This document shows positions 1 through 64,000 of a DNA stretch of 64,000 nucleotides, one piece after another. The notes under the pieces were generated by a model. The model was not told where the DNA came from. It searched no databases and worked only from the letters and a program-made list of their open reading frames with translations. How positions within the stretch are numbered: the first letter of the stretch is position 1; every line of letters begins with the position of its first letter. This DNA is from Actinotalea alkalitolerans (GTDB taxonomy: Bacteria > Actinomycetota > Actinomycetes > Actinomycetales > Cellulomonadaceae). The stretch lies in NCBI RefSeq assembly GCF_023369855.1, contig NZ_JAMBPP010000009.1, positions 62,001-126,000 of the forward strand, given 5' to 3'. Both the position numbers and the translations under genes were made by a program.

Positions 1-1
1 C

Positions 2-2242
2 AGGACGCCGGGCCTTCCGGCGGTCGCCAGTCGATCCGCCCGCCACGTCGCAGCCGCCTCGCCGCGTGCGTCGTCGCCCACCGTTGCCCTCCCCGCCGTC
101 CATCCGCTGGCGGTCGCCCAGCCCCTCTCCGTCCGGCGCCGGTCGGCCGCGACCGGCGTGACCAGGACGTTGCTGCGTGCCGTGGGCGTGCCCGTCCGGG
201 TCGCTGGCGTCCGGATCCCCGCGCCCACGGCTCCCCGGGCGGGGGCGACGGTGCAGACCCCTCGAGGCGCCACCGACCTCTCGACAGGTGGCCCGACGTC
301 ACCAGGCGAGCACCGTCACCTCCACCACGCGACGGGTCCGGTCGCGGTCGGCGCCGTCGCCGCACCCTCCACACCCTCCGCCCCCACCACCGTCCGACCG
401 CAGCCCGCTGCGGTCACCACCGCCATACCGGCAGGGCACGGCGCCCCCGCACCCGCCGAACCCACGCTCCCCGCCCCGGGAGGGCGACGCGCAGTGCAGG
501 TCCCTGGTCGTCGCCTGTCGCACCACCCCACCGGGCGTCGGCAGTCTCCCGCCGACCAGCTGGCCGTGCGTCGCTACAGCGGTCTGGCACTCTCCGCAGC
601 CCCACTGCCCTCGCGCCGTGCCGACGCTCGGCCGCCGGGCACGACCGGCGCCCCGTCGACGACGACCATCCCGCACACCGTCCGTCGGAGCATGCGCGCG
701 GCGTCCGCAGCGGCACGGCCCGCCGCAGCGACCGGGGCGCTCCTCGTGCGCGCGATGCCCGCGGGTCACCTCGCGCGCGCGATGCCCGCGGGTCAGCTCG
801 AGCGTGCGGCTCCCGCCGGTCACGGCCCGCTCCCGTCCGCTCACCGCGGGTTGCTCCCTGGCCACCAGGTGCTCGTGGCGCGCCCGATGCGAGTGGCACG
901 CGGAGCTGTGACCTTGAGCCCCGCCGGACCGACAGGTTCGGGGACCGCGACCCGAACCCCGTCCGGCGCATCGGCGCAGGCCTCGACGACTGCAGCACGG
1001 CCGTCCGCAGCAGCAGCACGGTTCGCAGCGGGCCGGCCCTCCACTACCGCGCACGGGCCGGACTCCACCGGCCGGGCGTCTCACGTGAGGCGTCCCCGCC
1101 CGGCACCGGTCCGCCGGCTCACGCTCGGCGCCGCGGTCGAGGACCCGCAGGACAGGTGGCCCCTGGGCATCGCACCTGCCGCACGCCCGGCCTCGACCCG
1201 ACCCCACCCCGGCAGGCCGGCACCCACCGCCGCGGCCGCCGGCTCCGCGCGACCCGGTGCGGTCCGACGCAGCTCCGTACGTCCCTCGGAGATCGCCGCG
1301 ACGAGCGGCACCGCAGGGCGGCCCGGCACCCCCGGATCGTCCGGGTCGCCGACGTGGTCCGGGTCGCCGACGTGGTCCGGGTCGCCGACGTGGTCCGGGT
1401 CGCCGACGCGGTCCGGTCCGCCCACGCGCCCCGGGTCCCCCACGCCCTCCGCCTCGGTCGGAGCGTCCCGTGCGCCGCAGCCGACCGCGACGGCCTCCCT
1501 GCCTGCAGCCGGTCCCCGGTCGACGGCCGCCCCACGGTCGACGACCACCTCCTGGCTCCTCGGCTCCGCGTCCACGCAGGTCCGTAGGTCACCCGGTCGA
1601 CCGTGGGCCGTGCCAGGTCTGGTCCGTGGCCTGACCCCACCAGCCGGCCCCACCAGCACCTCGGGGGCAGGCTCGCTCGCCGGCTCCCCGCACGCCGGTC
1701 CCCCGCTCGGCGGATCGCCGCTCCCCGGGTCGTCGACAGGCGACGCGCGACGGACCTGGTCCGCCTCGGGTGACCGGGCGGTCCTGCCACCCCGGTCCGC
1801 AGCGATCCCTCGGTCGCGGACAGCCCCGGCGCAGGGCCTCCGACCGGGCGAGGACCCCCGACCTGTGGTCCGTCGCTACACCACGCCATCCGGCCCGTCC
1901 TCGGGCACGCCGGCCGCAGCCCTTCCCCCGACCATGCGCGCCCTGCTCGCGGCGGAGGCCTCAGGCGCCCTGGGTGCTGCGAGCCCTGGGGCCACCCGGT
2001 CCACGACCGTCCGCCCTCCTGGCTCCATCCACCTGGAAAGTCCCACCATGAACCCAGCCGCCCCTGACGCGCCCGCGAGCCCGTTCTCGATGCGCGGGCA
2101 CGACGCGCCTGCGCCCGCTGCCGCCTGGCAGCCGTCGGGCGAGGTCCTGGACCTCATCACCGAACGGGTCGTCGAACGCCTCGAGGACCGCGTCGTCGAG
2201 GAGATCGAGCGCCGTGGCCGCCATGTCCGTGGGGTGTTCTGA
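2..2242 (+). CDS. Pro/Ala/Arg-rich CIS-locus protein with short helical C-terminus (5' end outside window)
   Basis: The frame is open from the first bases of the window, so the true start lies upstream; GTG 158 is only the first in-window candidate. Third-position G+C stays high throughout, which supports real coding. The body is low-complexity Pro/Ala/Ser/Thr/Arg sequence with two tandem repeats. Only the last ~40 residues look folded: an amphipathic helix (LITERVVERLEDRVVEEIERR) ending in GVF. The stop overlaps the ATG of the tube/LysM gene, so it is translationally coupled to the baseplate genes. The short Afp6/Pvc6 proteins sit at this place in Afp/PVC loci, so the tail may be their equivalent fused to a disordered domain (inference from position only). 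An internal ATG at 2048, preceded by GGAAAG seven bases upstream, could also make a free 64-residue protein. Function unknown. Confidence 0.7.
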   Translation, partial: RTPGLPAVASRSARHVAAASPRASSPTVALPAVHPLAVAQPLSVRRRSAATGVTRTLLRAVGVPVRVAGVRIPAPTAPRAGATVQTPRGATDLSTGGPTSPGEHRHLHHATGPVAVGAVAAPSTPSAPTTVRPQPAAVTTAIPAGHGAPAPAEPTLPAPGGRRAVQVPGRRLSHHPTGRRQSPADQLAVRRYSGLALSAAPLPSRRADARPPGTTGAPSTTTIPHTVRRSMRAASAAARPAAATGALLVRAMPAGHLARAMPAGQLERAAPAGHGPLPSAHRGLLPGHQVLVARPMRVARGAVTLSPAGPTGSGTATRTPSGASAQASTTAARPSAAAARFAAGRPSTTAHGPDSTGRASHVRRPRPAPVRRLTLGAAVEDPQDRWPLGIAPAARPASTRPHPGRPAPTAAAAGSARPGAVRRSSVRPSEIAATSGTAGRPGTPGSSGSPTWSGSPTWSGSPTWSGSPTRSGPPTRPGSPTPSASVGASRAPQPTATASLPAAGPRSTAAPRSTTTSWLLGSASTQVRRSPGRPWAVPGLVRGLTPPAGPTSTSGAGSLAGSPHAGPPLGGSPLPGSSTGDARRTWSASGDRAVLPPRSAAIPRSRTAPAQGLRPGEDPRPVVRRYTTPSGPSSGTPAAALPPTMRALLAAEASGALGAASPGATRSTTVRPPGSIHLESPTMNPAAPDAPASPFSMRGHDAPAPAAAWQPSGEVLDLITERVVERLEDRVVEEIERRGRHVRGVF
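751..822 (+). repeat. 27-base in-frame repeat, three copies
   Basis: Copies begin at 751, 778 and 805. The first two share an identical 18-base core; the third matches it at about 13 of 18 positions. In the Pro-rich protein they encode RAMPAGHLA, RAMPAGQLE and RAAPAGHGP. The period is a multiple of three, so copy number can change without breaking the frame. Confidence 0.75.
1339..1410 (+). repeat. 18-base tandem repeat, four near-perfect copies
   Basis: The unit gtccgggtcgccgacgtg occurs at 1339, 1357 and 1375 exactly and at 1393 with one mismatch, then decays. It encodes a six-residue Ser-Gly-Ser-Pro-Thr-Trp repeat in the Pro-rich protein. Such exact in-frame arrays are prone to slipped-strand copy-number change. 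Confidence 0.85.
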
Positions 2243-2898
2243 TGCCGGCGACCGAGAAGGCGTTCCTCGAGATCGAGAGCGGCGAGCGGCTGCCGTGCCT
2301 GTTCAACCCCGCGCAGCTGGCGATCAGCCGGAGCAACACCTGGGCGGGGGATGCGATGCCCGGCCGTGGCGTTCCCCAGCTGCGATACACAGGTGCCCAG
2401 TCGGGCACGCTGTCCCTCGAGCTCTTCTTCGACACGACCAACGCCGGTGTCCCGGTCACGCGGTACACCGGGAAGATCCTGGCCCTCATGGACGTCGACC
2501 CGTCCCTGCCCGGCGCCAACGAGGCGACCAACAACGTGCGGCCTCCCTACGTCACCTTCCACTGGGGCGACCTGCACTCCTTCAAGGCCGTGGTCGCACA
2601 GCTCGACCTGACGTTCACCTACTTCTCCTCCACGGGCATCCCGCTGCGCGCCACCCTCGCGCTCACGCTCAAGCAGTACGAGCCGTCCAAGGCCTTCGGC
2701 CCGCAGAACCCCACGTCGGGGACACCGAGCCCGCACCGGGTGCACCGGGTCCAGTCCGGGGAGACCCTCGACCGCATCGCCGCGCGGTACTACGGCGACT
2801 CGACCCGCTGGCGCAGCCTGGCGTCCGCGAACTCCATCGACGACCCGCTCGCCCTACGCCCTGGGGCGCTCATCTCGATACCGAGGATGGACACGTGA
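2242..2898 (+). CDS. CIS tube/baseplate hub protein with C-terminal LysM domain (Afp7/Pvc7-like)
   Basis: 218 aa. Residues 1-150 match the contractile-injection-system tube protein family (EKAFLEI start, CLFNPAQLAISRSNTW, the strand-rich FFDTTNAG region). Residues ~165-215 form a LysM domain (HRVQSGETLDRIAARYYGD, ending LRPGALISIP). In phage T4 the related gp53 and in Afp/PVC Afp7/Pvc7 act at the baseplate, joining the tube to the spike; that role is assigned here by family and by gene order. The ATG overlaps the previous stop (TGATG), and the stop overlaps the next gene's GTG, so it is translated as part of the baseplate operon. No signal peptide or membrane segment, consistent with a particle component assembled in the cytoplasm. 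Confidence 0.9.
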   Translation: MPATEKAFLEIESGERLPCLFNPAQLAISRSNTWAGDAMPGRGVPQLRYTGAQSGTLSLELFFDTTNAGVPVTRYTGKILALMDVDPSLPGANEATNNVRPPYVTFHWGDLHSFKAVVAQLDLTFTYFSSTGIPLRATLALTLKQYEPSKAFGPQNPTSGTPSPHRVHRVQSGETLDRIAARYYGDSTRWRSLASANSIDDPLALRPGALISIPRMDT

Positions 2899-4706
2899 GC
2901 GCGACCGCCGCGCCGCCGGCCACGGACGGCATGGCGCTCGCGCCCGTCGTGACGGTCGACGGCATGCTCCTTCCCGCCCCCTGGGCCGACGCGCTCGTCG
3001 AGCTGCGCGTCCGGCGCGCGGTGCGCACCATCGGTCGATGCACGTTGCGCTTCTCCGACCACGGCTACACGCTGGCGAAGCAGAGCAGGCTCACGCTCGG
3101 GGCGCAGGTCAAGGTCGAGGCGAAGGCAACCGTCTCCAGGAGCCCGCAGGTCCTCCTCTTCACCGGTCAGGTCACCTCGTCGGGCATCGAGCAACGCGAC
3201 GGAGGACCGCCCGAGCACGTCGCGGTCGTCGAGGACAAGGCCTACGCGCTGAGCCGAGCGAGCCGTGCCGCGACCTTCCTCCAGATGACCACCTCGGACA
3301 TCCTGACCAAGGTGGTGACCCGCTGCGGGCTCAAGGCCGATATCGCCCACCACCCCACCCTGCTCGACTACGCGCTGCAGACCGACAGCGACCTCCACTT
3401 CGTCGACGAGCTCACCCGTCGCGTCGGCTACGACTGGGAGGTGGTCGACGGGACCTTCCACGCCTGGGAGTCCCTCAACGGCTCCGCGATGCGAGGGCAG
3501 GGCATCGGACCGACCGTGACGCTGACCCTCGGTGAGACGCTCCGGGAGATCTCGGCGAAGGTCTTCGGCGACGCACCGACGTCGGTGACGGTGCGCGGCT
3601 GGGACATGATGGCCAAGGAGGCCATGGAGGCCCGGGTCGCCCTGCGGCGGGACGGGCACCCCAAGGGCCTGACGACCCTCATGGGCGACGTGCCCGGGGA
3701 TGTCGCCCCCCGACTCTCCACCACGGTCGGCGCGCTCGACCCCACCGACGCCCAGGTGATGGCCTCGGCCCAGGTCCAGTCGGTGGGCATGGTTCTCGCG
3801 CGAGGTCGCAGCGCCGTCACCCCGACGCTGCGCCCCGGGGTGATGGTCGACGTGCACGGCGCCGGGCCGGCAACCGGTGCGTACTACGTGCAGGAGGTCG
3901 AGCACCTCTACCGGCAGAGCGGGTTCCACACCCACTTCGTCGCCGGTGACCGACCCCCGACCCACCTCGGCGAGGCCGCCGGAGACCGGTCCGGCCCGAC
4001 GTCGAGCTTCACCCACACCGGTCTGGTCGTGGGCATCGTCACCGAGATCAAGGAGGACCCCCAGGGCATCGGCCGGGTCAAGGTCTCCTTCCCGGGCCTG
4101 GCGAGCACGGTCGAGTCCGAGTGGGCACGGGTCGCAGCGGTGGGTGGTGGCGCCGACCGAGGCATGGTCATCCTCCCCGAGATCGGCGACGAGGTCCTGG
4201 TCGGCTTCGAGGGAGCCGACGTCCGACGCCCGGTGGTCCTGGGCGGGCTCTTCGGCGGGAAGAACAAGCCACCCGCCGAGATGCAGCGCGACGGCAAGGT
4301 CCAGAACCGGCGACTCACCTCCCGGCTCGGCCACGTCGTAGAGCTCGGTGACGGCGCCCAGGACAAGGAGCAGCACATCCGTCTGGCCCTCGCCGGGGAG
4401 CAGGTCAGCCTGCGTCTGGGCAAGGACCGCGCCGACCTCGCCCTCCCGGAGGGCGTCCCGCTGAAGATCGCCTCGGGCAGCTCGTCGATCACCATGGACG
4501 GCAAGGGCGGGATCGTCCTCGAGGGCAGCACGATCGCCTTCAAGGCGCAGCAGAAGATCCTCCTCGAGGCGCCCGAGGTGACCGCCAAGGCCCAGTCCAA
4601 GGTCGCCCTGTCCGGGGCCATGGTGGACATCAAGGCCTCGGCGACGGTCGCCGTGGAAGGCTCGGCCCAGACCACGATCAAGGGCGGGATGGTGCAGATC
4701 AACTGA
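2895..4706 (+). CDS. VgrG/gp5-gp27-like spike protein (Afp8-like)
   Basis: 603 aa from the GTG that overlaps the upstream stop; the open frame extends further 5' but that part lies inside the LysM gene. Residues ~15-370 are a phage protein D/gp27-like trimer ring. Residues ~372-460 are a gp5-type OB fold, recognisable from LVVGIVTEIKEDPQGIGRVK, the EIGDEVLVGFE stretch and VVLGGLFGG. The rest is a short repetitive beta tail (TMDGKGGIVLEG, AQQKILLEAPEV) like the gp5 needle. No extra C-terminal effector domain is visible, so this is a structural spike, not an evolved VgrG. It should sit below the hub and carry the PAAR-like tip, which here is encoded on the other strand at 20274-20663. The next gene starts on its stop codon. 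Confidence 0.93.
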   Translation: MSATAAPPATDGMALAPVVTVDGMLLPAPWADALVELRVRRAVRTIGRCTLRFSDHGYTLAKQSRLTLGAQVKVEAKATVSRSPQVLLFTGQVTSSGIEQRDGGPPEHVAVVEDKAYALSRASRAATFLQMTTSDILTKVVTRCGLKADIAHHPTLLDYALQTDSDLHFVDELTRRVGYDWEVVDGTFHAWESLNGSAMRGQGIGPTVTLTLGETLREISAKVFGDAPTSVTVRGWDMMAKEAMEARVALRRDGHPKGLTTLMGDVPGDVAPRLSTTVGALDPTDAQVMASAQVQSVGMVLARGRSAVTPTLRPGVMVDVHGAGPATGAYYVQEVEHLYRQSGFHTHFVAGDRPPTHLGEAAGDRSGPTSSFTHTGLVVGIVTEIKEDPQGIGRVKVSFPGLASTVESEWARVAAVGGGADRGMVILPEIGDEVLVGFEGADVRRPVVLGGLFGGKNKPPAEMQRDGKVQNRRLTSRLGHVVELGDGAQDKEQHIRLALAGEQVSLRLGKDRADLALPEGVPLKIASGSSSITMDGKGGIVLEGSTIAFKAQQKILLEAPEVTAKAQSKVALSGAMVDIKASATVAVEGSAQTTIKGGMVQIN

Positions 4707-5149
4707 TGGACGCCCACCACCCCCGGATGCTCGCCGGGACTGCGGGCCCCGACGCCTCGTTCATCGGGCGCGGGTTCAGCTGGCCGCTCGAGGTCGACCA
4801 CCGCGGGGCGATCCGGCTGACCGACGGAGCCGAGGACCTCGACCGCTCGATCCGCGTCGTGCTGCTCACCGCCCCCGGCGAACGACTGATGCGCCCGCAG
4901 TTCGGCTGCCGCATCTGGGACCTGCTGTTCGAGCCGGTCAACGCCAACCTGATCGGCCTGATCTCCGAGGCGGTCCGTGACGCCCTGGCCCAGTGGGAGC
5001 CACGGGTCGAGGTCCTGGACGTGCTGCCCGCCCAGGACGACGACGACTCGGGCCTGGTCCGCATCTCGATCACCTATCTCGTCAAGGCGACCAACGACCG
5101 CCGCAACCTCGTGTACCCCTTCTACGTGATCCCGCGTGAGGACAGCTGA
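4706..5149 (+). CDS. gp25/GPW baseplate wedge protein (Afp9-like)
   Basis: 147 aa. The family signature is clear: GFSWPLEV near residue 17, DGAEDLDRSIRVVLLTAPGERLMRPQFGC, then the conserved Glu-Pro-Arg in WEPRVEVLDV that in gp25 proteins binds the inner sheath/wedge. Gp25 proteins nucleate the first sheath disk in T4, T6SS and CIS particles. The ATG overlaps the spike gene's stop and its own stop overlaps the next ATG, so stoichiometry is probably set by coupled translation. Cytoplasmic, no membrane segments. The call is firm; only the exact contact partners are inferred from homologous systems. Confidence 0.94.
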   Translation: MDAHHPRMLAGTAGPDASFIGRGFSWPLEVDHRGAIRLTDGAEDLDRSIRVVLLTAPGERLMRPQFGCRIWDLLFEPVNANLIGLISEAVRDALAQWEPRVEVLDVLPAQDDDDSGLVRISITYLVKATNDRRNLVYPFYVIPREDS

Positions 5150-7095
5150 TGTCGATCCCCCCACCCAACCTCGACGACCGGTCCTTCCAGGACATCGTCG
5201 ACGAGACCAAGCGCATGATCCCGCGGTTCACCCCGGAATGGACCAACCACAACGTCTCGGACCCGGGCGTCGCGCTCATCGAGCTCTTCGCCTGGATGAG
5301 CGAGATGGTGCTGTTCCGGGTCAACCAGGTCCCCGAGAAGCTCTACGTGCACTTCCTCAACCTGGCCGGGATCGAGCTGTTCCCACCGACGGTGGCCCAC
5401 GCCGACGTGACGTTCTGGTTGACCGCACCTGCCACCCAGCCCGTCGGCGTCCCCGTCGGAACCGAGGTCACGACCTCGACCGCAGCGACCGACCCGGTGA
5501 TCTTCTCGACCGTGCGAGAGGCCGTCGCAGCACCACCCCGGATGCGAGCGGCGCACACGACGCGTGCCCGCGAGGAGCAGGTCGTGGACGGCTGGGACGA
5601 CCTGACCTACCTCGGCAGCTCCCTGACCTGCTTCACCTCTGAGCCCGTGCAGGCCGGTGACGCGCTCGCCCTGGGCTTCGCGGACTCCCTCGCGGGACTC
5701 GCGCTGCGGCTGACCGTGGAGGCGACCGCGGAGGGCATCGGCGTCGACCCGGCCGACCCCCCGCTCGCCTGGGAGGTCTGGACCGGTGAGGCGTGGACCG
5801 CCGTGGAGGTGCGGAGCGACAGCACCGGTGGGCTGAACCGCAACGGCGAGATCGTCCTGCTCGTCCCGCAGGCGCACGAGCCGCTCACCCTGGGTGGGAC
5901 GGTGGCCCACTGGCTGCGCGTACGTCTCGTGCACCCCGCACCGGGCCAGCCCACCTACAACGCCTCGCCCCGGATCGCGGCGCTGCGCGCCGACGTCGTG
6001 GGGGTCACGGTGCCGGCCGAGCACGCGACGAGCACCGGTCAGGAGAACCTGGGCCGCTCGACCGGCGTGCCTGCCCAGCAGTTCCGTGTCGGCTCGGTCC
6101 CGGTAGCCGCCCGCCGCGAGGACGAACGGGTCCGCGTCGTGGTCGGCGAGGTGGTCACCGACTGGACCGAGGTCGGCGACTTCTCGCTGTCCGGCCCGAC
6201 CGACCTGCACGTGGTCTGGGAGTCGACCACCGGCACCGTGCGTTTCGGTCCCCGCATCCGCTACCCGGACGGCACGGTCCGCCAGCACGGTGCCGTGCCC
6301 CCCGACGGCGCTGTGGTCCAGGTGACCGGGTACCGCTACGGGGGTGGTGCTCGGGGCAACGTCGGAGCGCGGACCCTCAGCTCGCTGCGGTCGACGGTCC
6401 CGTTCGTCGGGGGCGTGGTGAACCTGCACCCCGCCGGTGGTGGCGTCGATGCCGAGACCGTCACCGAGGCCAAGGTGCGGGGTCCCCTGACGCTGCGCAC
6501 CGGGCAGCGTGCGGTCACGGCCGGCGACTTCGAGAGGCTCACCCGCGAGACCTCGGTCGAGGTCGCCCGGGCCAGGTGCCTCCCGGCGACGCAGACCCCC
6601 AACGGTGCCGTACGTGTGCTCGTCGTCCCCCAGCTGCGCACCGACCCGCGGACGCACCGCATCGACGACTTCGCCCTGTCCGAGCCGCTGCTGCGCTCGA
6701 TCAGCGACGTCCTGGACGCCCGCCGCACGGTCGGCGTGGCCGTCGAGGTCGGGACACCGTACTACCAGGGCGTGAGCGTGGCGGCACTGGTCAAGGCCCT
6801 GCCCGGGCGGCCCGCCGCGCTGGTGCGCCAGCGTGCGCTGGACGTCGTCGACCGCTACGTGAACCCGCTCACGGGTGGTCCCGACGGGACCGGCTGGCCG
6901 TTCGAGCACGAGATCAGCGCGGCAAGCATCGGCCAGCTCATCGAGGCCGTCGAGGGGGTCGAACGGGTCGAGGAGCTGTTGCTCTTCGAGTACGACCTGC
7001 GAACCGGCCGCCGGCTGGGCAGCGGCCGCGACGTGCTGCTGCCCGAGGCCCACACCCTGTTCCTGTCGGCCGAGCACCGGGTCGTGGTCCGGTGA
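5149..7095 (+). CDS. Baseplate J-family wedge protein (gp6/Afp11-like)
   Basis: 648 aa. The N-terminus (DRSFQDIVDETKRMIPRFTP, then NVSDPGVALIELFAWMSEM) is typical of the CIS gp6/Afp11 family, followed by the beta-rich middle and the baseplate-J core (VTEAKVRGPLTLRTGQRAVT, then FERLTRETSVEVARARC). These proteins form the iris ring of the baseplate that opens on triggering. It overlaps gp25 by one base pair of ATG/TGA. After its stop there is a 42-base spacer before the tail protein I gene, with a GAGGGGGG ribosome site at the end of the spacer. No transmembrane segment; a cytoplasmic structural protein. Confidence 0.93.
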   Translation: MSIPPPNLDDRSFQDIVDETKRMIPRFTPEWTNHNVSDPGVALIELFAWMSEMVLFRVNQVPEKLYVHFLNLAGIELFPPTVAHADVTFWLTAPATQPVGVPVGTEVTTSTAATDPVIFSTVREAVAAPPRMRAAHTTRAREEQVVDGWDDLTYLGSSLTCFTSEPVQAGDALALGFADSLAGLALRLTVEATAEGIGVDPADPPLAWEVWTGEAWTAVEVRSDSTGGLNRNGEIVLLVPQAHEPLTLGGTVAHWLRVRLVHPAPGQPTYNASPRIAALRADVVGVTVPAEHATSTGQENLGRSTGVPAQQFRVGSVPVAARREDERVRVVVGEVVTDWTEVGDFSLSGPTDLHVVWESTTGTVRFGPRIRYPDGTVRQHGAVPPDGAVVQVTGYRYGGGARGNVGARTLSSLRSTVPFVGGVVNLHPAGGGVDAETVTEAKVRGPLTLRTGQRAVTAGDFERLTRETSVEVARARCLPATQTPNGAVRVLVVPQLRTDPRTHRIDDFALSEPLLRSISDVLDARRTVGVAVEVGTPYYQGVSVAALVKALPGRPAALVRQRALDVVDRYVNPLTGGPDGTGWPFEHEISAASIGQLIEAVEGVERVEELLLFEYDLRTGRRLGSGRDVLLPEAHTLFLSAEHRVVVR

Positions 7096-7137
7096 CCCGC
7101 TCCGTCGCGCGCCTGCGCCCACCCGAGGGGGGCCGGC

Positions 7138-7683
7138 GTGCGCAGTGACCAGTGGATGCTCTCCCAGCTTCCGGTGGGGATGACCAGCGACGACTTCTTC
7201 ACACGCTTCGTGTCGATCTTCCAGGAGGAGGCCGGCACCCTCCTGGCCCATGCCGACAACCTCGAGCACCTGGTCGACCCGTCGCTCGCGCCGCCGCAGA
7301 TGGTGCGCTGGATCGCGACCTGGATCGGGTTGGCCGGCCTGGACCCCGGTCTCCCGGACGACTCCGCACGCAAGCTGGTCGCGACCGCGTCGAGCACCCT
7401 GGGGTGGCGCGGCACGAAGAGCGGCCTGACCGCGATCCTCGAGGCCTACAGCGGTGGACCCGTGCACGTCCAGGACGGCGGTGGGGTCTGGCGCGAGGGC
7501 GAGGCCCCCGCGGATCCCGCGTGGGTGGTCATGTCCGTCGCGTCGACAGGTGGCCTGACCGAGGAGGACTTCGTGGCCCTGCTGGCCGACCACGTACCCG
7601 CGCAGGTCCGTGCCGAGCTCTGGGTCGGTGACCGGCTCGTGTGGCCCCAGCCGTCGATCCGAGAGGTGGTGCCCGGTGACTGA
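7138..7683 (+). CDS. Phage tail protein I family baseplate protein (Afp12-region)
   Basis: 181 aa from a GTG with GAGGGGGG five bases ahead. It has the features of the short phage-tail domain family related to P2 gpI: SDQWMLSQLP at the N-terminus, FTRFVSIFQEEAGTLLAHAD, VRWIATWIGL and a Thr-Lys-Ser-Gly-Leu segment (WRGTKSGLTAILEAYSGG) shared with gpI-like wedge proteins. In P2 gpI partners with the J protein in the baseplate wedge, and the gene order J then I is kept here. It is far shorter than full Afp12/gp7 proteins, so it may supply only the wedge core. The last codons overlap the start of the zinc-ribbon membrane protein, linking the two. Confidence 0.85.
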   Translation: MRSDQWMLSQLPVGMTSDDFFTRFVSIFQEEAGTLLAHADNLEHLVDPSLAPPQMVRWIATWIGLAGLDPGLPDDSARKLVATASSTLGWRGTKSGLTAILEAYSGGPVHVQDGGGVWREGEAPADPAWVVMSVASTGGLTEEDFVALLADHVPAQVRAELWVGDRLVWPQPSIREVVPGD

Positions 7684-8182
7684 GCCCTGGACCGCGATGC
7701 CCGACGAGCCCCTGCGCGGCGGCACCGAGGACGACGGCCTGCAGGACACCATGACCAGCTGTCCGGAGTGCGGGACCACCTCCGTGGTCCGCCCCTCACG
7801 CCGCGACGCAGAGGACTTCTGCCCGGCCTGCGACTACCCGCTGTTCTGGGCCCGGAGCTACCCGGCCGCCACGGCGCCGGCGGGCGACTCCGACGACGCA
7901 CGACGTCGGGCACCGGGAGCCTCGGGGGCGACCCTGATCGCCACTGTCCCCTGCCCGAGCTGCTTCGAGCTGAACCTCCCCGGAGCCTGGCTGTGCATCC
8001 GATGCGATGGCAGCATGACGCCGCCGCCACCCCCGGTCCCCGCTCCGGTGCTGATGCCCGTGCTCGTCCCGGACCCGGTCACGGTCCGCGAGCCGACGCC
8101 TGCCGAGCGGTTCCCGTGGTGGTGGTTCGTCGCGATGGTGGTCGCCGTCGGGGGCTTCTGGGCCGTCAGCACCTTCCTCTGA
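7676..8182 (+). CDS. Double zinc-ribbon protein with C-terminal membrane anchor
   Basis: 168 aa from the GTG that overlaps the end of the tail I gene. Eight cysteines form two CxxC...CxxC ribbons: C29/C32 with C49/C52, and C93/C96 with C107/C110. A Pro-rich linker follows, then a single hydrophobic segment at ~147-167 that runs to the very C-terminus (WWWFVAMVVAVGG). With no signal peptide and the only membrane segment at the end, it should be a tail-anchored protein with its zinc ribbons in the cytoplasm. It is the last gene of the baseplate operon. No function is recognised; its place suggests a part that brings the baseplate to the inner face of the membrane, or a sensor. The fold call is good, the role is inference. 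Confidence 0.75.
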   Translation: MTEPWTAMPDEPLRGGTEDDGLQDTMTSCPECGTTSVVRPSRRDAEDFCPACDYPLFWARSYPAATAPAGDSDDARRRAPGASGATLIATVPCPSCFELNLPGAWLCIRCDGSMTPPPPPVPAPVLMPVLVPDPVTVREPTPAERFPWWWFVAMVVAVGGFWAVSTFL

Positions 8183-8185
8183 GCG

Positions 8186-8223
8186 GGACCCTGCGGCCGG
8201 CGCCCGCGGTGACGCAGCGGTCC
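8186..8223. terminator. Hairpin between convergent CIS operons
   Basis: GGACCCTGCG (8186-8195) pairs with CGCAG-C-GGTCC (8213-8223), giving a ten-pair stem with one bulged C and a GC-rich 17-base loop. It fills the 51-base gap between the zinc-ribbon gene and the 3' end of the giant minus-strand gene, so it could stop transcription from both sides. There is no T-run. Confidence 0.5.
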
Positions 8224-8233
8224 GCCTGAGGGG

Positions 8234-11200
8234 TCAGGGAGCCGTCACGGTCACCGGCGGGGACGTCGACGCACGGTAGTAGCTCTCCGCACCGGGCCTG
8301 AAGATGGCGTAGAAGCTCTGGGACACGCCCGTGGCCGTCCAGGCGACCGTCCCCCCGATCCCCGCAGTACCCACCGACACACCGTTCGGCGCAGTCCCGC
8401 GGTAGACGGTGAACGTCCCGGGAACCCCGCCCGGGCTCCGGGTCGGCGTGAAGGTCACGATCTCCCCGGTCGCCACACCCGTGGACGGGCTCGCCACCAG
8501 TGCGGCGACCGTGACCCCGTACACCGTGACGACCGAGGAGACCTCGGAACCCGTGTGGGTGGTGGTCTGCACGTACCTGGCGGTCAGGGTCGAGGTGCCC
8601 AGCGCCAGGCCCGCGGTGACGGCCCCGGTCAGGTCGAGACCAGCCCCACCCGTCGTGTCGACGGTGGACGTGCCCAGCACCGTGGACCCGTGCAGGAAGG
8701 TGACCGACCCGGTCACGACCGGGTCGCCGCCGGGGCCGGTGACGCGGACGGCCAACGTGGCAGGGCTACCCCGGTCGATCGTGGCGGGCGGCGAGACGAG
8801 CGCCGTCGTGGTCGGGACACGGACCGTCACCGAGGTCGCGGTGGCCGTCGTCGACCCCGCGTGAGTTCCCGTCCCGTTGAACCGGGCGGTGAATGCGCTC
8901 ACCCCACCGGTCCACGCCGAGGTGTCCGGGGTCAGGACGGCGGTCCGCGTGCCACCCGATGACGAGACGGTCACGTCCGGGGTCAGCTCCACCCCGTCAC
9001 GCAGGAAGGTGACCGTCCCCCCGGTCAGCCCTGCGGTGCCGCCCTGGGTCGTCACGCTCGCCGTCAGGGTCAGCACCTGACCCGGGGACACCGGGTGCGG
9101 TGCGGCCGCCAGCGTCGTCGTCGTCCCGGTCCTGGCCAGGGTGAACGAGGCCGTGACCTCCGGTCCGGCCGAGGCGATGGCGATGCTGCGCGTCGTCGGG
9201 GAGATCGTCCACCCCGCAACAGCGGGGGTGATGGTGTAGCTCGACGTCCGGTCCAGGTGCACGACCTCTGCCCCTGCACCGATCCCGACGGACCCGTCCA
9301 CGACCACCGTCCCCGTACCTGCCCCCGAGCTCCGGGTGATCACGAAGGGCAGTGAGGCCGGGGCGTCGGTGGCGGTGGACGTCGCCACGACCCGCACCCG
9401 CACCTCGGAGACGACCAGTGCCACCACGGTCGCCCCCTCGGCGACCGGTGCGCTCGTCACGCCGTAGTGGCCGGTCGGGCCCGAGACGGACGCCGTCCAC
9501 GCACCGGGCGGGACCTGGTTGAAGGTGGTGCGGAACTCCCCGCCGCCGGCCCGGACCACCGGCTGGGCGGCCAACGAGAGCCCACCGGTGGCCTCGGGGT
9601 CCAGGGCGACGAGCGCACCGGTGAGGTCGAAGCCCTGCTCCGAGGTCACCGTGACCGTCACCTGGCGCGTGACCGTGTACAGCACGAGGTCGACCGAGAG
9701 CACCTGACCGCCCCGGACGGTGACGGCGCGGGAGGTGCCCGAGTAGCCGGTCGCGTCGACGGCGAGCACGTAGGAGCCGTCAGCCACGCCCACCAGGGTG
9801 AACGCTCCATCGGTGGTGGTCGTGGAGTACCCGAGGTCTGCCTGCGTTCCCGCCTCGAGCAGGTCGACCGTCGCACCGTCCAGAGGTACGGCCGCGGCGG
9901 CCCCGGCCTGGCCGGACACCGTCCCGATGACGGTGTTGGTCCGTGCCGCGATCGGCAGGCTCAGCACGGTCGGCTCCCCGGCAGCGACCGTGATGCTGAC
10001 CGTCAGCGGCGCGAAGCCACCGCCCGAGATCGCCAGCGTGTAGCTGCCCGGCTCGATCCCGGGGAAGAGGTACAGGCCGTCGGTGGTCGGCGACGGGCAC
10101 GTGTCGGTCGTGGTGGCGCAGTCGATGGTCACCGTCCCGTCGACTCCGACCAGGGCCACCTGGAGCCGGTCGACCTCCGTCGACCCCGCGTTCTCGGGGT
10201 CGTAGACCGTCAGTCGGAGGTCGACCGGAGTCGCCCTGAGCAGCAGGTTCACCGCGACCTCGGTGCCTCCCGCGACCGGGACCGACCGGGACGGGGCGCC
10301 GTCGGCAAGCCCGTAGCCCGGGGCCACGACGGTGACGGTCCACGTCCCCTCGACCAGCCCTTGCGTGCTGGCGGTCCCGGTGATCCGGTAGCCCCCGGAG
10401 GTGTCGGTCGTCGCGGTGAAGACCCGCCCGCCCGCCTGCTCGGCGCGCACGAGCACACCCGACAAGGTCCGGGTCGCGCCGGTCGAGGTCTGGACCGACA
10501 CGGTGCCGGTGATCGCCCCCAGCTTGGTCACCGTGACCGGCACGGCGTTCGTCTGGCCCGGGGCCACGGTGACGGTGAAGGTGTGGAACGCGTGACCGGC
10601 CGCCTGCACCAGCACCTGGTAGCTCCCGCTGGCCACCTCCCCGAAGCTCACCTCGTTGGTGCCGGCGATCGCTGCGGTGGTGATGTTCCCCGAGGCCGGC
10701 CGGATCAACGTCACGACGGGGTCCTGCACCGCGGAGCCTGGGGGTGCACCGGCGACCACGGCGACGGTCAGCTCACCGAACCGGGGAAGGTCCAGGGTGA
10801 TCGGGCCGTAGGCGTCGGGGAGCACGGGGACGGTGAAGTCCACGACCGTCGAGTCGAACCCGGCGAGCGAGGCCCTGACCCGGTAGACGCCAGGACGCAC
10901 CATGGTGCCGTCACCGTCGGCCGGCTGGGACAGGTCGCCCCACACGAGCCGGGCCTGGCCGGGCGTCCCGGTCGCCACCGCGCGCACACCCGCACTGCCT
11001 GCGCCGGGCGGAGCGCGCTCGACGTCGAACTCGGTGGCTAGCATCTGCGCGGGTGTCAGGGAGGCCCCACCCAGGAAGGTCATCGTGCCGACGAAGGGCC
11101 GTCCGGTGGGCTCCAGGACGAGAGGTGCGGTGAGGTCGGCGATCGTCACGTTCGACCAGCTCAGCTCACGGTAGGCGGGCGGGACGCCGGGGCTCGCGCC

Positions 11201-14200
11201 GGGGACCCTGACGGTGATGCTCACCTGGTCGGTGACCAGTGGCAGGTACACCTTCCAGGTCTCGTCGACGTCCGCCGGGGTCGGCACGACCTCGAAGACC
11301 CCGTCGGCACCGGTCAGCACGGTCGCCGTCGTGGTGACCGGCACCAGACCGGAGTACCCGGTGACACCGCTCAGCTGCACGCTCGCCCCCGGGACGGGGG
11401 TCAGGGCGCTCGGGCTGAGCTGGGTCGTGACCACGCCCTGGAACGAGGCGCGCGGTCGGGTCAGCACAGCCTGCATGGCGATCTCCTGGTTGGTGCCCAG
11501 GGTCACCACAGCCGTGGAGGCGGTCAGCGAGATCGTCGCGGTCTCACCCTCGGGAACCGTCTCCCAGGCGATGTCGAACCGGTAGGAACCGGGAGGCAGG
11601 TGGGTCACCAGGACGCGCCCGTCCGCGCCGGTCCTCCAGGGGTCGGGGCGCGGGGTGAGGGGCCCGTCGGACAGCCGGACCGGGGTCACCACCGCACCCG
11701 GTGCGGGCAGCAGCGCGGTCGAGCCGCTGTCGGTGAGCACGGTCAGCGCCAGCCGGGCGAGGCGGTCCAGCGTCGCGTCGTACCGTCGCACGTCGCCCGG
11801 GGTCAGCACGATCGCGACCGCTGGGACGGTGAGGTACTCGTCGTCGCCCGGGACCACCATGACGTCGAACTGCCCGCTGCCCAGACGCTCGAGCGCGTAC
11901 GAGCCGTCCGGTCGGGTGCTTGCGCACTGCGCGCCGCCGGTGATGGTGCACGACACCTCGCCGTCAGGCTCCTGGGCTGTCACGCAGTCGCCCAGCGGAC
12001 CGCTCTCGCCGGTGGGCCGCGCCACCACGCAGGTCCCCGCCGGGACGGCACCGACCCGGGTCAGCACGGTTCCGACGACCGAGGGCGAGGGGAACAGCGC
12101 GACCTGGGCCGCCACGACCGTCTCACCCATCGCCACCTGCACCCTGACCCGACCCGGCTCGTAGCCGGGGGCAGACAGGGTCAGGGTGTAGAGGCCGGGC
12201 AGGAGCCCCTCGGCACCGGGAGCCGGGACGGTGTACTCGAGGTCCGGGTCCGAGGTCACCTCGATCGTCCGGATGGACCCGTCCGCGGCCGGAGCGGTCA
12301 GCGTCACCGTGATCTCGCACCTCTCCGGCGTGCCGTCGGGCTCGAGCTGGAGGTTCGAGCAGCTGATCACGCCGTTGGTGCGGGCATCCGAGACGCGCCC
12401 ACGGATGAAGGAGGTGGACAGCAGACCGTCCCCGGGGATCACCGTCATCATCAGGTCCGAGCTCACGGCTCGCCCGGCGGTGACCGTGACCGGTGCGAAG
12501 GCGTCCAGGTGACCGAAGAGCTCGGCCGAGAGCACGTAGTCCCCCGGCACGATGCCGTTGAACCGGAAGGTGCCGCGGTCGTCCGAGGTGCTCATCGTCT
12601 TGTAGGTGTTCTCGCCGTCGCTGAGCGTCAGGCCCGCACCGCCCTTGCCAAGACCAGCACCGTCGACCAGGGTGCCTTGCACCACCCCGGTGGACAGGCC
12701 GAGCCTGACGTCCAACGTGGCCGCGTCCGCACCGGTCCCCAGGGTGACCTGGCTCGTGTGGGAGGCGAACCCGTCGCCGCTGACGGTGACGGTGTAGGTC
12801 GACGGCACCGGCAGATCGGCCAGGATGAACGCACCGGTTCGGCCCGAGGTGACTGTCGAGGCGCTGCGGGTGACCACCCCGTCGGTCGCGGTGACCGTCA
12901 CCCCACCCAGCCCACCGACGCCTCCCAACGCGTCGGGCCCGGTCACCGTCCCGGCCAGTGCCGCGACCCCCCGGTCCAGCGTGAGGTCGACCTCACGGCT
13001 CGCACCGGCGGCGAGGTCGACGAGTCGGGACTGCGCGCCGAACCCTTCACCGGCTGCCGTCACCAGGAAGGTGCTCGGTGTGGACAGACCCTCGACGGAC
13101 CATCGCCCGACGTCGCCCTCCGTCGCGGTGCTCGTGGTGACGACGTTGGTGCCGTCGGTGAGAGTCACCGCCACCCCTCCGACCGCACCCTGCGGCCCGA
13201 CGACGCGGCCCGACAGGCTGCCCGACCCGGCGACCATCTCGACCTTGATCAGTGATGCCGCGGCCTCGGCGCCGGTCATCACGAACCGCTGCGTCTGGAA
13301 GCCCTGCTTGGACAACGTGATGAGGTAGTTCGACAAGGGAGACATCCCGGCGAAGGCCCACGTGCCGTCCTCCAGGGACGCGGTGCTCCGGGCCGCGTCG
13401 GCGACCTCGGTACGGACCAGCGCCAACGACGAGGCAGGCACCTTGCCGAGAGGTGCCCCGTCGGAGGCAGCGGGCACGGCGAGCGCAGCGGTGAGCACCT
13501 GCGCGCTGCCATCTCCCGCACCGCCGCTCTGCGCCTGCCCGAGCTGCGCCGCGGCCGGAGTCACCTGGCCCGGACCTGCGTCACCGCCCACGATCTGGCT
13601 CGCCGGCACCACCTGGACCCGGAAGCCCGCGGGGTCGGCGGCGCTGATGATCCCGCCGATCCGCACGTGCTCGCTCCGGCCCGCCGGGGCGTCCTGGTCC
13701 TGCGCGTCGCCGTCCCTGCTGCCCGGCTCGGAGCCCTCGGCCCCCACGCCGGCACCCGACCCGCCCGCGAGCGTGCTCTCGGTACCCACCCGCTGAGCGA
13801 TCCAGGGCGCACCGATCACCACCCCGGTCAACCACAACGCCGCCACCACGAGCATCGACAGCGCACGGATCGCACCCGAGCCCAGCAACGGTCGTGCGGT
13901 CAGCACGGCCTGGGAGCGGGCGGGCGCCTGGTCACCGGTGGCCGCGAGGACGAACGTCCGACGGTTGCGGTGCCCGACCACCTGCGGGTGCAGCACGGTC
14001 AGGCGTGCGGGCAGCCGGACCGTGCTGCGCGCCGGCACCCGCACCTGCTCGTCGGTCAGCTCGACCCGCATCCCCTTGACCGGGCGCACGGCGAGCCGCA
14101 GCCGGACGTCCTGCTCACCGCTGTTGCTCAGCACGACCGAGACCCGACGACCGAAGACCGCCGACGACTCCGCGGGCTCCACGCCCATCATCACGGTGCT

Positions 14201-14560
14201 CGGGGCATCGACGCGGAGCTCACCCTCGACCATGGTCGCCACGGCCCGTGCCGCACCGCGACCGCTCACCTGTGCCTGGACGGCGAGGGCGAAAGGATAG
14301 GTGCCGGGCACGGCACCGGGCCCGATCCGGACCAGGAGGTCGACCGAGATGGTCGCGTCGGCCGGGACGTCGGCCACGTGCCGGGGCAGCGGGAGCCACT
14401 CGCCGTCCAGACCCAGGGTGGTCACCGTGATGTCGCGCGGACCGTCGGCCAGGTTGCGCAGGTGGACACGGACGACCGCCTCCTGCCCGGAGGCTCCGTG
14501 CGCGTCCGGCTCGACCAGCACGCTGGGCGCGAGGTCACCGGTGGGTCGAAGGCTGCTCAT
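8234..14560 (-). CDS. Giant membrane-anchored multi-domain CpD/Ig-like protein (2108 aa)
   Basis: Residues 1-~225 form two beta-sandwich (NEW3/Ig-like) domains without cysteine or signal peptide; a single membrane segment follows at ~232-254 (ALSMLVVAALWLTGVVIG). After it comes an acidic, Gly-rich linker, then roughly a dozen or more CarboxypepD_reg-like domains (typical unit: SGRVVGPQGAVGGVAVTL ... FLVTAAGEGF), and finally three Ig-like domains of the Big_3_5 type at ~1795-2108. Basic residues precede the membrane segment and acidic ones follow, so N-in/C-out is favoured. Eight cysteines, all after the membrane segment, occur in close groups and could form disulphides outside. It is the last and largest of three paralogues in one operon with DUF4255 and PAAR-like genes. 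I infer a surface stalk that also binds the CIS inside the cell; no enzyme motif was seen. Confidence 0.85.
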   Translation of the reverse strand: MSSLRPTGDLAPSVLVEPDAHGASGQEAVVRVHLRNLADGPRDITVTTLGLDGEWLPLPRHVADVPADATISVDLLVRIGPGAVPGTYPFALAVQAQVSGRGAARAVATMVEGELRVDAPSTVMMGVEPAESSAVFGRRVSVVLSNSGEQDVRLRLAVRPVKGMRVELTDEQVRVPARSTVRLPARLTVLHPQVVGHRNRRTFVLAATGDQAPARSQAVLTARPLLGSGAIRALSMLVVAALWLTGVVIGAPWIAQRVGTESTLAGGSGAGVGAEGSEPGSRDGDAQDQDAPAGRSEHVRIGGIISAADPAGFRVQVVPASQIVGGDAGPGQVTPAAAQLGQAQSGGAGDGSAQVLTAALAVPAASDGAPLGKVPASSLALVRTEVADAARSTASLEDGTWAFAGMSPLSNYLITLSKQGFQTQRFVMTGAEAAASLIKVEMVAGSGSLSGRVVGPQGAVGGVAVTLTDGTNVVTTSTATEGDVGRWSVEGLSTPSTFLVTAAGEGFGAQSRLVDLAAGASREVDLTLDRGVAALAGTVTGPDALGGVGGLGGVTVTATDGVVTRSASTVTSGRTGAFILADLPVPSTYTVTVSGDGFASHTSQVTLGTGADAATLDVRLGLSTGVVQGTLVDGAGLGKGGAGLTLSDGENTYKTMSTSDDRGTFRFNGIVPGDYVLSAELFGHLDAFAPVTVTAGRAVSSDLMMTVIPGDGLLSTSFIRGRVSDARTNGVISCSNLQLEPDGTPERCEITVTLTAPAADGSIRTIEVTSDPDLEYTVPAPGAEGLLPGLYTLTLSAPGYEPGRVRVQVAMGETVVAAQVALFPSPSVVGTVLTRVGAVPAGTCVVARPTGESGPLGDCVTAQEPDGEVSCTITGGAQCASTRPDGSYALERLGSGQFDVMVVPGDDEYLTVPAVAIVLTPGDVRRYDATLDRLARLALTVLTDSGSTALLPAPGAVVTPVRLSDGPLTPRPDPWRTGADGRVLVTHLPPGSYRFDIAWETVPEGETATISLTASTAVVTLGTNQEIAMQAVLTRPRASFQGVVTTQLSPSALTPVPGASVQLSGVTGYSGLVPVTTTATVLTGADGVFEVVPTPADVDETWKVYLPLVTDQVSITVRVPGASPGVPPAYRELSWSNVTIADLTAPLVLEPTGRPFVGTMTFLGGASLTPAQMLATEFDVERAPPGAGSAGVRAVATGTPGQARLVWGDLSQPADGDGTMVRPGVYRVRASLAGFDSTVVDFTVPVLPDAYGPITLDLPRFGELTVAVVAGAPPGSAVQDPVVTLIRPASGNITTAAIAGTNEVSFGEVASGSYQVLVQAAGHAFHTFTVTVAPGQTNAVPVTVTKLGAITGTVSVQTSTGATRTLSGVLVRAEQAGGRVFTATTDTSGGYRITGTASTQGLVEGTWTVTVVAPGYGLADGAPSRSVPVAGGTEVAVNLLLRATPVDLRLTVYDPENAGSTEVDRLQVALVGVDGTVTIDCATTTDTCPSPTTDGLYLFPGIEPGSYTLAISGGGFAPLTVSITVAAGEPTVLSLPIAARTNTVIGTVSGQAGAAAAVPLDGATVDLLEAGTQADLGYSTTTTDGAFTLVGVADGSYVLAVDATGYSGTSRAVTVRGGQVLSVDLVLYTVTRQVTVTVTSEQGFDLTGALVALDPEATGGLSLAAQPVVRAGGGEFRTTFNQVPPGAWTASVSGPTGHYGVTSAPVAEGATVVALVVSEVRVRVVATSTATDAPASLPFVITRSSGAGTGTVVVDGSVGIGAGAEVVHLDRTSSYTITPAVAGWTISPTTRSIAIASAGPEVTASFTLARTGTTTTLAAAPHPVSPGQVLTLTASVTTQGGTAGLTGGTVTFLRDGVELTPDVTVSSSGGTRTAVLTPDTSAWTGGVSAFTARFNGTGTHAGSTTATATSVTVRVPTTTALVSPPATIDRGSPATLAVRVTGPGGDPVVTGSVTFLHGSTVLGTSTVDTTGGAGLDLTGAVTAGLALGTSTLTARYVQTTTHTGSEVSSVVTVYGVTVAALVASPSTGVATGEIVTFTPTRSPGGVPGTFTVYRGTAPNGVSVGTAGIGGTVAWTATGVSQSFYAIFRPGAESYYRASTSPPVTVTAP

Positions 14561-14576
14561 GGTCTGCTCACGTCGC

Positions 14577-17183
14577 TCAGTGGCCGGGGAGGTCGAAGTC
14601 GTTGACGACCTGGTCGCTCGCCTGCACCGTGAGGGGCCGCGAGGTGGCTACCGGTGCGCCGCTCGCGGAGTACCTGACCTCCAGGATGTAGGAGGCGGGT
14701 GCGTCGACGTCAGCCAGCACGTACCGACCCTCGCCGTCGGTGCGGACGCTCGCGACCGGTGGTGCCGCCGTGCCGTACTGATCCGCCCGGTAGAGGTCGA
14801 CGATCGCCCCCACCGTGGGGGCCTGCAGCTGGCGGACCCGCCCACTGATGCTCGCCGGCGAGACGAGCACCGGGTCGACCCGCTGCTCCTGACCCGCCAC
14901 GAGGGTCACGATCGACGACGTCGGACGGGTCCCCGGACGGCTGAACGTCAACGTGTAGGTCCCCGGTGGCAGGCCCTCCAGGACGAACGAACCCGCCGAG
15001 GACGCCGGGGTCGAGGCCGAGGTCACTACGAACTGCGCCTGCCCCGAGCTCGCCACGACCTGGACGTTGCTCGCAGGGCCGACGATCACACCGCCCGCAT
15101 CGCTCTGCCGCACCGTCCCGAACAGCCGGGCCGTCGACAGGCGCATGCGCACGTCGACCGCCGACGCGCTGGGCGCCCCCGTGGTCACCCCGCCGAAGCC
15201 GTCGACGCTGATCGACAGGACCTGCGACTCGAGGTTCTCGCGGGAGAACGTCACCGTGTACGTGCTGGGGATGCGCAGCCCGGAGACCGCCCATGAGCCC
15301 ACCGGCCCCTGGCTCTGCGTCACGGTCTGCCGCGTGGTCGCGCCGTCGCTCACGGTGACGGTCACGCCACCACCGTCGCCCGGGGCCGTCACCGTCCCCG
15401 AGAGGGTGCCGGCGGCGGCACCGAGGGTCGCCGAGACCCCGGTGAGCTGCTGCCCCGCCGCGAGGTTCAGGTTGAGGGTCGCCGGCGCGAAGCCGTCGGC
15501 ACCGACCACCACGGTGAACGTGCCCGGCGTGGGCAGACCGCGCAGGGTGAACGACCCGACGTCGTCCACGGTCAGCGACTCGGTGCTCACCTGCTTGTCC
15601 CCGAAGGTGGCCACCACCGAGGCGCCGCCGACGGGCCCCGCGGTGCCCGTGACCGTGCCCGAGATCGAGCCGTCGCCGTCGAGGAGCTGGATCTCGACAC
15701 CGGACCTGCTCTCCCCCGCGGCGACGTCGATCCGCTGCACCTGCGTGCTGTACCCGACCTTGGCCGTGACCAGGTCGTACACCCCCGGCGACGGGACCTG
15801 CGTGAGGTCGAAGGTGCCGTCCCCACCGACCGGGACGCTGCGCACCACGGCCCCTGACGTCGCGGTGTCGGTGGCCTCCCCTGGCTCGGCACCCACCTGT
15901 CCCAGCAGCGGCGCGGTGTCCAGGGGCATCTCGAGCCGGACGGTCGCCCCTGCGACGTCGTCCCCCACGACGGTCCCCGAGACGCTCGCGGGCACCCCCC
16001 CGACCAGCACCGTCAGGTCGCCCAGCCCCTGACCCGCGGAGACCTCGACGGCCTCGGCGTCGGCGTCGGTGGCGGCGGCCGGGTACCAGACCTCGTCGAA
16101 GCCCGCGGCGCGGAACCGCAGCTTGTACGTCCCCGCGGGCAGCGAACCGAGGCCGAAGGAACCGTCCTCGTCGGTGGCGACCGTGGCGACCGGGGCGGCG
16201 GTGTCCCCCTCGTCGAACGTCTCCACGGTGACCCCCTCGACGCCCTCCCCGGTCGAGAGCAGGAGCACGCGCCCACCCAGGGAGGAGGTCCCGGTGAGCG
16301 AGCCGCCGTCGCGGGCCTGGGCGACCTGCAGGGCCAGGTCCCGGTCCGCGGCCGACCTGCTGACCACGCTGTGCAACGCCGTGGTGATGACGACGGCGAA
16401 GATCGAGACCGCCAGCAGAAGGCCGAGCATCGCCAGCAGTCCGCGGCTGAAGACGGGCTTCTGGATGAAGACACCCATCGCGTCCGGACGGGTGCCCTCC
16501 GGCACCGCGTCGAGACCCGGGTCAGCCGTGGTCGGGCGCTGCGGCGGCGCAGGGGCACCGCCGGCCATGACGTCCACCCGGCGCCGGGTGGGTGCCTTCT
16601 GCTCGTGGACCCGCAGCTCGAAGGCACGCGGCTCGGGTGAGCCGAAGAGCCGACGTCGGGCCGTCACCCGGAGCTCTCCGACGGTGTGCTCACCGGGGCT
16701 GAGCAGGAACCGGGGCGGGTCGACGGTGAAGGTGATCTTGCGCTCGGGGTCGCTGCCGACCAGGGTGGCCCCGACCATCGTGTTGCCGCTGTTCTCGATC
16801 ACCACGCCGAAGACCCCGCGGCGGCCCCCGGTGACGACCGAGGGGTCCAGCCGCACCTCGACGCGGCGCGATCCCGCGACGTCGACCACGACCTCCTCGA
16901 CGGCCGTCTGCTCCGGGGCGGTGAGCTCGCGCACCTGCACGGCCATCCGACGCTCACCCGCGGGCAGCCCGACGGGCAGGTCCATCCGGACGGTCACCAC
17001 GGCCGACTCCCCCGGGAAGAGGGTCGGTTCGGCATCGTCGACCCGCACCCATGCCGGGTCGGCTCCCAGCAGGCGCACCGCATAGCCGCTGATCACCTCA
17101 CCGGTGTTGGTGATGGTGACGACGACCACCGAGGGCTCACCGACGCTCGCTGCCAGGCGACGCGGCTCGAGATCGATCTTCAC
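14577..17183 (-). CDS. Membrane-anchored CpD-repeat protein, paralogue 2 (868 aa)
   Basis: I chose the GTG at 17183, one base after the upstream stop, giving VKIDLEPRRLAASVGEP; an upstream in-frame start would overlap the previous gene by 44 bases. Residues 1-~205 are two beta-sandwich domains (conserved VVVTITNTGEVISGYAVRLLG, then VVIENSGNTMVG). A basic, Pro-rich linker leads to one membrane segment at ~246-270 (LLAMLGLLLAVSIFAVVITT), and six CpD-like domains follow (starts such as SISGTVTGTAGPVGGASVV). No signal peptide; charge favours N-in. The layout matches its two neighbours domain for domain, so the trio arose by duplication. It sits one base from the upstream paralogue and 16 bases from the giant one. 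Likely role: tether or display protein of the CIS locus (inference). Confidence 0.82.
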   Translation of the reverse strand: MKIDLEPRRLAASVGEPSVVVVTITNTGEVISGYAVRLLGADPAWVRVDDAEPTLFPGESAVVTVRMDLPVGLPAGERRMAVQVRELTAPEQTAVEEVVVDVAGSRRVEVRLDPSVVTGGRRGVFGVVIENSGNTMVGATLVGSDPERKITFTVDPPRFLLSPGEHTVGELRVTARRRLFGSPEPRAFELRVHEQKAPTRRRVDVMAGGAPAPPQRPTTADPGLDAVPEGTRPDAMGVFIQKPVFSRGLLAMLGLLLAVSIFAVVITTALHSVVSRSAADRDLALQVAQARDGGSLTGTSSLGGRVLLLSTGEGVEGVTVETFDEGDTAAPVATVATDEDGSFGLGSLPAGTYKLRFRAAGFDEVWYPAAATDADAEAVEVSAGQGLGDLTVLVGGVPASVSGTVVGDDVAGATVRLEMPLDTAPLLGQVGAEPGEATDTATSGAVVRSVPVGGDGTFDLTQVPSPGVYDLVTAKVGYSTQVQRIDVAAGESRSGVEIQLLDGDGSISGTVTGTAGPVGGASVVATFGDKQVSTESLTVDDVGSFTLRGLPTPGTFTVVVGADGFAPATLNLNLAAGQQLTGVSATLGAAAGTLSGTVTAPGDGGGVTVTVSDGATTRQTVTQSQGPVGSWAVSGLRIPSTYTVTFSRENLESQVLSISVDGFGGVTTGAPSASAVDVRMRLSTARLFGTVRQSDAGGVIVGPASNVQVVASSGQAQFVVTSASTPASSAGSFVLEGLPPGTYTLTFSRPGTRPTSSIVTLVAGQEQRVDPVLVSPASISGRVRQLQAPTVGAIVDLYRADQYGTAAPPVASVRTDGEGRYVLADVDAPASYILEVRYSASGAPVATSRPLTVQASDQVVNDFDLPGH

Positions 17184-17184
17184 C

Positions 17185-19407
17185 TCAGCGCACCGCCGGA
17201 AGCCGCAGGTCCTGGCTCGCCGACCCACCGGCCTGCACGGCGACCACGGCGGTCTCCACGACCCGGCCGGACCGCGAGAGCGTCACCGCGTAGGTGCCCG
17301 GCGGGAGCTGGGCGAAGACGTAGTCACCCGCCGACCTGCCGGCCACCGCTGTCGAGATGGTCGTCCAGACCTGCCTGCCGTCGGTGGCCTGCACCTCGAC
17401 ACCTGAGGCACCAGCGCCCGCGGCATCTCGCACGACCCCGCGCACCGTGCCCCACGAGGGGCGCATCGTCACGGCCACCGGCGCCGTCGTGCCGCCGGTC
17501 AGGTCCACCGCCACGCTCTGCGGCGCGTAGCCGGCGAGCGTCGCGGTGAGCGAGTAGAGACCGGGCTCGAGTCCTGCCAGGGTGAAGGCCCCGACGGTGC
17601 CCGTGGTCAGGCTCGTGGCCTGCACGGTGCTGGGCCCGCCGCCGACGGTGACGCTCGCGCCACCCAGCCCCGTCCCGTCGGTGGCCAGCACCCTGCCCGT
17701 CACGGTCCCTGCGCCACCCCCGAGCGCCACCACCAGGTCGCTGCGCACGCCCCCGGCGGACAGGTCCACCACGACCGTGGCAGGCGTGAACCCCTCCTTG
17801 GTGAACGTCACGACATAGGTGCCCGGGGTGGGAAGGAGAGGGATCACGAAGGCTCCGACCATCCCCACCGTCGGGGTGCCCACGACGACGTCCGTCCCGT
17901 CGACCGTGGTGGAGACCTCGACGCCACCCAGCGGCAGCCGGCCGTCGGTCACGGTGCCGCTGATCTGCCCCGTCCCCGAACCGAGATCCACCGTGGTCGC
18001 GAACCGCTCCTGGCCACCGTCGACGTGCTCGGTGGTGGTGGTGGGCAGGTAGCCCTCGGCGGTGAAGGTCAGCTCGTAGGTGCCCGGTGCGGGAAGGCCC
18101 GCGAGCACGTAGGTGCCGTCCGGTGCCGCCTCGACGGTCTGCGCCGATGACTCGTCCTCGCGGTCCCACATCGCGCGCGCCACGACCTGTGCCACCACCG
18201 GACTGGTGACGTCGCCGACGTCCACCGTGCCCCGGATGGTCGCGGGGGCACCCGAGACGGTCACGTCGACCCCGTCGGTCACCGTCTGGCCCACAGCGAA
18301 GACCGGTGCGGCGTCGGCAGGACCGGTCGCAGCGGGGTACCAGACGGTCTCGTAGCCCTCGCCACGGAAGCTCACCAGGTAGCTGCCCGGAAAGATGCCC
18401 GCGACCGCGAAGGTGCCGTCCTCCTGGGTGGCCGCCGAGCCGACCACTGCCCTGCTGCCGTCCCCGGCGGTCCGCCACGCCTCCACCGTGATCCGGCCCA
18501 CGCCCTCCCCGTCGCTGAGCGCCAGGACCGTGCCGGCCAGGGTCCCCCCCACCCCTGCAGCCAGCACCCCGTCCCGTGAGACGCTCCCGGCGGGCATCGC
18601 TCCGGGAACGCCCGCTGCGCCGTCGGCCGGGTCCGAGGTCGCGGCGAAGAACGACGGCGGGGCGGACTTGGTGTACGCCTCGGAGCCGAGGACCTGCCGG
18701 ATCCCCAGCAGGAAGATCGCCGCCCACACACCGACGATCGCGAGCAGCACCAGGGCGGTGAGCAGACCACGGCTCAGCAGCGACCGCTGCCGGAGTACCA
18801 GCGAGACCACCTCGTGCTGGTCGAGCGCGGTCGCCTCGACGCGCAGAGGCCGGTCCCGGTCACCGCCGACGAGCTGGCGGGGACCCTTGACCTGCACGGC
18901 GCAGCGCGCTGTCGCCCCAGGCTCGACGCTCACGGTGGACGGGGTGATCGCGCACTGCAGGGTGCGGTCGCTGTCGTTGGCCCGCAGAGCCACGTCCAGC
19001 GCGACGTTGCCCTGGTTGCGGACCTGCACCTCGAAGGTGGCCCGCCTGCGGGCGCGGATCACCGTGGGCGAGGCGGCCAGCGCGAGGTCGGGCCGACTGC
19101 CCACGACCACCGAGACGTCGTGGTGGACGACGTCGCCCCCCGGCACCTGACCGGTGACCTGGACCGTCACCGGGTGGGTGCCGGCCGGGAAGGTGCTCGG
19201 CAGGTCGAGCTGGACCACCATGTGCCCGGTCGCGTCCGGGAACAACGGCAGGACAGCCGGACGCGAGGTCGCCAGGTCGACCGGCAGACCCAGCACGTGC
19301 GCGGTGACGCCGTCGATCACCGTCCCGGTGTTCACGACCTCGAGCGGGATCTCACCAGCCCCTCCCGGGGCGACGTCCAGGACGTCGACCGTGCTGAGCA
19401 CTCTCAT
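17185..19407 (-). CDS. Membrane-anchored CpD-repeat protein, paralogue 1 (740 aa)
   Basis: Residues 1-~205 are two beta-sandwich domains (IPLEVVNTGTVIDGVTAHVLG and FEVQVRNQGNVALDVALRAN). The second contains C152 and C169, the only cysteines in any N-terminal region of the trio. RQRSLLSRG is followed by a membrane segment at ~212-236 (LLTALVLLAIVGVWAAIFLL), then five CpD-like domains (for example ISGTVTDGRLPLGGVEVSTT) to the C-terminus. No signal peptide. It begins six bases after the DUF4255 stop, so the cap-like protein and the membrane trio are co-transcribed. CpD-like domains are usually extracellular adhesion or stalk modules; here they carry no peptidase or cohesin/dockerin signature. 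Role in the CIS is inferred from linkage. Confidence 0.82.
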   Translation of the reverse strand: MRVLSTVDVLDVAPGGAGEIPLEVVNTGTVIDGVTAHVLGLPVDLATSRPAVLPLFPDATGHMVVQLDLPSTFPAGTHPVTVQVTGQVPGGDVVHHDVSVVVGSRPDLALAASPTVIRARRRATFEVQVRNQGNVALDVALRANDSDRTLQCAITPSTVSVEPGATARCAVQVKGPRQLVGGDRDRPLRVEATALDQHEVVSLVLRQRSLLSRGLLTALVLLAIVGVWAAIFLLGIRQVLGSEAYTKSAPPSFFAATSDPADGAAGVPGAMPAGSVSRDGVLAAGVGGTLAGTVLALSDGEGVGRITVEAWRTAGDGSRAVVGSAATQEDGTFAVAGIFPGSYLVSFRGEGYETVWYPAATGPADAAPVFAVGQTVTDGVDVTVSGAPATIRGTVDVGDVTSPVVAQVVARAMWDREDESSAQTVEAAPDGTYVLAGLPAPGTYELTFTAEGYLPTTTTEHVDGGQERFATTVDLGSGTGQISGTVTDGRLPLGGVEVSTTVDGTDVVVGTPTVGMVGAFVIPLLPTPGTYVVTFTKEGFTPATVVVDLSAGGVRSDLVVALGGGAGTVTGRVLATDGTGLGGASVTVGGGPSTVQATSLTTGTVGAFTLAGLEPGLYSLTATLAGYAPQSVAVDLTGGTTAPVAVTMRPSWGTVRGVVRDAAGAGASGVEVQATDGRQVWTTISTAVAGRSAGDYVFAQLPPGTYAVTLSRSGRVVETAVVAVQAGGSASQDLRLPAVR

Positions 19408-19412
19408 GGTCG

Positions 19413-20075
19413 CTACGCCCCTCCGTCAGCGACGGTCGAGCGCAGCACGCCGTCGGCGTCGCGCCGGGACCGCAGCCCGGAGGTGTCCCCCGTCCCGGGG
19501 CGGGAGACCGCCGCGGTGGGTGGGACGGGTGTGGCCATGCCCTCGATCGAGCTGACACCCCGGGGCGCGGACTCCCAGCCGTAGGCGTCGCTCGCGACCG
19601 TGGCCAGCAGGGTGAACGACGCCTTGAGGTTGCCTCCCAGACCGCCCCACAGGTCGCGTGGCCGGTTGACCTCGTCCACCGCGAGCGTGAGCTGGACGTT
19701 CGAGGACAGCGGGGTGCTCAGGTGCTCGGGCGGTAGCACCTGCTGGGCGATGAGGCGCGTCAGCACATCACCCAGCAGCAGGTGCTCGTCGCGGGTGCTG
19801 CCCGCCCAGGCACTGACCAGGTAGGACAGCTGGACCATCGGCAACGGCGCCCGACGCTCGAGGCCGCCCTCGGCCCCCGGTCGTGAGGAGCCGGGCCGCG
19901 GAGGCAGGGGGCTGCGGGAGACCAGGTAGAGGAAGCAGTTGACCGTGACCCGGTTGACCTGGGCGGCCCAGGTGCCCGACGGCGCCTCGAAGGAGATGTC
20001 GCCCACCTCGTGCGACAGCGGCAGGGCGGCACGCAGATAGCTCTCGAGCCCGTCCTCGACGGCGGGGATCAGCAC
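19413..20075 (-). CDS. DUF4255/Pvc16-N family CIS protein (Afp16-like terminator)
   Basis: 220 aa from a GTG with GAAGGGA nine bases upstream. The N-terminus (LIPAVEDGLESYLRAALPL), the VNCFLYLV strand, the LSYLVSAWAGSTRDEHLLLG core and LTRLIAQQVLPPEHL are the recognised DUF4255 pattern. Afp16/Pvc16 members cap the tube and sheath at the membrane-distal end and set particle length. The C-terminal ~40 residues are Ser/Arg/Gly-rich and probably disordered. In many loci this gene is with the structural block; here it heads the membrane-protein operon on the opposite strand. That linkage is the best sequence argument that the three paralogues belong to the injection system. Confidence 0.88.
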   Translation of the reverse strand: MLIPAVEDGLESYLRAALPLSHEVGDISFEAPSGTWAAQVNRVTVNCFLYLVSRSPLPPRPGSSRPGAEGGLERRAPLPMVQLSYLVSAWAGSTRDEHLLLGDVLTRLIAQQVLPPEHLSTPLSSNVQLTLAVDEVNRPRDLWGGLGGNLKASFTLLATVASDAYGWESAPRGVSSIEGMATPVPPTAAVSRPGTGDTSGLRSRRDADGVLRSTVADGGA

Positions 20076-20200
20076 AACCGGTGTTCCCTTCTCCGTCGTG
20101 CGGCGCCCGGTCCTCGCGGCCCGGCGTCGGGTCGTGGGCAGCGGGCAGCACGGACCCCTGCAGGCCTTGTCGAGGCTACGAAGCCGTGCGGGTGCGCAGC

Positions 20201-20219
20201 ATCGGTAATCCCTACCGAT
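20201..20219. promoter_or_regulatory. Perfect 7-base dyad upstream of the DUF4255-membrane operon
   Basis: ATCGGTA (20201-20207) and TACCGAT (20213-20219) flank ATCCC. The dyad lies in the 198-base gap between the PAAR-like and DUF4255 genes, the only long gap in this minus-strand block. It is AT-richer than its surroundings and lacks a T-run, so an operator is more likely than a terminator. No regulator is assigned. Confidence 0.4.
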
Positions 20220-20273
20220 CTTCCGCGGGCCTGCCGAGGTGACGGCTCGAGGGCCCTGGCGGGGGTCCGGTTC

Positions 20274-20663
20274 TCAGCCCTCGGTGGTCCGGACCGACCC
20301 GGGGTTGACGACCTGCACGACACCGCCGTAGGCGCAGGTGGTGGTGGCCCCGGCCGTCAGTGCGGGCTTCCCGCCGATCATGGTCGTGACCGCACCGCCG
20401 ACCCACGGGGTCGTGACGGGGATGCAGGGCATCGGGGTCAGCACCCCCAGGGCGGCCGCCGTCGCTGCGACGACCATCGGGTTGGAGGTGCTGCTGCACA
20501 TCCCGAACGGCGGGATGTTCATGATCGGTGCGCCGTCCGCGATGCTCGCGGCGGGCTTCCCCTCGATCATCACCCGGGCGAGCGGGAGGACGGTCAGCGC
20601 TGCCGGGGCGAGGCCGAAGCTGCACTGGATCAGTGCTGTCGCGGTCACTGCGGGCTTGCCCAT
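20274..20663 (-). CDS. DUF4280-type PAAR-like spike tip protein
   Basis: 129 aa; ATG preceded by a strong AAGGAGGGA. The pattern is that of the DUF4280 PAAR-like family: GKPAVTATALIQCSFG at the start, AASIADGAPIMNIPPFG, MCSSTSNPMVV, PCIPVT and CAYGGVVQVVNPG, with four spaced cysteines (near residues 14, 56, 81 and 111). PAAR-like proteins form the sharp tip on VgrG-like spikes and, in some CIS and T6SS, attach effectors. There is no extension beyond the tip domain, so no fused toxin. It is separated from the spike gene by about 16 kb and lies on the other strand. Cytoplasmic before firing. Confidence 0.87.
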   Translation of the reverse strand: MGKPAVTATALIQCSFGLAPAALTVLPLARVMIEGKPAASIADGAPIMNIPPFGMCSSTSNPMVVAATAAALGVLTPMPCIPVTTPWVGGAVTTMIGGKPALTAGATTTCAYGGVVQVVNPGSVRTTEG

Positions 20664-20701
20664 CGACGGGTCCCTCCTTGCGGGTCACGACGCCTCTCCG
20701 G

Positions 20702-21247
20702 TCAGAGAGAGGTGCCTCGCGCCGAGGTCGACGTCTGCGCCCCGGTCGTGGTGATGAAACAGGTCACGTCGTGGTCACCGCCCTGCTCCCAGCCGCGGGC
20801 CGAGGGCAGGAGGTAGGTGAAGAACAGGTCCGAGTCCCGGTAGTCCACCCCGGTGTACTCCCGGAACTTCTCGATGCACGCACCGTCGGCGAACGCCACC
20901 AGGACCGCGTCGCCGGGATAGCTGTCGGGCCGTGAGCCGTCGGGCTGGGTGTAGGGCACCAGCGCGAAGACCTCCTGCTCGTGCGGTTCCGAGCAGGCGA
21001 CCCGTCGGAGGTCAGCGACCTCGCTGGTGATCTCCTCGGGGGCGAGCACGCAGTCCCCCACCTCGACGTCCAGCACCGACACGGTCTCGACGGTCGCGTC
21101 GCCGAAGAGCGAGCAACCGGTGAGCAGGCCTGCCGCCCCGATCGCCGCCGCGGTCAGACGCAGGACGGCGATCGGGGCGCTCGACGTCGCCGTCCCGCGC
21201 AGGGCGTGGCTGCGCGGCGGATGGTCGATCCTTGACTCGCTGTGCAC
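20702..21247 (-). CDS. Septum-formation-family (Septum_form) lipoprotein
   Basis: 181 aa. A long N-terminus leads to a hydrophobic stretch and lipobox (AAAIGAAGLLTGC, Cys ~45), so the mature protein should be a membrane-anchored lipoprotein outside the cell. The domain after it (SVLDVEVGDCVLAPEE, then VACSEPHEQEVFALV) matches the actinobacterial Septum_form family: GDC near the start, CxxPHxxEV, and paired cysteines later. The GTG at 21247 follows a TAGCGT box by six bases, which fits a leaderless start and explains the absence of a ribosome site. Despite the family name no division role is shown. It is 38 bases ahead of the PAAR-like gene and may be co-transcribed with the CIS block, or may be the edge of the neighbouring core region. 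Confidence 0.75.
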   Translation of the reverse strand: MHSESRIDHPPRSHALRGTATSSAPIAVLRLTAAAIGAAGLLTGCSLFGDATVETVSVLDVEVGDCVLAPEEITSEVADLRRVACSEPHEQEVFALVPYTQPDGSRPDSYPGDAVLVAFADGACIEKFREYTGVDYRDSDLFFTYLLPSARGWEQGGDHDVTCFITTTGAQTSTSARGTSL

Positions 21248-21253
21248 GTCCCG

Positions 21254-21259
21254 ACGCTA
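21254..21259 (-). promoter_or_regulatory. -10 box (TAGCGT) of leaderless lipoprotein transcript
   Basis: On the minus strand TAGCGT is followed by six bases and then the GTG start. This spacing puts the transcription start at the first codon. It would be the promoter for the lipoprotein and possibly the PAAR-like gene. No clear -35 box. Confidence 0.4.
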
Positions 21260-21344
21260 GCCGCCGCTCGCGCGAACTCCCTCAGTAGTTTGTGCGGTAC
21301 TTGCGCCGGCGCCCCGCCTCGACGGCAGCGCACGCCGTGCAGGG

Positions 21345-21384
21345 ACGACGAAGGCCCCGGGATCGCTCCCGGGGCCTTCGTCGT
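21345..21384 (-). terminator. 18-bp perfect hairpin terminator after pyk
   Basis: ACGACGAAGGCCCCGGGA (21345-21362) pairs perfectly with 21367-21384 around a four-base loop (tcgc). It lies 22 bases beyond the pyk stop. There is no T-run, common for strong hairpin terminators in high-GC actinobacteria. It separates core metabolism from the CIS block. Confidence 0.85.
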
Positions 21385-21406
21385 CAGCGTTGCCGCTGCT
21401 CGTGCC

Positions 21407-22831
21407 TCAGCGCTTGTGCGCCTCGGTACCGATCTTGTGGACCAGCAGCGAGTTGGTGGTGCCCGGGACGCCGACCGGTGCACCGAAGACGATGATCACA
21501 CGGTCGCCCTCCTCGGCCAGCCCGTGCGCCCGCAGCGTCTGGTCGACCTGCATGACCATCGCGTCGGTGTGCGCGACCTCGGGGACCTCGTAGGTGTTGA
21601 CGCCCCAGGTCAGGGCCAGGGTGTTGCGCACCTGGGTCTCCGGGGTGAACGCGAGCAGCGGGATCGCCGAGCGCAGGCGCGACATGCGCCGGGCCGAGTC
21701 ACCGGACTGCGTGAAGGTCACCAGGTACTTGACCGACAGGGTCTCGCCCACCTCGGCGGCAGCGCGGGTGATCGCCCCACCGCGGGTCTGCGGCGAGGTG
21801 CCCAGCGGGGCCATCCGCTCGCGCCCGTGCTCCTCGGTGTTCTCGATGATGCGGGCCATGGTGCGGACCGCCTCGATCGGGAAGTCGCCCACACTCGTCT
21901 CGCCCGAGAGCATGACCGCGTCGGCACCGTCGAGCACCGCGTTGGCGCAGTCCGAGGCCTCGGCGCGGGTGGGCCGCGGTGCCGAGATCATCGACTCGAG
22001 CACCTGGGTGGCCACGATGACCGGCTTGGCGGCGCGACGGGCGAGCTCGACCGCGCGCTTCTGGACGATCGGCACCTGCTCGAGCGGGAGCTCGACACCC
22101 AGGTCACCGCGGGCGACCATGATGCCGTCGAAGGCGTCGACGATCTCCTGGAGGTTGTCCACGGCCTGAGGCTTCTCGACCTTGGCGATGACCGGGACCG
22201 TCCGGCCCTCCTCGGTCATGATGCGGGCGACGTCGTCGTAGTCCTCGGCAGAGCGGACGAAGGACAGCGCGATGATGTCGGCACCGATCCGCAGTGCCCA
22301 CCGCAGGTCGTCCTCGTCCTTCTGGGACATGGCCGGCACGGAGACCGCGACACCCGGCAGGTTCAGGCCCTTGTTGTTCGACACCGGACCGGCGACCTCG
22401 ACGCGGGTCACGACGTCCGTGCCCTCGACCGCGGTGATCCGCACGGCCACGCGGCCGTCGTCGATGAGGATGCGGTCGCCGACCTTGGCGTCTCCCGGCA
22501 GGCCCTTGTACGTGGTGGAGGCGAGCTCCTTGGTGCCGGACACCTCCCGCGTGGTGATCGTGAAGACGTCGCCCTCGGTGAGCTCGACCTTCTCCTCGGC
22601 GAACCGGCCCAGCCGGATCTTGGGGCCCTGCAGGTCGACCAGCACCGCCACGGCCCGGCCTGAGGCCTTGGCCGCGGCACGGACGTTGTGGTAGACGGCC
22701 TCGTGGACGCCTGTGTCACCGTGGCTGCGGTTCAGCCGCGCCACGTCCATCCCGGCGTCCACCAGGGCCTGGATCTGTTCGGGCGACTCGGTCGCGGGTC
22801 CGATCGTGCACACAATCTTCGCTCTACGCAT
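21407..22831 (-). CDS. pyk: Pyruvate kinase
   Basis: 474 aa, the normal length. Converts phosphoenolpyruvate and ADP to pyruvate and ATP in the cytoplasm, the last step of glycolysis. Seen: the start [15 protein letters not shown]; the substrate loop LNRSHGD; the catalytic-lysine/metal region [15 protein letters not shown] followed by [14 protein letters not shown]; and the allosteric C-terminal domain ([18 protein letters not shown]). The phosphate-binding loop reads Asn-Arg-Ser-His rather than the common Asn-Phe/Leu-Ser-His. A TAGGCT box ends six bases before the ATG, which suggests a leaderless transcript. Single-gene unit: a strong hairpin follows it and a 79-base gap precedes it. Confidence 0.97.
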
Positions 22832-22837
22832 GTCTCC

Positions 22838-22843
22838 AGCCTA
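22838..22843 (-). promoter_or_regulatory. -10 box (TAGGCT) before pyk
   Basis: TAGGCT on the minus strand is followed by GGAGAC and then the pyk ATG. The six-base distance fits a leaderless start; GGAG is too close to the ATG to be a normal ribosome site. No convincing -35 box. Confidence 0.4.
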
Positions 22844-22910
22844 TGTCCTGGGGCCTGGGACCTTCTGTCCCGTCCAACCCGTGGCGTGCCTGTAGAGCCG
22901 ACGTCGGCCC

Positions 22911-24401
22911 TCAGGGTCGTAGCGGTCGCGTGCTCGGTGTCACCGGGACGGGGAGCTCGGTGCGTCCCCGCAGGTACGCGTCCACCCCGGCGGCGGCACC
23001 CCGGCCCTCGGCGATGGCCCACACGATCAGGGACTGCCCACGGCCGGCGTCACCCGCCACGAACACCCCGGGCACCGACGTCGCGTAGTCCTCGCCCCGG
23101 GCGATCCACCCACGGCCGGTCACGTCGGTGCCGATCTGCTCGACCAGCACCTCGGTCTCCGGGCCGGTGAAGCCCATGGCGATGAGCACGAGGTCGGCCG
23201 GGATGTCCTTCTCGGTCCCCTGGGTGGGCACCCGACGGCCGTCCGGCAGGTAGGTCGTGGTCGCGACCCGGAGGGCCCGGACGGCGCCGTCCTCGTCACC
23301 GACGAAGCCCACGGTCGAGGCGAGGTAGGTGCGTTCGCCGCCCTCCTCGTGCGAGCTCGACACCTCGTACAGGACGGGATCGGTGGGCCAGGGCTCGTTC
23401 TCGGGTCGCTCGGTGGGCGGCTGCACACCGATCGCCAGGGTCGTCACCGAGGCGGCACCCTGCCGGAGCGCGGTGCCCAGGCAGTCCGAACCGGTGTCGC
23501 CGCCGCCGATCACGACCACGTGCTTGCCGGTCGCCACGATCTGGTCGGCCACCTCACGCCCGGCCACGACCGCGTTCGCCTGGTGCAGGAACTCCATCGC
23601 GGGGTGGATGCCCGCCAGGCCCGCCCCCGGCACCTTCAGGGCGCGCGGGACCGGTGCCCCGGTGGCCACGACCACCGCGTCGTACCGTGCACGCAGCTCG
23701 GTCCAGGTGATGTCCTTGCCGATCTCGACACCGGGACGGAACCGGGTGCCCTCGGCCTGCATCTGCTCGATCCGCCGGTCGATGTGGACCTTCTCGAGCT
23801 TGAAGTCCGGCACGCCGTACCGCAGCAGCCCACCGATCGCGTCGTCCCGCTCGAACACGGCGACCGTGTGACCGGCCCGGGTGAGCTGCTGGGCGGCCGC
23901 GAGCCCGGCCGGTCCCGACCCGACCACGGCGACCGTGCTGCCGGTCAGGAAGTACGGGACCTGCGGGGTGACGAGCCCGCGGGCGAAGGCCTCGTCGATG
24001 ATCGCGACCTCGACGTTCTTGATGGTCACGGGCGGCTCACTGATGCCCAGCACGCACGAGGTCTCGCACGGCGCCGGACAGATGCGTCCGGTGAACTCCG
24101 GGAAGTTGTTGGTCGCGTGCAGCCGGTCGCTCGCCTCGGCCCACTGCCCCTTCCAGACCAGGTCGTTCCAGTCGGGGATGAGGTTGCCCAGCGGGCAGCC
24201 GGTGTGGCAGAAGGGGACCCCGCAGTCCATGCATCGCCCAGCCTGCTGCTTGAGCATGACGTCGTGCTCGTGCCCACCGTCCGGGTCGAGGGTCGACCGA
24301 TGCTCGACGACCTCGCGCCAGTCCATCAGCCGGACAGGCACCGGACGGCTCGGCGGGAGCTCGCGGTCCCGCACCTTGAGGAACCCCCGAGGGTCAGCCA
24401 C
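22911..24401 (-). CDS. gltD: Glutamate synthase (NADPH) small subunit
   Basis: 496 aa. Takes electrons from NADPH through FAD and iron-sulphur clusters and passes them to GltB for glutamate formation from glutamine and 2-oxoglutarate. N-terminal cluster cysteines are C57, C60, C65 and C69 ([17 protein letters not shown]), with a second group in [15 protein letters not shown]- and NAD(P)-binding glycine motifs are [15 protein letters not shown] and [12 protein letters not shown]. The C-terminus has the usual [18 protein letters not shown]. Its ATG overlaps the end of gltB by eight bases, so the two subunits are translationally coupled. Confidence 0.97.
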
Positions 24402-27400
24402 GCGACACCTCCAGGATGTGGTCCCACACCCCCGGTGCTGCAGGGTCGAGCCCCTGGTCCTTCGCCGAGGCCAGGCTGGCCCGCATGCGCTGGTACTCGG
24501 TCGGCATGATCCTCGTGAACCGGTCCAGAGCAGCGGGAAGGTCGGCGATCAGCTCCGCGGCGCGCCGCGAACCCGTCTCCTCGTGGTGCTCACGGAGCAG
24601 CTGCTCGACGACGACGGCGTCCTGCTCGTCCAGGGCGGTCAGGGCGAGCTCGCCCGAGGCCAGCGCCGGGCCGTTCACGGCACCGGGGCGCAGGTCCAGC
24701 ACGTACGCCTGACCACCGGACATCCCCGCACCGAAGTTGCGGCCCGTCCGCCCCAGCACCATGACCGTGCCACCGGTCATGTACTCGCAGCCATGGTCGC
24801 CCACCCCCTCGACGACGAGGGTCGCCCCGGAGTTGCGCACCGCGAACCGCTCGCCCACCACGCCGCGCAGGAAGATGCTCCCCGACGTCGCCCCGTAGCC
24901 GATGACGTTGCCCGCGATGACGTCGCTCTCCCCCGAGAGGACCGACGCGTGGTCGGGGCGGACCACGATGCGGCCGCCCGAGAGACCCTTGCCCACGTAG
25001 TCGTTGGCGTCCCCCGCGAGCCGCAGCGTGATCCCCCGCGGCAGGAAGGCCCCCAAGGACTGCCCGGCCGAACCGGTCAGGGTGACGTCGATGGTGCCGT
25101 CCGCGAGCCCGTCGGCGCCGAAACGCTTGGTGACCTCGTGGCCGAGCATCGTGCCGACGGTCCGGTTGACGTTGCGCACCGGCAAGGCGATCCGCACCGG
25201 CTCGCGACGCTCGAGCGCATCCTGGGCCAGGGTGATCAGCTGGTTGTCGAGGGCCTTGTCCAGACCGTGGTCCTGGCTGGTCGTGCGATGCAGCGACGAG
25301 CCGTCCGCCGGCTCGGGCCGAGCGAGCACCGGGCCGAGGTCCAGCCCTTCGGCCTTCCAGTGCGCCACCGCTGCTCGGGTGTCCAAGGACTCCACGTGAC
25401 CGACGGCCTCGGCGATGGAACGGAAGCCGAGCGAGGCGAGGTACTCGCGCACCTCGGTGGCGATGTACTCGAAGAAGGTCTCGACGAACTCGGGCTTGCC
25501 GGTGAACCGGGCCCGCAGCTCAGGGTTCTGCGTCGCGACGCCGACCGGGCAGGTGTCCAGGTGGCACACGCGCATCATGATGCAGCCGCTGACCACCAGC
25601 GGTGCGGTCGCGAAGCCGAACTCCTCGGCGCCGAGCAACGCACCGACCACGACGTCGCGACCGGTCTTCAGCTGGCCGTCGACCTGCACGACGATGCGGT
25701 CGCGCAGGTTGTTGAGCACGAGGGTCTGCTGGGTCTCGGCCAGGCCGATCTCCCACGGGGTCCCGGCGTGCTTGAGCGAGGTCAGCGGGCTGGCGCCCGT
25801 GCCACCGTCGTGACCCGAGATGAGGACGACGTCGGCGTGCGCCTTGGAGACACCCGTCGCGACGGTGCCCACCCCGAACTCGCTGACCAGCTTCACGTGG
25901 ACCCGGGCAGCGGGGTTCGCGTTCTTCAGGTCGTGGATGAGCTGGGCGAGGTCCTCGATCGAGTAGATGTCGTGGTGCGGCGGAGGGGAGATCAGGCCCA
26001 CACCGGGCGTGGAGTGCCGTGTCGCGGCGATCCACGGGTACACCTTGTTGCCCGGCAGCTGCCCGCCCTCGCCGGGCTTGGCGCCCTGCGCCATCTTGAT
26101 CTGCAGGTCATCGGCGTTGGTGAGGTAGTCGGCGGTCACGCCGAACCGTCCCGAGGCGATCTGCTTGATCGCGCTGCGGCGCTCCGGGTCGTGCAGGCGC
26201 TCGACGTCCTCGCCGCCCTCGCCGGTGTTGGAGCGTCCACCCAGCCGGTTCATCGCGATCGCGAGCGTCTCGTGGGCCTCGGCCGAGATCGAGCCGTAGG
26301 ACATCGCCCCGGTGTTGAACCGCTTGACGATCTCGCTGACCGGCTCGACCTCCTCGAGCGGGACGGGGGTCCGCACACCCTCGGCGAAGGTCAGCAGACC
26401 CCGAAGGGTGAGCAGTCGCGCGGCCTGGTCGTCCACCCGACGGGTGTACTGCCGGAAGACGTCGAGCTGACGGGTCCGGGTCGAGTGCTGCAGGCGGAAG
26501 ACCGTCTCGGGGTCGAAGAGGTGCTCCTCGCCCCCCCGGCGCCACTGGTACTCCCCGCCGACGGCGAGGCGACGATGGGCCTGCGGGTTCCCGCTCGCCG
26601 GGTAGGCGTCCTCGTGACGCGCCGCGACCTCGGCCGCGATGACCTCCAGGCCGATCCCGCCGAGCCGGCTCGTGGTACCTGCGAAGAACCGGTCCACGAC
26701 GTCCTGCGCGAGCCCGAGGGCCTCGAAGACCTGCGCCCCGCGGTACGAGGCGAGGGTCGAGATGCCCATCTTGCTCATCACCTTGAGCACGCCCTTGCCG
26801 AGCGCCTTGATCAGGTTCGCGACCGCCTTCTCGGGCGAGATCTCGCCCAGCGAGCCGTCACGGGCCAGACCTTCGACAGTCTCCATGGCCAGGTATGGGT
26901 TGACCGCCGCGGCGCCGTAGCCGATGAGCAGTGCCACGTGATGGACCTCGCGCACGTCACCCGCCTCGACCACGAGGCTCACCCGGGTCCGCGTGCTGCG
27001 CCGCAGCAGATGGTGGTGCACCGCGCTCGAGAGCAGCAGCGAGGGGATGGGCGCCAGGTCACCGTCGGAGTCGCGGTCGGAGAGCACCAGGAAGCTGACC
27101 CCGGCCTCGATCGCCCGGTCGACCTGCTCGAAGATCTCCTCGAGCCGGGCCAGCAGCGCCTCGTGCCCGCCGTCGACCCGGTACAGCCCGCGGACGATCT
27201 CCGAGCGGAAGATCCCCGCCAGCGCGGGGTCACGGTCGATCCGGACCACCTTGGCGAGCTGGTCGTTGTCGATCACCGGGAACGGCAGGATCAGCTTGCG
27301 CGCGTGCTCGGGCACGTCGGCCAGGAGGTTCGGCTCAGGACCGATCGCCCCACCGATCGAGGTGACCAGCTCCTCGCGGATGGCGTCGAGCGGTGGGTTG

Positions 27401-28953
27401 GTGACCTGCGCGAACATCTGGGTGAAGTAGTCGAAGAGCAGACGCGGTCGGGCCGAGAGCACCGCGATCGGGGTGTCCGACCCCATCGCACCGAGCGGTT
27501 CGCCCGCAGTCGAGGCCATCGGGGTGAGGAGGATCTTGAGCTCCTCCTCGGTGTACCCGAAGGCCCGCTGCCGGCGGCGCACCGAGGCAGGGCTGTGCTG
27601 CACGTGCTCACGCTCGGGGAGCTGGTCGAGGAACACCGAGTGCTCGGCGACCCACTGGGCGTAGGGACGTTGCGCCGCGAGCTGGGACTTGATCTCGTCG
27701 TCGGCGATGATGCGCCCCGCACCCGTGTCCACCAGGAACATGCGGCCCGGCTCGAGCCGACCCTTGCGCACGATCGTCGAGGGGTCCAGGTCCAGCACAC
27801 CGGTCTCGCTCGCCAGCACGACCAGGCCGTCCTGGGTCACCCAGTACCGGCCCGGGCGCAGCCCGTTGCGGTCCAGCACCGCCCCGATCAGCGTGCCGTC
27901 GGTGAAGGTCAGCGCCGCGGGACCGTCCCACGGCTCCATCAGCGAGGCGTGGTACTCGTAGAAGGCCCTGCGGTCGGGGTCCATCTCGGCGTGGTTCTCC
28001 CACGCCTCGGGCACCATCATCAGCACGGCGTGCGGGATGCTCCGCCCGCCCAGGTGCAGCAGCTCGAGGACCTCGTCGAAGGTCCCAGAGTCGCTGCCAC
28101 CGTCGGTGCAGATGGGCAGCAGCGGGTCCAGGTCTCCCAGCACCTCGCTGGCCAGGGTGCTCTGACGCGCCGCCATCCAGTTGCGGTTGCCGCGCACGGT
28201 GTTGATCTCACCGTTGTGGGCGATCAGCCGGAAGGGCTGCGCGAGCGGCCACGACGGGAACGTATTGGTCGAGAACCGCGAGTGCACCAGGGCGATCTCG
28301 CTCGCGTACCGCGGGTCGGAGAGGTCGGGGAAGAAGGGCTCGAGCTGCGCTGTGGTGAGCATGCCCTTGTAGGTCAGCGTGCGCGCAGACAGCGAGGCGA
28401 AGTAGATGCCCAGCTCGTGCTCGGCCCGCTTGCGGACACGGAAGGTCCGCCGGTCCAGCTCGACGCCGCTGAGCTCGCGCGTGGTGTCCGCCACCACGAG
28501 CTGCCGGAAGACCGGCATGCTCGCCCGTGCCGTGGGGCCCACCAGGCCCGCGGTGACCGGGACGTCCCGCCACGCGAGGGTCTCCAGACCCTCGGCGACC
28601 ACGAGCTTCTCGATCGCGGTGACGGCCTCGTCCCTCGCGTCGTCGTCGGTCGGCAGGAAGGCCATGCCGATCGCGTAGTGGCCGGCAGGAGGCAGCTCGG
28701 CCGCGACCACGTCCCGCACGAAGGCGTCGGGGATCTGGGTCAGGATCCCCGCACCGTCGCCGCTGTCGGTCTCCGCACCCACCGCGCCGCGGTGGTCGAG
28801 GTTCAGAAGGGCAGTCAGACCCGCGTCGACGATGTCTCGTCCCGGCGTGCCTCGGAGGGTGGCCACGAAGGCCACACCACAGGCGTCATGCTCGCTCGAA
28901 GGGTCGTACAGACCCTGTGCGGCCGGCGCGGTGCGCAGGACCGGCTGGCTCAT
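24394..28953 (-). CDS. gltB: Glutamate synthase (NADPH) large subunit
   Basis: 1519 aa, full length. Residues 1-24 are a propeptide; Cys25 ([11 protein letters not shown]) becomes the N-terminal nucleophile of the glutamine amidotransferase domain. Then come the central domain, the FMN-binding synthase barrel ([32 protein letters not shown]) and the 3Fe-4S cysteines at about 1121-1133 ([16 protein letters not shown]). The glutamate-synthase beta-helix is at the C-terminus ([16 protein letters not shown]). It forms the ammonia-assimilating complex with GltD, encoded immediately downstream. The 183-base gap upstream carries a small dyad and the lgt terminator, so gltBD probably has its own promoter. 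Confidence 0.98.
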
Positions 28954-29050
28954 CGTCCACCGTCCTCGTTGTGCCCAGGCAAGGTTGCCCGGGTCGTGTT
29001 GTTCTGACTACCCCGGGACGACGTCGGCCCAAGCGTCGCGACGATACCCG

Positions 29051-29068
29051 GGTGGCTCCCCGGCCACC
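29051..29068 (-). terminator. Hairpin downstream of lgt
   Basis: GGTGGC (29051-29056) and GCCACC (29063-29068) flank tccccg. The six-pair stem lies about 70 bases past the lgt stop and ahead of gltB, so it may end the trp-lgt transcript. No T-run. Confidence 0.4.
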
Positions 29069-29080
29069 TAGACCGGGACA

Positions 29081-29096
29081 CGTGAAGTTTCTCACG
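29081..29096. promoter_or_regulatory. Dyad CGTGA-N6-TCACG upstream of gltB
   Basis: CGTGA (29081-29085) and TCACG (29092-29096) flank agtttc, about 130 bases before the gltB start. A nitrogen or glutamate regulator site is possible because gltBD is usually nitrogen-controlled, but it does not clearly match a GlnR or AmtR consensus. Confidence 0.3.
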
Positions 29097-29136
29097 CGTC
29101 GCGGGCGGGGAGACAGGGGACGGCGGGCCGTCACGC

Positions 29137-30048
29137 TCAGTGCGGGTCGGGGACGTCGGCTTCCTGGTCGGCCGGTGCCCGCAGCTGCGGTGTGGTCTCG
29201 CGTCCGGGGTGTCGACGTCCGACCAGCACGAAGGCTACCAGCGCACCGAGGCCGACCACGATCGACGTCCAGACGTTCAGGCGCAGGCCCAGCACCTGCT
29301 CGGCCGGGTCGATCCGGAGCATCTCGATCCAGAGCCGTCCCACCGTGTACGTGAGCACGTAGAGCCAGAACACCCGGCCGTGCCCCATCCGGTACCGCCG
29401 GTCGAGCCAGATGATCAGGGCGGCCGCGGCGAGGTTCCAGAGCATCTCGTACAGGAACGTCGGGTGGAACAGGGTCTCGGGTGGGTACCCGTCGGGGAAC
29501 GAAGGCCCGGCAGGGTCGATCCGCAGACCCCACGGCAGGTCGGTAGGCCCACCGAAGAGCTCCTGGTTGAACCAGTTGCCGAGCCGCCCGATGGCCTGCG
29601 CGACGAGCAGACCCGGCGCGACGGCGTCGGCGAAGACGGCGAACCGCACCCCCTGACGCCGTGCACCGATCCATGCCCCGACCCCACCCAGGGCGATCGC
29701 TCCCCAGATCCCCAGGCCACCCTCCCAGATGGCGAAGGCCTTCATCGGGTCACCGTCAGGCCCGAAGTAGGCCGCGGGCGAGGAGACGACGTGGTAGATC
29801 CTCCCTCCGACGATGCCGAAGGGCACCGCCCAGAAGGCGATCTCGAGCACCGTGTCGGGGTCGCCACCGCGCTCGGCCCACCGGCGGCGGGTGAGCCACA
29901 GGGCCGCGACGATACCGGCCATGATCGCCAGGGCGTAGGCACGCAGCGGGAAGGGCCCGAGGTACCAGACGGACTGCGACGGGCTGGGGATCTCCGTGGG
30001 GAGCAGACCCCCTCCCAGCAGCGGCAGGAGCTGGTGAACGGCGTTCAC
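29137..30048 (-). CDS. lgt: Prolipoprotein diacylglyceryl transferase
   Basis: 303 aa integral membrane enzyme that attaches diacylglycerol to the lipobox cysteine of prolipoproteins, such as those at 20702, 42513 and 58977. The Lgt signature GRLGNWFNQELFGGPTDLPW is present near residue 153, together with about seven hydrophobic segments and the conserved HPTFLYEMLWNL. The C-terminal tail is charged and cytoplasmic. The start overlaps the trpA stop by four bases; lgt after trpA is a standard actinobacterial order. It likely depends on the trp promoter(s) for expression. Confidence 0.96.
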   Translation of the reverse strand: MNAVHQLLPLLGGGLLPTEIPSPSQSVWYLGPFPLRAYALAIMAGIVAALWLTRRRWAERGGDPDTVLEIAFWAVPFGIVGGRIYHVVSSPAAYFGPDGDPMKAFAIWEGGLGIWGAIALGGVGAWIGARRQGVRFAVFADAVAPGLLVAQAIGRLGNWFNQELFGGPTDLPWGLRIDPAGPSFPDGYPPETLFHPTFLYEMLWNLAAAALIIWLDRRYRMGHGRVFWLYVLTYTVGRLWIEMLRIDPAEQVLGLRLNVWTSIVVGLGALVAFVLVGRRHPGRETTPQLRAPADQEADVPDPH

Positions 30049-30866
30049 CGGGCCTCCCCTCGCACACCGGCGGCGAGGTCCTTCACGACGGCCGCCAGCG
30101 CGGTCAGACCCTCGGCCGGCGAGTCCGCCTCAGCCAGCGGACGGACCAGTGCGCTGCCCACGATCACCCCGTCGGCGTAGGCGGCGACCTCGGCGGCCTG
30201 TGCCCGGTTGCTGACCCCCAGGCCCACGCAGACCCGTTCGGCGCCCGCTGCGCGGGTGTCCGCGACCAGCTGCTCGGCGTGGGCGCCCACGCTCCCGCGA
30301 GTTCCGGTCACGCCCATGGTCGACGCCGCGTAGACGAACCCGCGCGTCGCCCGGGCGGTCATCGCGAGCCGCTCGGGCGTCGAGCTCGGCGCGACCAGGA
30401 AGACCCGGTCGAGGCCGTGCACCTGCGAGGCCTCGATCCACTCACCCGCCTCGTCCGGGATCAGGTCGGGCGTGATCAGACCGGCCCCCCCGGCCGCCGC
30501 CAGATCGCGCGCGAAGGCGTCGACGCCGTAGCGGACCACGGGGTTCCAGTAGGTCATCACCAGCACCGGGACGCCGGTCGACGCGACGGCCTCGACAGCG
30601 GTCAGGGTGTCCCGCACCCGGACACCACCGGCCAGCGCCTGCTCGACCGCCCGCTGGATGAGCGGGCCGTCCATGACCGGGTCGGAGTACGGGACGCCGA
30701 GCTCGACGACGTCCACGCCTGCGTCGACCATGGCGCGTGCGGCGTCGATCGAGCCCGGCAGGTCGGGGAACCCGACGGGCAGGTAGCCCACCAGGGCCGA
30801 CCGCCCCTCGGCACGGATCTGCTCGAGGCGCTCGGTGGTGCGGGCACGGACCTGCTGGTCGGTCAC
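30045..30866 (-). CDS. trpA: Tryptophan synthase alpha subunit
   Basis: 273 aa from the GTG that overlaps the trpB stop (GTGA); an upstream in-frame start would lie within trpB. Cleaves indole-3-glycerol phosphate to indole and glyceraldehyde 3-phosphate; indole is channelled to TrpB. Catalytic Glu and Asp are in [18 protein letters not shown]. The TIM barrel is complete, with [11 protein letters not shown] and the phosphate-binding [19 protein letters not shown]. Cytoplasmic alpha2beta2 complex with TrpB. Confidence 0.97.
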
Positions 30867-32155
30867 GACTCCCCCTCGTCGAGCAACGAGAACCACTCGG
30901 CAGCGGTCTCGACGTCCTTGTCACCGCGTCCCGAGAGGTTGACCAGGATCACGGTCTCCGGCGCCCCCGCCTCGACCGCCTCACGACCCAGCTGCATGGC
31001 ACCGGCCAGCGCATGGGCCGACTCGATCGCCGGGATGATCCCCTCGGTCCGGCTCAGCAGCCGGAAGGCCTCCATGGCCTGCGAGTCGGTGATCGGGCGG
31101 TACTCCGCCCGACCGATCGAGGACAACCACGCGTGCTCGGGCCCCACACCCGGGTAGTCCAGACCGGCGGAGATCGAGTGGCTCTCGATCGTCTGCCCGT
31201 CCTCGTCCTGCAGGAGGAAGGACCGGGCGCCGTGCAGCACACCGGGGGCACCCCCGGTGATGGTCGCCGCGTGACGACCGGTCTGCACGCCGTCGCCACC
31301 GGCCTCGAGGCCCACCAGACGCACGTCGGCGTCGTCGAGGAACGCGTGGAAGATGCCGATCGCGTTCGAGCCTCCCCCGACGCAGGCCGCGACGACGTCG
31401 GGCAGGCGCCCGGTCAGCTCCAGCACCTGCTCGCGCGCCTCGACACCGATGATGCGCTGGAAGTCGCGCACCATCGCGGGGAAGGGGTGCGGCCCACCCA
31501 CGGTGCCGAACATGTAGTTGGTCGAGTCGACGTTGGTGACCCAGTCGCGCAGCGCCTCGTTGATCGCGTCCTTGAGCGTCCGCGAGCCGGTGGTCACCGG
31601 GACGACCTCGGCACCCAGCAGGCGCATCCGGGCGACGTTGAGCGCCTGACGGCGGGTGTCCTCCTCGCCCATGTAGACCACGCACTCGAGGTCGAAGAGC
31701 GCGGCAGCCGTCGCGGTCGCGACGCCGTGCTGGCCGGCGCCCGTCTCGGCGATGACCCGCTTCTTGCCCAGCCGACGGGTCAGCAGTGCCTGCCCGAGCA
31801 CGTTGTTGATCTTGTGGGACCCGGTGTGGTTGAGGTCCTCCCGCTTGAGGATCACCCGGACCCCGCCGCAGTGCTCGGCGAACCGCGGGACCTCGGTGAT
31901 GATGCTCGGGCGCCCGGTGTAGGTGCGGTGCAGCCTGGTCAGCTCGTCGTGGAAGTCCGGGTCGGCCTTGGCCTTGTCGTACTCGGCCGAGAGCTCGTCG
32001 AGGGCCTCGATCAGGGCCTCGGGCACGAAACGACCACCGAAGTCACCGAAGTACGGGCCCTCCCCCGCGGCGGCGCGGGTCGGACCCACGTCCTGGGCGT
32101 CCTGCAGCGCGTCGTCGATGCCGAAGGGGTCCTCCCGCGGGGGCAGGCCGCTCAC
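30863..32155 (-). CDS. trpB: Tryptophan synthase beta subunit
   Basis: 430 aa from a GTG overlapping the trpC stop. Joins indole with serine to form tryptophan, using pyridoxal phosphate bound to K115 ([16 protein letters not shown]). The phosphate-binding stretch [13 protein letters not shown] and the E/D-rich catalytic segment around [15 protein letters not shown] are intact. There is an N-terminal extension of ~30 residues (rich in Asp/Gln) compared with the E. coli enzyme, usual for actinobacteria. Coupled to trpC and trpA by four-base overlaps on both sides. Confidence 0.97.
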
Positions 32156-32964
32156 TGACGCACCGCCCGCAGCGAGGGGTGGGCACCCGCGGCCACGAGG
32201 TCGGCGACCGCGGACCGCGGCTCGCGGCCGGTCACCAGCGACTCGCCCACCAGCACGGCGTCCGCGCCCGAGCGGGCGTAGTCCATCACGTCGTGCGGGC
32301 CACGCACCCCGGACTCGGCGATCCGCGCGACACCGGTCGGGATCATCGGCGCGAGCCGCGCGAAGGTCGTCCGGTCGATCTCCAGGTTCTTGAGGTTGCG
32401 GGCGTTGACCCCGATCACCCGTGCCCCGGCATCGAGGGCCCGCGAGACCTCGTCGGTGTCGTGCACCTCGACCAGCGCGGTCATGCCGAGCGAGTGGACG
32501 CGCTCGACCAGCGACGTCAGGACGGTCTGCTCGAGGGCCGCGACGATCAGCAGGACGAGGTCCGCGCCGTGGGCCCGGGCCTCCCAGACCTGGTAGGGCG
32601 TCACGATGAAGTCCTTGCGCAGGACGGGCACGTCCACCGCGGCACGAACCGCGTCGAGATCGGCCAGGCTGCCATGGAAACGACGTTCCTCGGTGAGCAC
32701 CGAGATGGCGCAGGCCCCGCCGGCCTCGTACTCGACCGCCAGGGCGGCCGGATCGCTGATCGAGGCCAGGGACCCCTTGCTCGGGCTCGACCGCTTGACC
32801 TCGGCGATCACCGTGACGGCTTCCTCGTCACGCAGGCTGCTCAGGCACTCCTTGGCCTCGGGCACCCGCGCTGCACGTTCCTTGACCGCCGCGAGCGGGG
32901 TCCGGGCCTCACGGTCCGCCAGGTCCTTACGAACTCCGGCGACGATGTCCTCCAGGACGGTCAC
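32152..32964 (-). CDS. trpC: Indole-3-glycerol phosphate synthase
   Basis: 270 aa starting at a GTG preceded by AGAGGTGG; the frame is open for 43 codons upstream but those codons lack family character. Closes the indole ring from carboxyphenylaminodeoxyribulose phosphate. Motifs: [11 protein letters not shown] with the catalytic Glu-Lys, [32 protein letters not shown] and [11 protein letters not shown]. It stands alone, not fused to trpF. A 145-base gap separates it from the DUF2752 gene upstream, and it could contain an internal promoter, though no clear box was found. Confidence 0.96.
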
Positions 32965-33108
32965 GGGCGCCACCTCTCTTGACGGACCCACCCCCGCAGG
33001 CCCTGTGTCAGACAGCCATCGTAGAGCCGTGGGAGTCAGGCTCCCGCCACGCCCACGGGCTGGGACCGGGCAGGGCAGGCGCGTCGAAGCCACCCGAGGG
33101 CTGGCCGG

Positions 33109-33600
33109 TCAGCCTCCGGGCGCGAGCCACGGGGCCAGGAACGGCGTGTTCCGGGCGACCGCGAACGCCAGGATCACGACCAGCAGCGCCCACAGAGCCC
33201 ACGGCGGGGCGAGCCACCTTCGTGGTCGGCCGGTCACCGACCGCCAGGTCCACGCCACCCAGCTGGTCAGCAGGAAGAGCAGTGCGAGCGGGGTCAGGGG
33301 GTTCATCCCGAGCGCTGCCACGACGTCGAGGTTGACCAGGTCGTGGGTCGCCCGCAGCGACCCGCAGCCCGGGCAGTACAGGCCGGTCAGTGCGAGCAGC
33401 GGGCAGGTGGGGTACGTACCCGACCGGTAGGGCGACAGCGTCCCCACGACGACGAGGGCACCGGTCGCACCCGCGGCAACCACCGCGGGCGCGACCAGTG
33501 CCCTGATCCGCTGCGGCCAGCCGGCGGGCGCCTCACGCGCGGCGCCCACGACGACGTGTGTCGCGGGGTCGGCAGGTGCCCGGGTGGCCACAGGGGTCAT
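33109..33600 (-). CDS. DUF2752 membrane protein
   Basis: 163 aa with three to four hydrophobic segments. The family motif is present: CPLLALTGLYCPGCG, SLRATHDLVNLD, then ALGMNPLTPLALL. The paired Cys-Pro segments and the Arg-x-x-His pattern are the conserved core of DUF2752, whose function is unknown. It lies in the middle of the trp gene cluster, as in many actinobacteria. The stop of the CD225-like gene is six bases upstream, so the two are probably co-transcribed. Confidence 0.88.
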   Translation of the reverse strand: MTPVATRAPADPATHVVVGAAREAPAGWPQRIRALVAPAVVAAGATGALVVVGTLSPYRSGTYPTCPLLALTGLYCPGCGSLRATHDLVNLDVVAALGMNPLTPLALLFLLTSWVAWTWRSVTGRPRRWLAPPWALWALLVVILAFAVARNTPFLAPWLAPGG

Positions 33601-33606
33601 CTGATG

Positions 33607-34017
33607 TCAGTACGAGTCGAGGTTCTCGAGACCACCGATGGAGAGCCCCACCGCGAAGACCAGCACGAGGTAGAGCACGATCACGACCACACCGGCCACC
33701 GCGGCCCAGATCGCGAACTGCTTGGCCTTCTTGGACGACGCGTACGCGCCCTCGACGTCGCCGGCCGCCCACTTGGTGTTGACCTGGGTCGAGAAGACGA
33801 TCGAGAAGATGCCCACCGGCAGGCAGCACAGGATGGTCGAGAGGATCGCCCACACCAGGTAGTTGGGTGGCGGAGGCGAAGGAGGGGTCGAGCTGCCGCC
33901 GTAGTAGTTGGGCGGGGGCGGCGCCGATCCGTACCCGCCACCGGGCGGCTGCGCGCCGTACCCACCGCTCGGGGGCTGGGCGTCGTAGGGGTCCTGCGGG
34001 CCGGTCGGAGTACTCAT
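33607..34017 (-). CDS. CD225/dispanin-like membrane protein
   Basis: 136 aa. Residues 1-~50 are a Pro/Gly/Tyr-rich cytoplasmic tail (repeats of GGYG and PPP). The CD225-like part follows: NYLVWAILSTILCCLPVGIF, then an amphipathic stretch VNTKWAAGDVEGAYASSKKA, and a second membrane helix (VAGVVVIVLYLVLVFAVGL). Bacterial dispanins are small two-helix proteins without a settled function. Its place between the DUF2752 and HGxxPAAW genes in the trp cluster is conserved in this group. Confidence 0.85.
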   Translation of the reverse strand: MSTPTGPQDPYDAQPPSGGYGAQPPGGGYGSAPPPPNYYGGSSTPPSPPPPNYLVWAILSTILCCLPVGIFSIVFSTQVNTKWAAGDVEGAYASSKKAKQFAIWAAVAGVVVIVLYLVLVFAVGLSIGGLENLDSY

Positions 34018-34047
34018 GCAGAAGTCCTGACGTGAGGAGGGACGGAA

Positions 34048-34335
34048 CTAGGACCCGGAGTGCGCCGTGTCCCGCGAATCGGTGGAAGGTCCTGGCTGGC
34101 CGAAACCGAGCATCTTGAGCACCCGCCCGACGATCACACCCAGCAGGACGATGCCCAGACCCACCCAGAACAGCCAGACCAGGGAGCCCATGACGGCCAA
34201 GGAGGCGACGACCGCACCCACGAGCACGAGGATCACCGTGGTCCAGGCCGCGGTGGTGTGACCGTGGTTGGTCGGAGGTGCCGAGGGAGGCAGGTAGGCC
34301 CGCTCGGAGGATCGGTCGAAGGACTTGTCTGCCAT
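34048..34335 (-). CDS. HGxxPAAW-family small membrane protein
   Basis: 95 aa with a GAAAGG ribosome site. It contains the family hallmark in altered form, NHGHTTAAW (Thr-Thr instead of x-Pro), followed by two hydrophobic helices (TVILVLVGAVVASLAVMG and LVWLFWVGLGIVLLGVIVG). The family is found almost only next to trp genes of actinobacteria and has no known activity. The gap upstream (34336-34446) contains a short GGAGC/GCTCC hairpin at 34384-34397, perhaps a weak terminator of the trpE part. Confidence 0.85.
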   Translation of the reverse strand: MADKSFDRSSERAYLPPSAPPTNHGHTTAAWTTVILVLVGAVVASLAVMGSLVWLFWVGLGIVLLGVIVGRVLKMLGFGQPGPSTDSRDTAHSGS

Positions 34336-34446
34336 GCGTGCACGCCTTTCGTGGATTCGCCCCCGAACACTACCGAAAGTGAGGAGCCTGGGCTCCCAGT
34401 GCGCCGCGAGCCGCCCCTCTGGTTCCGGAGCAGTCGTGGGGCACGG

Positions 34447-35067
34447 TCAGGTGGGATCATCCCCGCGGGTCAGCGCGTCCCAGTCGGCGTGGTCGTCGGG
34501 GGGTACCGAGGAGCCCGGTGCGGTGCTCGAACGGTCCGCCCCAGAACCACCCCCGGCCGGGACCGCGCGCGGGTCATGACGGCTGCTCGGACCCTCCCAG
34601 CGCCCCGAGACCACAGCGACCCAACCACCCACCACCACCGACACGGCACCGAGCACCAGTGCCACCGCGGGCATCGAGGTCGGGGTAGCCGGAGCGGTCA
34701 GCTCGCCGACGCCCGTCGCGGCACGGGCCGCGGAGACGGCAGCGGGCGCCGGGTCCGTGACCACCCCGAGGGCCGACACCACGACGAGGGCACCACCCAG
34801 GACGACGGCCGCTGCGGCCAGCCGGCGACCCCACCGACCACCCAGGGCCAGCGCGAGGGCGGCGGCAGCCACCACCAGTCCGCCGGCGGTCACGCCGGGG
34901 GCGGCCGTCGACCCGGCGACCAGGATCTCGACCTCGGGCTCGACGGCGGTAGCGGTCAGCGCCCGCACCCAGGTCGCTGACCCGACCCCGAGCGTCCCGA
35001 CCCCGAGGCCCAGCAGGGTCAGCACGGCACGGCGTCGGGCGACCGGCGACGGCGCCGGCTGCCTCAC
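34447..35067 (-). CDS. Trp-biosynthesis-associated membrane protein (TIGR02234-like)
   Basis: 206 aa with four hydrophobic segments. The start codon GTG overlaps the trpE stop. The N-terminal pattern RRAVLTLLGLGVGTLGVGSATWVRA matches the actinobacterial membrane-protein family always found beside trpE. The C-terminal ~50 residues are polar. Possible roles named for the family are tryptophan or precursor transport, but none is established. The family call rests on context and hydrophobic pattern. Confidence 0.82.
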   Translation of the reverse strand: MRQPAPSPVARRRAVLTLLGLGVGTLGVGSATWVRALTATAVEPEVEILVAGSTAAPGVTAGGLVVAAAALALALGGRWGRRLAAAAVVLGGALVVVSALGVVTDPAPAAVSAARAATGVGELTAPATPTSMPAVALVLGAVSVVVGGWVAVVSGRWEGPSSRHDPRAVPAGGGSGADRSSTAPGSSVPPDDHADWDALTRGDDPT

Positions 35068-36644
35068 GCCCCCGCCGTCCGCAGCCGTGCGGCGATCTGG
35101 ACGGCCCGGACCGCCGCGGCGGCCTTGTTGCGTGACTCGGCGTACTCGAGCGCCTCGACCGAGTCAGCGACGATCCCACCGCCGGCCTGCACGCTCGCCC
35201 GGCCGTCACGGATCAGTGCGGTACGGATCGCGATCGCCATGTCCATGTTGCCGGCGAAGTCGAAGTAGCCCGCGGTCCCGCCGTAGATGCCGCGCCGCGC
35301 GGGCTCGAGCTCGTCGATCAGGGCGATGGCCCGGGGCTTGGGCGCCCCGGACAAGGTGCCCGCAGGGAAGGTGGCGACCAGTGCCTGCAGCGCCGTGGCC
35401 CCCGGTCGCAGACGCCCCACCACCGTGGAGCAGATGTGCATGATGTGGCTGAACCGCTTGACGGCCATGAACTCGACGACCTCGACCGAGGTCGGCTCGC
35501 ACACCTTGACCAGGTCGTTGCGGGACAGGTCGACGAGCATGATGTGCTCGGCACGCTCCTTGGGATCGGCGAGCAGCTCCTCGCCGAGCTCGGCGTCCTC
35601 CTCGGGGCTGCCCCCCCGCGGTCGGGACCCAGCGATCGGGAAGGTCACGACCCGACCCTCGGTGACCTTGACCAGCGTCTCGGGACTCGAACCGACCACC
35701 GCGAAGTCACGACCCTCGGCGTCCTGCAGACGGAAGTGGTACATGTACGGGCTCGGGTTGATCGTGCGCAGCACCCGGTAGACGTCCAGGGGGTCGGCGG
35801 GGCAGTCCAGGTCGAGGCGCTGGGACAGCACCACCTGGAACACCTCGCCCTCACGGATCGCCTCCTTGCCCGCGCGCACCGAGTCCTCGAACTCCTCGCG
35901 GGTGCTGCGGAACTCGAGCTCCGGCTCGGGCCGGTCGTCGAGCACCCCGGCGTTGACCACGACAGGGGCGACCAGTGCCGCCTGCATGCCGTCCAGGCGA
36001 GCGACCGCGTCGGCACGGGCCTCGTCGACCCGCTCGTCGGTGTCGTCGAAGTTGATCGCGTTGGCGATCAGCCAGACCGACCCGTCGACGTGGTCGACCA
36101 CGGCGAGGTCGGTGGCCAGGCACAGGGCGAGCTCGGGCACGCCGAGCTCGTCGGGAGCCTTGGCGGGCAGCGTGGGCTCCCAGTGCCGCACGATGTCCCA
36201 CCCGAGGGTGCCGACCAACCCACCCGTCAGCGGCGGCAGCCCGGGGATCGCCGGGGCCCGCAGCACGTCGAGGGTCGCCGCGAGCACCTCGAGCACGTCA
36301 CCGTCGGTGGGGACGCCGACCGGCACGTCACCGAGCCACCGCGCCTGGGTGCCGTCGACCGTCAACGTCGCCCGGGAGTGCACCCCGATGAACGAGTACC
36401 GCGCCCACGTGCCGTCCACCTCGGCGGACTCGAGCACGAAGGTGCCCGGCCGACCCTGGGCCAGGGTGCGGTAGAGGCCGACCGGTGTGACGTCGTCGGC
36501 CAGGAGCCGTCGGACGACCGGGATCACCCGACGGTCTCGTGCGAGCTCACGGAAGGTGGCCAGCCCGGGCCAGGTGCTGCCCCAGGGGACGTCGACCGGG
36601 GCCTGCTGCGACCCGGCGCCGGGTACCGGCAGAGCGGGGGTCAC
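35064..36644 (-). CDS. trpE: Anthranilate synthase component I
   Basis: 526 aa. Makes anthranilate from chorismate with ammonia or glutamine, the first committed step of tryptophan synthesis. The tryptophan feedback motif Leu-Glu-Ser is in [18 protein letters not shown]. The chorismate-binding domain contains [33 protein letters not shown] and [20 protein letters not shown]. No trpG or trpD is seen in the window, so the glutaminase subunit must be encoded elsewhere. The GTG overlaps the hisI stop by four bases, placing trpE under the hisI promoter. Confidence 0.97.
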
Positions 36645-37036
36645 GAGACCTCCTCCGCGCCGACGACCGCGTGCAGGTCACCACCCGCCTCGAAGCAGGT
36701 GCGGGTCCCGGTATGGCAGGCCGCACCGACCTGGTCGACCCGGACCAGGACGGCGTCGCCGTCGCAGTCCAGTGCCACCGACCGCACGTGCTGGACGTGA
36801 CCCGAGGTGTCGCCCTTGCGCCAGTACTCCTGCCGCGACCGGCTCCAGAACGTCACCCGACCCGAGGTCAGGGTGCGCCCGAGTGCCTCGTCGTCCATCC
36901 ACCCGACCATGAGGACCTCGCCGGTGTCATGCTGCTGGACCACAGCGCAGACGAGTCCGGCGGGGTCGCGGCTCAGGCGTGCCGCCACCGCCGGGTCGAG
37001 GGCCGTGCGAGGGGCAGGGTCAGGGGTATCGAGCAC
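36641..37036 (-). CDS. hisI: Phosphoribosyl-AMP cyclohydrolase
   Basis: 131 aa, single-domain form without the HisE pyrophosphatase. Opens the purine ring of phosphoribosyl-AMP in histidine synthesis. Zinc/magnesium motifs: [20 protein letters not shown], then [18 protein letters not shown] and the final Cys in TGTRTCF. The GTG at 37036 follows a CAGGAT box by six bases, which fits a leaderless start and defines the first gene of a hisI-trpE-... operon. Confidence 0.95.
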
Positions 37037-37042
37037 CTGACG

Positions 37043-37048
37043 ATCCTG
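37043..37048 (-). promoter_or_regulatory. Candidate -10 box (CAGGAT) before hisI
   Basis: On the minus strand CAGGAT is followed by CGTCAG and the hisI GTG, a six-base distance like that of other leaderless starts here. It would serve hisI, trpE and the following genes. Confidence 0.35.
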
Positions 37049-37082
37049 CCACGCCGGGCCGACCCTCGACCTCGCCGTCCGG

Positions 37083-38951
37083 TCAGCGGGTCTGTGCGAG
37101 CCACGCCGCGTGCATCCCCGCGTACGCGCCCTCGTGCTCGAGCAGCTCCGGGTGGGTCCCGACCTCCACGACGTGACCGTCCTCGACGACCACGACGAGG
37201 TCAGCCGCCTCGGCGGTCGAGAGCCGGTGCGCGATGGTCAGCGTGCTACGACCCTGGGTCAAGGCGTCCAGTGCGCGAGCGATCCGGACCTCGGTGGCCG
37301 GGTCGACCGCACTCGTCGCCTCGTCGAGCACGAGGAAGTCCGCACCGGCGAGATGCGCGCGGGCCAGGGCGACCAGCTGTCGTTCCCCCGCCGACATGCG
37401 CTCACCGCGCTGGCCGACATCGGTCCGCAGGCCGTCGGGCAGGTCGGCGAGCCAGTCCGACAGGCCGAGCTCGGTGAAGGCGTTCTCCACCACCGCGTCG
37501 ATGTCCGGCGTCCCGGCATCACGCACCTCGGCCTGCGCCCCGCGTGCGCCGTAGGCGACGTTCTCCGCGAGGGTCCCCTCGAACAGGAAGCCCTCCTGCG
37601 GGACCAGCACCACCCGCTCGCGGAGGTTGGACAGCCGCACGTCGCGCAGGTCCACACCGTCCAGCAGGACCTGCCCGTCGGTCGGGTCGGCCAGTCGCGT
37701 CGCGAGCTTGGCCAGCGTCGACTTGCCCGAGCCGGTCGCGCCGACCACGGCCACCTTCGTCCGGGCAGGCAGGACGAGATCCACGCCGTGCAGCACCTCG
37801 GGTCCGTCGGGGTAGGAGAAGCGCACCCCGCGGAGCTCGACCTCAGCACCGCCGCGAGGTGTCACCACGCCGTCCGCGCCCGGGTCGACGACCTCGACCT
37901 CGGTGTCGATGACACCGATCACCCGGCGCCACCCCGCGACGGCGTTCTGGAGCTCGTTGAGGATCTCGGTGGCCATCTGGACCGGGCCGGTGAAGAGCTG
38001 CACCAGGAACAGGAAGGCCAGCAGCCGACCGACCGTGAGCGACCCGTCGATGCCGAGCAGGGTCCCCGCGACGACTACCGCGGACAGCACCAGGTTGGCC
38101 ACCAGCACACCGCTCGAGAACACGGTGGCCACCCGGACCTGGGCCCGCACCATCGCGTCACGGGTCGACCTCACCGCGGAGTCGATCCGCCGCTGGGTGC
38201 GCTCACCGACGCCGTAGGCGCGGATGGTCTCGGCCCCGACCACCGCCTCGGAGATCGCGCCGAGCATCGCCCCGACGCTCTCCCGGACCGCGCCGTAGGC
38301 GGCGCTGACCCGCTTCTGGGCCGGTCGCAGGATGAGCACGAGCGGCAGGAAGCAGCCCCACACCACCAGGGTCAGCTGCCACGAGTAGACCAGCATGAGA
38401 CCCGTGGCCACGAGGATCTGCAAGCCCGAGACGAGCAGCATGATCCCGCCCCACTGCACGAACAGGGAGATGGTGTCGACGTCGCTCGTGACCCGCGAGA
38501 CCAGCGCACCACGGCGCTCGGTGCTCTGCGTCAGCACCGAGAGGTCGTGCACGTGCCGGAAGGCGCGCACCCGCAGGGTCGCCAGACCGGCCTCGGTCGA
38601 GGTGAAGAGACGGATGTTGACGAGCGCTGCGCAGGTACCCGCCAGGAGCAGGACCACCGCGGCACCGGTGACCAGGCCCAGCACCCGGGTGGTCTGCGGC
38701 CCCCCTTCGGCCAGGATCCCCGTGTCGATGGTCTGCTGGACCGCGACCGGGACCACGACCCGACCTGCAGCCGAGAGCACGGCCAGCACCAGGGTGACCC
38801 AGATCCCGTGGAGCAGCTGGGGCGAGATCTCGGCACCACGGCGCAGGGTCGCCCAGACCCCGGCGTCGCTCGCGCGCCGCAGGTTGGCGCGCAACGGCGC
38901 GGCCGGGCCGGCCGCGGGCGCTGCTGACCGGCGCAGGGACGGACGCCTCAT
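37083..38951 (-). CDS. ABC exporter half-transporter, catalytically intact subunit
   Basis: 622 aa: six-helix exporter domain (residues ~40-340), then an ATPase domain. Walker A is [10 protein letters not shown]; the signature is [14 protein letters not shown], an unusual Ser-Ala-Gly-Glu form; Walker B is [13 protein letters not shown] with the catalytic Glu; the H-loop is TIAHRLST. The ATG overlaps the end of the partner gene (ATGA), so the two half-transporters are made together and should dimerise in the cytoplasmic membrane. Substrate unknown; such pairs export drugs, lipids or peptides. Confidence 0.9.
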
Positions 38952-40876
38952 CGGCCCTCCTCCTCGTCCGTGGTGGTGTCGGGGACGGTCCGGCGACCCG
39001 GAAGAGCCGACCTGCGACCGGACTCCACGAGGTAGGCCGTGGCCAGGTCGCGGTACCCCGGGTCGCGCGAGAGGAGCTCCTCGTGGCTACCGCGGTCCAC
39101 CACACGCCCGTCATGGATGTGCACGATCTCGTCGGCGAGGAGCACCGAGGACATCCGGTACGCGACCAGCAGCACCGTGGGTCCGGCCTCACGCGGCGCT
39201 CCCGGACCGGCCCGCAGCCCGGCGAGGATCTCCTGCTCGATCGCGGGGTCGACCGCCGAGGTCGCGTCGTCCAGGACGAGCAGCCGTGGACGACGGACCA
39301 GCGCCCGGGCGATCGCGATGCGCTGCCGCTGCCCACCGGACAGGTTGGCCCCCCGCTCCCCCAGCGGCGCGTCGAGCCCCTCGGGCAGCGCGCGCACGAC
39401 CGCATCGACCCGGGCCAGCCGCAGGGCCCGCCAGACGGCGTCGTCGTCGGGGGCACGGGGGTCGTCCTGGTCGGCCAGGGTGACGTTCGCCCGCACCGTG
39501 TCCTCGAACAGGAAGGCGTTCTGCGCGACGAGAGCCACCTGGTCGGTCAGGTCGCTCGCCCGCGCGTCACGCAGGTCGACACCGTCGACCTCGACCGACC
39601 CCGCGCTCGGGTCCTGCAGACGGCTGAGCAGTGAGACGACTGTCGTCTTCCCCGCCCCGGTGACTCCCACCAGCGCGACCGTGCGGCCCGGCGTCAGCTC
39701 GAGATCGATGCCGCTGAGCAGTCGCCGTGGGCCGAGCGGTGTGGGGACGGTGACCTCGACCCCGGTCATCCGGACATGGGCACCCCTGCCCTCACCCGGT
39801 AGCGGCACGTCGCCGGCCGGCATCTCACCGCGCGCGTCGAGCACCCTGGCGATCCGGTCGAAGCCGACCAGGCCCCGCGGCAGCTCACCGAGCACCCAGC
39901 CGAAGGCCCGCACCGGCACCGCCATGAGCGTCAGCAGGTAGGCCGCCGAGACGATCTCGCCGGTCTGCACCGCCCCGGCCGCCGCGCGGTGCGCGCCGAC
40001 CAGCAGAACGATCAGCGTGCCCAGGCTCGGGAGCAGCTCGATCACCGGGTCGAAGACAGCCCTGACCCGACCCACCCGGACGTTGGCGGCTCGTAGGGCG
40101 TCGGTCCGCTCGGCGAACCGGCCCTGCTCGCGGTCCTCGGTCCCCATGGACTTGACCAGCAGCGCGGCCTCGAAGCTCTCGTGCGCGACGTCGGCGACCT
40201 CGGCACGCAGCTGCTGGGCGTGGGTGATCGCCGGGGACATGTACCGCTGGAACACGACGTTGGCCAGGACCGCCAGCGGAAGGACGCTCAGCGCCGTGAC
40301 CGCGAGCAGCACGTCGATCCGCAGGAGCGCTCCGGCCGCCACGACGATCATCACCAGGACACCCAGGGCGAAGGGCAACGGGTTGAACACGCCTGTGGCG
40401 GCCTCCACGTCGGAGCTGGCGTTGGAGAGCAGCTGCCCGGTCGGGTGCGCGCGGTGCCACGTCATCGGCAGACGCAGGTACTGACGCGTCACCCCCCGAC
40501 GGTGCCCGGCCTGCAGGCTCGCGTACCCGATGCCGGCGAAGATCCGGCGCCCGGCCACCGACAGCGCGAGGGTCACGGCGACCGCGACCAGGGCGAGCCC
40601 GGCGAGCCAGAGGTCGGCCCGCGCCTCGGCCGAACCACCCAGCGCGGGGATCACGACCCGGTCGGTCACGGCACCGAGCACCTGGCTGACCGCCACGGTG
40701 GTGGCTCCGAAGACCGCGGAGAGGCCGATCGCGGCGGCGTAGGTGCGGGGCTGCGACGCGATACCGCGCCACATGAGCTGCAGCGAGCGGCGCACCGCAC
40801 CACCGGTCAGGGCCGCCGGCACCGACCCGTCGTCATGCCGGTCCGGTCGGTCGAAGCGTTTCGAGCGCGGGCGCAC
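38948..40876 (-). CDS. ABC exporter half-transporter, degenerate ATPase subunit
   Basis: 642 aa from the GTG at 40876, which has GGAAGGA six bases ahead; an ATG at 40891 lacks a ribosome site. Exporter helices span ~55-340. Walker A VGVTGAGKTT and a canonical LSGGQRQRIAIARAL are present, but Walker B reads LLVLDDATSAVDP (Asp for the catalytic Glu) and the H-loop reads VAYRMSS (Tyr for His). With its partner this gives one active ATP site (partner's Walker B with this LSGGQ) and one degenerate site, the pattern of asymmetric heterodimeric exporters such as TmrAB or BmrCD. Divergent from the gene at 41052. Confidence 0.9.
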   Translation of the reverse strand: MRPRSKRFDRPDRHDDGSVPAALTGGAVRRSLQLMWRGIASQPRTYAAAIGLSAVFGATTVAVSQVLGAVTDRVVIPALGGSAEARADLWLAGLALVAVAVTLALSVAGRRIFAGIGYASLQAGHRRGVTRQYLRLPMTWHRAHPTGQLLSNASSDVEAATGVFNPLPFALGVLVMIVVAAGALLRIDVLLAVTALSVLPLAVLANVVFQRYMSPAITHAQQLRAEVADVAHESFEAALLVKSMGTEDREQGRFAERTDALRAANVRVGRVRAVFDPVIELLPSLGTLIVLLVGAHRAAAGAVQTGEIVSAAYLLTLMAVPVRAFGWVLGELPRGLVGFDRIARVLDARGEMPAGDVPLPGEGRGAHVRMTGVEVTVPTPLGPRRLLSGIDLELTPGRTVALVGVTGAGKTTVVSLLSRLQDPSAGSVEVDGVDLRDARASDLTDQVALVAQNAFLFEDTVRANVTLADQDDPRAPDDDAVWRALRLARVDAVVRALPEGLDAPLGERGANLSGGQRQRIAIARALVRRPRLLVLDDATSAVDPAIEQEILAGLRAGPGAPREAGPTVLLVAYRMSSVLLADEIVHIHDGRVVDRGSHEELLSRDPGYRDLATAYLVESGRRSALPGRRTVPDTTTDEEEGR

Positions 40877-41051
40877 TCCACGTCCTTCCATCGTTCGAGG
40901 GGAGATGCACAGCATCGCACGAGGCGGTGACACGACGCCCCTCGGCCGGGTGCGACCGTGCCCAGGGCTGCGGGCAGGCGACCCGCTCCCCGATGCTCGC
41001 GACCGGCCCGGTCGCGACGCCCGCACGCGGCCTGGCGTGCGACGATGCACC

Positions 41052-41714
41052 ATGCCCTGGCACCACCCCCTCGAGCGCGCTGCGCTGGCCGACGCCCTGA
41101 CCCTCGCCGGTCCCGGAGCCCCCACCCTGTGCGAGGGATGGTCCACCGAGCACCTCGCCGCGCACGTGGTGCTGCGCGAGTCCGCGCCGCTCGTCGCGGC
41201 CGGCATCGTGCTCCGTCCGCTTGCGGCCCGCACCGAGCGGATGACGCTGGACCTGGGTGAGCGGTCGAGCACCCCCGAGGGCTACGCGGCCCTGGTCGAC
41301 CGGGTGCGGACCGGCCCTGCCCCGTGGCACCCCCTGCGCTGGGCCGGGGACGCCCCCCAGCTGCTCGAGCTCTTCGTGCACACCGAGGACGTCCGCCGTG
41401 GGGCGCGCGACGAGGGAGTCGCCCCCCGGCCGGCGCCACCCGCTCACGTCGACGCGCTGTGGCGGGGCCTGTCGCAGGTGGCCAGGCTGCTCTACCGGGG
41501 CTGCCCCGTGACCGTGGTCCTGACCGACGGCGACGGTCAGCTGACCCGTGTCCCGTCCGGCAGGCGGGGAGCGGACCGGTCCGCGACCGTCGTGGTCCAG
41601 GGTCCGGTGGGCGAGCTCGCCCTGCACGCCTTCGACCGGGCCGGCGCCGCCCAGGTCACCGTCGACGGCGAGCCCGAGGCCGTCCGTGCGCTGGACGGGT
41701 TCCGGGCACGCTGA
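41052..41714 (+). CDS. TIGR03085-type metal-binding (DinB/maleylpyruvate isomerase-like) protein
   Basis: 220 aa. The N-terminus PWHHPLERAALADALTLAGP, the TLCEGWSTEHLAAHVVLRE helix and LLELFVHTEDVRRGAR are the family pattern; the histidines in the second and third motifs would bind a divalent metal in a four-helix DinB-like fold. Family members are mostly uncharacterised thiol-dependent or metal-dependent enzymes. It is the only plus-strand gene between 8.2 and 52.4 kb, divergent from the ABC exporter (gap 175 bases) and convergent with hisF (gap 18 bases). Confidence 0.8.
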   Translation: MPWHHPLERAALADALTLAGPGAPTLCEGWSTEHLAAHVVLRESAPLVAAGIVLRPLAARTERMTLDLGERSSTPEGYAALVDRVRTGPAPWHPLRWAGDAPQLLELFVHTEDVRRGARDEGVAPRPAPPAHVDALWRGLSQVARLLYRGCPVTVVLTDGDGQLTRVPSGRRGADRSATVVVQGPVGELALHAFDRAGAAQVTVDGEPEAVRALDGFRAR

Positions 41715-41737
41715 CCGGCGGCATCCGATGGGTCAGC
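41710..41737. terminator. Small hairpin built from two convergent stop codons
   Basis: GCTGACC (41710-41716) and GGTCAGC (41731-41737) pair across a 14-base loop. Each arm contains the stop codon of one of the two convergent genes. It may act as a weak two-way terminator. Confidence 0.35.
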
Positions 41738-42503
41738 GGACGACGATCCCGCCGGCCCGCAGGTGGTCCTTGACCTGCCCGATGGTCAGGGCACCGAAGT
41801 GGAACACGCTGGCCGCGAGGATCGCGTCGGCACCGGCGCGTGCCGCCTCGAGGAAGTGCTCGGGTGTGCCCGCTCCCCCGCTGGCGATCAGCGGGACCGA
41901 GACCACCTCGCGCACCGCGCCGAGCATCTCGAGGTCGAACCCCGAGGTCGTGCCGTCCGCGTCCATCGAGTTGAGCAGGACCTCGCCCGCACCGAGGTCG
42001 ACCGCTCGGCGTGCCCACTCGATCGCGTCGATCCCCGTGCCCCGACGGCCCCCGTGCGTGGTGACCTCGAACCCCGAGGGCGTGGCCGGACCGTCCACGA
42101 CCCGCCGGGCGTCGACCGAGAGCACCAGCACCTGGCTGCCGAACCGTCGCGCGATCTCGGCCACCAGCGCTGGCCGCGCGATCGCCGCGGTGTTGACCCC
42201 GACCTTGTCGGCACCCGCCCGCAGCAGCCGGTCGACGTCGTCGGTGGTGCGCACACCACCACCGACCGTCAGCGGGACGAAGACCTCCTCTGCCGTGCGG
42301 TGCACCACGTCGTAGGTGGTGGCACGGTCTGAGGAGGACGCCGAGACGTCGAGGAACGTGATCTCGTCCGCACCCTCGAGGTCGTACCGCCGTGCGAGCT
42401 CGACAGGGTCGCCGGCGTCCCGCAGGTCGGCGAAGTTGACGCCCTTGACGACGCGGCCGGCATCGACGTCCAGGCACGGGATGACCCTGACAGCGGCAGT
42501 CAT
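41733..42503 (-). CDS. hisF: Imidazole glycerol phosphate synthase cyclase subunit
   Basis: 256 aa, standard length. With HisH (not in this window) it forms imidazole glycerol phosphate and AICAR in histidine synthesis. The two catalytic aspartates are in [15 protein letters not shown] and VLSVDARRV; the phosphate-binding loops are [16 protein letters not shown] and [13 protein letters not shown]. It follows the FKBP lipoprotein gene by nine bases. hisI lies 4.7 kb away, so his genes are dispersed. Confidence 0.97.
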
Positions 42504-42512
42504 GCGCAGTCC

Positions 42513-43385
42513 TCAGCTGTTGCGGCCGTTGGCGGCCAGGATGTCGACGACGAAGACGAGGGTCTCGGTAGCAAGCTCCTGGTCGGTACCCCCATAGCCG
42601 AGCGACGGCGGGATGATGAGCAGGACCTGCGAGCCGACAGTCTGCTCGACGAGCCCCTCGTCCCACCCCGCGATGACGCTGCCCACACCGATCGGGAACG
42701 GGGCGGGCAGCTTGCCCGGGTCCCAGCTCGAGTCGAAGACCGTGCCGTCGGACCAGCGGACCCCGGTGAACTGGACGGTGATCACCTGCATCGGCTCGAC
42801 CTGCGGCCCGGTGGCCTTGATCAGCGGCTGGACGACCAGCTCGCTGGGCGGCTCGCCCTCCGGGATCGTGACGGTCGGTTCGCCGTTCTCGGCGAGCTCG
42901 ACGGTGGGCAGACCGTCACGGGGCTCGACAGGCTCGCCCGCCGCGCGGGTGGGAAGCAGGTCGAAGACCGCCACGGTCGACGAGCTCTGACCGTCCGAGG
43001 GCGGCGCGAGGTGCAGGATCCGCGAACCGACGGTCCGCCCGCTGAGCGCCCGGTAGATGTCGACCCCCAGGGCCTCGGCGCTCAGCAGGTAGGGACGCGG
43101 ATCGCTGGTGAACGTCTCGCCGACCAGGCTCGCGTCAGCGCCGGCCTCGGCGTAGTAGTCCACGAGGATCGGTTGCCCGTCGGCCACCGAGGGCCCCTCG
43201 CCCTCCCAGACGACCTCAGCCCTGGCCTCACCCACGGTCAGGGGCGCCTCGTACTCCAGGACCGGGACCTGGCCCGGCTCACCGGTCACGACCACCTCCG
43301 GGGCAGAACCCTGCTCGGGTGAGCATCCCGAGAGGAGGGCGGCCGCCACCGTCAAGGAGGTGAGGACCGTGGTGAGGCGACGCAC
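42513..43385 (-). CDS. FKBP-type peptidyl-prolyl isomerase lipoprotein
   Basis: 290 aa from a GTG with GGAAGG six bases upstream; the frame is open 42 codons further but the chosen start puts a normal lipoprotein signal at the N-terminus (VLTSLTVAAALLSGC). After the lipid cysteine there are two FKBP-like domains: a degenerate one (VLEYEAPLTVGEARAEVVWEG) and a well-kept C-terminal one (VQFTGVRWSDGTVFDSSWD, then GWDEGLVEQTVGSQVLLIIP and LGYGG). It should help fold secreted proteins on the outer face of the membrane. It lies directly downstream of pafA, a frequent actinobacterial position. Confidence 0.92.
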   Translation of the reverse strand: MRRLTTVLTSLTVAAALLSGCSPEQGSAPEVVVTGEPGQVPVLEYEAPLTVGEARAEVVWEGEGPSVADGQPILVDYYAEAGADASLVGETFTSDPRPYLLSAEALGVDIYRALSGRTVGSRILHLAPPSDGQSSSTVAVFDLLPTRAAGEPVEPRDGLPTVELAENGEPTVTIPEGEPPSELVVQPLIKATGPQVEPMQVITVQFTGVRWSDGTVFDSSWDPGKLPAPFPIGVGSVIAGWDEGLVEQTVGSQVLLIIPPSLGYGGTDQELATETLVFVVDILAANGRNS

Positions 43386-43518
43386 GGGGAGCCTTCCGGT
43401 CGGGCTGGGCAGACAGGGGTGCGACGCCCGAGCACACCGGCCCGGTCCGTCGCGTCGCTCACTGTACGTGCTCAGGAGACCCCGTTGTGCCCCCTGCGGG
43501 CGGACGCTCACACAACCC

Positions 43519-44880
43519 CTACATCGACTCCAGCAGCCGGTCCACGCGCTCGTCGACGCTCAGGAACGGGTCCTTGCACAGGACCGTTCTCTGGGCCTGG
43601 TCGTTGAGCTTGAGGTGCACCCAGTCGACCGTGTAGTCACGACGGGCCTCCTGGGCCCGCCGGACGAAGTCGCCCCGCAGCTTGGCCCGGGTCGTCTGAG
43701 GCGGGACCGCCGTGGCCTCGAAGACGTCGAGGTCGGTCACGACCCGTTCGACCATCCCCCTCGACGCGAGCAGGTTGTACAGGCCCTCGGTCCGCGAGAT
43801 GTCGTGGTACGCCAGGTCGAGGCGCGCGATGCGGGGGTCGTCCAGGCTCAGCCCGTGCTTGGCCTGGTACCGCTCGATCAGCCGCAGCTTGATCACCCAG
43901 TCCAGCTCGCGGTCGACCAGGGCGAGGTTCCCGGTCCGCACGGCGCGCAGGCCCCGCTCCCACAGGTCCAGGGTCTGCTTGATCACCGGGGTCAGCTCGA
44001 CCCCGGTGGCGACGAAGTCCTGGACCCGGGAGAGGAACTCCTCCTGGATCTCGACCGCGGAGGCCGTACGCCCGTTGGCGAGCTGCACCGGCTTGTTCCC
44101 GGTCCGGTCGTGACTGATCTCCCGGATCGCCCGCATGGGGTTCTCGAGCGCGATCTCCCGCATCGGGATGCCGGCCTCGACCAGCCGGAGCACCAGGTCG
44201 GTCGCACCGACCTTGAGCAGGGTCGTGGTCTCGGACATCGAGGAGTCCCCGACGATCACGTGCAGCCTGCGGTAGAGCTCGGCATCGGCGTGCGGCTCGT
44301 CGCGGGTGTTGATGATCGGCCGTGACCGCGTGGTCGCGCTCGACACCGACTCCCAGATGTGATCGGCCCGCTGGCTCAGGCAGTACGTCGCCCCGCGGGT
44401 GGTCGGCAGCACCTTGCCCGCACCGGCCAGCACCTGTCGGGTGATGAGGAACGGGACCAGCACGTCGGCGAGGCGTCCGAAGTCACCCTGCCGGCGCACC
44501 AGGTAGTTCTCGTGGCACCCGTAGGAGTTCCCGGCCGAGTCGGTGTTGTTCTTGAACAGGTGGATGCGGCCCGCGACGCCCTCGTGCTCGAGGCGTTGCT
44601 GCGCATCGGCGACCAGGCCCTCGAGGATCCGCTCCCCGCCCCGGTCGTGAGCCACGAGCTGACGCACGTCGTCGCACTCGGCTGTCGCGTACTCCGGGTG
44701 CGAGCCGACATCCAGGTACAGGCGTGAGCCGTTGCGCAGGAACACGTTCGAGGACCTGCCCCAGGCCACCACCTTGCGGAAGAGGTAGCGGGCGACCTCG
44801 TCCGCCGACAGCCCCCGCCCGCTGTCCACCGCGCACGTCACGCCGTACTCGGTCTCGAGGCCGAAGATCCTGCGGTCCAT
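43519..44880 (-). CDS. pafA: Pup--protein ligase
   Basis: 453 aa, normal for PafA. Joins the C-terminal glutamate of Pup to lysines of target proteins using ATP. The carboxylate-amine ligase fold is shown by [14 protein letters not shown] at the start (ETEYG holds metal-binding acid residues), [36 protein letters not shown] and [18 protein letters not shown]-type loops. It begins three bases after the prcA stop and is the last of the prcB-prcA-pafA group. Confidence 0.97.
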
Positions 44881-44883
44881 GAC

Positions 44884-45624
44884 TCAGCCCTGCTCGGCAG
44901 GGTGCGACGGCGCAGGCGGTGGGTCGTCGACCTGCGTCGGGAGGAGGTCGGTCAGCATCGCGGCCGGCAACCGACGGAAGGCCCGGCGCGGGCGCGTCCG
45001 GTCGAGCACGGCGACCTCGAGCTGGTCGGGCGGGATGACCCTGGGCTCACCCTCGGGCTGCAGACCGAGCACCTGGACCGCCAGGCGCACCGCTCCGGAC
45101 AGGTCCATGCCGGGCTGCCAGTCCTGCGAGAGACGTGCCCCGATCTGCTCGGCCTGCCCGCCCATCACGACGTGCCCGCGCTCGTCGGCGACCGACCCGT
45201 CGTAGGAGAGCCGGTAGATCTGGTCCTCCTCGGCGGTGGCGCCGACCTCGGCGACGACCAGCTCGACCTCGAGGGGCTTGGACTCGGTGGTGAACACCGT
45301 GCCCAACGTCTGGGCATAGGCGTTCGCCAGTCCGCGCGCGCTGACGTCGGTGCGGTCGTAGGAGTAGCCACGCAGGTCCGCGTAGCGCACCCCGGCCACC
45401 CGCAGGTTCTCGAACTCGTTGTACTTGCCGACCGCAGCGAACGCGATCCGGTCGTAGATCTCCGAGACCTTGTGCAGGGCCCGTGAGGGGTTCTCGGTGG
45501 CGAACGCGATGCCCTCGTCGTACGCGAGCACCACCACCGGGCGACCGCGCGCGATGCCCTTGCGGGCGTAGTCGGCCCGGTCCTTCATGAGCTGCTCGGG
45601 CGAGACGTAGAACGGCATGCTCAT
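44884..45624 (-). CDS. prcA: 20S proteasome alpha subunit
   Basis: 246 aa. Forms the outer, gating rings of the proteasome. Typical start [29 protein letters not shown], then [29 protein letters not shown]. It lacks the catalytic N-terminal Thr, as expected for an alpha subunit. The C-terminal ~30 residues are Pro-rich. The start overlaps the prcB stop by four bases, matching the equal stoichiometry of the two subunits. Confidence 0.97.
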
Positions 45625-46463
45625 CGCTGGTCACCCCCCGTCGCCCCGGTCGCCCGGCGCGCCGACTCGACCTCGACCACCGCGGCGGTCAGTGCGTCGT
45701 CGTCGACCCGCCGGTACCCCTCGGCGGTGACCGTGGCCACCACCGGCCAGATCCGGCGCGCGAGGTCAGGGCCGCCCGTGGCGGAGTCGTCGTCCGCGGC
45801 GTCGACCAGTGCATGGAGCACGGTGCGCACCGCGTCCGAGGGCGTCATCCCGGGCCACCAGAGCTTCTTGAGCGAGCCCCGGGCGAAGACCGCCCCCGAG
45901 CCCACGCTGTGGTGCTCTCGCTCCTCGTACCGTCCCCCGGTCACGTCGTAGGAGAAGATACGCCCGGCCCTCCGGTCCAGGTCGTAGCCGGCGAAGAGAG
46001 GGACCACGGCCAGACCCTGCATGGCCAGCCCGAGGCTCCCGCGGATCATCGTGGCCAACCGGTTGGCCTTGCCGTCGAGCGACAGGAGCGTCCCCTCGAT
46101 CTTCTCGTAGTGCTCGAGCTCGAGCTGGAAGAGCCTCACCAGCTCCAGGGCGAGCCCGGCGGTCCCGGCGATGCCGATCGCGGAGTACTCGTCTGCCGGG
46201 AAGACCTTCTCGATCTCCCGGCTCGCGATCATCGACCCCATCGTCGCGCGACGGTCCCCGGCCATGACCACACCGCCCTCGAAGGAGCAGGCCACGATCG
46301 TGGTGCCGTGCGGGCTCGCGGGCACCTCACCCACCGGCAACCCACGGCCGATCGGCAGCATCCCGGGGGCGTGCGCGGCGAGGAAGTCCAGGAACGAGGC
46401 GTTCCCGGTGGCGGTGAACGCCAGGGGCAGTCGACCCGAGGGGTCCGAGTTCTCCGGTGGCAT
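45621..46463 (-). CDS. prcB: 20S proteasome beta subunit
   Basis: 280 aa. Residues 1-53 are a propeptide; cleavage before Thr54 (SPHG then [16 protein letters not shown]) frees the catalytic threonine. The Asp in GDRRATMG and the Lys in [17 protein letters not shown] complete the active site. It degrades pupylated proteins delivered by the Arc/Mpa ATPase. It follows pup by six bases, so it is co-transcribed with pup and prcA. Confidence 0.97.
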
Positions 46464-46469
46464 CAGTGG

Positions 46470-46667
46470 TCACTGCCCGCCCTTCTGCACGAACCCGCGC
46501 ACGAAGGACTCCGCGTTGGACTCCAGGACCTCGTCGATCTCCTCCAGGAGCGCGTCGACCTCGGCGTCACGCGCCTGCGCGCCCGGGGCGGTGGGGACCG
46601 GAGCCTCAGGGGCGTCGTCGTCCGGCCGGTCGTCGTGCTCGCGGTGGCTCTGTTCCTGCCCAGCCAT
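46470..46667 (-). CDS. pup: Prokaryotic ubiquitin-like protein Pup
   Basis: 65 aa from an ATG with GGGAGGT upstream. Mostly disordered and acidic. The C-terminal half carries the helix that binds the ATPase coiled coil (EVDALLEEIDEVLESNAE) and the end SFVRGFVQKGGQ. The last residue is Gln, so it must be deamidated to Glu by Dop before PafA can use it. A TAGGAT -10 box lies ahead. Confidence 0.97.
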   Translation of the reverse strand: MAGQEQSHREHDDRPDDDAPEAPVPTAPGAQARDAEVDALLEEIDEVLESNAESFVRGFVQKGGQ

Positions 46668-46702
46668 GATGGACCTCCCGGTGCGGTGGACCTGACCCCT
46701 CG

Positions 46703-46708
46703 ATCCTA
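46703..46708 (-). promoter_or_regulatory. -10 box (TAGGAT) for pup-prcBA
   Basis: TAGGAT on the minus strand lies 35 bases before the pup ATG, in the 82-base gap after dop. It fits a separate promoter for pup, which is needed in higher amount than dop. Confidence 0.4.
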
Positions 46709-46715
46709 GGCGGCC

Positions 46716-46730
46716 CGTGCGACACGCACG
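46716..46730 (-). terminator. Hairpin between dop and pup
   Basis: CGTGCG and CGCACG flank ACA (six-pair stem). Position just after dop and before the pup -10 box suggests a terminator or attenuator for dop transcripts. Short, no T-run. Confidence 0.35.
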
Positions 46731-46749
46731 TCCCCCGGCCCGGCCGACC

Positions 46750-48381
46750 TCATTCGATGCCGAGCAGCTCGACCAGCGTGGCCGCGTCCGGTGACCGGTC
46801 CAGCAGCTCACCCACGTGCGCCCTGGTCCCTCGCCACGGGTCGCGCAGCGGGATCCGACGCAGGCTCGACAGGCTCGCGACGTCCAGGACCACCGAGTCC
46901 CAGCTCGCCGCCCGCACCTCCCCGCGGAACCGGCGGACCACGTTGCCGCGGAAGAACGCCCGGGTGTCCGACGGCGGCTCGTGCACGGCCTGCGCGACGT
47001 CGGCGTCCGTGGTCAGCCGCTCGACCGCGCCCGAGGCCTGCAGCCGGTGGAAGATCCCTCGCTCGGGACGCACGTCCGACCACTGGATGTCCATCGCGGC
47101 GAGCCGCGGGTGGTCCCAGGCCAGGTGGTCGCGTGAGCGAAGGCCCTCGAGCAGCCGCAGCTTGGCCACCCACTCGACCTCCCGCGCACAGGACATCGGG
47201 TCGTCGGCGAGCCGGTCGAGCACCGAGGCCCAACGGTCGAGCACCAGCCGGGTCGCCTCGTCGGGCGCACCCTGGGTGACCCCGAGCGCCGCCCGGACGG
47301 CCTCCAGGTAGGCACCCTGGACCTCGAGCGCCGTCATCCGCCGACCGTCCGCGAGGTCGAGTGTCTGCCGCAGGCTCAGGTCACGGCTGACCTGACGCAC
47401 CGCGCCGACCGGGTCCGCCAGTCGCAGCCCCGCGAGCGGCGCGAGCAGCTCGGGGTGCGTCTGCCCCTCCTCGACGAGCCACAGCAGCAGCGAGGTGGTC
47501 CCCAGCCGCAGGTACGTCGCGACCTCGAGCAGGGTGGCGTCGCCGATGATCAGGTGCAGGCGCCGCCACCTGGTCCGGTCGGCGTGCGGCTCGTCGCGGG
47601 TGTTGACGATCGGCCGCCGCAGCGTGGTCTCGAGCCCGACCTCGGCCTCGATGTAGTCCGCGCGCTGCGAGAGCTGGAACCCGGCCCCCTGCCCGGCGAC
47701 GCCCAGACCGACCCGTCCCGCGCCGGTGAAGACCTGACGCGTGACCAGGAACGGGGTCAGCAGGCGCACGATCTCCTCGAACGGGACCGCACGGTCGACC
47801 AGGTAGTTCTCATGGGTCCCGTACGAGGCACCCTTGCCGTCGACGTTGTTCTTGTAGAGCACGACATCCGGCATCGCCGGGTTCGCCGTCAGGGAGCGTG
47901 ACGCGGCGAGCATCACGGACTCGCCGGCCTTGTCCCACAGCACCGCGTCGAGCGGGTTGGTGACCTCGGGCGAGGAGTACTCGGGGTGCGCGTGGTCGAC
48001 GTACAGCCGGGCCCCGTTGGTCAGGATCGAGGTCGCAGCAGCCGGGTCGTCGTACTCCTCGCTGGCCGGGCGCGCGACGTGCGTGACGTCCAAGCCCTGC
48101 TGCGTCGGTCCGGACGGCGCCGGACGGTCCGGGTCGTCGGTGAGCAGCGACGGGTGCGCCGAGGCCCGTTGCAGACGGAACCCGCGCGCGTCCGCCAACG
48201 GGTCCTCGTCCTCGTAGTCCCAGCGTGCACGGGCACCTGCACCGTGCCCGGCGCGCTCGTCCACGAGCTGGGCGTACGCGGCCACCACGTGGCTCGACAG
48301 GAGCATCGGGTTGGCGTTCGGACGGCCCGGCTGGACCAGCCCGTACTCGGTCTCGATCCCCATCACGCGGCGCACTGTCAC
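46750..48381 (-). CDS. dop: Depupylase/Pup deamidase
   Basis: 543 aa; a paralogue of PafA. Deamidates the C-terminal Gln of Pup and also removes Pup from substrates. Seen: VMGIETEYGLVQPGRPNANPM, LYVDHAHPEYSSPEVTN with the Asp region used in catalysis, and NNVDGKGASYGTHENYLVDR. The GTG at 48381 is chosen because a TACCCT box ends six bases before it (leaderless); an ATG 18 bases downstream has no ribosome site. It is 22 bases after the arc stop. Confidence 0.95.
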   Translation of the reverse strand: MTVRRVMGIETEYGLVQPGRPNANPMLLSSHVVAAYAQLVDERAGHGAGARARWDYEDEDPLADARGFRLQRASAHPSLLTDDPDRPAPSGPTQQGLDVTHVARPASEEYDDPAAATSILTNGARLYVDHAHPEYSSPEVTNPLDAVLWDKAGESVMLAASRSLTANPAMPDVVLYKNNVDGKGASYGTHENYLVDRAVPFEEIVRLLTPFLVTRQVFTGAGRVGLGVAGQGAGFQLSQRADYIEAEVGLETTLRRPIVNTRDEPHADRTRWRRLHLIIGDATLLEVATYLRLGTTSLLLWLVEEGQTHPELLAPLAGLRLADPVGAVRQVSRDLSLRQTLDLADGRRMTALEVQGAYLEAVRAALGVTQGAPDEATRLVLDRWASVLDRLADDPMSCAREVEWVAKLRLLEGLRSRDHLAWDHPRLAAMDIQWSDVRPERGIFHRLQASGAVERLTTDADVAQAVHEPPSDTRAFFRGNVVRRFRGEVRAASWDSVVLDVASLSSLRRIPLRDPWRGTRAHVGELLDRSPDAATLVELLGIE

Positions 48382-48387
48382 CCGGCC

Positions 48388-48393
48388 AGGGTA
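48388..48393 (-). promoter_or_regulatory. -10 box (TACCCT) of leaderless dop
   Basis: On the minus strand TACCCT is followed by GGCCGG and the dop GTG. It lies in the short arc-dop gap, so dop may have its own transcript besides read-through from arc. Confidence 0.4.
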
Positions 48394-48403
48394 GTGCGGA
48401 GGG

Positions 48404-50098
48404 TCAGAGGTACTGGCCTGTGGGCGTCACCGTCTCGATGGTCCGGCCCGTCCCGGTGCCCCGCTTGCCCTGGACGATGGTGCGGATGAACACGATCCGC
48501 TCGCCCTTCTTGCCCGAGATCCTCGCCCAGTCGTCGGGGTTGGTCGTGTTGGGCAGGTCCTCGTTCTCCTTGAACTCCTCGACGCACGCGGCCAGGAGGT
48601 GCTCGACCCGGATCCCCCGATGACCGGTGGCCAGGAGCTCCTTGATCGCAGACTTCTTCGCACGGTCCACGATGTTCTGGATCATCGCGCCCGAGCTGAA
48701 GTCCTTGAAGTACAGGATCTCCTTGTCGCCGCTGGCGTAGGTGACCTCCAGGAAGTGGTTCTCCTCGGTCTCGGCGTACATCCGCTCGACGACCCGCTGG
48801 ATCATGGCCTCGACAGCGGCATCCGCGTCACCACCGTGCTCGTCGACGTCGTCCTGGCTCATCGGCAGGGCAGCGGTGAGGTACTTGCCGAAGATCTCGC
48901 GCGCGGCCTCGGCGTCCGGACGCTCGATCTTGATCTTCACGTCGAGCCGCCCCGGTCGCAGGATCGCCGGGTCGATCATGTCCTCGCGGTTCGACGCGCC
49001 GATGACGATGACGTTGTCGAGCCGCTCGACCCCGTCGATCTCGCTCAGCAGCTGGGGGACGATCGTGGTCTCCACGTCGCTCGACACACCCGTCCCGCGC
49101 GTGCGGAACAGCGACTCCATCTCGTCGAAGAACACCACCACGGGCGTCCCCTCCGAGGCCTTCTCCCGAGCACGGGCGAAGATCAGCCGGATGTGGCGCT
49201 CGGTTTCCCCCACGTACTTGTTGAGCAGCTCGGGGCCCTTGACGTTCAGGAAGTAGCTCTTGCCGGGGGCACCCGGCGATCCGTCCGCCGAGGGGAGCAC
49301 GACCATGTCGGCCAGCGACCGGGCCACCGCCTTGGCGATGAGCGTCTTGCCGCAGCCGGGCGGACCGTAGAGCAGCACACCCTTGGGCGGACGCAGCCCG
49401 TGCTCGCGGAAGAGCTCGGGGTGGGCGAACGGCAGCTCGACCGCGTCGCGGATCTGCTCGATCTGCGGCCCCAGGCCTCCGATGTCCTCGTAGGCGATGT
49501 CGGGGACCTCCTCGAGGATCAGCTCCTCGACCTCGGACCGTGGGATGCGCTCGAAGACAAAACCGGTGCGCGACTCGATGGTCAGCGCATCACCCACCCG
49601 CAGCGGGCCGTCCACCAGCGGCCCGGCGAGGCGCACCACGCGCTCCTCGTCGGCGCGACCCACGACCAGCGCCCGATCGGCACCGATGAGCTCCTTGACG
49701 GTGACGAGCTCCCCGACCTCTTCGTAGCCGCCGGCCTCGACGACCGTCAGGGCCTCGTTGAGCTTGACCTCCTGGCCTGGACGCAGCGTGGAGACGTCGA
49801 CGGCCGGGGCGCTCTGGACGTGCATCTTGCGGCCTGCAGAGAGGATCTCGACCGATCCGTCCTCACGCGCGGCGAGGAAGGTCGCGAAGGTGCCGGGCGG
49901 CTTGCTCAGGTCGTCGAGCTGCTGCTGGAGCTCGACGATCCGGTCCCGCGCACCGCGCAGCGCCTCGGCGAGCCGCTCGTTCTTGCTCGCCAGGGCGGCG
50001 GCCTGACGTGCGGCGTCGGTGCTGGCCGGGCCTCCGACCGCGCCCGTGCCCCGTGCCGGCCCTGTGAGGTCCTGGCGGTCCTGATCCGGTTGGGTCAT
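48404..50098 (-). CDS. arc: Proteasome-associated ATPase Arc/Mpa
   Basis: 564 aa from an ATG with GGGAGGC; upstream in-frame codons are not conserved in type. N-terminal coiled coil (~25-75, [20 protein letters not shown]) binds Pup. Two OB domains follow (~75-230). The AAA module has Walker [19 protein letters not shown], Walker [16 protein letters not shown] and arginine finger region. The C-terminus ends GQYL, the hydrophobic-Tyr-X end that opens the 20S gate. Hexameric unfoldase for pupylated proteins. Confidence 0.97.
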
Positions 50099-50124
50099 GG
50101 TGCCTCCCGCTGGTGCACGTCGCT

Positions 50125-50142
50125 CGACGCCCACGGGCGTCG
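50125..50142 (-). terminator. Hairpin between trmI and arc
   Basis: CGACGCC (50125-50131) pairs with GGCGTCG (50136-50142) across a four-base loop (cacg). It lies about 30 bases after the trmI stop and before the arc ribosome site. Confidence 0.45.
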
Positions 50143-50172
50143 GTCCGAACACCACGAGCCTATGCCGAGGCG

Positions 50173-52436
<2,264 letters not shown>

Positions 52437-52443
52437 AGGCGAA

Positions 52444-52449
52444 ACCCTA
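52444..52449 (-). promoter_or_regulatory. -10 box (TAGGGT) of leaderless M50 gene
   Basis: TAGGGT on the minus strand, seven bases, then GTG. Part of a compact 51-base divergent promoter with the RecB-like gene. Confidence 0.4.
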
Positions 52450-52475
52450 CGGGGGACCGTGTCGTACCGACGACG

Positions 52476-52481
52476 TACCCT
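52476..52481 (+). promoter_or_regulatory. -10 box (TACCCT) of leaderless RecB-like gene
   Basis: TACCCT, six bases (gcaggc), then GTG 52488. No ribosome site in between, so a leaderless transcript is likely. Confidence 0.45.
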
Positions 52482-52487
52482 GCAGGC

Positions 52488-53462
52488 GTGCCGACCGATC
52501 CAGCGACACCCGTCATGCTGCCCGCCCCGTCGGGCGGCCCCGCTCCGCTGACCGCCGACGTGACGGTCCCGGCCACCGGCGTCGACGACCTGCCGGACGG
52601 TCTGCAGGCCGGGCGACGCCCTCGCTCCGCACCGGGTCTGTCGCCCTCCCGGGCCAACGACTTCCTCCAGTGCCCGCTGCTCTTCCGCTTCCGGGTGATC
52701 GACCGGCTGCCCGAGCCTGCGAGCGCAGCCGCGGTGCGCGGGACGCTCGTCCACGCGGTCCTCGAGCGGGTCTTCGACGTCCCCGCCGGCCGTAGGACCT
52801 TGGACCACGCCCGCGGCCTGCTGGCTGGCGAGTGGGAGCGCATGGTGCGGGAGGAGCCGGCCGTCGCCGAGGTCCTCGAGGACGCCGACGACCTCACCGG
52901 GTGGTTCGACCATGCCGGTGCGCTGCTCGAGACCTACTACACGCTCGAGGACCCGAACCGGCTCGAGCCTGCCGAACGCGAGCTCACGGTCCGGACCGAG
53001 CTCGAGGACGGCCTGCAGCTGCGCGGGATCGTCGACCGGCTCGACGTCGCCCCCGACGGCGCCCTGCGCGTCGTGGACTACAAGACCGGGAAGTCACCGC
53101 GGGCAGGGTACGAGGGTGGCGCCCTGTTCCAGATGCGCTTCTACGCGCTGGTGCTGTCCCGTCTGCGTGGCCGGATCCCCGCCATGCTCCAGCTCGTCTA
53201 CCTGGGCGACGGCACCCTGCTGCGGCACGTCCCGGACGCCGCCGAGATCGAGACCACCGAGAAGCGGGTGCGCGCCATCTGGGCGGGTATCCGCAGCACG
53301 GCGGAGCAGGGCAGCTGGCGGCCGCGGACCAGCAAGCTGTGCGGCTGGTGCGCGCACCAGTCCATCTGCCCGGCGTTCGGCGGAACGCCCCCGCCCGTGC
53401 CGGAAGGGGCTGTCGAGCTGAGCCTCGGCGTCAGGCCCCTGACCGCACGAGCAGGTCGATGA
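52488..53462 (+). CDS. RecB-family PD-(D/E)XK exonuclease-like protein with Cys cluster
   Basis: 324 aa from GTG 52488. Starts the family pattern with LSPSRANDFLQCPLLFRFRVIDRLPE, then RGTLVHAVLERVF (His of the nuclease site), LRVVDYKTGKSP (Asp and Lys of the D...xK core) and QMRFYALVL. The C-terminus CGWCAHQSICPAFGG supplies three cysteines which, with the early Cys in QCP, can hold a 4Fe-4S cluster as in AddB/Cas4-type nucleases. Free-standing, without a helicase. Likely DNA repair. Its 3' end overlaps the convergent HAD gene by 32 bases. Confidence 0.92.
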   Translation: MPTDPATPVMLPAPSGGPAPLTADVTVPATGVDDLPDGLQAGRRPRSAPGLSPSRANDFLQCPLLFRFRVIDRLPEPASAAAVRGTLVHAVLERVFDVPAGRRTLDHARGLLAGEWERMVREEPAVAEVLEDADDLTGWFDHAGALLETYYTLEDPNRLEPAERELTVRTELEDGLQLRGIVDRLDVAPDGALRVVDYKTGKSPRAGYEGGALFQMRFYALVLSRLRGRIPAMLQLVYLGDGTLLRHVPDAAEIETTEKRVRAIWAGIRSTAEQGSWRPRTSKLCGWCAHQSICPAFGGTPPPVPEGAVELSLGVRPLTARAGR

Positions 53463-54165
53463 CCTCACCGGAGGCGATGCGCGCGAGGTCGCCGAGGTCG
53501 ATCTCGGCGAGGGAGCCGACCCGGCTCAGGCCCGGCGCGGCGACCACCGGTGCGATGTGCTCGACACCCAGGGTCGACGCCCCGGCGGCCAGGGCCGACC
53601 CGATGCCCGGCGGGGAGTCCTCGATCGCCACGCACTCCCGGACGTCGACCCCGAGCATCTGCGCGGCCCGCAGGTACGGCTCGGGGTGGGGCTTGCCGAA
53701 GGTGACCTCGTCCCCTGTGACGACCGCCGCGAACGATCCCTGCGGTGCCGCGGCGACGACGGTGGCGGCCAGGCGCCGGTAGGACATCGTCACCAGGGCG
53801 CACGGGACCCCCGCGTGGCGCAGGGCCACCAACAGCTCGAGGGCACCAGGTTGCCACTCGACGTGCCGGGAGATCGCCTCGGAGACACCGTCGACCAGAC
53901 GCTCGGTGATCACCTCGACCGGCAGGTCGACCCCGTGCCCCTGCAAGATCTTCGCGGCAGCAGGCAGCGGCAGCCCGATCATCTGCAAGGCGTCGTGCTC
54001 GGTCCACTCCCCACCGTGCTCACCGACCAGTGCGGCCTCGGCGGCCATCCACGACGGCTCGGTGTCCACCAGGGTCCCGTCCATGTCCCACAGGACCGCC
54101 GCGGGCAGGGTGCCGGTCGGGTCGTGGGAACGGCCTGCTGTGCCGCCGTCGGGTCGGGGGGTCAC
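53431..54165 (-). CDS. HAD-superfamily (beta-phosphoglucomutase-like) phosphatase
   Basis: 244 aa from a GTG with GGAG six bases ahead. Motif I is VLWDMDGTLVDTEPS (nucleophile Asp), motif II Thr/Ser is in LVTMSYRRLA, Lys in TFGKPHPEPY and motif IV in CVAIEDSPPGIGSALAAG. Subfamily IA with a helical cap, so small phosphorylated sugars or nucleotides are likely substrates. Convergent and overlapping with the RecB-like gene. Confidence 0.92.
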   Translation of the reverse strand: MTPRPDGGTAGRSHDPTGTLPAAVLWDMDGTLVDTEPSWMAAEAALVGEHGGEWTEHDALQMIGLPLPAAAKILQGHGVDLPVEVITERLVDGVSEAISRHVEWQPGALELLVALRHAGVPCALVTMSYRRLAATVVAAAPQGSFAAVVTGDEVTFGKPHPEPYLRAAQMLGVDVRECVAIEDSPPGIGSALAAGASTLGVEHIAPVVAAPGLSRVGSLAEIDLGDLARIASGEVIDLLVRSGA

Positions 54166-54313
54166 GATGGGCTCCCGTCGTGACCGTGCCTCATCTCATG
54201 CATCACGCGAGGCTACCTGCCCAGCGGCTGGACGCCGGCGCCCGTGCGCGAGATCACCCCCGGTCGCACCTCGGCAGGCGATGAGCGACGGCCTCGCGCC
54301 CACCTCGACCCGT

Positions 54314-55516
54314 CTACCCGCCGATCCCTGCCGCGATGATGCTGGTGACCACGACCGACGTGATCGTGACGGTGGAGAACCCCGCGACGATCATCTTGGG
54401 GAGGATGGCGGCCTCGATCGCAGCAGCCTCATCCGCAGTCTCACCGGCGCCCCGCGCGGCCTCCTGGCTGAGGATCAGCGTCCCGGGGAAGCCGTACAAG
54501 GACGTGAGGCCGATCGCGACGGACATCGGGACGCTGTAGCCGAGGAGCTTGCCGACGGCAGCGGCGAACAGGGTGATGCCCACGAGCCCGAAGACGAACG
54601 CCAGCGCGAGCGGGAGTGCCAGGGCCGCCACGTCGGACGGCGAGACACCGGCGAGCGGCGCGAACACGAGGATGAGGATCGAGATCATCATCAGCCCCAG
54701 GGCGTCGATCCCGGCCAGGGCGGACGGCTTGAGCACGCCCGCGGCCCGGAGCGTGATGCCGAGGAGCAGTGCGACCACGAAGGTGTTGAGCACGCCGTCC
54801 GTCAGGCCGTCGACGCCGATGGAGACCAGGACGACGACGCCGATCACGAAGAGCGTCCCGGCCGTCGTCCGCAGCGCAGCGGGAAGCCTCGTGCCCGCGG
54901 CGGTCCCCTCCTCCGCTGCGGGCGCCGGCGGAAGGTCCCCGGCGCGGTACGCGACCTTGAGCCGCTGCGCCTCACGTCGGAGGATGAGGGAGGTCAACGG
55001 GAAGCCGACAAGGCCCTGCAGAGCTGCGATGAGGACCGGGAAGATCGCGACCGACGTGAGTCCGAACCCCAGCGCGGCCTCCTGGACGATCAGGACCGAG
55101 ATGGTCCCCCCGCTGAGGGCACCCGTCCCGGCCACCACGAAGTCCAGGGCGCTCGCGACGCCCTCGTAGCCACCGGGGGCACGACCCCCGAAGATCAGCG
55201 CGGCCACGAGCAGCGCGATGCCGATGCCGACCACCGTGGCGATGCCGACCAGGAGCGTCCTCCACTGCTTGCGGAAGTCGTCGAGGCCGATGAGCGTCCC
55301 CAGGTGGACGATGATGAAGCCCACCACCACCCCGCCCAGGCCCAGGAGCGCCGAGCTCGAGAGCAGGTCGTCGGGGAAGACGTCGGTGAGGAACCCGACG
55401 AGGAAGATCAGCGACGCGACGAACAGCGACGAGAGCAGCGATCGCGTCTTCTTGGCGACGAGGTCGCTGACGGTCCAGACCGCCATGACGACGACGAACG
55501 CGAGCACCGGGTTCAT
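54314..55516 (-). CDS. Polytopic membrane protein, possibly a GltS/ESS-like transporter
   Basis: 400 aa from an ATG that overlaps the stop of pepA (ATGA). About ten to eleven hydrophobic segments arranged in two similar halves around a soluble linker (RREAQRLKVAYRAGD to RLPAALRTT). Each half has a Gly-rich broken-helix motif: AGTGALSGGTISVLIVQEAA and SLYGFPGTLILSQEAARG. This inverted-repeat pattern with re-entrant loops is like sodium-coupled glutamate symporters, but I do not recognise the family with certainty. The tight coupling to an aminopeptidase suggests transport of peptides or amino acids. Confidence 0.6.
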   Translation of the reverse strand: MNPVLAFVVVMAVWTVSDLVAKKTRSLLSSLFVASLIFLVGFLTDVFPDDLLSSSALLGLGGVVVGFIIVHLGTLIGLDDFRKQWRTLLVGIATVVGIGIALLVAALIFGGRAPGGYEGVASALDFVVAGTGALSGGTISVLIVQEAALGFGLTSVAIFPVLIAALQGLVGFPLTSLILRREAQRLKVAYRAGDLPPAPAAEEGTAAGTRLPAALRTTAGTLFVIGVVVLVSIGVDGLTDGVLNTFVVALLLGITLRAAGVLKPSALAGIDALGLMMISILILVFAPLAGVSPSDVAALALPLALAFVFGLVGITLFAAAVGKLLGYSVPMSVAIGLTSLYGFPGTLILSQEAARGAGETADEAAAIEAAILPKMIVAGFSTVTITSVVVTSIIAAGIGG

Positions 55517-57057
55517 GCCGGCAGGTCTCCCCCGTCGGTGGATCCGCCGGGTGCAGCAGACTCGAACCCCCGCGCGAGCTCCAGGAGCAGTCGCGCACCG
55601 AAGCCGGTGGCCCCCTTCGAGCGCCACGCCTCGTCCGACTCGGCCTGCATGGGACCGCAGATGTCGAGGTGCGCCCATGGCACGTCGTCCACGAAGTCCT
55701 CGAGGAACAGGGCCGCGGTGATCGCCCCGGCGTACGGACCGCCGAGGTTGGAGATGTCGGCGACGTCGGAGTCGAGCTGCTTGCGGTACCGCCGCTCGAG
55801 CGGCAGCTGCCAGACACGCTCGTCCGTGGCGTCGGCCGCTGCACGCACACGGTCGACGAGGGCCTGGTCGTTGCCCAGCGTGACGGCCATGGCCGGCCCG
55901 AGCGCGGCGAGCGCGGCGCCGGTCAGCGTCGCCACCGTCACCACGGCCGACGGCGCCTCCTCCGTGGCCAGGACGAGGGCGTCGCTCATGACCAGCCGGC
56001 CCTCGGCGTCGGTGTTCTTCACCTCGATGGTGGTGCCGCCACGGGTGTGCAGGACATCCCCGAGCACGTACGCGCCGCCCGAGGGCACGTTGTCGGTGCA
56101 CGCCAGGAAGCCGGTGACTCGGCACGCCACCCCGCTCTCGCGCAGCGCGGTGAAGGCGCCGAGGATCGCGGCCGCACCCCCCATGTCCATCTTCATCAGC
56201 AGGTGCATGGGATCGGACGGCTTGAGGCTGATGCCGCCGGAGTCGTACATGATCCCCTTGCCGACCAGCGTCAGGTGCTGCCGGCCGCCCTCCGGTGCGT
56301 GGACCAGCTTGATCAGCCGCGCCTCCTCCACGCTCCCCCGGTTGACCCCCAGGAGTCCCCCGCAGCCCATCGCGATGAGCTGCGCCTCGTCGAACACCTC
56401 GACGTCGAAACCATACGTGCGCCCGAGCTCCACCGCGACGTCCGCAAGGTCAGGGGCGGTGAGGTGAGCGGCGGGGGTGTTGGTGAGGTCGCGTGCGACC
56501 GAGGTCGCCCGCGCGGTGACCGAACCGGTCGCCGCTCCCGCCCCGGCCTCGGCGAGCTCCGCACCGTCGAGCCGAAGCCGGAGCACTGCCAGGGGTGGGT
56601 CCGTGGGGCTGCTCTTCAGCCCTGCGTAGCGGTAGCGGGAGAGGACGACACCCTCGGTCAGCGCCTGTGCCGCGGCCTGCGGGTCGACGCCTCCGAGCGC
56701 GGGGAGCCGCAGCCCGACGTGCTCGGCCCGGGGGGCGGCGCGGCCGAGCGCCGCGGCGGCGTCGCGCAGGGTCTCCTCGCCCTGATCCGCGAGGGGGCCT
56801 CCCCCCACGGCGACCCGGAACGGGGACTCCTCGGTGGGCAGCACGAGGGCACTGCCGACCTTCGCGTCGAACCCGGTGCGGGTGAGGGCCTCGCGCGACA
56901 GACCGAGTTCGTCGGGCACCGCTCCGTCGGTGTGCACCACCACACCCACCACGTCGACGTCCGAGAGGTCGTCGACCACGGTCACGGCCGGTCGAGCCCG
57001 CTCGGACGGCACCGGGGTGAAGGACTCGGGGATGAGCTTGTTCGGCCGGCGTGCCAT
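55513..57057 (-). CDS. pepA: M17 leucyl aminopeptidase
   Basis: 514 aa from an ATG with GAAGGAGG. Two-metal aminopeptidase releasing N-terminal residues. Metal ligands and signature: VGKGIMYDSGGISLKP (Lys, Asp), MKMDMGGAAAILGAF, and NTDAEGRLVMSDAL, all intact. Residues 1-~170 are the macro-like N-domain. Cytoplasmic hexamer. ATGA overlap with the downstream membrane protein. The palindrome at 57134-57146 lies 76 bases upstream and may control both genes. Confidence 0.96.
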   Translation of the reverse strand: MARRPNKLIPESFTPVPSERARPAVTVVDDLSDVDVVGVVVHTDGAVPDELGLSREALTRTGFDAKVGSALVLPTEESPFRVAVGGGPLADQGEETLRDAAAALGRAAPRAEHVGLRLPALGGVDPQAAAQALTEGVVLSRYRYAGLKSSPTDPPLAVLRLRLDGAELAEAGAGAATGSVTARATSVARDLTNTPAAHLTAPDLADVAVELGRTYGFDVEVFDEAQLIAMGCGGLLGVNRGSVEEARLIKLVHAPEGGRQHLTLVGKGIMYDSGGISLKPSDPMHLLMKMDMGGAAAILGAFTALRESGVACRVTGFLACTDNVPSGGAYVLGDVLHTRGGTTIEVKNTDAEGRLVMSDALVLATEEAPSAVVTVATLTGAALAALGPAMAVTLGNDQALVDRVRAAADATDERVWQLPLERRYRKQLDSDVADISNLGGPYAGAITAALFLEDFVDDVPWAHLDICGPMQAESDEAWRSKGATGFGARLLLELARGFESAAPGGSTDGGDLPA

Positions 57058-57133
57058 GGCGAGCCTCCTTCGTGTGCGAGCACCGCGGCTCGCGCTCGTG
57101 ACCAGCCTCGTGCGCGGTCCGCCCGAGAGGATC

Positions 57134-57146
57134 ACCCGTTTCGGGT
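57134..57146. promoter_or_regulatory. Palindrome ACCCG-TTT-CGGGT upstream of pepA
   Basis: Five-base arms around TTT; one copy in the 96-base gap between the permease and pepA. Same shape as the two sites before the DUF1269 gene at 60003 and 60035. Probable binding site of a local regulator. Confidence 0.55.
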
Positions 57147-57153
57147 CACGCCG

Positions 57154-58947
57154 TCACCGGAACGGCCACACCACGGGGATGACGACGAGCGCGATCACGA
57201 GCCACGTCACGAGGAGCACCGCACCCAGTCGCCAGTAGTCGCCGAAGCGGTAGCCGCCGGGGCCCATGATCATCATGTTCGCGGGGGTCGCGATCGGGGT
57301 GAGGAAGGAGGCAGCGCCGGCCACGGCCACCGTCATGAGGACCGGCTCGACGGCCACACCGCCGTCGCTCGCCGCGGCCAGCGCGATCGGGACGACGATC
57401 AGCACCGTGGCGGTGTTGCTCACCACCTGGCCCAGCGCGGCCGTGACGAGGAAGAGCGCCAGGAGCAGCAGGTACGGGGACGCGTCCGTCAGGGAGCCCA
57501 GCAGCGCACCCGCGAGCAGGTCCGCGGCACCCGAGTCGGAGATCGCCGTGGAGAGCGGGATGAGTCCGCCGAGGAGCACCACCGTCTGCCAGGACACGGC
57601 CCGGTACGCCTGCGGAGGGGAGACGACGCGCAGCAGCACCATCGCCGCAGCTGCGCCGAGGCCCGCGACCGCGGGTGGCACCACGCCGGTCGCGAGCAGG
57701 ACGACCATGACCACCAGGACGCCGAGCGCCTCGGCCGACCTGAGCCCCAGGGGTACGGTCTGGCGGCGCAAGGTCTCCGGGGAGTCGACGATCAGCACGT
57801 CACGGTCGTCGAGCAGGCTGTCGATGACGGCCCACGGGCCGTGCAGCACCAGACTGTCGCCTTCGGTGACCACCACGCCGCTCGTCCCGGTCTCGCGTCC
57901 ACGGTGACGCACCGCGAGAACCACCAGCTCTCCCATGCGGACCATCCCGGGGAACACCCGCTCACCGACGAGGGGCGACCGGGGTGCGACGACGACCTCG
58001 ACCACCCCCGCCTCCCGGGTCACCAGCGCGTCGTCGCTGACCGGCCGGAGACCCACATCCAGCTGCCTGACCTCGGCGAAGGTGAGGACGTCGGTGGCGG
58101 GCCCGCTCACCACGATCACGTCCCCGGGAACGATCATGTGGTTCGGCGGGGCCGCTGCCCCGTCGGGTCTCTGCACCCCGAGGACTGCCATTCCCGGCGG
58201 GTGGTCGGCGGGCACGGAGGAACCGATCAGGGGCGACCCGGGCCTGACGCCCAGCCGGTAGAAGCCGTCCTGCAGGGCGTAGTGCCCTGACAGGACGCGG
58301 GCCTGCCGACTCAGGTCGCCGACCGGTGACGCACTCGCCGAGCTCGGCAGCAGGCGCTCCCCGAGGAGGGTGCAGAGCACCACGGTGGCCGCGACGAGCG
58401 GCAGACCGACGAGGGCGTACTCGAAGAAGCCGAACCGCCCGGCGCCCGACTCGACCGCAGCGTCGCTGACGATGACGTTGACAGGGCTACCGGTCAGGGC
58501 GAGCAACGATCCCGCGTGGGCCGCGAACGCGAGCGGGATGAGCATCTTCGACGGGGGGTGGTCGTTGCGTACCGCGATCACGACGACCATCGGCAGCAGG
58601 GCGGCGACGGCACCGTTGGGGCTCACCAACGCGGTGAGCACGGCAGCGAGCAGCATGACCGCGATGAGCAGTGCGCGCCGTCCGGTCCCGGCACGCTCCG
58701 TGATGACCTGTCCCGCCCACGTGGTCACGCCGGTGGCGTCGAGCGCCTCGCTCACCACGAAGAGCGAGGCGACGAACACCACCACCGGGTCACCGAACCC
58801 GCCGAGCGCCGTGCCGACGTCGAGCACCCCGGTGGCGTACAGCGCGAGGGCCGTGAAGATGGCGACCACGCCGACCGGCAGCCGGTTCCACAGGAAGAGC
58901 GCCACCGTGCAACCGAGCACCACGAGGCTGACGACAGCAGGGTCCAT
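57154..58947 (-). CDS. SLC13/DASS-type anion permease with two RCK_C domains
   Basis: 597 aa. N-terminal membrane block (~1-200: VVSLVVLGCTVALFLWNRLP, FGDPVVVFVASLFVVSEALD, TGSPVNVIVSDAAV), then two soluble RCK_C/TrkA-C domains (~205-370, SPLIGSSVPADHPPG and SPLVGERVFPGMVRMG), then a second membrane block with the matching SNTATVLIVVPIALA and PANMMIMGPGGYRFGDYW loop. This layout is that of SLC13-family permeases such as YfbS-type. Substrate unknown (sulphate, dicarboxylate or other anion). Confidence 0.88.
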   Translation of the reverse strand: MDPAVVSLVVLGCTVALFLWNRLPVGVVAIFTALALYATGVLDVGTALGGFGDPVVVFVASLFVVSEALDATGVTTWAGQVITERAGTGRRALLIAVMLLAAVLTALVSPNGAVAALLPMVVVIAVRNDHPPSKMLIPLAFAAHAGSLLALTGSPVNVIVSDAAVESGAGRFGFFEYALVGLPLVAATVVLCTLLGERLLPSSASASPVGDLSRQARVLSGHYALQDGFYRLGVRPGSPLIGSSVPADHPPGMAVLGVQRPDGAAAPPNHMIVPGDVIVVSGPATDVLTFAEVRQLDVGLRPVSDDALVTREAGVVEVVVAPRSPLVGERVFPGMVRMGELVVLAVRHRGRETGTSGVVVTEGDSLVLHGPWAVIDSLLDDRDVLIVDSPETLRRQTVPLGLRSAEALGVLVVMVVLLATGVVPPAVAGLGAAAAMVLLRVVSPPQAYRAVSWQTVVLLGGLIPLSTAISDSGAADLLAGALLGSLTDASPYLLLLALFLVTAALGQVVSNTATVLIVVPIALAAASDGGVAVEPVLMTVAVAGAASFLTPIATPANMMIMGPGGYRFGDYWRLGAVLLVTWLVIALVVIPVVWPFR

Positions 58948-58976
58948 GTCTCCCGGCCGCTCTCTGCCGGCCCGCG

Positions 58977-59411
58977 CTACTGCTCTTCGAGGGTCAGGCC
59001 TTCAGTGCTGTCACCGAGCACCAGGGTGCTCCCGTCCAGGCGCAGCGCCGGCTCGGACATGAGGAATGCCTCGAGCCAGTCGTCCTGCCGCGAGAGGTCG
59101 TCGCCGCAGGCCATCATCGTCTGCGCCATCGGTTCGGCGACCCTCAGGACGTCCCCCTCCCAGGTCGCCCCGCCGTTGAGCGTGTTGCACCCGGCGTGCA
59201 CCGAGATGCGGTCCGACTGGAAGATGACCTGCACCGCAGTTCCCTCGACGAGCTCGTACCCCGCGACGTCCGTCGAGACGAACGTCCTGCCCTCCAGGTC
59301 GGCCCCGCCGACGGCTGACCCGCCACCGCACGCCGACAGGCCCATCGCGAGCCCCATCAGCATCACCGGCACCGCCCGGAGGCTGCGGTCCCTCACACGC
59401 ACCTCGTCCAT
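58977..59411 (-). CDS. META-domain lipoprotein
   Basis: 144 aa with GGAGGAAGG ahead of the ATG. Lipoprotein signal to VMLMGLAMGLSAC (Cys ~28), then one META (HslJ-like) domain: LEGRTFVSTDVAG, ISVHAGCNTLNGGATWEG and AQTMMACGDDLSRQDDWLEAFL. META domains occur in heat-shock or stress-related envelope proteins. Located between the permease and DUF1269 genes. Confidence 0.9.
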   Translation of the reverse strand: MDEVRVRDRSLRAVPVMLMGLAMGLSACGGGSAVGGADLEGRTFVSTDVAGYELVEGTAVQVIFQSDRISVHAGCNTLNGGATWEGDVLRVAEPMAQTMMACGDDLSRQDDWLEAFLMSEPALRLDGSTLVLGDSTEGLTLEEQ

Positions 59412-59441
59412 GGCACCTTCCTCCGTCCGGTCACCTGGTCC

Positions 59442-59933
59442 TCAGGACTGCGGTGCCACGAGGTCGTCGGCGAGGTCCTTCTCGTCCTGCGCGGACAACG
59501 AGGTCTGGAGCACGGTCCCGCCGAACTCGCTCATCGCGCTGCCGAACCTGTCCTCCGTGATCTTCTTCGCCATGAGGACGACAGCCGCCCTGCCAGGAGA
59601 GAGCATCGCCTGGACCCGGTCCTGGAACGCACGGTCGATGCCGGCCTTCCCGAGCCGGCCGCTGAGCGCCCCGATCGCCCCGCCGACGAGGAGCCCGAGC
59701 CCCGGCGCGAGGAAGAGGAGACCGAAGAGCCACCCCCACAGGGCGCCCGACGCGGCCGAGGTGCCGACGATCCGGGCGGGGGTGTCGACGTGCTGCTTGC
59801 CGTCTGCGTCCACGCGGACGACCGCGAGGCCGCTGAGGTCGACCACGTAGTCCCGCTGGAGTTCCAGGACCTTCTCGTACGCCTTCTGCGCGGTGGCGTG
59901 GTCGTCGTATCCCAGGATGATCAGCTCGGACAT
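59442..59933 (-). CDS. DUF1269-family membrane protein
   Basis: 163 aa from an ATG with AAGGAGC. Family pattern: SELIILGYDDHATAQKAYEK, then a Gly-rich hydrophobic hairpin (GALWGWLFGLLFLAPGLG, LLVGGAIGALSGRL) and the C-terminal part ending LQTSLSAQDEKDLADDL. DUF1269 proteins are often stress-induced and found with universal stress proteins; activity unknown. Two palindromic sites lie 70-118 bases before the start. Confidence 0.88.
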   Translation of the reverse strand: MSELIILGYDDHATAQKAYEKVLELQRDYVVDLSGLAVVRVDADGKQHVDTPARIVGTSAASGALWGWLFGLLFLAPGLGLLVGGAIGALSGRLGKAGIDRAFQDRVQAMLSPGRAAVVLMAKKITEDRFGSAMSEFGGTVLQTSLSAQDEKDLADDLVAPQS

Positions 59934-60002
59934 GGGTGCTCCTTGGTCAGAGGTCACGTGAGGGACCTGTTCGTTCACCGTGGCCGATCGCCGCGGGGCC
60001 GT

Positions 60003-60023
60003 GACCACCCGGAACGGGTGGTC
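60003..60023. promoter_or_regulatory. Perfect 9-base palindrome (site A) upstream of DUF1269 gene
   Basis: Arms GACCACCCG (60003-60011) and CGGGTGGTC (60015-60023) surround GAA. It is the best of the ACCCG-N3-CGGGT sites in the window. Confidence 0.65.
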
Positions 60024-60034
60024 TGGCTGCTCTG

Positions 60035-60049
60035 CACCCGGAACGGGTG
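60035..60049. promoter_or_regulatory. Palindrome CACCCG-GAA-CGGGTG (site B)
   Basis: Six-base arms with the same GAA centre as site A; centres are 29 bases apart, near three helical turns, so two dimers could bind side by side. Confidence 0.6.
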
Positions 60050-60059
60050 ATCTGCCGGC

Positions 60060-62675
60060 TCACACGAGGTGCAGCGTGCGGGCTGTGGCGAGCGCCTGGC
60101 TGCGCCGTGCCGCGCCGAGCTTGCCGTACAGGCTCGTGACGTGCGTCTTCACGGTGTTGGAGCTGACGAACAGGGTGGCGGCGATGTCCGCGTAGGTCGC
60201 ACCCCGCGCGAGCTGCGTCAGGACCTCGTGCTCGCGTGCGGTCAGCGCCGGGCACGCCGGGGTGTGTGCGGGCACCCGTTCGCGCCGGGTAGCGGTGCGG
60301 TGGGCGACGAGCGCCGAGACGGACCCGTGGGCGCGCGACTCCCGCACCAGGACCCTTGACCACGGCGACGAGGTCCGGTCCGCGGGGACGTCGGCAAGCA
60401 GGACATGGAGTGGCACGAGGTGCCCGACCCACCCGACGAACGGCACGGCGTCCCGCCGGTGCTGCCCACGGTCGACCGCCTCGGCGACGAGCATGCGTGC
60501 GGTTCGCCGGTCGCCCCGGGTCGCGGCCAGCTGGGCAGAGGTCACCGTCGCCGTGACCGCCACGAAGGGCTTCTCCTCGTCTGCCGCGGCGGACCGCAGG
60601 CAGGCCTCGGCCCGGGTGAGGTCGGACCGGCAGACCGCGTGGAACGCCTCCACCAGGTAGCGCTCCGGCTCAGCGTCCCGGTCATCGAGCTCTGCCGCCA
60701 CCTCGGCGAGCACGTCCGTGTCGTCGCAGCTGGCGGCCACCAGCGCGCGCCGGAGCCGCAGGTCGACGGCGAGGTGTCGTGGGAGCGCCGGGAGGGCAGG
60801 CGGTATGCAGAGCGCCAGCTCTGCCTCTGCGGCGCGACCCCGCATCACGAGGCGCTGCGCCGCCGTCACGTGCGCGACGAAGGTCGCCACCAGGTCGCGT
60901 CCTGCAGCAGGGGGTGGGGGCAGCGATCCCGCCGCGTGGCGCCACGGCTCGAGGCGGGCCGACGCCGCGTCGGCCACCGCCTGGGCCGACGCGCCCACCG
61001 TCGTGGTGCAGCGGAGCGCATCGGCGGCGAGGTCAGCCGCAGCCGCGGGTCGGCCTCGCAGCAGCTCGGTGAGGGCCATCCTGCTCAGCGCGTCCGGGGT
61101 CAGCGCGTCGAACCGCTGGGTACGTGCCGACATCACCGCCACGGCCAGCTCGCGTTCGGCCGTGTCGAGGTCCCCCGTCCAGGTGCTCGCCGCGCCGCGC
61201 AGGTCGGCCAGGAGCGCATCGCGCGGCGGGTCCAGCGGCGCAGTCCGGGCCAGGACCGCGATCGCCGCCTGCGAGGCTGCTCCGGCGTCCTCGGTGCCGA
61301 GCTGCGCACGAAGCAGGTGGGCGATCGCGATGTCGGCGTCCGCAGCGTCGCGTGCGGAGCCCTCCACGGGGGCCGCGCCGACCGCGTCGTCGGCCGACAG
61401 GATCCGGGCGCTCCACCGAGCGGCCGCCTCCACGTCGCCGGCCAGCCACCGCTCGGCGGCGGCTGCGACCCAGACCCGTGGCTCCGACTCGACGGCACGC
61501 TCGCAGCGGCGCACGAGCACCGCGACGGACTCCCCGTCGCCCCGCACCACTGCGGCGAGACCGTGACGGGCGAGCGCAGCGACGGCGTCCGCACCCCCGG
61601 CACCGCCGTACGTCCGCCGCAGCCCTGCTCCCACGTCACCGCGCGCGATGTCGGTCCGCGCCGCCCGGACCACGGAGCGCCGTGCCCGGTCCACGTCGGC
61701 ACCTCCCGCCGCGAGACGGCTGCGCACCACCTCCAGGAGGATCGGGTGGACCCGGAACACGTCCTCTCCTGGACCAGCCTGCAGGCTCACCGGCTCACGC
61801 TGGACGAGCAGCCCGGTCTCCTCGAGGCCCATCAAGACCTCGAGGGCACCTTCGTCCTGGCTGAGGTGGACGGCCGTCGATCCCGTGACGAGCTCCTCGT
61901 GGCAGACCGTGAGCAGCACGTGCCGCTCACGCGGCCCGAGACTCGCGAACGCCTCCTGGCCGACGAGGCGCGACGCGGACGTGCCGACCAGCCTCATGGT
62001 CGACAGGGCGCGGTCGGCAGCCGCGTGATGGCGCAGCCCCTGGGCCGCACGGGCGGCCAGGACGACAGCCGCGCACCACCCGCGCATCTGGTCGACGACG
62101 CTCTCGACAAGCTCCCGGGGGCACTCTCCGGCGTGAAGGGCGACCAGGTGCCGCACCTCGTCGTCGGTCAGCCGCATCACGTCACCACGGATCACGCTCA
62201 TGGTGCCGAGCAGCATCGGGCCCAGCCGCTGGAGCGGCAGGTCCCAACGGGTCAGGAGAACCAGGCGGACGCGGTCCGGCCCCCTGTCGAGGTGTGCCTG
62301 CAGCTCCGTGACGCATGGAGGGCTCAGGCGCTCGGCGTTGTCGAGCACCAGCCGCTGGGGCGGTCCGCCCGAGCCGGGGGCAGCAAGGGCCGCACGGTCC
62401 AGCAGGTCACGCAGCCCGTCCGCGGTGAGCTCAGGGGTGACGGTCCACCATGACGTACCTGCCTCCGGCCGGCCCTGCGGCCCCTGGTCAGCCGTGCTCC
62501 GGTGTTCGATCCAACCGGCGACGCCGAGGCTCTTGCCACTGCCGGCCGGACCCACCACCTCGGTGACCACGCACCCCGCTGCATCATCGAGGGCGCTCCA
62601 CAGGCGGGCCGGCCGGACGTAGGTGCGCGGCAGGATCGGCGGGTCGGGCCGTACCGCACCGTCGACCCGGCTCAC
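60060..62675 (-). CDS. MalT-like LuxR-family transcriptional regulator
   Basis: 871 aa from GTG 62675; the frame is open to 62777 and no ribosome site decides the start. The N-terminal ATPase has Walker A VGPAGSGKSLGVAGW at ~41 and LVLLTRWDLPLQRLGPMLLG. The middle is helical repeat. C-terminal LuxR helix-turn-helix: LTAREHEVLTQLARGATY then ADIAATLFVSSNTVKTHV. A large STAND-type activator that should respond to a small ligand. The stop lies 9 bases from site B, so it may control the downstream DUF1269 operon. Confidence 0.88.
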   Translation of the reverse strand: MSRVDGAVRPDPPILPRTYVRPARLWSALDDAAGCVVTEVVGPAGSGKSLGVAGWIEHRSTADQGPQGRPEAGTSWWTVTPELTADGLRDLLDRAALAAPGSGGPPQRLVLDNAERLSPPCVTELQAHLDRGPDRVRLVLLTRWDLPLQRLGPMLLGTMSVIRGDVMRLTDDEVRHLVALHAGECPRELVESVVDQMRGWCAAVVLAARAAQGLRHHAAADRALSTMRLVGTSASRLVGQEAFASLGPRERHVLLTVCHEELVTGSTAVHLSQDEGALEVLMGLEETGLLVQREPVSLQAGPGEDVFRVHPILLEVVRSRLAAGGADVDRARRSVVRAARTDIARGDVGAGLRRTYGGAGGADAVAALARHGLAAVVRGDGESVAVLVRRCERAVESEPRVWVAAAAERWLAGDVEAAARWSARILSADDAVGAAPVEGSARDAADADIAIAHLLRAQLGTEDAGAASQAAIAVLARTAPLDPPRDALLADLRGAASTWTGDLDTAERELAVAVMSARTQRFDALTPDALSRMALTELLRGRPAAAADLAADALRCTTTVGASAQAVADAASARLEPWRHAAGSLPPPPAAGRDLVATFVAHVTAAQRLVMRGRAAEAELALCIPPALPALPRHLAVDLRLRRALVAASCDDTDVLAEVAAELDDRDAEPERYLVEAFHAVCRSDLTRAEACLRSAAADEEKPFVAVTATVTSAQLAATRGDRRTARMLVAEAVDRGQHRRDAVPFVGWVGHLVPLHVLLADVPADRTSSPWSRVLVRESRAHGSVSALVAHRTATRRERVPAHTPACPALTAREHEVLTQLARGATYADIAATLFVSSNTVKTHVTSLYGKLGAARRSQALATARTLHLV

Positions 62676-62783
62676 GGTCCTGGACGGACGGGGAGGTGCC
62701 CGGCACCGGTCTCGACCGGCCTGCGGTCTGCGCGGCGTCGTCCTCGGACGTCCACACCGCCTCCCGCACGGCCACACGTGCCC

Positions 62784-62805
62784 AGCGGCACATGCTTGTG
62801 CCGCT
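62784..62805. promoter_or_regulatory. 8-base dyad between divergent regulators
   Basis: AGCGGCAC (62784-62791) and GTGCCGCT (62798-62805) flank ATGCTT. The second arm runs into CTCCT (62804-62808), which pairs with AGGAG (62816-62820), so two overlapping hairpins are possible. An operator or leader structure. Confidence 0.45.
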
Positions 62806-62839
62806 CCTGATGTTAAGGAGACGATGCCCGCGGTAGTCC

Positions 62840-62853
62840 CACCCGTTCGGGTG
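62840..62853. promoter_or_regulatory. Variant palindrome CACCCG-TT-CGGGTG
   Basis: Six-base arms like sites A and B but with a two-base centre. It lies in the 255-base gap between the two regulators, ahead of the plus-strand one. That gap has no gene that can be supported. Confidence 0.4.
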
Positions 62854-62930
62854 ACCGTCGGGTGAGATCCAGGCTGGACGGGTCGCGTGGGGAACGGGCC
62901 GGTTCATCCTCTGACACGGCTGGAGCGGAC

Positions 62931-64000
62931 GTGCTGAGACCCGAGGGGGTGGGAGGGCGAGCCAGGGCGAGCACGCCGGCCGTACCTCCCGTCGGGGCGT
63001 GGGCGGTCCGCCGTCCGCGCCTCGAGGCCGCTCTCGACGCCGGCGACGAAGCGCGGGTCACCGTGGTCTGCGGGCCACGTGGTACCGGGAAGACGTCACT
63101 CCTGGCCGGATGGGCGCACCGGCTGGTCCTGGTCCGTGGCCCGGACGCCGTGCGCTGGCTGGCACCCGACCCGCGAGCCCGGCCGGACGAGGTGGTCGAG
63201 CGGCTCGCAGCCCGTCCCCACGGGTCCTGGCCGTTGACGGTCGTCGTGGACGACGTCACCGACGAGCGCCTGGTCGCTGGGCTCGCGGAGGCCACCGCGC
63301 GGCGTCGTGACCAGATCCACCTCGTCGTCGGGGTCGAGCAGCACCGCCTGTCACCCCTGCCCGGGACCGACGAGCGCGCCACGCTCATCGGGCCGGACGC
63401 CCTGTGGCTCGACCCCGACGAGGCGGAGGAGATCGTCCGCTCCCGGTTCCCCGCGTTGACCGACCTCGACGTCACCGAGGCCCGGCGGATCGGAGCGGGA
63501 TGGGCGTCGGCCGTGGTGTCGGCCGCGCAGGCGATCACCCACGCCCGACCCCAGCACGGAGAAGGCTCCGGGGCGCACGAGCCATGGCTCGACCTGCGCG
63601 CACTGGACGAGCTGGCCGCTCCTCTCGTCGATCGTCTCCCCGCCGACGAGAGGGCGACGCTCCTGGCGGTCGCGCGCCACGACCTGCTCGAGCGGGACGA
63701 CGTCCTGGGCCTGACAGGCACTCCCACTGCCCTCGACCACCTCGCGAGAGCGGCCGAGTCCGGTGGCCTGGTGACGGGAGCCCGGGGGACGTCGGGCGCA
63801 CCCTGGGTCCTGCACCCCGTGCTCCGCCGGTACCTGAGGTACCGGACGTCCGCGGACGGACCCGAGCGGGTGGTCGCGGTCCTGGCGCACCGCCGCGCGC
63901 TCCAGTACTTCGGTGCCCGAGGCGAACGCGCACGCGCCGTGCAGCACGCCACGGCAGGGCAGGACCCGGACACCATCGTCGACGCCCTCATGGAGCACGG
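62931..64000 (+). CDS. MalT-like ATPase regulator, 3' end outside window
   Basis: 356 codons visible from GTG 62931 (GGAG five bases ahead); the frame is open to the window end. Walker A is VVCGPRGTGKTSLLAGWAHR at ~46; a Walker B-like LTVVVDDVTDE follows at ~102, then VLHPVLRRYLRYR typical of MalT-type winged-helix parts. The helical-repeat and DNA-binding ends are missing from the window, so the LuxR C-terminus is expected but not seen. Divergent from the similar regulator at 60060. Confidence 0.75.
   Translation, partial: MLRPEGVGGRARASTPAVPPVGAWAVRRPRLEAALDAGDEARVTVVCGPRGTGKTSLLAGWAHRLVLVRGPDAVRWLAPDPRARPDEVVERLAARPHGSWPLTVVVDDVTDERLVAGLAEATARRRDQIHLVVGVEQHRLSPLPGTDERATLIGPDALWLDPDEAEEIVRSRFPALTDLDVTEARRIGAGWASAVVSAAQAITHARPQHGEGSGAHEPWLDLRALDELAAPLVDRLPADERATLLAVARHDLLERDDVLGLTGTPTALDHLARAAESGGLVTGARGTSGAPWVLHPVLRRYLRYRTSADGPERVVAVLAHRRALQYFGARGERARAVQHATAGQDPDTIVDALMEH

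What the first reader, a model, noticed from the sequence alone, without database searches (positions are those of the whole stretch)
8234..19407. Three paralogous membrane-anchored CpD/Ig-like proteins in a contractile injection system locus
The 740-, 868- and 2108-aa proteins share a layout: paired N-terminal beta-sandwich domains, one membrane segment, then 5, 6 and about a dozen or more CpD-like domains. They are packed (gaps 1-16 bases) behind a DUF4255 gene and a PAAR-like gene. None has a signal peptide, and charges favour a cytoplasmic N-domain. That geometry would let the N-domains hold a cytoplasmic CIS at the membrane while long stalks point outward. Known Afp/PVC loci use soluble tail fibres and I know of no such trio in them; Streptomyces CIS is reported to act with a membrane protein, which makes tethering plausible.
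Basis: partly seen in the sequence, partly recalled or inferred. Interest (0 to 1): 0.85.

Follow-up and report, generated by a model that had tools for sequence, protein, structure and literature searches.

The report
Membrane-anchored stalk trio of injection machine
Three tandem genes that travel with one kind of phage-tail-like injection machine in actinobacteria encode proteins that appear to sit across the cell membrane, with a docking head inside and a long stalk outside, which may show how such a machine is held at the cell surface.

Summary
In detail: three tandem paralogues (740, 868, 2108 aa), each with two N-terminal beta-sandwiches, one membrane helix and a CpD stalk, 5 bases behind a Cis16/DUF4255 gene, convergent with a CIS operon that starts outside the window. 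The trio marks one CIS clade: 18 of 121 family genomes carry it; 59 of 60 named loci of 12 kb or more have three N-domain ORFs; in 394 class genomes the 11 with a close BaseplateJ (62% identity or more) are the 11 with a trio. Strong N-domain matches occurred only in genomes with a Cis16 gene.

Topology is supported by sequence: net positive charge before the helix, and even cysteine numbers after it (A 52/52).

The N-domain is not new. It matches Streptomyces-like CIS proteins that fit published Sco4256-4258 (TM proteins, similar N-termini, lectin C-termini; called effectors). The trio has fixed-length stalks instead. Beside it lies a shortened CisA-like gene (zinc ribbons and membrane tail, no ectodomain).

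Best reading: an inside-out membrane docking or sensing complex of the CIS; docking itself is inferred. New variant of a known kind.

The parts
17185..19407 (-). Trio protein C, 740 aa: paired N-terminal beta-sandwich (codons 1-212, 18772-19407), TM helix (213-239, 18691-18771), disordered linker (240-285), five CpD-like domains
   Evidence: AlphaFold2 model; 24-row alignment
14577..17183 (-). Trio protein B, 868 aa (GTG start): paired N-terminal beta-sandwich (by homology to C), TM core at residues 248-266 (16386-16442), six CpD stretches
   Evidence: 23-row alignment
8234..14560 (-). Trio protein A, 2108 aa: paired N-terminal beta-sandwich (by homology), TM core at residues 233-251 (13808-13864), about 18-19 beta-sandwiches (CpD, then Big_3_5 Ig-like), tip after about residue 1900 variable; stalk cysteines 734, 748, 844, 859, 871, 879, 1481, 1488
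7697..8182 (+). 161-aa protein: two zinc ribbons, Pro-rich linker, C-terminal TM tail; likely shortened CisA counterpart, directly after Tail_P2_I and convergent with A
   Evidence: Pfam DZR 1.3e-4 (below cut-off); 15-row alignment and hhalign to the CisA-like ribbon; TM
19413..20075 (-). Cis16/Pvc16_N (DUF4255) gene, 5 bases upstream of C
   Evidence: E 1.5e-23
20274..20663 (-). PAAR-like DUF4280 gene
   Evidence: E 5.7e-28
2242..2898 (+). CIS_tube + LysM gene
2895..4706 (+). VgrG-like spike gene
4706..5149 (+). gp25-like baseplate wedge gene
5149..7095 (+). BaseplateJ (Cis11-like) gene; marker of the trio-bearing CIS clade
7156..7683 (+). Tail_P2_I gene
1..2242 (+). 3' part of a 1154-aa Pro/Ala-rich ORF (G000:C35:60781-64242); sheath, tubes and the rest of the CIS operon lie upstream of the window (C35:57504-60784)

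Best explanation
The three proteins are the membrane part of one clade of actinobacterial contractile injection systems. Each is anchored by its single helix with the paired Ig-like N-domain in the cytoplasm and the stalk outside (well supported by sequence). C and B stalks (five and six domains, roughly 20-25 nm at an assumed 4 nm per domain) would lie within the cell wall zone, and A, about three times longer with a variable tip, would reach past it (inferred). The cytoplasmic N-domains, with the tail-anchored double-zinc-ribbon protein encoded right after the baseplate genes (a CisA-like protein without an ectodomain), dock or license the cytoplasmic particle at the membrane, and the stalks sense or hold something outside or in the wall (inferred). 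This would do with three stalks plus a short CisA what Streptomyces does with CisA plus Sco4256-4258-like proteins.
For: CIS link: strong N-domain matches in 26 of 121 family genomes, all among the 29 with Pvc16_N, 0 of 92 without (Fisher 2e-23); 46 of 394 class genomes below 1e-30, all among the 60 with Pvc16_N. Clade marker: BaseplateJ at 62% identity or more in 11 of 394 genomes, the same 11 that have a trio (8 by gene order and the window, 3 by the places of their three hits); next best 51%; in a 21-row BaseplateJ tree all 17 trio rows lie on one side of a 100/100 branch. Fixed build: C 729-800 aa (n=25), B 836-898 (n=24), A 1880-2148 (n=19), CV 2.0, 1.6 and 2.9%, within preset length windows. 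Topology: mean net charge before the helix +2.8, +2.3, +2.1 and after it +0.5, +0.4, -0.3 for C (25), B (25), A (18); cysteines after the helix even in 52 of 52 A, 8 of 8 B and 5 of 6 C homologues that have any, and 22 of 22 single-type proteins. CisA exchange: full CisA-type profile matches 7 of 121 family genomes, all single-type, none of the 18 with a trio; the zinc-ribbon gene is found in 31 of 31 named loci that hold Tail_P2_I. CisA itself is shown N-in/C-out and needed for firing (PMC12237407).
Against: No interaction of the N-domains with any CIS part was tested. The related Sco4256-4258 are described as effectors: their triple deletion leaves most tubes empty and abolishes stress death, and they harm E. 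coli when expressed (PMC10066040); Sco4256 was found in purified particles, and a third of its homologues have a C-terminal domain likened to toxins and haemolytic lectins (PMC10020575). CIS of this kind may float free and fire inward. The zinc-ribbon match to CisA is 25 columns only, and in fetched unnamed trio loci with Tail_P2_I the gene caller found the ribbon gene in 14 of 17. Two trio genomes (window and G020) and G090 have a single-type protein without a CisA match, so the exchange is not strict. Lysine/arginine counts alone are only weakly asymmetric in B (9 higher before the helix, 15 equal, 1 lower) and A (8, 7, 3). N-domains are not free of cysteine: C has one or more in 30 of 67, B in 13 of 65, A in 6 of 52.
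Confidence: 0.6

Rival explanations
1. The trio are effectors (cargo), as proposed for Sco4256-4258: they are loaded into the CIS, ejected and inserted into a membrane.
For: Same N-domain/TM module as the Streptomyces-like genes at the Sco4256-4258 position; published lumen, toxicity and particle data for those (PMC10066040 section 11; PMC10020575 passages).
Against: Three proteins of near-constant length and order are unlike variable cargo; in the 13 single-type proteins scanned the C-terminal Pfam matches above cut-off are RICIN (3), ChW (2) and PG_binding_1 (1), no enzyme, and stalks in the trio; paired cysteines point to ordinary export; 15 of 73 named trio loci hold a separate eCIS_core (DUF4157) gene along with the AAA gene by gene calling, 6 by the six-frame search, and in this genome such a pair lies on contig C11; S. 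lividans cargo is described as other, tape-measure-like and eCIS-core genes, Sle1/Sle2 (PMC13277306 passages).
Confidence: 0.2
2. The trio are unusual tail fibres fixed to the baseplate, with the stalk as receptor-binding arm and the TM segment a hydrophobic joint.
For: The trio lies beyond and convergent with the baseplate genes; I recognised no other fibre candidate in the locus; fibres of the eBAP4 group carry Ig-like and CpD modules (PMC12923769 passages).
Against: A strongly hydrophobic helix with conserved charged flanks; cysteine pairs in the stalk of A; no match to DUF6519, the eBAP5 marker, among Pfam hits; eBAP4 loci are said to lack Tail_P2_I, which is present here.
Confidence: 0.1
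3. The trio are surface adhesins or wall-binding proteins that merely travel with the CIS genes.
For: CpD/Big_3_5 repeats are common in surface proteins (recalled); the A tip is variable; in some loci (such as L117, L125, L135) no baseplate gene follows A within the stretch held.
Against: 65 of 73 named loci have a CIS gene; of the other 8, all stretches of 3-12 kb, seven are filled by trio pieces and one (L188) is half an A fragment followed by genes I did not identify; one-to-one with a BaseplateJ clade.
Confidence: 0.06

Closest known systems
Sco4256-4258 family (S. coelicolor CIS-associated putative effectors)
   Same: CIS-locus proteins with an Ig/PapD-like N-domain, one TM helix and a variable C-terminal part; rarely found away from CIS (PMC10020575 passages)
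   Different: There the C-terminus is a RICIN or other small domain after a flexible linker (about 450 aa, between sheath and AAA genes); here CpD stalks of three fixed lengths, next to Cis16. The three Streptomyces-like genomes read in full had two such genes, not three. Identity with Sco4256-4258 rests on position and architecture; the S. coelicolor sequence was not at hand
CisA (SCO4242), CIS membrane adaptor
   Same: Single-pass, cytoplasmic N-terminus, extracytoplasmic C-terminus, encoded at the baseplate end; required for firing in Streptomyces (PMC12237407)
   Different: The trio has no zinc-binding region and no CisA ectodomain; the 161-aa neighbour has zinc ribbons and a TM but no ectodomain
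tCIS crown / eBAP4 fibres (thylakoid-anchored CIS)
   Same: A CIS held at a membrane by a dedicated protein; eBAP4 fibres carry Ig-type and CpD modules (PMC12923769 passages)
   Different: The crown is a baseplate extension; here separate membrane proteins with paired Ig N-domains and a Tail_P2_I baseplate
T6SS trans-envelope complex (TssJLM)
   Same: Would play the same role: holding a contractile machine at the envelope so that it fires outward
   Different: No Pfam match to its parts in the proteins scanned; monoderm envelope

Membership tests
Sco4256-4258 family | Homologous N-terminal domain | tested here: met
   Profile A2 finds ~450-aa proteins between sheath and AAA in Streptomyces-like genomes, E about 1e-53 to 1e-62 in G232, G345, G380. 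Direct comparison with the S. coelicolor sequences was not possible
Sco4256-4258 family | Single TM helix after the N-domain | tested here: met
Sco4256-4258 family | C-terminal RICIN-type domain (two of the three) | tested here: not met
   RICIN in three of the eight N-domain proteins scanned; the trio has CpD and Big_3_5 instead
Sco4256-4258 family | Needed for filled tube lumen and stress death | not testable with these tools
   published for S. coelicolor only (PMC10066040)
CisA | Cys-rich zinc-binding region before the TM | tested here: not met
   Own trio N-domains have 2 (C), 0 (B) and 0 (A) cysteines. The 161-aa neighbour has two ribbons
CisA | Conserved CisA ectodomain | tested here: not met
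   CisA-type profile A6 gives no match in the own genome (18 of 31 first-look candidates scored)
CisA | Cytoplasmic N-terminus, outside C-terminus | tested here: met
   By sequence only: charges and cysteine parity
eCIS tail fibre (eBAP1-5) | eBAP N-terminal domain | tested here: inconclusive
   eBAP5 = DUF6519 is not among the Pfam matches; models of eBAP1-4 were not held
eCIS tail fibre (eBAP1-5) | Soluble trimer on the baseplate | not testable with these tools
   no complex modelling; a TM helix argues against it
T6SS trans-envelope complex | TssJ/TssL/TssM homologues | tested here: not met
   no such Pfam match in the trio or the neighbours scanned

The most novel reading that the evidence does not exclude
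C, B, A and the zinc-ribbon protein form a hetero-oligomeric trans-envelope docking complex of a monoderm bacterium: C and B line the wall zone, A reaches beyond it as the contact sensor, and the cytoplasmic N-domains receive the CIS baseplate, so that this CIS fires outward on contact, a T6SS-like mode built from unrelated parts. By the same logic Sco4256-4258 would be wall-binding members of the docking machinery rather than injected effectors.
Probability: 0.28. Interest if true: 0.88.

Novelty: new variant of a known kind. Interest (0 to 1): 0.72.

Why it matters
How cytoplasmic CIS of Gram-positive bacteria reach and cross their own membrane and wall is open: Streptomyces CIS show no fibres, CisA is needed but its partner is unproven (PMC12237407), and the 2026 fibre catalogue left loci without fibre candidates aside (PMC12923769). 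A clade in which three stalk proteins are invariant, with topology readable from charges and cysteine parity, gives a concrete and testable candidate for the missing surface apparatus. It also puts the published 'effector' reading of the related Sco4256-4258 in question.

Tried and rejected
Rejected: that homologues lie away from CIS genes. Weak matches do exist: 14 family genomes have only partial hits (best 5e-7 to 7e-4) and no Pvc16_N, and 23 class genomes have best hits between 1e-6 and 1e-30, of which 7 have Pvc16_N; I take these for generic Ig-type domains. Rejected: that the single-type 430-463 aa proteins are CisA; CisA is a separate gene in the Streptomyces-like loci and in 7 of the 8 single-only family genomes. 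A phage origin of B was not supported by the one scan made (133 pattern matches, none a relative by tblastn).

Led nowhere: Foldseek against PDB and BFVD lists generic multi-Ig chains (cilia central apparatus, complement, S-layer, phage 'Baseplate J like' proteins) with TM-scores mostly 0.1-0.25; no weight given. PDB sequence search gives only weak Ig-type matches (best 6e-5). No dbeCIS subtype could be assigned.

Limits: the genome searches score only part of the first-look candidates (23 per genome, 7, 18), so absences are not proof. The named scan used two peptide patterns of B, so 73 loci is a biased lower bound. Genes were called by a home-made codon-usage script that failed on lower-GC loci (13 of 73 loci without CIS genes); a six-frame repeat left 8. 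Length statistics use preset windows and so leave out broken or unusual genes (A split in L040 and L051); the wider set has outliers (A 3065 aa in L171, 2774 and 2681 in Nakamurella; B up to 961). Charge and cysteine counts dropped rows without a helix core of mean KD 1.6. Genome counts were read from the tool tables by eye.

Papers: PMC12237407 (outline with abstract, passages, Discussion), PMC10066040 (passages, section 11), PMC10020575 (passages), PMC12923769 (passages, section 10), PMC13277306 (passages), PMC12998442 (passages), PMC8213781 (six terms sought, none found); others only in search listings. No paper on a CpD-stalk trio in CIS loci was found by searches; the library lacks most subscription papers.

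Full report
What is there. The window is G000:C35:62001-126000 of a 4.37 Mb, 35-contig genome; names of close relatives point to Cellulomonas or a neighbour (inference). The trio is as described. It is convergent with a CIS operon whose first genes are outside the window: sheath, tube, second tube, a Pro/Ala-rich 1154-aa ORF, then CIS_tube-LysM, VgrG, gp25, BaseplateJ, Tail_P2_I and a 161-aa gene. AlphaFold2 on C with 24 rows gives two sandwiches, a helix at 213-239, a disordered linker and, by eye, five CpD sandwiches.

A second locus in the same genome. A second CIS on contig C30 has one related protein of 271 aa, with the same paired N-domain and a membrane end but no stalk, directly after Tail_P2_I. 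In a four-sequence BLAST the N-domain of B matches it at 5e-10 and matches C at 3e-14; A is weaker (0.3 at best with B). A profile of C and B N-domains alone finds 19 of 19 A N-domains, the window's at 4e-12; the shortened G346 copy is weak at 6e-5. The own genome has four N-domain matches, the four that built the profile.

Distribution. In 121 family genomes, 40 have any match; 26 are strong: 18 with a trio (19 sets; two of these genomes also have a single-type protein) and 8 with a single-type protein only. All 26 are among the 29 genomes with Pvc16_N and the 32 with a sheath match; none of the 92 without Pvc16_N has a strong match, and 3 with Pvc16_N lack one. In 18 of 19 sets the Pvc16_N match ends 48-204 bases before the C match on the same strand; in the 19th (G062) the contig breaks there, with a DUF4255 fragment left. 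In several other lineages (Nocardioides, some Frankiales) DUF4255 points the other way. In 394 class genomes, 69 match at 1e-6; 46 are below 1e-30, all among the 60 with Pvc16_N, 14 of which lack one. The window's BaseplateJ has relatives at 62% identity or more in 11 genomes, the same 11 that have a trio; the next is 51%. A 21-row tree puts all 17 trio rows on one side of a 100/100 branch. A scan of named genomes with B returned 73 loci in Cellulomonas, Sanguibacter, Georgenia, Actinotalea, Ruania, Rarobacter, Jiangella, Phytoactinopolyspora, Nocardioides, Nakamurella and in Frankiales, Pseudonocardiales, Acidimicrobiia and other MAGs. 64 of 73 have three N-domain ORFs, 59 of the 60 stretches of at least 12 kb; the exception, L126, ends in B.

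Constancy. Within preset windows C is 729-800 aa (n=25), B 836-898 (n=24), A 1880-2148 (n=19). Stalks are about as conserved as N-domains in C and B. In A the membrane-near stalk (residues 400-950, identity 0.36-0.67) is more conserved than the N-domain (0.34-0.41), and identity falls to 0.21 or less beyond residue 1950. So the base is fixed and mainly the far tip of A varies.

Topology. Around the helix the mean net charge is +2.8, +2.3 and +2.1 on the N side and +0.5, +0.4 and -0.3 on the C side for C, B and A. Cysteines after the helix are even in number: 52 of 52 distinct A homologues (2 to 24 cysteines, in neighbouring pairs in the 19 listed), 8 of 8 B and 5 of 6 C homologues that have any, and 22 of 22 single-type proteins. 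N-domains have none in 46 of 52 A, 52 of 65 B and 37 of 67 C. Relatives have extra pairs at different places, as expected for disulfides formed outside the cell. This is the strongest sequence evidence for stalk-out for A; C and B stalks mostly lack cysteine and say little.

What family it belongs to. Streptomyces-like genomes carry proteins of about 450 aa with the same N-domain and helix, then a flexible linker and a RICIN or ChW domain, between the sheath and AAA genes: two in tandem in each of three genomes read in full (G232, G345, G380). This fits what is printed for Sco4256-4258: one TM, highly similar N-termini, RICIN C-termini in two (PMC10066040), and for Sco4256 a first domain like pilus chaperones and homologues rarely outside CIS regions (PMC10020575). 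Another member ends in a peptidoglycan-binding domain (L104); family members in the window's relatives end in a coiled-coil-like stretch plus a small domain without Pfam match. S. coelicolor's own sequences were not at hand, so the identification is by position and architecture.

CisA. In the Streptomyces-like loci a separate gene after Tail_P2_I has a zinc ribbon, a helix and a C-terminal domain, as printed for CisA (PMC10020575, PMC12237407). A profile of three such proteins finds 7 of 121 family genomes, all single-type only, and none of the 18 with a trio. In trio loci that position holds the 161-aa gene or a homologue: 31 of 31 named loci that hold Tail_P2_I by six-frame search, 14 of 17 unnamed ones by gene calling. 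It has two zinc ribbons and a terminal helix with 0-3 residues after the helix core in 15 sequences. Its second ribbon aligns with the CisA-like one over 25 columns (hhalign probability 80%), which is suggestive only.

Mechanism. Shown by sequence: CIS-bound, clade-wide, fixed trio; single helix; N inside and stalk outside likely. Inferred: the N-domains and the zinc-ribbon protein receive the particle; C and B span the wall zone and A passes it; the tip of A meets something outside. The effector rival stays open because of the published data for the related Sco4256-4258; against it stand the constancy of the trio, the stalk architecture and separate eCIS_core genes with AAA genes in some loci (15 of 73 by gene calling, 6 by six-frame search), in this genome on contig C11.

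Judgement. The CpD-stalk trio as the fixed feature of a CIS clade, and its pairing with a shortened CisA-like protein, I found in no paper by my searches.

Noticed in passing
window 7697-8182: A 161-aa gene after Tail_P2_I codes for two zinc ribbons and a C-terminal membrane tail; probably a CisA-like protein without ectodomain.
   Followed up: partly
window 20702-21247: A lipoprotein-like Septum_form (PF13845) gene lies next to the PAAR-like gene, and this pair recurs within 1.5 kb in 30 of 73 named trio loci. It may belong to the system.
   Followed up: partly
G000:C11:342593-347766 (L191): A Pvc15-like AAA gene with a 1049-aa eCIS_core-like gene lies far from both CIS loci; in 15 of 73 named trio loci such a pair is on the stretch with the trio.
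   Followed up: partly
G000:C30:11238-30603 (L007): A second, different CIS locus in the same genome, with a Tail_P2_I protein fused to a peptidoglycan-binding domain and a small protein with a TM and a weak TIG-like match.
   Followed up: partly
L117 (JAKBFW010000050.1): A contig labelled as a Proteobacteria MAG carries a trio whose B is 67% identical to the window's; probably mis-binned.
   Followed up: no
G000:C35:60781-64242 (ends at window 2242): A 1154-aa Pro/Ala/Ser-rich frame in the CIS operon between tube and CIS_tube genes, where I would expect a tape measure.
   Followed up: no
G502:C4:51227-52609, G401:C71:102673-103989, G479:C23:180677-182032: Frames of about 700-790 aa with several partial matches to the N-domain profile, mainly its second half; the first two lie about 2.5 kb from a Pvc16_N match.
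   Followed up: no
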